Source: Asparagopsis taxiformis
Taxonomy: Eukaryota; Rhodophyta; Florideophyceae; Bonnemaisoniales; Bonnemaisoniaceae
NCBI GenBank assembly: GCA_030407315.1
Contig: JALQPE010000952.1
Location: 1 to 32,808, forward strand
Direction of reading: 5' to 3'
DNA: 32,808 nt
Positions 1 through 32,808 of this stretch are shown one piece after another (position 1 is the first letter of the stretch; each line of letters begins with the position of its first letter). The translations under genes and the position numbers were made by a program. The notes under the pieces are model-generated. The model had not been told where the DNA came from. It saw only the letters and a program-made list of their open reading frames with translations, and did no database searches.

Positions 1-2
1 GA

Positions 3-824
3 ATTGGACAAAGCAAGTATGCCCGTGCAATACTAGAACGCCTTGGTATGGCAGATTCGCGACTGTTTCCGACTCCCATGGAGTTATCTCGTTCCGACAC
101 GCCACGTCTAGATGCCTACTCAACTAACGAGTCTCCACTGACTGAGGCCCCGTACAGACAGGCCATCGGAAGCCTCATGTACCTGATGATAGTAACTCGC
201 CCCGATCTGGCCTACTGTGTAGGTCGACTTTCTCAATTCTGTCAAGATCCGCAGGAGATACACTGGCAGGCAGTGAATCGAGTACGTCGCTACTTAGCTG
301 GTACAATCTCCATGTGCATAGAGTACAAAGGCAAGGGTGAATTATCCCTAGTAGGGCATAGTAACTCCGATTGGGGTGGAGAATTGACGGACAGGAAGTC
401 AACAAGCGGATTCGTCCTCCTGATGGGAGGAGGTGCAGTGAGTTGTTCCTCCCGCAAGCAGACTGTGGTTGCGGCCTCTACATGTGAATCCGAGTATATA
501 TCACTGTGCATGTGTACCAAGGAGGCTATATGGCTCGTTCGTCTCTTCGCAGACATGCAAGGAGAGAAAAGTGTTCGCAGCATATTGTTGCACACAAATA
601 ACAAGTCGACGATCGTACTAGCTCATAACGAGTCTATGAACCGCAGAAACGAGCACATCGACATTGCGTACCACTTCGTCCGCGATGCAATACAGCAGAA
701 AAAGGTGTCCCTGAAATATGAGCCAACTACAGAGATGCCAGCGGACATGTTGACAAAGCCGTTGGGACGTATCTTGTTCCAGAAGTTCGTAGCGCTCTGC
801 GGGCTACACAACTATCAACTATAA
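3..824 (+). pseudogene. Ty1/copia polyprotein, 3' part (end of RT to RNase H), 5' cut by window edge
   Basis: The frame is open from base 3 to the stop at 822-824, so the 5' part lies outside the window. The protein carries the copia-type RT/RNase H linker (SLMYLMIVTRPDLAYCVGRL, WQAVNRVRRYLAGT), then the RNase H region (DRKSTSGFV, STCESEYISL) and the terminal TKPLGR.LF signature. In active relatives the first RNase H motif reads SDADW and the third contains CDN. Here they read SNSDW and HTNNKS, so two expected catalytic Asp residues are Asn. The Glu of CESEY remains. RNase H normally degrades the RNA strand of the RNA/DNA hybrid during reverse transcription. The frame has no stop, but the two substitutions suggest an inactive enzyme. 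A polypurine tract and LTR follow directly, as expected for the 3' end of the element. Confidence 0.9.
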
Positions 825-838
825 GTATATCATGCAAT

Positions 839-848
839 CGAGGGGGAG
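839..848 (+). other. Polypurine tract of the copia element
   Basis: The purine-rich CGAGGGGGAG lies 15 nt after the pol stop and directly abuts the TG that opens the LTR. In LTR retrotransposons this is the plus-strand DNA synthesis primer, and the position fits exactly. Confidence 0.75.
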
Positions 849-969
849 TGTTGCAGATTCGATCACATGATGGTTTAGTTGGTTGGTGATAATGGACCAA
901 TGGACAGTTTTTTGAAATCATTGTGGAATCATATACTGTGCCTGATCGTATTGAGCCAGAAGCAAATCG

Positions 970-1042
970 GCTGGTGTGGTCTAATGGTTGAGAATGCAGT
1001 CTGAGGTGTGAAGCGTCGTGAGTTCGAAGCCCGTTGTGTGAA
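970..1042 (+). other. tRNA-like segment inside the LTR (A and B box)
   Basis: An A-box match TGGTCTAATGG at 977-987 and a B-box match GAGTTCGAAGCC at 1020-1031 are spaced as in a tRNA: T8 to T54 is 46 nt. A TCT/AGA D-stem closes on an 8-nt loop. The T-stem and acceptor stem pair poorly, so this is not a functional tRNA gene. It could be a captured tRNA relic or an internal Pol III promoter. Confidence 0.4.
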
Positions 1043-1215
1043 GTCTTATTTTGAAAATTTTTGCACTTGCACCATTTCCACGTGTGGTGTTTCAGAAATT
1101 CTGGAAATATATTTCTGGAAACTTGATCTAATCGCTCACCGCCGCCGCTGCTGCAGATCTGATCTGAGTACAGGCAGAGAGCCGTTGAGGACGAAATCCC
1201 ACACACCAAGTTCCC

Positions 1216-1222
1216 TATAAAA
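1216..1222 (+). promoter_or_regulatory. TATA box of the LTR promoter
   Basis: TATAAAA lies 120 bp before the proposed LTR end, a usual place for a U3/R boundary. The start site would be expected about 25-30 bp downstream, near 1245-1250. Confidence 0.5.
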
Positions 1223-1440
1223 GGGACTATCGCAGACCAGCAGTTAGAGAATTTAGTCATCAACACTTCAACCCACTTTCCCTCTCTCGTCTCAGTAAAC
1301 TCAACAACCTTTGAGACTGCTATATCAATTTTTACCGGAACAGAAAATTTGAGAAAAATCAAAGACGTTTAATCAAGCAGCTAGCATGATATTTAATCTA
1401 TGCATAATTCAGTTCTTTCAAACGGGCCAAAAACAAACTA

Positions 1441-1985
1441 TCAATTCAGGATTACACTAGGGCCAGGTCCTGTAGTCCTTGAGTGGCGATTGGCGCGGGG
1501 CACTAGCTTGCCATGGTTGTGGCACCCCTTTCGCGCACTAACCCAAGTTTCCGGGGCTTCTGGTGTTGTATTCCGCAGCAAACGGAGATTGGATTTCACC
1601 TTACACGCGGCCATATTCCTATTTGCGAGGCCTCTGAAGCATTTCAGCTCTACACACTTCACAAACGGGCCCCTTCTGTACTCATATTTCGCATGGACTT
1701 GGAAGTAATCCCCTTCGGCCGCACAAGCTGCCTGAAAAGCTTCCACCGAAACAACTTGTTCTCCAAATGCAAGAATATAGAAATATCCGAGTCGAAACGT
1801 AGATTGTTCCGGCCACCGTCGGTAGTGTCAAGGAGTAGGGCTAAACGTACATTTAGAGTGATTAGATGTATAACATCCAAATCAGAGACACGAAGGCGGC
1901 GATTAGGAGCCAAATTTCGAGATACCGTCTCACACGTTGCCACCACACGCTTGAAGAATGCTAAAACAGCATCGGGGTCAATCAT
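1441..1985 (-). pseudogene. MULE-like transposase N-terminus with FAR1/WRKY-GCM1-type zinc finger, frameshifted and truncated
   Basis: On the minus strand an ATG at 1985 opens a frame (starts MIDPDAVLAFFKRVV) that continues, after a one-base shift near 1740-1760, into a second frame ending at 1441. The second part has well-spaced Cys residues (FVKCVELKCF, AACKVKSN), then ETWVSARKGCHNHGK. The W..x(n)..HNH ending is typical of the DNA-binding zinc finger at the N-terminus of FAR1/MuDR-type proteins. No DDE catalytic region follows: the frame stops 98 bp from the copia LTR end, so the transposase body is missing or was displaced. The start codon overlaps the end of the upstream protease frame by 8 nt. 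The family call rests on the HNH pattern and on the neighbouring C48 protease, a known companion of some MULEs. It is moderate, not certain. Confidence 0.45.
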
Positions 1986-2736
1986 TTGTCATGAACGACA
2001 TGTACATGTCATTTTCTTCTAAGTATTTCTTTTCCTCGATATATGTAAAAGTCGTCATGCCGCCAACGGTCAGTGCAAAATGACTGATAGTTGAAATAAC
2101 GTAATAACCACAGCTATTCACGTCCGCTTGGGTCTTGTAATGTAGCACGTCGGTCATGTAGCTGGAGTTCATAATTTGCCACGTAGACCCAGTGATGGTA
2201 TTTAAAACGGAATTCACCACTGATAACATGTCTCCGAAACCTTGTGGCGACTGTTGAACAAGGTTATCGGCGCAATAGATTCTCTCAGAACTGAAACCTG
2301 GGAGCAACGAGTCGTTACTCGACACAACGAGGCACCAATGACGTTCATTGGCCATCAGAATTAGTACCGTACGGGTATCACTGCAACGTAGAAGTGGACT
2401 GGTACGGTCCACAAGGCCAGACAAGATGTTTTCTCTTAACGTCTTGTCTGCCTGCGTAGCGGCACTGATGAACTTGACTGATGTCGACGGGGGGACGACC
2501 ACAGTGCCCAATGGAAAGTCCATTTGTGACAGGGCACCCAATAAGATGTGATCATCCATCATGTGATCATTCCTCACTTGAAGTATCCAATCAGGAACGA
2601 CATCGTTCGCGTTCCGTGCGCTGTCACTACTCTTGAAGATTTTCTCCACGTATTGACGGATATATTCGTTCTCCGTGTCGACCCCAAGCGATTGGAGTCG
2701 GCGTGTAGTGAGTGACAGCGATGGGGTTCGGGACAT
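1978..2736 (-). CDS. C48 (Ulp1/SENP-type) cysteine protease, probably transposon-borne
   Basis: An intact 252-codon frame. The C48 catalytic set is visible in order: His133 in NERHWCLVV, Asp157 in IYCADNL, Gln203 and Cys209 in TQADVNSCGYYV. The Q-x5-C spacing and the CG.Y after the nucleophile match Ulp1 family proteases, which cleave SUMO or related tags and precursors. The N-terminal 100 residues carry no motif I recognise. C48 domains occur in plant MULEs (KAONASHI, CUMULE) and other DNA transposons, and the adjacent zinc-finger ORF on the same strand fits that context. A cellular SUMO protease is less likely because the gene sits among transposon debris. This is the best preserved frame in the first 20 kb. 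Confidence 0.75.
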   Translation of the reverse strand: MSRTPSLSLTTRRLQSLGVDTENEYIRQYVEKIFKSSDSARNANDVVPDWILQVRNDHMMDDHILLGALSQMDFPLGTVVVPPSTSVKFISAATQADKTLRENILSGLVDRTSPLLRCSDTRTVLILMANERHWCLVVSSNDSLLPGFSSERIYCADNLVQQSPQGFGDMLSVVNSVLNTITGSTWQIMNSSYMTDVLHYKTQADVNSCGYYVISTISHFALTVGGMTTFTYIEEKKYLEENDMYMSFMTND

Positions 2737-3088
2737 CGTGGTGCGGCGGTAATAAATATGATGTAATAGTAGATGTTACATTCTCGCAGCTGCCCCTTTC
2801 ATGTTGTTCTTCTATAGGACCTGCTCACTCCCTGCATAATCTATGCATGTCTATCGAGCTGTTAATCTGCCTCATTACCGTAAAAAGACACATACTGCAT
2901 TCTCATCGGATATGAACATATCCAACAATAATTGATGTCATGTACATGACCAAATACTACTTAATTCTCATTGGACAAGGAGACATCCTATTGATAATTA
3001 TATCATGTACATTTGGGCAGTAATTTGAACAGCTATCTAGCAAGATAGCCATCAGATTCTTCAAAATGAGTATACACCTCGATTTTAT
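2737..3088. other. Gene-free spacer, AT-rich
   Basis: No credible frame on either strand. It would hold the promoter and possibly the terminal repeat of the MULE-like element reading leftwards, but I could not find the matching inverted copy. Confidence 0.4.
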
Positions 3089-3874
3089 TCATGATAACTG
3101 CTTCTCAATAGTACTGAGTTTCTTTCTTCTGTTTCCACTCAGGACTTCCCAATGGGCCTCGAAAGCTTCCACTGCTGTAACCCACTGGGCATCTGACACA
3201 CTAAATATATCTGTTATATCATCATGGAACGAAAAAACTCACGCATCAGCCGCTTGTATCGCTGGAACTTGCGTTTATGGCCCGTTTTAGTCTATTTTGA
3301 CTCAGTATACTGATGAAAGATCAATTTTCGCATGTATATGTCGTTTAAAAGACGCACTGGGTGGAAACCGTCTGCAGCGCTTCCGTGGCGCCATAATGAG
3401 ACGAGGCTTGATGCATCCTTCGGTGGTTTTGGAATATATGTTGCCTCCAATACTCGGCCCACATATTTAAGTGTATTATATGGCCCAGTATTATCTACTG
3501 TAGCCTGATCCGCACTCCCTGATCCAAATTGCGTCGTAGTCCGACCTATGGGATTAGATGTATCGTGGCATGTTCTTGCTGGAAACCCAACGGACCCTGC
3601 CAAAGTTGGTACACCTCCTCCATTTGTTCTTGTACTATTTTTAGTTTTTCTGCCCCAGAGTAGTTCAAATCAAGATTTAGCAGGTTGGTCCATATTTCTG
3701 CGTCGTTTTGCCCTCCCGGTTGTGCATGTGTAGAGACTGGTCAGTCAGCTTCTGGGCGTCTTCCTCCATAGAAATCTGATCTGATAGTGACTCTTTCCTT
3801 ACATATACTGGTTCAATGAATCCTTCTCCACTGCATCCACCTTGAATTCGCTTACTTTCATTCCTTCGCTCCAT
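3089..3874 (-). pseudogene. Decayed minus-strand gene of unknown family
   Basis: Protein-like sequence can be followed in one direction across several frames. It starts at MERRNESKRIQGGC (3874), passes through EIWTNLLNLDLNYSGAEKL and VQEQMEEVYQLWQG (about 3590-3690), then NTLKYVGRVLEATYIPKPPK and GFHPVRLLNDIYMRKL (3292-3600), and ends in SDAQWVTAVEAFEAHWEVLS and STIEKQLS with a stop at 3089-3091. At least three single-base frameshifts are needed, and the amino-acid composition stays coding-like across them. I recognise no domain. It lies upstream of the C48 protease on the same strand and may belong to the same element. Confidence 0.5.
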
Positions 3875-3959
3875 ATACCAGATGTAGTTGTAAACGCTTT
3901 AGTTGAGTAGTGTAGGACCAACCGAAATGGCAATCGCAAAGGGGACTTCTAGAACCGTT

Positions 3960-4740
3960 TGTCGTGTCAGGGCGTAGTGAACCGGATCGCGCTGTCGAAC
4001 TTGCATTTCGCACGTCGCTCGGTCGCTGTGGCGGCCGAGTGGTACAACGGCGGAACGCGCTGGGATCGATCGCAACACGGGATTCGCGGGACGGCGCAAG
4101 CCGTGATCTCAGGGTTAGGTCACCGATTAAAATCGAGAACGACGCGATCTACGCGATCTACGCAGGGTTCGTAAATGCCTGGCCGAGTAGTATGCGACGC
4201 AACGAGTAGTATGCGACGCAACGCGCGGTATTGCGGTTCTAAGCAGTTCGACGGTCGGTATACGCGGCGAGCGCGCACGTACGTCGGCGATCGTGAGCAA
4301 TCCGCACGCAACGTCTCAACGCAATCGGCCCTCGCGACGCGCTAGACGCCTAACTCGTAGCTGCGAAAGTGCTGGACGCTTATTGGTAAGGTGCGAAGAA
4401 GAACAACGATTAGTAGCTAACTACTCAGGACAGGTTGTCCTTGCGCGACCGGCCGGCGGCAGCTCGCTCGCACGCAAAAAGGGAAATATTTGGGAAAAAG
4501 TGTTTCGTCATAAAAAACCCAAAAAGGGGAAATAAAGGGAAATTCGGAGAAATTGCTACACGTGGCGCCGGACTCGCGGTTTCGTGGCAACGTTCGCGCG
4601 CACGTGCTCGAATAGACGCTCCGTGACACGTAATCACAACACCACGCGTACGCCCGCTTACTAATTAACAAAGGCAGATGCACGCCAATTCAACACGACG
4701 CAATCGCAGCGAACGTGCGCGCGTCGACGAAATAAATTGC
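3960..4740. other. CpG-rich, GC-rich block without a gene
   Basis: Base composition changes sharply from the AT-rich flanks to CG-dinucleotide-rich DNA. Frames present are short and overlap on both strands with Arg/Ala-rich products typical of GC-rich non-coding DNA. It contains a 9-bp tandem repeat (GCGATCTAC, 4144-4162) and a 19-bp tandem repeat (4185-4222). A stretch resembling a tRNA-Ser/Leu A box (GGCCGAGTGG, near 4032) has no correctly spaced B box. Confidence 0.5.
4185..4222. repeat. 19-bp direct tandem duplication
   Basis: GAGTAGTATGCGACGCAAC occurs twice head to tail with no mismatch. Confidence 0.9.
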
Positions 4741-5058
4741 GCCACAAATAGCAAACAAGAATAAATCACTTCAATAGAAACACATGAGTGTTGAGAAAGT
4801 ATGAGCCCGTAACAATCAACGCAAAGTATAGAATCGTAGCAGCAGAGATAGTTCTCGTAACGGATAGTGGAAAGGTAGCAAGTGAACTATCCGTTTTCTT
4901 GAGTTAGATTATCAACTAACCACTTCAAATGTATTTCTGATTGCGCTATTATAACATGTTAAGAATATATACTAATTAGTTCACCTTAGAGTAAGACTGA
5001 AATTATTTACCGGTGCTGTCTCGAGCATGCCTTCAGGGAAGGGTTTGGAGTCTAATAT
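4741..5058. other. AT-rich spacer
   Basis: No frame, no RNA gene and no clear repeat seen. Confidence 0.4.
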
Positions 5059-5256
5059 TCACGGTACTGAGCCACTGAGGGTTTCCAGAGCGGGTTCATT
5101 GTTTGGCAATGTGTGCTCCAAAAACAAGTGCGTGGTGTTACAACAGGCTTTCATTCCACCCCGATCGTCAATCCAAATTCTGCAAATTATAACAGAGGGC
5201 GATTGAGCTAACCTTAACTTATCATACCATTCGACATCCTTTATTTCAGGATCCAT
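5059..5256 (-). CDS. Short hypothetical ORF downstream of the tyrosine recombinase
   Basis: A 65-codon frame with coding-like composition (VEWYDKLRLAQSPSVIICR, IWIDDRGGMKACC). It lies about 110 bp beyond the recombinase stop on the same strand, so it may be a remnant of the same element. No domain recognised. Low confidence that it is expressed. Confidence 0.25.
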   Translation of the reverse strand: MDPEIKDVEWYDKLRLAQSPSVIICRIWIDDRGGMKACCNTTHLFLEHTLPNNEPALETLSGSVP

Positions 5257-5369
5257 AAACTGACGCTAGTTTGGTACACTGCAATTGCACTGATTACAAT
5301 AGATTGGAATCTAATTGTGGTCACTCACTCCCTGTGCGCCACAAGTAACGATTTTTTTATTTTTCTTCT

Positions 5370-6070
5370 CTAGCTGCCACTCTCCTGTTCTGTCCAATCC
5401 AATTGGACCGTATCAGCGCGTCTCAGGAAATCTTCTATATTTGTGAACCTGGGGAGATCTGGTGCACTACAGCCGTTGTACGCTGCGCAGTAGATTGCAT
5501 ATGAATTGACCCCTGTCATGTGTATTTTTTCCATGACTTGTTCATCGCGTAGCCCAAGCGATCTGTACAGCTGCGGCTGTAATCAAACGGGGAGCGATTC
5601 ATGAACCGCTCCCCGTTTGATTGAGTGGCCCGAGTACAGATCTCTCGGGTCGACTCCAAACATGCGTAGACGCTCTCGCATGAAATCTGTGAACCTCTTC
5701 ACGGGCCATGCTTCTTCCGGCCTTACCATATTATTTTTGTCTACTGTACAGAACAAGTACCCCAGGCCTGTTTCCACGTATACCCAGCCAAGATAGAATG
5801 GCCACGAATAGATCAGCGACGACAACGCTTCGCATACCGGAGTTTCCGGGCCACTCCTCCAACCTATACTCTCGGGGCTTCGTAGAGTTTTTAATTGACT
5901 CTGTAGTTGTAAGTAGAACACTCCCTGTACCCATACGGCCCGGATCTATAGTTACATGCGATACTTTGAACTTTCGAACCTCATCATACCTGAGGCCCAG
6001 ATTCAATCCTACTATCATGATTGCGTGTAGCAGTATATCTCGCATATCTATCTCTGACCCACAACCCAAC
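5370..6070 (-). pseudogene. Tyrosine recombinase, catalytic C-terminal half (Crypton/DIRS-like)
   Basis: Minus-strand reading from the mariner junction at 6070. Motifs in order: VGLNLGLRYDEVRKFKVSHV with the first catalytic Arg, then YSGHSIKRGAV (the His...Arg box), then QLYRSLGLRDEQVME and IHMTGVNSYAIYCAAYNG, which holds the likely Tyr nucleophile, ending at a TAG at 5370-5372. Tyrosine recombinases of this type catalyse strand exchange for Crypton and DIRS elements. There is a frame change between about 5731 and 5921, and the His-box region is broken by a 30-bp in-frame insertion that carries a TGA (5574-5603). The N-terminal half of the same gene lies on the far side of the mariner insertion (8805-9475). 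Confidence 0.75.
5581..5622. repeat. 42-bp near-perfect palindrome inside the recombinase gene
   Basis: The two 21-bp arms are reverse complements except for one pair (5597/5606). The left arm starts AATCAAACGGGGAGCG and the right arm ends CGCTCCCCGTTTGATT. It falls exactly where the recombinase reading is interrupted. Confidence 0.95.
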
Positions 6071-6289
6071 TAAATTCCAACACAGTTACCGAGAGAATTG
6101 TGAAATCGTGGAATTAATATAGAAAAATCCACAAAATGCCAACTTAGAAAGTTTACGTATCTTCGGTTCTAGTTGTCCATTTCTCTTCATTTTAACGTCA
6201 AAATAAAGCTTTTCTAGAGCTCGAATTTTCTATGAGATTTCAGGACCTATATATCAGCACAATTTCTCAGTTTATTCAATTGTAAATTT

Positions 6290-7780
6290 CTAAGCTTCTA
6301 GGCCATTTCCTTCTCGGACTGCATCTTCGTTCAATGCATTGACTTCCGCCAGGGGTAGATCAAAATCCGATACGGGAGAGTCCGAGTCATCTGAAGACTC
6401 AGATTGCTCGCCGTTTCGTACAGCCCAATCGCTATCATTGTGCTCATCGTATTCATTGCTGTCATAGATTTGAGACAAACGCTAATAGCGGTCTTCCTCA
6501 CGCTTAGCATGCTCCGCATACAGTTTGAACTTTTCTGCAGAAATGTTTCAAGTTCTTGTTCTGTGAGCCTCTCCACGTCACCAAGCCTGAACCCCATATT
6601 CTGACTTGCAACAGAACGCTTCACTGTACCCCACACCATTTCTATAGGATTGAGCTCTGGATGAGCCACGGGAAGAAATAAAATTTTGATCTCGAAGGAG
6701 CCATCTGAAACTTGTCTGCCAGCTCCTGTGCATGGTATTTGCATCCTTGATGGCACTTTTTTTGGCTTCAGCGAGCAGTTGGTTTTTTGACTTCCTGTCA
6801 GCCCACTGAATTGGCCAGTCATCATCGAGTAGCCCGTCCCATCGCTTGATCGTATCAATAAGGTCCTTTTTATTCCATGCTGTCGTCGGTTTTCTTGTGT
6901 CATGTGTCATCATTGTGTGGTACTTTGCCCGGTCGAACAAAAGAACACATCGCCGCCCAGTTGCGCGCAACTGTGGGAATACAGTATCCTCAAGCCAACC
7001 CATGAACGCCTTACCATTAATTTCGGAGTGGTAGTCTGGATTGGCCCGTTTTCGACCTGTGAACAGGAGAAGACATCCTTCCAGTAGACCAGTACGCTCG
7101 GATCCCAGGTGGCAAACGATCGATCGATCACCACTCCCTGATGGAACCCTATAATCGATGTCTTCCGGGCCTGTATGATTCGCTGGCTGCCATATATTCG
7201 TTTGTGCCATGTTCTTGAACACCCACGTTTCATCCTGGCAGTATATATCGTATCCTTCGGAACGGTACTTGGCAATCTATTCAAGATAGTTGTCACGCAA
7301 TAAGATCACGTCACTTCTTTCCCTTGTGAAATCATAGTGATTCTTCCGTTTGGAGTACTGGAAGCCATGACTGTTCATATATCTTCTGAATGTCTCTGCT
7401 GACCTATGAAATTATGGCTTCGAATCTAGGCCATCGAAAACATCTAAATTAACATCTACCAGGCGCTTTCGAATGCTGCACAGGTTTGGAATCTGTTCGC
7501 CCTCAATAATCATATCACGCAAGAGGATTCTTATGATTGGTGCAAAACACTCTGGTACTGCAGTCTTGCGGGTGGGCCTCTTGGAAACCTCTTCAAATGA
7601 TGGGAATTGCGCGACGTCAGCTGCAGACTGAATTCTACTAACAGTATTGTGCGACACTCCTGTGGCTCGACACGTACGATATAGGACATGGTTGCGTCCA
7701 ATAGTTTTCTTCCCCCCTTTTTCATCTTGGAAGAACTTCCTGAAATCATAAATCATCCGCGCAATCGGACGGTAGATCAC
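6290..7780 (-). pseudogene. Mariner/IS630-type DDE transposase, decayed
   Basis: Minus-strand sequence from MIYRPIARMIYDFRKF (7780) to an acidic tail ending at 6290. The N-terminus has a helix-turn-helix-like stretch (YRTCRATGVSHNTVSRIQSA). The catalytic core shows the first Asp in YCQDETWVF, the second in VLLFDRAKYHTM and the Glu in HPELNPIEMVWGTVK, so the DDE residues are all still present. The tail is rich in Asp, Ser and Glu (SEQSSESSDDSD type). Lesions include a TAG at 7277-7279 just before the first Asp, another TAG near 6482, and several frameshifts (about 7410, 6900-6720 and 6550-6480). It cannot make a complete enzyme. The family call is firm from the DETW and ELNPIE motifs. Confidence 0.85.
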
Positions 7781-8721
7781 TTCGTGATGTGTAGAACGCT
7801 TTCGTGGTCAACCAATACCGCGGCGGGTTAGTGTGACAAGGGGATATGAGAGAGACGGAGCAGACATCTCCGGGGATGGTAGAGGAGGGATAATGGATGG
7901 TAGCCTTGGTAGAATGGGAGTTTTCGCATTTACAAACCTACTCTAGCAGTGTTTTACTATGTCTCATATTTCTTGATAAAGTTAAGGAGCTACAGTATCC
8001 GTTATGTCCATGCAGTTTACTGAATTTAGGAATCATAATTATCCGCGAGGGCATCAAGGATTGGAAAAAATAAAATTGAAGTAAGCTTGTGCTGAAGAGC
8101 CACCAAGGGATCCCTGCTTTGCTACATTCCCGAAATTGATTTCTGCTTACTGACGTCACTGGCATCTGAATCGTACTCTCATCATGCTACAAGCAACTTC
8201 CAGTACAGATTTATTTTTAACTGCCCACGCGGAAAATAGACAACTTGTAGTGGTCCACAAATAAGATTAGATTACAGAGACCAATTTCTTGTCTCCTCGA
8301 ATCCTAGACTCGAACTCCCAATCAACACATCCCCCATGTTCTGGTCTTACCGTTTAAGCCAGTGGGAATTTATCAACTTGACAGTACAGTGCCGCCGTTG
8401 TCCTTTTATTCATATGGCATGACATAATGGGCAAAAATGGTATTACTGACCGTTCAATTATTTAGATTATTTATAGTATATGTTTCTATCGTAACTAAAT
8501 CACCTGCATACTCCCCGGGATGCTTTGTGGCTCTCCCACAAAATAAATCGTGAGGGTTCTACTCTAGCCGTTTACGCCCTGAGAGCCTCTAAACGGCTCC
8601 TAGACTTCATCCTGTAGCTGTGAAGAAGTTGATGGTAGTGTTATAGAATAGTATTTAGGAGTAGAAAAGGCATCGGTGTAGCTTTCTCACAAAAAAAGAA
8701 TCGACGAAAATGGAAGACGGG
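7781..8721. other. Right-hand non-coding interior of the mariner element
   Basis: No coherent frame. It contains a GATCGATCGATC-type short repeat upstream of the region (near 7120), a tRNA-like relic (8296-8368) and AT-rich sequence. It may include a nested insertion whose ends I could not define. Confidence 0.4.
8296..8368 (-). other. tRNA-like relic with A and B boxes
   Basis: On the minus strand an A-box match TGGCTTAAACGG (8361-8350) and a B-box match GAGTTCGAGTC (8317-8307) are spaced as in a tRNA, with T8 to T54 at 47 nt. A CTT/AAG D-stem and a short ACA/TGT anticodon stem with a 7-nt loop can be drawn. The acceptor and T stems are largely unpaired. It is probably a tRNA pseudogene or the head of a tRNA-derived SINE. 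Confidence 0.4.
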
Positions 8722-8765
8722 AGCCCTAAATTTTTAATTAACGTTTTAATTAAAAATTTAGGGCT
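8722..8765. repeat. Perfect 20-bp inverted repeat near the mariner right end
   Basis: Arms 8722-8741 and 8746-8765 are exact reverse complements (left arm starts AGCCCTAAATTTTTAATTAA) around a 4-bp spacer. A second, overlapping inverted pair is AACGTTTTAAT (8740-8750) and ATTAAAACGTT (8766-8776). Confidence 0.95.
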
Positions 8766-8804
8766 ATTAAAACGTTATTCTCTCGGTAGCTGTGTTGGAC
8801 TTTA

Positions 8805-9475
8805 GAATCGGAACGCGTGTGCGCACACTAGACTCATTGTAAGAGGCCTGGACATTACCTTAGCTCTATCACATTTTGACAAGTGTACTCTATGCGATGC
8901 TCGTAGTTTCTTGATATCCTCATTTCCAATCAGAGGGTTCCCACTTGCTGAACCTTCACTCATATTCATATTCCACGGCCCACGGTGACCTGCTTCTTCG
9001 TATACGACTCGTAATCCTTGCACGAGAGCCCCTACTAATTCATCCATCATAGCGTCAGGCGTCCCTATCCCGCAATATGTAGATATTAGATTTAGAACTA
9101 TTTTAGATGAATCAATTGTCACTCTCCCTGGGTCTTCTGATTCAATTTTCCGGATAAGCTCCTTCAGTAGCTTTACAGCTCTGTTTTGTTCTTGATTGAG
9201 AACTTCGATGACGCAATTCCGATGAGGGCCGTTTCCGGTAGTAAATTAGTAGCTGAAACTTCTTGAAACCTGTTACTGGCAGATGCATTTCCCCTTCCTG
9301 TTCTATTCATAGATTCCATTGCAATAAAGATGAGAGCTGAACCCACATTCAATTGTTTGTTAGTAGTGATTTTGCTGATTGAGCTGAGTACTCGGGTTGG
9401 GTACAAATTTCTGATAAAAGATCCCTCTTCAACTCTACTCCAGTACCCCTTTTTTCTCAGACTCTTTCATCCATT
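8805..9475 (-). pseudogene. Tyrosine recombinase, N-terminal half, cut by the mariner element
   Basis: Minus-strand protein-like sequence can be followed from about 9475 (KESEKKGVLE region) through YPTRVLSSISKITTNKQLNV, then after a one-base shift near 9200 through QEQNRAVKLLKELIRKIESE, DAMMDELVGALVQGLRVVYE and GNPLIGNEDIKKLRASHRVH to SRPLTMSLVCAHAFRF, where the mariner TIR begins. The GNPL..N.D...LR..HRVHLS block is what I would expect before the catalytic domain of this recombinase family. The frame at the mariner junction matches that of the catalytic half at 6069. Lesions are at least one frameshift, a probable early stop near 9440, and the insertion itself. Confidence 0.6.
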
Positions 9476-10802
9476 CATAGATTTAGACAAGTCCATACTA
9501 AAATAAACGCAAACTAAACCAAGATTGCTAGAAGGTTCCATTTTTCCCATTGCTAGTTTTTACTGATCCATGTTATACAAAGTAATTTCGGATAGTTCAC
9601 AGCAACTGACATTCTGACATTCAACATTCTAGAAAATTTACATTCTATCGTACTCAGTCGGTAAGTTCTACCATTTCATCATTTATTGCATGTTTCAATA
9701 AATGTATAGTCGTTTGGCTTGACGGTGCGAAATGCCTTGATAATGACCCTACAAATATTACACCATTTTTCGTACCCTCTTACTCTAATATTTTGAATAA
9801 TTTGAGGTGGTAACGTTGCATAGCCGATATTCGCACCCCCTCTCCTTCGATCATCATTGGCTACGAAAACATATTTGTTATATTTTAGGGTGTCCCTACA
9901 GTAGCCCTGCTTACAGTATCAATTGCAGATTTCGATGTGGCGATGGACTCGATTTCTTCTTTTGCGTTTTTCTCAGTGAAGATGGAAAGATAGAACCCCC
10001 TTTCGAAGTGCCTTCAAGAGGGTCAATAAAAAAACTGGTGCTACAACGTGGTATTTGTATGAATTTCTCGGACAATAGGGCCTACTGTGATAGATGGTGC
10101 TACTAGAGAAAATGTGCCATTGCGTGATGTACAGTGCAGCTTGTTTAGCTCTCGAATTAGCACAGTGCTGCGCTTAGACAAATTTGCTTACACTATCAGC
10201 CCCACAGTTTCCCTCATTGCGCTTGCCGTGTGGCGGGCATTTCTTACCTACCCGAAGTTATCATACGTTGACCAATTGCCACTCAGCTTGTGAATAATCC
10301 TAAATTACATACTAGTGCCCCTAATTGTCCCAGACTAATTTATTCCATTGCTGTAGCTCGGGATGCATTGCTGTAAGTTTAGCCCTACTGGAACACCTTT
10401 TTCAACTTACCTTAAGTTACATATTCGGATTGATCGCAATTACAATTTTATACGGGGCGAAGGCATTGAACTAAACTAAATTACATTGGTGCTGCATTGC
10501 ATATTCGCTGGAGCGAAGCACCAATGCACCGATGCAATCCTATCTAAAGTCTCGTTTTTTCTCTTTTCCACGAAAAACCTGTTTCCTGGCATTGCTGTCG
10601 GCTCGCCGGCGGCGGGTGCGAGAAATCTACTGTCACGCTGCAGCGGTGGGTGTTTGCACTGTCCAAAATGCACCCTCCGCGACTGCATGACAGCGATACT
10701 AACTTAACTTAATTTTGTCGCGGTGTGAGTTCCAGGTAATGTAAGTCCAGCAGCTTTGTAGCTATTTTTTGTATTGTATTGTACTTGAGATGCGTACAGC
10801 TA
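9476..10802. other. Long stretch with no supportable gene
   Basis: Short frames exist on both strands (for example 9807-10106 and 10486-10707 on plus), but none has a motif, a coherent continuation or coding-like composition. It may contain the 5' leader of the recombinase element. No RNA gene seen. Confidence 0.4.
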
Positions 10803-11514
10803 TCATAAAATGAAGCGATTTTGTTTCGCAGATAGTATTCCATTTGACATCGTCTTCAATCGGCCAGCTTTCTCTCTTAGACCGATCAATGTGTCATAGA
10901 AAGTTGGTTCAATGTAGAAAGATGCATGGTGTTTGTTGAGCTTATTCCCTCCTAATTTCTCCAAAGTTTGCACGCTGTATCTGACTTTCAGCATATTAAC
11001 AGGCCACATGAAAGACTCCCAGTTTTTCGGATCTTCGTCTATCAATTCACAAATACATTTTTGAATTGACGTAATGCACAGAATCACTGCTATAGTAGTG
11101 ATTCTGTGGATTCCGTCTACTATTTCATACCAGGCAGAACGATCTGCCGCTTTCTCAGCGCTTTGGGATTCAAAGATTGGTTTTCCCTTCGAGCCCAGTT
11201 TAGATCCGAAGAATTCCAACAAATATCTTTTCAAATCCCCGTTAGCTAAAGAACAATAGTATTGTCAGATCTAACAACGACTCCGTCACCAACATTCTCA
11301 ATGGGCGTTCCATCTTCCTTCTCCGAGGAAACTGTGGCACTTCCACTGAATATAGGCTTTAATCTATGCAATGGACCGGGATACTTGACGAATTGATTGC
11401 GAACGGAATGCAGGATCGAGGATCTACACGGCTGTTGGTCGAGTATTCCATGATATCTGCGAATGCTTCAATGGATGCATCCTCCACACAAGAAATAGGG
11501 TCCGTCGAGCTCAT
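10803..11514 (-). pseudogene. Decayed gene with a ParB/sulfiredoxin-like DGxHR motif
   Basis: A minus-strand gene starts at ATG 11514 (MSSTDPISCVEDASIEAF). It continues through QFVKYPGPLHRLKPIFSG after a one-base shift near 11420, then EDGTPIENVGDGVVVRSDN, and after a second break near 11262 into LANGDLKRYLLEFFGSKL, SAWYEIVDGIHRITTIAVIL and SFMWPVNMLKVRYSVQTL, with a stop at 10803. The WYEIVDGIHRITTIA segment resembles motif II (DG.HR..A) of the ParB N-terminal/sulfiredoxin fold, which hydrolyses nucleotides or nicks DNA and is often found with DNA methyltransferases in mobile elements. That assignment rests on a single motif. The rest is unrecognised. A 32-bp palindrome (11077-11108) overlaps this motif. 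Confidence 0.45.
11077..11108. repeat. 32-bp near-perfect palindrome within coding remnant
   Basis: CACAGAATCACT (11077-11088) and AGTGATTCTGTG (11097-11108) are exact reverse complements around CTATAG. One pair (11089/11096) mismatches. It encodes the residues directly after DGI in the ParB-like motif. Confidence 0.9.
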
Positions 11515-11978
11515 TTTCTTGAAAGAATAATTTGCTCATGTTTTGGTTACAATCGAGTTCTAAGAAAAACTGAAGTGTTACCTATTCAAGTTGAACAGGC
11601 TGAACCTTAGTCAGGAGAAATGAAACGAAAGTACTTGGATAATTAATAGTATGATTTGAGCCCTTATATTGCTGCCTGAAGAGGTTTCTGACAAGTGTTT
11701 AATTTCATGATATGTAAGTTAGGACACTTATTCCTCATTGATGAAATTAAAAATGTGCATTCCTGTCAGATTTCAGCTGTCCCAATCATTCTGCGTTTCT
11801 TGCGCAGTTCGTTCGGCAGACTAGGCCTTCACGTCGTCATTCGCACGATATGTACGTGGTGGATGAAGTACAAACCCGGGCCAATGGTACTGTTTATCTG
11901 TTTAGGAAATATCAATATTTGACAATAGATATTTTATTCGATGCCTCGCAAGACCAAAAGAAACGTTTTTACCTGAGA
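11515..11978. other. Spacer between two decayed minus-strand genes
   Basis: No coherent frame. A plus-strand frame at 11695-11922 has no motif and no continuation. Confidence 0.35.
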
Positions 11979-12612
11979 TTACAGTGAATGACCAGGACTT
12001 TTGGGCTTATAGCCTGAAGTTTTTTTGATAATCGGAAGGCAATGTTCTAGAGTATTGTCTGGCCAGGTTCCATTCCAATGGACGTAATGAGCCATAGATA
12101 ACGTGTCTGAATACTCAAGTTTCCAGTACGACATGAAACCTATGCACCGAATATCAATATTCACGGATAGGTTTCCACCCTTTTCATCCTAGAGAATGCA
12201 TTCACCTTCCCGTAGTAAGCTTTCTGGTCCGCATAGTCGATAGAAATGGAATTTAGATTTATGCATAACTTCCCATTTGGGCTGGAAGCTTCTAGACAGA
12301 AAGATATTCTGGTGCTAAAGACAGAACACAGTTCTTTACAGAGTTCTTTTCTAATAAAATTTCTTGCAGGCCCTGTAAGAAAAGGAAAATGTACCCCTGA
12401 TATGCTTCTGATGAACCTCTTATGTACGTGATATCTGTACAATGCGCAAGAGATATTTTGCTGATGTCCGAGAGATGAGCGTAAGGACACCTCACGTCCA
12501 TCAATGGTGTATCACTATGCAGCCATCAGCTGAAGAGCGAATGTTTCTTATCCGTACTTCAGAGGAACACCACGGTTGTCATAGGTTCATCATGTGGCCA
12601 TCTTCCGTACAT
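11979..12612 (-). pseudogene. Decayed minus-strand gene of unknown family
   Basis: Coherent protein-like sequence runs from ATG 12612 (MYGRWPHDEPMTTVVFL, then a stop) through PLMDVRCPYAHLSDISKISL, HCTDITYIRGSSEAYQGYIF, then after a shift near 12290 through LNSISIDYADQKAYYGKVNA, and after another shift at an AAAAGGG run near 12180 into NIDIRCIGFMSYWKLEYSDT and AHYVHWNGTWPDNTLEHCLP, with a stop at 11979. There are two in-frame stops and two frameshifts. I recognise no family. It has the same strand and similar decay as the ParB-like remnant downstream, so the two may have come in together. Confidence 0.45.
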
Positions 12613-13351
12613 AGTCAAGTTCTACTGGTAGGATACTCACGTAATTTGAATAGATTCGCAGCGGATACTGGGTTTGAACTGTTCAGGTCATTTCTGGTCA
12701 AGATGCTTCTAGACAAAACGCAGCTCTGAGGCGAGAACCAGGAAAAATTTCTGTTTTACTTAAATTTCTAGCCATTTACAAACAGCATTTGAATAGCTTT
12801 GCAGTGGTTGCTGATCTCGAACAGGAGAAGGTGTGCACCTTTCCGTACAAGTACAAATGTTTCAGGAAATTTCACGGAACATTTAATAATTTAATTTTTT
12901 GAAATATCAATTATTTTGCTGGTAGCTTGCAGGCAGTGCGAGGTTATGACTAGTTTCAGAAGTTCCCTCTGCTAACAGAGCGAAGTATGATATCATCCGC
13001 AAAGAAATTAAATAGAAATTTCTATTTAATTGGTTCGCAGATGTTACCATATTTTGGGGAAGTCTGATCAGATGCACAGAAGCACCATGGAAGGTATTGC
13101 GAAAAAAAGACCAGCACAAAGTCCACCAGTACTTCCGCGTCTGTCACTACTCGTTCTACTATTGCAAAAAGGGACAGCGCTCGCCCAACTCTGGTTCCTT
13201 CCACACTAAGAAAGGATGTAAATCCAAGTTAACTCCAGACCAAGCTTTCTCGATTCAAGTTCACTATCTTTCGTTCCGTCCATGTTGCTCCATACGAACA
13301 CAGCAACGGCCTCTAAGCGAAGAGGACCGCAAAAGGAACCGAAATTGAAAA
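12613..13351. other. Stretch with no convincing gene
   Basis: Minus (13022-13204) and plus (13097-13348) frames overlap without motifs. The only clear structure is the 26-bp palindrome at 13006-13031. Confidence 0.35.
13006..13031. repeat. Perfect 26-bp palindrome
   Basis: AATTAAATAGAAA followed directly by its reverse complement, with no spacer. Confidence 0.95.
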
Positions 13352-13792
13352 ATGGTAAATCAGGAGAAGCTGGAAAATTTAGCTTGCTGCAAAGATTTCT
13401 GTTTCATGCTGATTGATGGCAATAGCTCTGTAGAAAACTCAAAAAGTATTCAAAGTGAACTAAGAAGATCGGCGTTTATTTCTCGAATGAATGTTTGTGA
13501 GGATTTCAAGTGTTACAAATATGGCAAAATACGTATTTTTGTTTTCAATGTATACTTCCCATTATTCAAAAGGTATACTTTGGAAAACGAAGAGTTTGTA
13601 ACCAGGTAACAACGCAGAAAACCAGAAGGGCGATCAATCGGACAATGTATCTGAGAAAATAATATATTCCGGAGATATTTTTAGTGATGAAGGCGGTAGA
13701 GATAATGGTAGTAATGATACCGATGAATATGGTTGTATCAATGGAGATGAAAGTGATGAAAAATATTTGCCCAATTCATTTGTTATCATTGA
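13352..13792 (+). pseudogene. Plus-strand coding remnant with acidic tail, cut by GC-rich block
   Basis: The first frame (13352-13609, MVNQEKLENLACCKDF) stops. The next frame is open from about 13600 and reads as an acidic segment (NVSEKIIYSGDIFSDEGG, DNGSNDTDEYGCINGDESDE, KYLPNSFVIIEG) up to the abrupt composition change at about 13793. The Asp/Glu/Asn/Gly-rich sequence is coding-like but has no recognisable domain. It could be the 5' part of a gene cut by insertion of the GC-rich block. Confidence 0.3.
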
Positions 13793-15022
13793 GGGCGCCC
13801 GCTTCCGTCTCGCTTCCGTCGGCTGCGCAAGAAGGTCCCGCTCCGACACCGTGTGCGCGCTATAACAATCCGCTTGCGTTTCGATTCTTTCCGCGTGCGT
13901 TGCCGACGTGGTCGGAGTTAAGCCATCTTTATTTTCTCCGCGGTGCTTTCAATGGGACTGCATCGCCGACGTGAATCGCCATGTGCACATGACCCCATGG
14001 GGTTACCAGGCCATAGGAATGCGCAATGAGTATGGGACGCTCGAGGCGAATCTGTGCTTTGCGGTTTGGCGGTTCCAGAAAGCTTACCGTTCGACGCGTA
14101 TTTCCTCGAAGACGGGGCCGACGAACGGCTCGTACGCCACTTATCCAGGCTTCGCACGATGCTTCGCGACGAGTTCGCGCATATCGATCCTTAGGCAGCG
14201 GCGCCCAGCGCGGGTTTCTTGTTAGAAGGCGTAGTTTCTTGAAAAGATGTCGAAAGCTCAGCGCATACTCGTAGGACTTGACTGACGCCTAGACGTAACG
14301 ACTCAGGTAGCAGTCCAGACTTCTCAAGTAGCCTTAGCCTTCAGAGGGTCAGCTTCGCACTACTGGATTCTGTTAACCCTGAAGCGGTGAAGCTTACTCG
14401 CACTACCGACGACCGTCCCGCGGCCTTGAATCGGTGGGTGATAGAGCGGTTTGAACCGGTCGGATCTTGATCACCCTCAGAGGAAATCTTGTGGGCGGCA
14501 CGCGACTCCCATTGTTTCTAGGTCGGAGTCGGGTCACAGAGTAGTACTAGGTCGGATAGACAATCGAAAAGAGCGGCGCAACACTCCGGTCGTATCGATT
14601 CCAACTACTCACGCTCATGTGAAAGTTGAACCGTGATCAGCCTCACACGCACGGGTGTCATGTTGGCGCTTCCGTGCAACCCGGGGACCACGGTACGTTA
14701 CGCACTCGTGCGATAATGCGAAACGGAACAATCTCCACGGCCGGCCAGTTGACACCAACGTGAGAACAGTTTGTAGCATCCAGATCTGACCTGGATCTAT
14801 CCACTGGAGGTTTTGTTGTATTTTCTCATTGGAGATGGGTCACTACTTCTAAATGCGAACAGGGGCCGAGTGGTCCGTTCCAAGGGGCCCCATAGGGGGG
14901 CTGCGCCGGCGGCCGTTGTGGTATTGCAGTACTTGTACTACGATCAGTAGTCATACACGTGGCGCTCGTCGTGTTCGCATGCGCGCCCGCCAATTCTGCT
15001 TTATTTCGAAAATTTCTAAAAT

Positions 15023-15753
15023 ATGCAAAGAAACTGCTGGAGGTGGAGAGAAACGGTCGCCACTGGCGGTTGCATTGAGTGCTCGGGTGTTTCATCTTTT
15101 GCACCACATTCCCCCTTCCTAGTCTTCGAGCCCCTTCCAGTGCATGTCATCCCATACCAGCGCACCCGGGTTGCATCGAGTGTAACCAACGCGCCTTTCA
15201 ACTTTGCGAGACTGGGGAACCGCATCTGAAAGAATGTCGGAAACGCACCATACCGATTCATGCGATGGATCGATCCAGTTGGTTCTCGTCATGTGTTCCC
15301 CTGTCTGTGCCCGTTCGGGATGGCAGTATACGTGTGCCCACGACCCTCAGGGGTGAGACTACTGCTCCGGAGCGGGAAGGGTCTCGCTCGCGATCCGCGG
15401 CCTACTTTCCACCCGTGGCCCCGGTGCTATCAAAATCGGCTCTCCCGCCATCGAGCAGCGTCACCACGCGAGAGGCGCATCTTTCCTCAAAGGGTACAAA
15501 TGCGGAGATCGACAACCCGGTGTCGACTTCCGGCCTTCGTGACACTCATGACAACTACTGGTCGGGGGATTCCGAAACTTCCGCCCCAGCCGACACTCAC
15601 AGCCTTGTTGGTTACAAACAAGTCGGTATGCTGCCTCATGAACCTCGGCAGGAGACCCCGCTCCCTTCTTCTCTCGTTGACGACCCCGCGAATCTGATAC
15701 CGGCGCGCCCGATAGACCGTGTGACGACGCCAATTCGGGTCCTGAAGTACTAA
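15023..15753 (+). pseudogene. Fragment with two CIEC-type cysteine clusters (possible zinc knuckle)
   Basis: GGCIECSGVSSFAPH (about 15060-15110, one frame) and PGCIECNQRAFQLCETGEPH followed by LKECRKR (about 15165-15240, another frame) share the GCIEC motif. The second has a C-x2-C...H...C arrangement that could bind zinc, though the spacing is wider than a retroviral CCHC knuckle. After it comes a long Ser/Pro/Thr-rich, presumably disordered stretch to the stop at 15753. In retroelements a zinc knuckle followed by a disordered region would suggest a gag-like role. That is inference only. Confidence 0.3.
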
Positions 15754-15759
15754 ATTCCT

Positions 15760-15960
15760 GTGTCTCGGATTAACGACAGGAACGAGCTGCCGCTCAGAAT
15801 GTCGTTGGACAGTTTGGTTGCGGCCTTGTCGACTCCACCGAATGAGGACGAAATTCTTACGGAACTCCGACCCCGAATGGCATGCTTGGATGACGCCGCC
15901 TGCCGCCGGGTTCTCGCACGGATGGGGGATGGGGATCCCCCATCTGCGAGCTCAAGCTAG
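15760..15960 (+). pseudogene. Coding fragment in the GC-rich block, unknown function
   Basis: A 66-codon frame with coding-like composition (MSLDSLVAALSTPPNEDEIL, LRPRMACLDDAACRRVLARM). It starts 6 bp after the preceding stop in the same direction. Probably a piece of the same decayed unit. Confidence 0.3.
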
Positions 15961-16032
15961 GGAGATGGAGACTCAGCTCCAATATCCTTTATTGCGAATA
16001 ACCGGAACATCGCGGCGGAGAAGATACACAGT

Positions 16033-16432
16033 TTGCAAAAATTGGTTTTCGACCTGTACATCGATGCGTTCGGTCGCGACCTTCAGCATAACCCTCCGTA
16101 TTTTCCGTATGAGAGTTATCCCACTCTTTCTCCCGTGAGTCTGATACTCCAGCATTTTGCGCGTTTGGCTCGAGCGCGAGACATACCCTTTGCCAATGAG
16201 TTCATGCTTCGTCGGACGGAGAATGGGACCTTTTGCGCTATGATGTCCACGGGTGTCCGGTCGACACATATAGCTTGACGTCCCCTTCATTCGGTTCATT
16301 TCATGTCTGATTACAAAGTACGAGAATGGCGTCCTTATGGATGATTACCAGGACGTAGACGTGCGGCTTCTGCCGCCTGACGCGGGTTTCTTTCATGCGC
16401 CCTGGATGGACCGCCGGTGGTCCACCGAGTGA
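16033..16432 (+). pseudogene. Coding fragments in the GC-rich block, unknown function
   Basis: Two adjoining fragments. The first, 16033-16278, reads MQKLVFDLYIDAFGRDLQHN and HFARLARARDIPFANEFMLR. The second, about 16301-16432, reads ITKYENGVLMDDYQDVDVRL then PPDAGFFHAPWMDRRWSTE with a stop at 16430-16432. Coding continues after a shift through HVIMMFKDVEFHQTSSGDCL to a TAG near 16588. No domain recognised. Confidence 0.35.
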
Positions 16433-16588
16433 CAAACCGAGCAGCGGCGTACATTTCCGCATTCGCGTAACCCAGACACCGCACCCGGTGCGGGCGACCG
16501 GCATGTCATCATGATGTTCAAGGATGTCGAGTTCCACCAGACGTCAAGCGGGGACTGTCTTAAGGTTTACGCTCTCATCCCTCCGTAG

Positions 16589-17029
16589 ATGATGATGAAC
16601 TCAGCGGAGATCACGATGCCCATGCCTTTCTTGTACCGTTACGCGACTTTTCGTCTTATGTCGCCGAGTCCGCTGGCTACCGTTCTGGACAAGATGGCCC
16701 GAACCGAGTGGGTGTGTCGGTATGTCACGACCTGGTTGGAGTTCATGTTGCGCTCAAGGCGAATGCACGAGATGCTCGCTGTCGTGGTCGATGGAAATCC
16801 GATGTTAGGCCTCGAGGCGCCGTTGAGCCCGTCTGGATTTGCGGCACCTGAGTTTCCGCCGTTTATCTTCGAGCCGGTAAGTGTGGTGCGCCTCACTCCA
16901 CTGGTAAATAACTACTATGGGCGGAAATGGAGTGCCACCCGGAACCTTTATCTGCCTCACACCTTAGGTGTTACGACGAAGTGGGCGCCCTTATATCGTG
17001 AAAGAGTAGAAATCCACGTCGGGGTCTGA
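16589..17029 (+). pseudogene. Longest open fragment of the GC-rich block, unknown function
   Basis: A 146-codon frame (ATVLDKMARTEWVCRYVTTW, LEFMLRSRRMHEMLAVVVDG, VNNYYGRKWSATRNLYLPHT). Its upstream part also reads well in a neighbouring frame (DDELSGDHDAHAFLVPLRDF), suggesting a frameshift near 16670. No match to a family I know. Confidence 0.35.
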
Positions 17030-17030
17030 C

Positions 17031-17378
17031 TTGTTGCTGATGTCGCTTGATGTGGAAGGCCCTGTGGCACTAAGGTGTGAAGCTGGTCTGACGACGGTGG
17101 CGGACTATTTCGAGGCCGGACATTATGATCGTGCGAGTTTGTGCCATTTCCTACATCGTACCAAGTGTTTGATGAGCGTTTCTGACGGGGGCTCAAGTAC
17201 GGCTGCTCATCAGTCGCTAGCTACCGCTCAGACGAAAATCCGCGTCCTCAAAGGGAACAATCACCGCGCCCATGAGACCAAGCAAGCGGCCTTTGTGGCC
17301 AAGGCCACTACGGAGGCTGAATTTTTTACGCTTAATCGTCAGCTGGGGAACTATTCCTGTAAGGGATCAGTCTTTTAG
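17031..17378 (+). pseudogene. 3'-most coding fragment of the GC-rich block
   Basis: A 115-codon frame starting one base after the previous stop (GPVALRCEAGLTTVADYFEA, ASLCHFLHRTKCLMSVSDGG, TTEAEFFTLNRQLGNYSCKG). Composition returns to AT-rich immediately after its stop, so this is probably the end of the unit. Confidence 0.35.
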
Positions 17379-17384
17379 AATACA

Positions 17385-17780
17385 TGGTAAAAATATATTC
17401 CTGTTCTTACAGCACGATACCTGAACAACCAGTAAGTTAATAACATTCCACAGAAACCGAAGCTCCCAACTGCAAGGGAAGCTTGCAGTAACCACACCTA
17501 CGAGGCTACTTACAGCTTTTCGTACGCCTTACACTACCTAAAAGACACTTGAACAGGCTACTTACATGATATGATACATTTACAGCACCTTTCATGTGAC
17601 TGCCACGGTTACTTACAAGATTAAATGGTTTTTTCAGCCACTTTCGCCCTACATACAGGGCTACATTCATACGCCGGTATGACAGGATACCCACAACTGT
17701 AAGTGACGAAAACCTCGTTTTTTCAATGAATTTTCTACGGCAAGCTTACATGTAAGCCGCTCTGCAGGGCTCGGTCGCGC
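17385..17780. repeat. Degenerate repeat array, period about 52 bp
   Basis: GGCTACTTACA occurs at 17503-17513 and 17556-17566, GGTTACTTACA at 17607-17617, and a weaker GGCTACATTCA about 50 bp later. The intervening sequence is loosely similar from unit to unit (TACAGCACC, CACTTGAACAG). The array ends near a GCTTACATGTAAGC palindrome at about 17746-17759. Such arrays are typical of subterminal regions of DNA transposons or of minisatellites. No terminal repeat was found. Confidence 0.5.
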
Positions 17781-18032
17781 CCGGCTCCAAGTTTCCAGGT
17801 GTCAGGGGTTTCTGCCAACATCTTACACGTGTGACCTTGCTGGACTCCTACACATAGCCCTCCGTTTCATACTCTCCTCATAACAATTTCCAGATCCGCC
17901 ACCATCCAAAATATCTCCTGTGCTCCTCTCCTATTGGTTGATCTCCCGCTACCCGCTCCTTGTAGTTACCCTCCATTTCACCCCTTCTAGAGCTACCTCC
18001 TAATCTATATAAACCACCCTTCGCTCCCCACC

Positions 18033-18659
18033 TCAGGGGCTCGGAGGCTCCTTCGACCGGAACACCTCTTCTCCCGAGTTGTGCCTCAACTCCCACAATT
18101 CCAGTGAGTTGGACGCGGCCCGGGAGGAGCTCACGACTTTTCGCACCAAGTTGTTGATGAGCATGGACGTGCTGGCGCACTGCAGATTCTTGATGATATA
18201 GCCCGGAGGGGTAGCAATGTATCCTTTACCGTTCTCGCTCCAAAGTGTCCCTTCTACCGGCTCTACCTCGATGGTGCGTCCAGTCCAACGTCTCTGCGTT
18301 TGTTCCGCTATAGGTTCCAACTCCATAGTCTCGTTCTTGCACCACTTTGGCAGGTTCTCCTCAACTGCCCGGAGAACTCCAAGGTATTTCACAGGAATGG
18401 CTTTCTGTATTTTCGACTTACCGCCGCCGTGATCACTGCTCCTACCTGTTCCCGCAATTGCAGTGAGCCTGGCATTTTCCGCCTGCAGAGTCTTCACCTT
18501 AGCCTCCAACGCAACTATCTCTGTGCTGAGCGCCTTGTTTGCTATGTCGTGGCTGAACAATTTTCTTTCTAGCTCCGCGATCCTCTTCCTCTGCACATTG
18601 ATACGACTCGCCATGAAATCAGTGGATTCCGGTGGATGCATCCTCTCTGCCCTCACCGT
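18033..18659 (-). pseudogene. Split minus-strand gene, 3' part (coiled-coil segment)
   Basis: Minus-strand coding begins at the edge of the 6-kb insertion (18659) and runs to 18033. It starts VRAERMHPPESTDFMASRIN, then forms a probable coiled coil (RKRIAELERKLFSHDIANKA, STEIVALEAKVKTLQAENAR), a basic hinge (GGGKSKIQKAIPVKYLG) and a C-terminal segment with EGTLWSENGKGYIATPPGYI. Family unknown. Joined to the 5' part at 24723-25544 after removal of the insertion and a 2-bp duplication, the frame is continuous. Confidence 0.55.
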
Positions 18660-18709
18660 CCCACAGCATGAGCAAAAATGGCTATTTTTCCAGCCCAGAA
18701 TTTAGTTCG

Positions 18710-19240
18710 TACAGTGGTGAAAAACCAGGCCACGTCGCTGGTTGAAACGATCCCCAACCTCTGGATAAGCCCCATCGAATATTTTAATAAATTTGCTGGT
18801 GAAATTCCAGTGCTTGTAAAGTACGAGTGGCCTGGTTGAAAACCAGTTGTTTGGATGGTTTGGCCAGGGGGTACTGGTTTGCACCAGGCCACGGCGGTGG
18901 GTCGGACAGTGGTTATGATCCAGCGTACTGTGCTGGTTAATTTCAGGAGGTGATCTGGATTTTGACCAGCCAATGAAGTGGAGTATACCAGTTTTGGTGA
19001 AGGAATATGACCAGAGGGTAGGCTGGTTGTTGGCACAGTGAGTACTGGTTGGAAACCAGCACATCAGCTGATTGAAACCAGCCTATCCACTGGTTTTCAA
19101 CCAGACCCGAAACTGGTTTGAAGCAGTCGAAAGACTGGAATAATTCCATCGTCTGAAGGAGATTCTACCAATGTATACACAGGTTTTTTCCATCATATTG
19201 TATGGATTTTTGTTGCAGTGTAATGGTTGCAAACCAGCAG
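18710..19240. repeat. Left subterminal CTGGTT/AACCAG array
   Basis: I count about 14 exact CTGGTT or AACCAG hexamers in both orientations, several paired as back-to-back inverted units (for example CTGGTTGAAAACCAG near 18832-18846 and CTGGTTTTCAACCAG near 19090-19104). Such clustered inverted motifs are typical transposase binding regions. Confidence 0.75.
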
Positions 19241-20534
19241 TGTAGATGGATTGTAGTACTGATTTGACTGGTAAAGTACCATCAAAGAAGGTGGTTGAAG
19301 GGCTGGAAGGACGGAAAATTAATTTACCACTGGACGGGATGGAATGGATAGGGTGGGAGACGCCACTATTCTAATCATAGGATCTATAGGATGGGAAGTG
19401 TAGGACAGATAAGAACTGAACATATGACAGATTGGTCATGTCGACCAGAATTACATCTTCTTCCTGGTAGGGAAGGGGACTGCAAGTTTATTCTAAAGAG
19501 CGCTGAATTAAAGTACTGATAGTACTACCATTTCTACTCTACAAAACTGTTATCTATGTACTGTGAACTGTAGAAAACTAAAGCCTATGTCCTATTTCGG
19601 AGTAGAGTAGAGACGAAATAAAGTATGGAGATGATGAATAGAGGAAAAAGTTAGAAATTGAAATGAACCCATAGCGATTGAAGAGAAGATGAAAATACGT
19701 ACCGAAAGGGGAGCGGGAGGGGAGAATGAGAAGAAAGAACCGAATTATGGGAGAGAGAAAGTCTGTTAGTATTTGTTGTAGCGTCTTGGTCAGAGTAGAG
19801 ATGGAGAACTTACATGGTTACATGGGAAGGGGGAGGGAATTGAGAAAGCAGAAGGAGATCCCCTATAGGGGAAAAACCTGGTTGATGACGAGAGAGTGTG
19901 ACGAGAAGAGTGGAAAAGAGTGACGGTAGGCGCTTAAATGTCGACAGAAGGTGCCCGTGGCGGTCAGAAACGACGCTTGGCACGACGCTAGGCGAGACTA
20001 AAGCGCGCACTTTTTTCTATTTCAAAAAATGGCGGACAATTGTGCCGCACAGCAAATGAAGACTTCCAAGATGGTCACAAATCTTACAGCGCACCATGCG
20101 CCGTGAGTACAGTGAAAGAACAAAGATGTTCAGAGAATGAGAATGAAATCAGAAGGATAAAGTCGAAAGGACGCGGTATGGAATATGTGTAAAGAGGGAT
20201 GTACAAGTAGTGGTTAAAAAGCACAAAAGATATTAAAGTGTAAGCACGTATAGATGGAATGAGTTATTATCAGGGAGCAGAGCAGAAAAGACTTTCACGT
20301 AAAAGATTTAATGTTTTGATGTTGTGTGAGGTGGGAAAGTAGAGAAGGGCACATAGATTGTTAGCAATATATAAATTTATATGAACAATATTGTACCGAG
20401 TAGTAATAGAAAGCTAGCCTGCCCTCGGAGGGTGTCTATTTCCTCTAGTGGTGATAGAAAAAGGTCCGCCATCGAGGAAAAATGGACCACCATGTGTAAT
20501 AGAACGAGTAGAAAAGTTGACGGAGCATATATGC
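19241..20534. other. Non-coding interior of the 6-kb element
   Basis: Purine-biased sequence with no coherent frame. Short frames (for example 19726-19923) have no motif or continuation. Confidence 0.4.
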
Positions 20535-21244
20535 TCTCATCCACAACTGTACTGCTGAACTATAGTTCAGGAGTACAGTTCTGGATGAGACAGACCTTTC
20601 GAACACCAGCGGTAAGAGGCCGAAACCAGCTTCCCATGAGCTTCTGTACCTCGCATTCTCCAGATTCATACTTTGAGACAGGATAGACTAGCGCACATGG
20701 ATGTAGAGGATATGAAACGGTATCGGAAGCAGTAGTCTGATCGGTTCTCTGTTCTCGAAGAAATACTTCCAGGACTATCCAGAGTGTAGGATAAGATGAC
20801 ATGGAAAGAACAGGAGTCGATCAACTCCTGTTCTTTCCATGTCTTCGAAGACAGAAACCGGCAGCACGCCTGAAGGACAGAACCCTTTGTGACCTCATCA
20901 GGTTTAGAGCAATCACGGAAAGCAGAAGTACTGGAGGTGCCGGATGTTTGACCGTCCGGTACCTCCAGTACCAGTTGGTCAGAAGAGGTCCACCGGACGC
21001 CTTTGGCGAGATACCCGAGAATATTCTCAGGCAAATCTACTTCTCATCCATATGGATGAGAAGCTACTCACTACTAGTAGTTCTGCTTGCACATTCGTAA
21101 ACAGCTGTAGAACTGGAGAGCTTCACCGTCACCCACGAGTAGTGGTTGTATAGGGAGAAGAAGCACGGGTGGAAGGATGTGCAAAGATGATTGAGAAATG
21201 GGTCAACGATAGTGCACCATGGTGCACTATCGTTGACCCACTTC
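20535..21244. repeat. Cluster of five near-perfect palindromes
   Basis: 20535-20590 (56 bp, two mismatched pairs); 20798-20843 (46 bp, one mismatched pair); 20928-20971 (16-bp arms with one mismatch, 12-bp loop); 21040-21063 (24 bp, perfect); 21199-21240 (42 bp, perfect, extending to 21195-21244 with one mismatch). The arms share no common sequence, so they are independent inverted duplications rather than copies of one repeat. Confidence 0.9.
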
Positions 21245-21360
21245 ACTAGAAAACCAAGATACCATATTGGACACTGGTTTACTTGAGACACACGCTTGTC
21301 CAGGAAGACGAAGAGAGGGGCAATACCCCGTTCGGAACCTCCTGACGCCGTTTTTTCATA

Positions 21361-21950
21361 CTCGACTTAGTCGAGCAAAACTCAATCTGGGTAGCAAACT
21401 AGTCCAGATTGAGTTTTGCTCGACCAGTTCCGGTATGACAAATATTTGGCCCCTCTGCAGATTTCGCTCTAGTCTACGAATATGCTGGTAATTACAATGT
21501 AATTGAAGTAATTGCAATTACATTTTTTGGAGCACACTAGATTCTCGAGACCGACTCGCTGGCGAGATAATTAATTTCCGTAATTAGTAGTTGAAATTGA
21601 CACTCAATAGCGAGTCGCTCTCGAGAATATAGTTTGCTCTAAAAAATGTAATTGCAATTACTTCAATTACATTGTAATTATCACCATATTCGGAAACTAA
21701 TTGCAATTGAGTGTCAATTCCAACTACTAATTACGGAAAGTAATTATCTCGCCAGCGAGTCGGTCTCGAGAGTCTAGTGCGCTCCAAAAAATGTAATTGC
21801 AATTACTTTAATTACATTGTAATTACCAGCATATTCGTAGACTAGAGCGAAATCTGCAGAGGGGCCAAATATTTGGCATACCGGAATTAGTCGAGCAAAA
21901 CTCAATCTGGAAATCAAGCAACGCCGGATTGAGTATTGCCAAACTAGTCT
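21361..21950. mobile_element. Foldback element with nested inverted repeats
   Basis: The main arms, about 21426-21607 and 21708-21888, are reverse complements over about 182 bp with roughly ten mismatches. The centre (about 21610-21694) is a third copy of the inner arm in the right-arm orientation. Each outer end has its own hairpin. On the left, GTCGAGCAAAACTCAATCTGG (21370-21390) and its exact complement lie at 21404-21424. On the right, the same unit is at 21890-21910 and a diverged complement near 21924-21945. No frame. It sits upstream of the element's own gene, so it is probably a non-autonomous foldback/MITE-type insertion. Confidence 0.8.
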
Positions 21951-21985
21951 TTGAGCTGTAACGTCCATCCATAGTCACCTACAAC

Positions 21986-23710
21986 ATGTCTGCTAGTCCT
22001 CCAGCCTCACCCGCTTTGGATGCGACGCCTATGCTCTTTGCCCCTCTCCACACCATACAATTCCGTCATGCCTCCTCCCAACGAAAACAACGACCTGCTC
22101 TGCGAAATAGAAGAGATGTACTCCGCACTTCTTCAACGGTTTCTCGCTCCTATCCATGATGGATTGGCCGCTTTGCGCTATCTAGCTTCAATTCTAGAGG
22201 GTACCAACACGCGTGGCGTTTCATGCCGGGACCACGGTCCCGACATGCACATTGCTTGCCAGGTCGTGAACAGCATTTTCACCAACAAAGCCACCGTCTC
22301 CCGCTTTGTAGCTCACTGCACCATAAAGGAATTGGCGAGGACTGGCACTCCGTTCGAAAACTCCTCTGCAAACCCTTCTGAACCTTCCAATTCATGTCCA
22401 ACTCTGCTCCTCGCCGCGTTGTCCTTCTCCCAATTCTCTTCCGCCCCTTCAGACACCACACAGTCCAAGCGGTCCCTCATCACCAGCCCTGTCGGGAAGA
22501 AACACGTCTACCTTCAGCGGTCCATCGCCGGCTCTGCTTTCTTGTCGATGGCCAATGACCACATCGTTAGGTGGAAGGATTCTACCATGCGCACGGCAGG
22601 ACTAGCAGACCCTGGAGAAGAAGATGACCTTAAAATGTCGACAGAACTCCGCAGCTATCCACTTCGCAATGCGACTGTTGTGCCTCTGAACAAGCCCGCC
22701 TGGGTGCGCCTCCCATCTCATGCTCTTCGCGAAGCATTTGCTCTCGCGATGCCTACCGACGAAGACAACCTCTTCGTGCCCCCTTCAAAGCGGAAAAGAC
22801 TATCTACCGACTCCGACATGGAATCCATTCAAGCTCCCTCACCCTCGTCCCCCACTTTCAGAAATTCCGGTCTCGCTCCCGCCGACACTGCACCAGTTCT
22901 AATCGCTACTTCCGCGCTGCGTGCACTCACAAAGTTCTTCAACAACTCCAGAAAGACTGTGAAACTGGAGCTCCTCAAATCGTCCTTCTTTCTTCTCCAC
23001 CAAGACTTCGGCGCCGCTCTCCTCGAAAATCCTGCGAGCAGAAACCATGGCTCGTTCATGACTGGAAGCAATGAGCTCCCCATTCGTCCCCCGATTCCAT
23101 TCCGACCACAACGAGAGCGTACGGAAACAGTGCCGAAGCACACAAAGTTTATGAAGAAAACGACAAAATCTTCAACGCTTTCACACTCGGCTGTGAGGAG
23201 CTCATGGTTCAGCTCACCTATACAGTTTCCGTCACAGACACAGATGCTGTCTCCTCATCCCCCAGTACCTCAAAGCAGAGAAAAGCGGTGATAAAATTCT
23301 CCTTCCTCACTACTGCCATGATTCTTCTCAGCAGTCTCACTCAGTGCAATCAACGTCACATTCTCTGTTACAGCACGCAAAGTATTCTCGCCGCTTACAA
23401 AATTGCTCTATGTTTGAAGTCCCTCTTCTGCACAATGCTCAATGCAGAATATTATGCAGAAGATGGCTTCCCATGTGTTGGACATCACGGCTGCCTCGAC
23501 ATTCGCGACTACATCCCGGGTGGCGAGCTACTCTCCAGTTTGATTCGGAAGAAGAGGAACGTATCTGCCCATGAATATGAGACCATCAAATTTGATGAAT
23601 CTAACCTTCACTCTACGGCGTCTGAGGACCCCAATCCTTCCTGCAACGCCACAGAAGATTTGCAACCTCTCTATGAAGATGAACAGCTTGTAATATCCCT
23701 CGTAAAGTGA
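21986..23710 (+). pseudogene. Gene carried by the 6-kb element, unknown family, frameshifted
   Basis: An ATG at 21986 (MSASPPASPALDATPMLFAP) leads, after a one-base shift near 22055-22060, into a long frame to 23291 (the next ATG in that frame is 22068, MPPPNENNDLLCEIEEMYSA). Visible features are VNSIFTNKATVSRFVAHCTI, a basic NLS-like PPSKRKRLS near residue 255 and low-complexity Ser/Pro regions. The downstream frame 23204-23710 is also coding-like, and its reading extends upstream of its ATG to about 23070 (SAEAHKVYEENDKIFNAFTL, GCEELMVQLT). A frameshift or intron near 23070 is therefore likely, giving a protein of about 570 residues. A role as transposase or accessory DNA-binding protein is only suggested by location. 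Confidence 0.5.
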
Positions 23711-24299
23711 GTCTTGCCCCATACCTAGAGCTAGCTACTTCAAACCCTGCCGTAAAACTTTGTGTTTGTTGTCACCTTCATACTTAGTAAGTGCCCATTT
23801 TACTGCTTTCACCTCCTTCCTTCTACTAGCACCTTTCTACATCCTCCTATAAGAGATCTGGTGCATGCGAGCGGGCATATTGGTCGTTCAAAATCTATCT
23901 TGGTAACTGGAAGAATTGCGTTTGTACGGATCCGTATGCATACGCGGTGGAAGTAGTGGAATGCCAATCTGCATATATGCAGATTATGACCGCGATGCCA
24001 AACCATTTCCTGACCTACTGTACAACGTCAATCGCTCCACTCTTCATTGTAATTCCCGTGTTCACTCCGACCCCACCGCCCAATTCACCTCCCTTCCAGT
24101 ACTACAATACTATACTACCTATCAATTATTTCCTAGCTTTCTACCTTCTAACCTACCTCAACATAGGAAATTTCCCTCCTTCATGGCAACACCAGAATAT
24201 ATTCCAAGAAACAATTTCATACATGCACCTAGCCTACAAACAGCTCACCCCAAGACATTGCTCATGCGTAAGTTCATTTACACCATGTCCCACACTACA
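23711..24299. other. Non-coding sequence 3' of the element gene
   Basis: Pyrimidine-rich with overlapping motif-free frames. No repeat beyond isolated short motifs. Confidence 0.35.
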
Positions 24300-24708
24300 C
24301 CTACTGTAATGGAACCACCAGAACCAGCGAAACCAGCCTCCCAAACTAGTCCATGCACTGGTTTCAACCACCCTCCGTACTGTATCTGTCGCTGGTTTGC
24401 CATTCCCGTCATTCCATAGCCAAAATTAATAATTTCAATGGTTTTATCCCACCCCCGCTGGCCGTCAGCGAATGGACGGGCGCAAATCTAAAACCATCAA
24501 AAAAATCATACCCAACTACAGTACAGAACCAGCCTTTCAGCCTGGCCTGACCAATGGTTTCCTCTGATTTTTTTCCATCCCATTTCTCTACTGTATCCAG
24601 CCACGTCTCGTGGTATTTTTCCAATAAAATTTATAAACTTTGCTCTGGCCGGCTATTCCATCGAAATCTACAGGTTCAAACCAGTGAAATCAATGGTTTT
24701 CTCAAAAA
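24300..24708. repeat. Right subterminal CTGGTT/AACCAG array
   Basis: About six exact hexamers in both orientations between 24315 and 24690, plus near matches (AATGGTTT, AACCACC), next to the right terminal repeat. It mirrors the left array but is less dense. Confidence 0.65.
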
Positions 24709-24722
24709 TTGCTCATGCTGTG

Positions 24723-25544
24723 CCCCCCATCTCGCACACCATCGGGAATATGATTTCCTCGATCGGCAACAATCGGTCCCGGCGCTACGCGCATATTTGG
24801 CACCAATGACGGTCTCTTGTGACAAGGCGCGCACTCTGGCTGCTCTCTCCCCTGAGTACCACCTGTCCGCCGATAATGGTTTGCCTCCTGTGAACGTTGC
24901 TGAGGAAAAACATCCCTTGCACCTATCCTCGGGTCCCTGACTACATTGCCGGCTGGAGCTGTGGTAATCGGTGTACGTTGCGCAGCGGGTATCACAGCCT
25001 CCAGCGCCTCGGGAAGCCACGGCTGGGAAGCCGCCCGCACCACGTCCGCAGCTGCCGACCCGACAGGAGCTACCTTTTCCATGGCACTCTGCCGCAATAC
25101 CAACATGTTTTGAGCCACGATCATGTCATCATCATGTTTTTCACTCTCCGTGTGGGCACGCTTGCTTCGGCCAGGCCCCATATCTCTCCGCGCCTTTCCC
25201 CCTCCCGTACTTTCCGGCTGCGGATCCCCATTTTTGCGCCGGTCCATGTTGCGACTACCGGACTGCGGTTCAGTGCTGCCGGCAGGCCCAAACCGTTTCT
25301 TCGCGCCGGATAGTCGGGCGCTCGATGCAGCCGCTGTTGACCGGATTTTCTGGAGGCCTGGAGGCTTCGGAACTTTCTTCCCCAAACGCGGCGGCATAAT
25401 GAAACTTTCCCCGAAGCGATGGTACAATCGGATTGCACGAGATACAAAAAGATTTCTGTGTAGTCTCGGTACCCACAACGGTCTGCCCTGAACGTCAGGA
25501 TAAGTAGCGAGGTATACTTCAATAGCGGAGGATGCATACATCAA
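24723..25544 (-). pseudogene. Split minus-strand gene, 5' part
   Basis: A minus-strand frame is open from 25544 to the edge of the 6-kb element. ATGs at 25541 and 25397 (MPPRLGKKVPKPPGLQ) are both possible starts. The basic, Pro/Ala/Ser-rich sequence (KKRFGPAGSTEPQSGSRN, GGGKARRDMGPGRSKRAH) looks disordered and nuclear. The last host codons are DGVRDGG. The frame then runs 13 bases into the TIR and stops. No domain recognised. The combined gene with 18033-18659 would encode roughly 435-485 residues. Confidence 0.5.
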
Positions 25545-25629
25545 GCAGTCATCGACAGCGTGTAATGTGTTGCAATTACAGCTAGGCGACTATTTGGGGC
25601 TGCGGCGAGCACGCCTATGTCTGGAGGAA
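25545..25629. other. Short spacer between split gene and methyltransferase element
   Basis: 85 bp with no feature. It would hold the core promoter of the split gene if that gene starts at 25541. The methyltransferase element inserted immediately upstream. Confidence 0.35.
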
Positions 25630-25631
25630 GT

Positions 25632-25812
25632 CCTGATTTGAATTAAAATTTGGGCTATTCTCAAAAACATGCACATGTGAACATGTTTTTGAGATGGGGA
25701 TGTGCCGTACGGCACAATCGACCGCCGAAATCGATGTTTTTGCAATATTTTTTCTGCCCGAAATTGTAGAATTTCTTTCTGGTCTGGCCAGCAATGCATC
25801 TGAGCTGGACAT
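25632..25812 (+). repeat. Left terminal inverted repeat of the methyltransferase element
   Basis: Matches the reverse complement of 29580-29761. The inner part ends in GAGCTGGACATCC and carries GGACATCC-type motifs. Hairpin arms are 25660-25671 and 25682-25693. The palindrome is 25701-25716. Confidence 0.85.
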
Positions 25813-26146
25813 CCCCATGTCCAGTGGCCGTCCGGATGTCGCTCACCTGGTAGGCGTGATGCACCTGTGACAACCTATGTGACTGGCGGCCGAGCAGTAC
25901 AGCACTCAGGGGCAGGGAATCAAATTTTTTAAAATTTTTCTCTACCACGTATCCGTCACAACTTATTACCTACACCGGTTACGGGTTTCAAGACCTTTCC
26001 AGCGCTGTGCACCCGTATACTCTGTTCCGATCGATATCAAGCAGTGTTCCCCACGAAAGATTGCAAACGTCACGAGATACGTCGTCAAATTTGACTGTCT
26101 CGCCGAGCGGTCGCCATCCTGTACCGAATTTTCCACTCATTCCATT
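25813..26146. other. Leader between left repeat and methyltransferase gene
   Basis: No frame. It is expected to hold the promoter and 5' UTR. I see no convincing TATA box; AAATTTTTTAAAATTTTT near 25922 is the only AT-rich stretch. Confidence 0.35.
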
Positions 26147-29100
26147 ATGACGAACAAGCACAGGCGCAACAGCAATCCGATCGGTGACGACGCAACCGTG
26201 CCAATTCTGCGCGAACCCGCTAGCCCTTGGGAGGATTCTAGTAACATGGGTACACGTCGAAACGTAGGTCGCGCCGCCCGCGAAACTACTCTCGCTGGCA
26301 AAGACTTCCTCCGCCTCTTGCTGGATTTATTCGCCCACCCAAGTTTCGCAGACTTGGTGGACAAGCCGGGAGGTTTCACGTACGTGGACCTTGGCGCTTG
26401 GGTTGCGCAGGGCACGGAAGAACAATTTCTGGCGCTGCAAGGTCGACTCAGCATAGCCTTCAGCGGTCGTTCGAAGAATGCTGGAGTCGAGGCGGATGTT
26501 GCCGAAATCGTCATGGCAGAGATGAACGTTGAGCGAGCCAAGCAGATTGTTCGTCTGGCATTACCGATTGCCGAGTTTTCAAGACAGGATGAGCGTATCG
26601 GGCAATGGGTTGAGCACTGCATCCTTTCTGGGATCGTGCCGCAGACCTTCCTTATTGGATTAACATGCTTCCTTCGCCACTACAAGCGCCGCAGCGCGGG
26701 GAACCAAGCGCCTTCGGTCTTGCTCCACCGGAAACGTTCGAGGTCTTGATGTATTTCCAAGCGCTGTCTATCATCCGAAATCACAACAAGAACCTGTCGC
26801 GTCGCCGAATAGGCGATGCGGCCGAAGCGGGGAACGAAGCCGCACGCGTCCCAGCCCATCGGAAAAGCACTAATCGAGCTTGTTACGTGGTTCAAGTTTT
26901 ATACCATGCTTGGACCGATGTGGCCTTCGCCGCAAAGTTTTCCAGCTTCGAAGAATTGATGGCGCCGTACATCATTTTCAACAGCAGTGAACATTGGTTT
27001 GAGGTGCTCGATGACGGTCTATTCGCACCGATGGAGCAGAAACTAGATCTCTACCACGACAAAGCTCCCCTATCTCATCCTGACGGATATGATGGAAAAG
27101 TAGAAACAAGAACCAGCGCGCAGCACAGTGCATTTAGGTACCTTGTGAAGAAGTTCTTCGACCGGTTGCAGTTTCTTGTCGTCAACCCGGACCTGTACAC
27201 CTGGACGGAGTCCGACCGCTGGGGGCACTGGAAATATACTTGTCAAGCGGAAATCCGGACAAGCTGCCAGCGTACTTTGACACCCTCGACGAAGACGTTA
27301 TGGCTGTCCTCCGCCCGGCACCACAAGTCGCAGACGCAGAAAAGGTCCCCAAGCCGGTTGATGACACTCCCACTCGTCGCAACACAGGAGGGAGAGGTTT
27401 GGTTCCGTCGACAAGACACACAACCAGGCTTCAACTTGGGCCTGGGAGGACCAGTCTTACTGCCCAAGGGCCGTCTCCCCCGTCACCGTCACCCCATGCG
27501 ACAGAAGAGCAGGAAAGTGAAGGGCAGGCTCTCGCAAAGGACTTTCTTTCGAAAATGAGTCAGTATTGCCGGGTGTACGACGTCCCTTTCGAAGATTTGG
27601 TCAGTGCCGACGAGAGCCGAGAACACGTGCCCATCACGGGCAACGTTCAGCTCATTCTGACTGATCCGCCCTACAATGTTCGTCGTAAGAGGAACGATTC
27701 CAACTCTTCGTACGACAGGCTAACTGCAGAAGATATGCAGGCTAGCATCGAAGTATTTGACGAGCTGTTGCGCCCCGGTGGCCACGGCATCGTGTTCTGC
27801 TCCGTTTTGCAGTTCTACGAATGGTTCCATTACTTGGAAACGTACAAAGGACCGCAGTCAGAAGGCCCAACCGATGATGCTGCCAGTGATGACGGGTCGG
27901 ATGAAGAAGAGGTTACGTCCATGAATTCGGACTTCGAAGCATCGCAGCACAGTGGCGAAGAAAGTGCGAATGAGGGGGAGGAGGAGGAGGACGTCGTTCG
28001 GAATTCAGTTTTCCTCGTTGACGAGGTACCTCTGTTGTTTGTCCGATTACCTGGGCACCTCTATCAAATGCCGGGGCGGAAGAGGTACCAACGCATGAAC
28101 ATGGCATAGGTCGCTATCCACTTCTGGAAGCGAGGTGTTCCGTTCAAGACCGGAAGCGAGATGGTGGCCTATAGGAACCACGGATACATGGACGGCACGT
28201 ACCCGGCGTGGTGCAACGTCACCATCAATATGCCCGCCATCGATTCGAATGAGATGGTGTGGCGAACAAGGAGCACAACCGGTGCTACGGTCAGAGTTCG
28301 TGCAGAGCAGAAGAGCGTCGCTCTCATGATGGAGTTGATCAGCCAGCATTCACAGCCTGGTGATATTGTTGTCGATCCATTCTCTGGCACTTTCGCAACG
28401 GGAAAAGCAGCTATGAGCTTGCCTGAGCACCGTGTTTTCGTCGGCAGTGACATGGACAAATTGTGTGTGGCACGATCGCTTCCAAAGCTGTCTGCAGTCA
28501 TTCCACGTGTAATTCTTTCAAACAACACTGACATGAGGGTCACGACAGAAGCGAAACAGTGTGCTGAGAAGTTCTTGGCGTCCCCCTCTGTCACGATGCG
28601 TACACAGAGGGAACGCAGGATCATCGAACCCCCACCTGGCCTTCCCCTGTACCAGAGGTTCCCGAAATATATTCGGCAGTACCTCTGGCAGCTGTGCCCA
28701 GAGTCGATTGCGTCACAAGAACACATGGAAAAACCGGTACATTATTGGCCACTTTCCCTGCGCCGCTGGTTGCAAACTGAAAACCCTCGCGTGATGCGGG
28801 CACACGATTGTGTTGCGAAAAAATTGAGCGTTCGACCATCGCTGATTAAGCATCCAAATGCAGGAAGAGGGCTCTTCGCTGAACAGACATTTAATGTTGG
28901 CGACGAAGTATGTGCATACTACGGAACTGTTGTGTACTCTGATATGAGCAAGGAGTCGATGAGGTTCGCGTACGGAGAGGGTCACATGGCGATAACGAAG
29001 GAAACATTCTTGATGTATGCCATCAAGCTGTATGCAACAGCGGAGGACGACGAAAACATCGAGCATCCTATTTGGATTGTTACGGCTCCGTTCTGTTCGG

Positions 29101-29336
29101 CGCAGTTCATCAACGACCCGCGGTATTTGCGAGGTGAGGACACTCCGGCGGAAGACACCAGGCGGATGGCCAACGTCGAGTTTGTCGAGAACTACAGCAG
29201 CGGTTCGACGGGGAAGAAGCTCAAGGCGAAGGACCTAGAAAATCCGAAGATCATCGTAGTACGTGCAATCCGCGATATCCGTCCAGGGCAGGAGCTCTAC
29301 GTTCATTATGGGACAGCGTTTAGAGCATGGGAGTAG
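26147..29336 (+). pseudogene. DNA amino-methyltransferase fused to a SET domain, three lesions in this copy
   Basis: Start ATG 26147 (MTNKHRRNSNPIGDD). The N-terminal part of about 370 residues is unrecognised (FLRLLLDLFAHPSFADLVDK; ETFEVLMYFQALSIIRNHNK). The methyltransferase core has motif IV LILTDPPYNVRR (27655-27690), an acidic insert (DDGSDEEEV; NEGEEEEDVV), then motif I GDIVVDPFSGTFATG (about 28359-28403). The order IV before I and the preceding RAEQKSVALMMELI are typical of beta-class N6-adenine/N4-cytosine DNA methyltransferases. The second Gly of the FxGxG loop is Phe here. From about 28840 a SET domain follows: NAGRGLFAEQTF, VCAYYGTVVY, AQFINDPRYL in place of the usual NHS box, NVEFV, and PGQELYVHYG at the C-terminus. 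Lesions are an apparent one-base loss at GGGG 26698-26701, another at GGGGG 27221-27225, and an in-frame TAG at 28107-28109. If these are repaired or are sequence errors, the protein is about 1060 residues. Confidence 0.75.
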
Positions 29337-29579
29337 GGTCACGAAAGCCGTATTCATTTCGACTAGGAAAAAAGCAACGTTCCAGAGTAGAAGTATATCA
29401 TATAATGCAGCCTGTCCAGCCACCATCACCCTAGGGTGAAACCTATTCACCAGTACTCGCCTTCAAAAACTAGTCCTTCACACTCCAGGTGCACTTCGTC
29501 CGAGCAGCGAACCTGCCTGCTTGGTTGCTGCAATGCGTGCAGGTGCACAAGAGACGACCAACCTGAAATGGACGTCCGG
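29337..29579. other. 3' flank of the methyltransferase gene
   Basis: No frame. From about 29480 the sequence is shared with 29920-30040 (GGTGCACTTCGTCCGAGCAG and neighbours), so it is part of the element's subterminal region. Confidence 0.45.
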
Positions 29580-29761
29580 TGGATGTCCAGCTCGATTGCA
29601 TTGCTAGTCGGCCCAGAGATTGTAGAATTTCGGGCAGAATAAAAATTGTAAAAAAACATTGATTTGGGCGGTCGATTGTGCCGTACGGCACACCCCCATC
29701 TCAAAAACATGTTCACATGTGCATGTTTTTGAGAATAGCCCAAATTTTAATTCAAATCAGG
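29580..29761 (-). repeat. Right terminal inverted repeat of the methyltransferase element
   Basis: Reverse complement of 25632-25812. The palindrome is 29677-29692. GGACGTCC at 29570-29577 and GGATGTCC at 29581-29588 lie at its inner edge. It ends CAAATCAGG at 29761. Confidence 0.85.
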
Positions 29762-29763
29762 GT

Positions 29764-30471
29764 GTGTAATTTGGCCACAACGGTCCCAGAACCCGGTCGG
29801 CGCCCCGAGCGGGGCCATCACCACCTTCTGTAAGCACTGACTGTAAGCCAATATCCCGTCTCACGTGGGGTCCATTCCAGGCTCTATATCAAAGAGACCC
29901 AGCCATCATGGGCTTCATACCACATGCACTTCGTATGAGCAGTGAACCCGACTGCTTGACGGCTGCATTAGGTGCAGGTGCGCAAAAATCGATCAACCTG
30001 AAATGGACGTCCGGTGGATGTCCGGCTCGATTGCATTGCTGGCATGCACAGAAATTTTAAAATTTCCAAAATATCAATTTCTGGCCCAGCATCTCCCGTG
30101 CAGAACATGCCTGCCCTTATTTCTCGTGTACGTTTAGACGTGTTTCTCACCCAAATGCAACCGAAAAGGCTTCAAAGAGCATTGAGCCCGCGCTGCTTAT
30201 GTACCGCGTCGTCTGAGATATCGAGTAGAGCTTGTTGCATAATAGCAGAACATGAGTCTGGTGGTGTGTAGAGTCCTTAGGGCGGGATAGGGATGTGGGA
30301 GGCCGTATTTTATGTATACAAATAGTCAGGGTTGGCAAAGCGAAAAGGCTGCTATGCGCTCAAACTTGTTTGAGATTGCATTGTAGAGAACATAATTACA
30401 TTGAAATGAAGTACTCGGGAGTGAGTGGAGATTGTGTCGGGCGCTGTTCGAGGAGTATTTGATCGATGTAC
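29764..30471. other. Gene-free region with a partial second copy of the element's end
   Basis: 29900-30045 is a direct partial copy of 29470-29605. The best block is 29994-30040 against 29559-29605: 47 bp with one mismatch, including GGACGTCC and GGATGTCC. After 30041 it diverges (AAATTTTAAAATTTCC-type). This is probably the right end of a related, diverged element. The rest, to 30471, shows no frame or repeat. Confidence 0.6.
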
Positions 30472-31770
30472 AATGGATGCGAAGGCTCAAGTGCAGCATG
30501 CGATATTTAGCAATGTAGTCGAGGGAAGGTCTCTGGTGAAGGAAGCGGAAAGGTATGGCGTGAAGCTAGGGTGCGTGGAAAGGTACTGGGAACAGTATGA
30601 TACGGGGGGCAGAAGGAGCGTGGTCAGCCTAGTTGGTATTCGAAGATACAGTTACGGCGGTGGCCGCTGGCTAAGGGAGAAATGGTACATTATATCTCGA
30701 TGTGTCGGGAGAGGAGGAGGGAGAGCTGGTGCAGGTTTTATGGACGACATATGAGAGGCGGAAGATTCTACTGTGGTATGAGGATGTGCTGCAGATGTGC
30801 AGGAGCGTTGTAGAGGGAGTATCGGAAAGGTGGCAGGAGGAAATTCCGTTTCGGGGGAGAGTTTCGTGGGGGACGGGGATGGAATATTTCTTGGGACGGT
30901 ACCGGCGGAAGTGAAGGTGAGGGGAAGGCGGCTTGGAGTGGAGCAGGGTGGTGATGACCATATTAGGCGGATTGCGAAGACGCTGCCGGGTGTTGGGGTG
31001 GTGAGGGCGGAGCACGTGTTACGGTAGCACCGTGGTATGGTGTGTTATAAGGCGCGGAGAGGAGGGTTGTGAGGAAAGTGAGAGGAAAGAGTCGGGAAGG
31101 GGTGTAGTGGCTGTTTCGGCGGTGGTGAGAGGGGATGGGGCGTAGAAGAAGGGATTCTTACGCTTTCGGAAGGAGAGGAGTAGGAGGAAGGGTGCGAAGT
31201 GGCGGGTTGTTTTGTGGTTTGGAGCAAGTGAGGGAAGGTGGGTGGGTGGTGGAGCGTGGGATGGTGGCTGTGGTGTATGCCGGATAGAAGATGTGGATGC
31301 CGTAGGGGTGATGTAGGAGGTGGGGGAGGGAGGGGTGGAGCTGGTAGGGTACGCAATGGAGAGTGAGAGGTTTTCGAAGAGTGAGCTTCTGGGGTAGTTG
31401 GTGAAGAAGGTGAGGAGAGAGGGAATTGACGAACAATACGTTGAAGAGGTGCCGGGGGGAGAGTCCAGACGAGGAGGTTGGGAGTGGTTTTTTTCCCTGT
31501 ACTCTGAGGGAGTATGAGGACGGTTTGTACGAAATCTGTACGGAGAGCAGAAAAGTAGGTATGCAATAGAGGTGTGCACCGTGAAAGTGCGGATGGGTAG
31601 CTGAAAAGGCGTGGTAGAGTGGTATTGGGGGTGTTTTTGAGGTACAGTACGGGGAAAATGTGCACGAACTGGAAGCGGGTGTGAGGGAGCAGTTGGAAAA
31701 ATTAAAGAAATTATGGGAGTCGGCCAGGAGGGGAAAAGAGAATAGTCACCGTGACGGACGCGGAAGTTAA
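30472..31770 (+). pseudogene. Decayed plus-strand gene with N-terminal helix-turn-helix-like region and C-terminal coiled coil
   Basis: Starting at ATG 30472 (MDAKAQVQHAIFSNVVEGRS, KEAERYGVKLGCVERYWEQY, suggestive of a DNA-binding helix-turn-helix). Coding-like sequence continues in shifting frames: EEEGELVQVLWTTYERRKIL, LQMCRSVVEGVSERWQEEIP, GDDHIRRIAKTLPGVGVVRA, VELVGYAMESERFSKSELLG, REGIDEQYVEEVPGGESRRG, GWEWFFSLYSEGV, and a final EAGVREQLEKLKKLWESARR ending at the stop 31768-31770. There are at least four frameshifts and several stops. The strand is G-rich, and a long open antisense frame (31019-31780) is Pro/Ser/Thr-rich and looks like its shadow. Family unknown. Confidence 0.5.
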
Positions 31771-31779
31771 TTTTGAACA

Positions 31780-32030
31780 CGGCGGCAGAAATTTCTGAGC
31801 CCGAAATTTTTGAATTTCTGAACCGGCGCCCGTCCTAGGTGGACCTAGACATGGTGGACGTCCATCCCCAGGAGGACATCCGTGGTACTAGAAACAATGA
31901 ATGTCGTCCTAGTAATACTAGACGTACTGGACCACATGGACGTCCGGCTCTAGACGGACATCCAAAAATACTGGAGAACATGGAAATCCGCCTAGTAATA
32001 CTAGGTGTACTAGAGTTTGTGGACGTCCGA
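31780..32030. repeat. Subterminal-like region with GGACGTCC and CTAGTAATACTAG repeats
   Basis: GGACGTCC occurs at 31856-31863, 31938-31945 and 32021-32028, and GGACATCC at 31874-31881 and 31956-31963. The palindromic CTAGTAATACTAG occurs at 31909-31921 and 31992-32004, about 83 bp apart like two of the GGACGTCC copies. The region just before it (GCCCGAAATTTTTGAATTTC) resembles the inner left repeat of the methyltransferase element. This may be the left end of another family member that runs out of the window. Confidence 0.55.
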
Positions 32031-32808
32031 GTCCATTTCCGAGAACACAGACGTTACCGGTATGATTCTCTCGCTCCACCTCTGCAAAAGTCCTCGGTGG
32101 CTCAGCCTGATGAAGACGTACTTCAAAGAATGGTGAGTCACCACAATACCCAGCGGAACTTTTCTGCTTAGCTTCTTCGTCCGGAATGATCTCAGCTTTA
32201 TGTGGATCAATCCAGACAAAGTCCCCGGCAGTACAATCCCTACAAGGAGAGCGGTTCACACATCTGCTTCGTTGATTCTGGTAACAAGGAAATCCACGCC
32301 AGTCAATGACTCGTATCTTGGCAGCGAACCTCTGAAGGTCTGCAACCCCATTTGGCAGGAGAGCGCCATTCATGGCGGGACCAAGCCGATCAAAGGCATC
32401 AAGGATTTTAGTCGGAAGCCACCAAAGCCTCCACGTATCGTACGCCTCCCATATGAGGTAGGAACCAACGCTAATAACGCAGGAAGTGATGACAACTACC
32501 CACCACCCCGAGCGGTTGTCGCTTGTGACCCTGGACCCAATATACGCCAATGGTGGGCCCATATCCGCCCAGAATCCACCGGGAACCTCCCACTGGTGCC
32601 ACCAACGGGGCAAAAGCATGAACCTACCTGGCAGATGTTTGGTTGCGAGGAGATTAACCTCAGTATTATGCCACAAGGCCAGTACCCCCGCCCTAGACCT
32701 CTTCCGCCTTTCCAGGCGTACTGTCGATGACCAAAATGTTAAGGTCGCCTTTTTCCGTGAACGATAGTCTGGAGGGAGCAAGGGAGCGTCGTCTGGAGAC
32801 TGCGTCTG
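31918..32808 (-). CDS. Hypothetical ORF, open to the right window edge
   Basis: A minus-strand frame is open from base 32808 to a stop at 31918, so the true start may lie outside. It contains WWHQWEVPGGFWADMG, one possible membrane segment (WWVVVITSCVISVGSYLIW, about residues 93-111 from 32781), LLPNGVADLQRFAAKIRVID and a Cys-rich stretch (RSRCVNRSPCRDC). The part before about 32050 overlaps repeat motifs and may not be coding. A shorter opposite-strand frame (32200-32730) is rich in Pro and looks less likely. No family recognised. Confidence 0.3.
   Translation of the reverse strand, partial: QTQSPDDAPLLPPDYRSRKKATLTFWSSTVRLERRKRSRAGVLALWHNTEVNLLATKHLPGRFMLLPRWWHQWEVPGGFWADMGPPLAYIGSRVTSDNRSGWWVVVITSCVISVGSYLIWEAYDTWRLWWLPTKILDAFDRLGPAMNGALLPNGVADLQRFAAKIRVIDWRGFPCYQNQRSRCVNRSPCRDCTAGDFVWIDPHKAEIIPDEEAKQKSSAGYCGDSPFFEVRLHQAEPPRTFAEVERENHTGNVCVLGNGLGRPQTLVHLVLLGGFPCSPVFLDVRLEPDVHVVQYV

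What the first reader, a model, noticed from the sequence alone, without database searches (positions are those of the whole stretch)
25630..29763. A mobile-looking element whose only gene fuses a DNA amino-methyltransferase to a SET domain
Seen: inverted repeats of about 180 bp at both ends with hairpin modules, GT on both flanks, and one gene with DPPY (motif IV), a motif I-like DPFSGT loop and a C-terminal SET domain. Known: beta-class DPPY enzymes methylate adenine N6 or cytosine N4 in DNA, and SET domains methylate lysines, usually on histones. Retroelements with captured cytosine-5 methyltransferases are described, but I know of no TIR element encoding an amino-MTase/SET fusion. Inference: the element may write two chromatin marks on itself or on host DNA, or may have lost its transposase and kept a chromatin-modifier cargo. 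The N-terminal 370 residues could be a new DNA-binding or transposase domain.
Basis: partly seen in the sequence, partly recalled or inferred. Interest (0 to 1): 0.87.

Follow-up and report, generated by a model that had tools for sequence, protein, structure and literature searches.

The report
Jumping gene carrying fused chromatin writer
One unnamed eukaryotic genome holds 968 sites matching a gene that belongs to a 21-kilobase jumping DNA element and joins a DNA-methylase-type domain to a SET domain, the type that modifies histones; the protein is predicted to mark the element's own DNA and chromatin, which would likely help it escape silencing.

Summary
The fusion is real; the 4.1-kb "element" is not the mobile unit. 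In the window's own genome (141.5 Mb) a 29-mer of the methyltransferase motif occurs 968 times. The inverted repeats at 25631-29761 are internal modules: 27 of 38 analysed copies share the same further sequence on both sides. On contig C519 the true element is 21,262 bp, with inverted ends of about 47 bp and a TA duplication. Its unoccupied target occurs 402 times (one insertion examined). It carries four genes: A, ParB-like plus a probable 2OG-Fe dioxygenase; B, the methyltransferase-SET fusion; C, coiled-coil; D, a Plavaka transposase (PF18759, 2e-24). Of 38 analysed B copies, 21 are intact. Of 25 more distant relatives, 15 carry both Pfam domains. Structure and profile searches match beta-class DNA amino-methyltransferases and SET lysine methyltransferases. 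The window copy is a broken, rearranged derivative: gene A missing, gene-B unit inverted, frames disrupted. TET genes in Plavaka and SET genes in other DNA transposons are published; eight literature searches showed no amino-methyltransferase/SET fusion in a transposon. Function (anti-silencing dual writer) is inferred.

The parts
25631..29761 (+). Gene-B unit flanked by inverted modules; equals 8913-13042 of the C519 element at 96.8%; inverted relative to the rest of the window's element
25632..25814 (.). Left inverted-repeat module with palindromic hairpin (internal module, not an element end)
29581..29761 (.). Right inverted-repeat module with palindromic hairpin
26095..29333 (+). Gene B, methyltransferase-SET fusion; broken in this copy (three frames, in-frame TAG at 28107-28109); intact copies exist elsewhere in the genome
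27645..28460 (+). Amino-methyltransferase region: motif IV (DPPY), then motif I (DPFSGT), interrupted by the TAG
   Evidence: PF01555, residues 518-788 of the intact copy
28863..29312 (+). SET domain
   Evidence: PF00856, residues 252-401 of ORF 28110-29333
30959..32053 (-). Left-terminal region of the same element family (C519 element 1-1110, 80.7%); outer end = terminal inverted repeat at about 32007-32053
29515..30407 (-). Further left-terminal sequence and repeat modules (pieces of C519 element 1285-2157)
24723..25630 (-). Gene C, first part and its upstream side (coiled-coil protein; C519 element up to 13950), 84%
18178..18662 (-). Gene C, continuation (C519 element 13948-14432), 93%
18663..24722 (.). 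Stretch without a match to the C519 element that separates the two gene-C pieces (probably a later insertion)

Best explanation
[quoted passage not shown] Shown: ends, TA duplication and empty site (one insertion), four genes in the same order on two contigs, 968 gene-B sites, intact gene-B frames in many copies, and both domains in 15 of 25 more distant relatives. Predicted from fold and motifs: the methyltransferase half modifies the amino group of adenine (DPPY motif; cytosine N4 not excluded) and the SET half methylates a lysine. Inferred: both marks are laid on element copies and favour permissive chromatin; gene A (ParB-like fold plus a dioxygenase-like domain) would be the partner that binds the palindromic modules or trims the mark; the Plavaka protein moves the element. 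Recombination between the internal modules would explain the window: gene A lost, the gene-B unit inverted.
For: Ends: of 39 other scored places 33 stop matching within 7 bases of each other, none runs further; inverted ends at C519:90605 and 111866; joined flanks found 402 times unoccupied, reversed control 0. Cargo is integral: gene B 968 sites, gene A 929, controls 0; order A-B-C-D on C519 and C1653; 7 of 64 gene-B sites have exact-matching ends on both sides. Gene kept working: the 43 best-scoring places, of 4,135 candidates, give the whole 1,063 aa without stops; 21 of 38 analysed copies intact, 19 silent against 17 amino-acid changes, pN/pS 0.26, binomial p 7e-5. Fold: N6-adenine methyltransferase M.BceJIV 3e-9, SUV4-20 2e-5, MLL1 1e-4; profile hits to M1.HpyAVI (labelled DpnA there) 6e-15 and KMT2C 1e-5. 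Both Pfam domains in 16 of 26 proteins found, one of them 99% identical. In other eukaryotes 6mA marks permissive chromatin with H3K4me3 (PMC12695648, passages).
Against: No activity, expression or modification data. The TA duplication rests on one insertion; in the window the outer side of the left end reads TT and no second end was found. The window copy is dead and 17 of 38 analysed copies lack the intact frame. Intact copies are the top of the ranking, so their share is not a rate. Ten of 26 proteins have no SET match in Pfam. The cargo's effect could equally be silencing, as for bdelloid N4CMT (PMC8885841). The dioxygenase part of gene A was modelled with low confidence and matched no Pfam or NCBIfam family; the ParB match is weak. 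The substrate of either half is not shown.
Confidence: 0.55

Rival explanations
1. Self-limiting silencer: the fusion writes DNA and histone marks that shut down element copies and so caps damage to the host, like bdelloid N4CMT with SETDB1.
For: N4CMT deposits 4mC on transposons and is proposed to work with histone methyltransferases towards silencing (PMC8885841, passages); the N4CMT structure is among the fold matches.
Against: The gene is carried by the element itself at 968 sites with changes biased to silent ones, which fits a benefit to the element better. No repression data either way.
Confidence: 0.2
2. Transposition licence: methylation of the ends or internal modules controls when the Plavaka transposase acts, like Dam control of some bacterial transposons (recalled).
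For: Methyltransferase and transposase are co-linear in one element; palindromic modules repeat six times.
Against: Does not explain the SET domain; no methylation site known.
Confidence: 0.15
3. Ordinary host gene caught between two repeat copies.
For: In the window alone the gene sits between inverted repeats.
Against: 968 sites, shared flanks on both sides in 27 of 38 analysed copies, co-linear ends and transposase.
Confidence: 0.01
4. Endogenous DNA virus or virus-like element rather than a transposon.
For: Large multi-gene repeat; DNA methyltransferases are common in such elements (recalled); giant Plavaka repeats lie beside endogenous viruses in Amoebidium (PMC11244446, passages).
Against: No capsid or polymerase match among the four genes scanned against Pfam (the rest of the element was not scanned); a scan of viral contigs gave only 3 weak motif matches; short terminal repeats with a 2-bp duplication.
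Confidence: 0.04

Closest known systems
TET+ Plavaka and other TET/JBP-carrying DNA transposons of fungi (Kojima 2025, PMC12730594; parts 1, 3 and 4 of 7 and passages read)
   Same: Plavaka-family transposase, short duplication, captured enzyme that edits chromatin marks, proposed escape from silencing
   Different: Cargo here is an amino-methyltransferase/SET fusion plus a ParB-like/dioxygenase protein; termini CGTCTGTG..CACAGACG match neither published Plavaka type
HarbingerS and MuDR transposons with SET genes in Phytophthora (Kojima and Jurka 2014, seen only as cited in PMC12730594)
   Same: DNA transposons that carry a SET gene
   Different: Other transposase superfamilies; no fused DNA methyltransferase mentioned in the passages seen
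Plavaka giant repeats of Amoebidium (PMC11244446, passages)
   Same: Large intron-poor gene clusters with a Plavaka transposase
   Different: Many of those genes encode tyrosine recombinases, the repeats reach 50 kb and are highly methylated; no tyrosine recombinase match here and no C5-methyltransferase hit in this genome
Bdelloid N4CMT (PMC8885841, passages; PDB 8s9m)
   Same: Eukaryotic PF01555 enzyme joined to a chromatin-related domain; fold match
   Different: Chromodomain reader rather than SET writer; the passages seen describe it as a gene captured by bdelloids, not as transposon cargo
SETMAR (recalled; listing only)
   Same: SET joined to transposon biology
   Different: SET fused to a transposase in a host gene, no DNA methyltransferase

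Membership tests
Plavaka DNA transposons | Plavaka transposase domain (PF18759) | tested here: met
   2e-24, 86.9 bits vs cut-off 26.3, 1,037-aa open frame
Plavaka DNA transposons | Terminal inverted repeats and 2-3 bp target duplication | tested here: met
   Inverted ends; TA duplication and 402 empty sites, one insertion examined
Plavaka DNA transposons | Termini TGT..ACA (PlavakaA) or CATCA..TGATG (PlavakaB), as in PMC12730594 | tested here: not met
   CGTCTGTG..CACAGACG; so it is described as Plavaka-like, not filed as A or B
Plavaka DNA transposons | Acidic catalytic triad with C(2)C / H(3-4)H motifs | not tested
   Residues not mapped
Beta-class DNA amino-methyltransferase | PF01555 fold, motif IV (DPPY) before motif I | tested here: met
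Beta-class DNA amino-methyltransferase | DNA methylation activity and target site | not testable with these tools
   No reads or assay
SET lysine methyltransferase | SET domain and fold | tested here: met
   PF00856 29.5 bits vs 22.4; SUV4-20 and MLL1 folds
SET lysine methyltransferase | Lysine methylation activity | not testable with these tools
   No assay
TET+ Plavaka | TET/JBP dioxygenase | tested here: inconclusive
   Gene A shows a conserved HxD..QHAG..RYH pattern but no Pfam or NCBIfam hit and a low-confidence model there
ParB/Noc proteins | ParB N-terminal fold | tested here: inconclusive
   Top Foldseek hits Noc 0.006 and ParB 0.02, none at E<=0.001; no ParB hit in PDB profile searches
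Amoebidium-type giant Plavaka repeat | Tyrosine recombinase genes | tested here: not met
   No such match among the four genes of the C519 copy

The most novel reading that the evidence does not exclude
A DNA transposon that carries its own chromatin-state kit: a single dual writer that lays down DNA adenine methylation and a histone lysine mark, a ParB-type protein with a dioxygenase domain that nucleates on the palindromic modules or erases the mark, and a gene-B cassette that exists in two orientations between inverted modules (28 canonical against 17 inverted among 46 linked A-B pairs), so that the writer might be switched by inversion.
Probability: 0.25. Interest if true: 0.92.

Novelty: new variant of a known kind. 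Interest (0 to 1): 0.76.

Why it matters
Transposons are known to capture a demethylating or a histone-modifying enzyme. Here one mobile element pairs a DNA amino-methyltransferase with a SET domain in a single conserved protein, at 968 sites, in a genome where the one search for a C5-methyltransferase found none. It offers a direct test of whether mobile DNA uses amino-methylation of its DNA and histone marks together to protect itself, and points to a little-known prokaryote-type DNA methyltransferase family in eukaryotes.

Tried and rejected
Rejected: 4.1-kb element with GT duplications (flanks shared by other copies). Host gene between repeats (968 sites). Virus. Transposase-like N-terminus (no Pfam match; aligned with the family).

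Led nowhere: gene A homologue search over residues 140-1230 (none); a narrower one gave four relatives. PDB profile searches with gene A. Viral-contig scan with gene B. MT-A70 search: uninformative, no control rang. Host name: not found; genome-size search empty, Plavaka/ichthyosporean search gave no match to this genome in its listing. A review of eukaryotic adenine methyltransferases that might mention such fusions (PMC4738411) and a second work tried by DOI are not held, so novelty is bounded by that. Literature searches on novelty; I saw listings and opened four papers (PMC12730594, PMC11244446, PMC8885841, PMC12695648).

Dropped rows and limits: locus L020 (aligned stretch only 1.7 kb) was left out of flank, ORF and pN/pS counts, so 38 of 39 fetched copies. 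Of the 10 copies without the canonical left flank, in two (L022, L033) the alignment does not reach the unit's left edge. Pattern searches list only their first 100 places (all exact matches), so co-linearity counts use 75, 64 or 92 of 968 gene-B sites and only exact-matching ends. Fetched copies are the best-scoring ones (40 of 1,061 candidates scored), biased to one subtype. 'Intact' means an open frame from the MTNK start, at least 1,000 aa.
Full report
What the window shows. The inverted arms 25632-25752 / 29641-29761 (121 nt, 94% complementary, with palindromic stretches) are real. Between them the + strand carries PF01555 and PF00856 matches, but in this copy the gene is broken: it runs through three frames and has an in-frame TAG at 28107-28109.

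It is a high-copy repeat. The window is contig C951 of a 141.5-Mb assembly of 3,156 contigs. A 29-mer over methyltransferase motif I occurs 968 times with at most 2 mismatches, 481 on one strand and 487 on the other; the reversed control gives 0. I fetched 39 further copies. In 38 of them (one short match dropped) 27 show the same sequence beyond both arms, 10 lack the canonical left flank (in two of these the alignment does not reach the left edge) and 1 lacks the right one. So the arms are not the ends of the mobile unit.

True ends. On C519, 33 of 39 other scored places stop matching within the same 7 bases and none runs further. The inverted partner of that end lies 21.26 kb away; the two ends align over about 47 bp at 88%. 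The right-end pattern is found 2,731 times (up to 3 mismatches) and a left-end pattern 1,298 times (up to 1 mismatch), reversed controls 0; the two patterns overlap in sequence, so these counts are not independent. The C519 element is flanked by TA on each side; the flanks joined through one TA occur 402 times without the insert (up to 3 mismatches; the 100 listed places are exact). The target is itself a repeat, next to another ParB-like gene in L050. Only this one insertion was examined. In the window the outer side of the left end reads TT and a second end was not found.

Genes of the 21,262-bp element. A (-), a 1,430-aa stop-to-stop frame: ParB-like N-terminal part (Foldseek ranks Noc and ParB first, but weakly, 0.006 and 0.02) and a C-terminal part with a conserved HxD..QHAG..RYH pattern that looks like a 2OG-Fe dioxygenase, not confirmed by fold. 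B (+): the fusion, 1,063 aa. C (+): coiled-coil protein, not in one frame in this copy. D (-): Plavaka transposase, 2e-24. The order A-B-C-D recurs on C1653. Gene A's 29-mer occurs 929 times. Of 75 gene-B sites examined, 22 have a perfect right end in the right orientation within 14 kb, 18 of them at 9,452-9,931 bp (expected 9,575); 53 have none in the list of exact ends. Eleven other nearby end matches are wrongly oriented or upstream, four of these being inward-facing ends at 12.5-13.0 kb upstream. Of 64 sites, 20 have a left end upstream, 17 a right end downstream and 7 both; five of the seven span 20.0-21.3 kb, two have a much shorter left side.

Is gene B kept? The 43 best-scoring places (of 4,135 candidates) give the full 1,063 aa without stops. 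Of 38 analysed copies 21 are intact; their variants are 19 silent and 17 amino-acid changing, pN/pS 0.26, with 3 and 0 in the SET region; binomial p 7e-5. These copies are the best matches, so the sample is biased, and transition bias was not modelled.

A wider family. Twenty-six proteins were found among the 7,988 candidates scored: one 99% identical, 25 others at 26-37% over the searched region. Sixteen of the 26 carry both Pfam domains, ten only the methyltransferase. Motifs LILTDPPYNxRR, DxFxGTF, AGxGVFA, YYGTxVY, NDxRY and GEELxxDYG stand out in the consensus. A model (mean pLDDT 75.7, pTM 0.43) matches M.BceJIV, CcrM, M1.HpyAVI and bdelloid N4CMT, then SUV4-20 and MLL1. DPPY suggests adenine N6 rather than cytosine N4 (recalled rule); N4CMT and PvuII matches keep N4 possible.

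How the window arose. Relative to the C519 element the window's copy runs on the minus strand: left end at 32053, left-terminal sequence to 29515, gene A absent, gene-B unit inverted, gene C at 25630-24723 and 18662-18178 with other DNA between. The module occurs six times per element, five direct and one inverted, so recombination between modules would explain loss of A and inversion of B. Locus L045 shows such a junction: element 7976-13042, then, through the shared module, 7781-7108 inverted. Among 46 A-B pairs within 12 kb (44 of 92 gene-B sites) 28 are canonical, 17 have B inverted relative to A, 14 of these at 5,892-5,916 bp, and 1 has B on the other side of A; one site (C133, the L045 contig) is counted in both of the first two classes. 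Canonical spacing varies from 5.9 to 9.4 kb, 11 of 28 lying at 8,512-8,660 (expected 8,629). The uniform inverted spacing could mean one inverted lineage that spread or repeated recombination at the same modules.

Mechanism. Shown: mobile element, integral fusion gene, selection-like pattern, conserved motifs. Predicted: amino-methylation of DNA and lysine methylation. Inferred: self-marking that keeps copies permissive. In other eukaryotes 6mA lies in permissive regions also marked by H3K4me3 (PMC12695648, passages), and the best SET sequence match is KMT2C. A C5-methyltransferase search found none here (six frames without regard to introns, no candidates at all; the 10 of 14 controls that rang are prokaryotes), so a 5mC-erasing role like that of TET transposons is less obvious. 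Silencing and transposition-licence rivals stay open.

Comparison. Kojima 2025 (PMC12730594, parts 1, 3, 4 of 7 and passages) reports TET/JBP genes in 11 DNA transposon lineages including Plavaka and cites SET genes in HarbingerS and MuDR elements; PMC11244446 (passages) reports giant Plavaka repeats in Amoebidium. None of the passages seen, and none of the listings, showed an amino-methyltransferase/SET fusion in a transposon; most listed papers were not opened and a key review is not held. The element has the Plavaka transposase and a 2-bp duplication but neither published terminal type. Verdict: new variant of a known kind.

Noticed in passing
L050:792-2381 and L050:4125-7280 (minus strand): Two further genes with ParB-like 'DGSHR' stretches, the second with a dioxygenase-like end, directly left of the C519 element; the insertion lies beside the second, in the repeat that supplies the 402 empty sites.
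   Followed up: partly
G000:C2475, 113920, 124582, 135247: Three gene-A copies about 10.66 kb apart in the same orientation: a tandem array.
   Followed up: no
window 10806-11264 (-): ORF with a 'DGIHR' stretch and a weak GmrSD_N match (0.006), perhaps another ParB-like gene.
   Followed up: no
window 1978-2775 (-): ORF with a weak Ulp1 peptidase match (0.034, below Pfam's cut-off).
   Followed up: no
window 6331-7276 (-): Two overlapping frames, one with a DDE_3 transposase match (3e-5, below Pfam's cut-off).
   Followed up: no
window 3-824 (+): Frame that reads like the end of a copia-type polyprotein (recalled; no Pfam hit).
   Followed up: no
window 17200-18700: A copy reported as 100% identical lies at C715:46238-47737, whereas the other 38 listed places share only about 487 bp.
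   Followed up: no
whole genome G000: No C5 DNA methyltransferase (PF00145) match in six frames, though 10 of 14 control genomes (prokaryotes) rang.
   Followed up: partly
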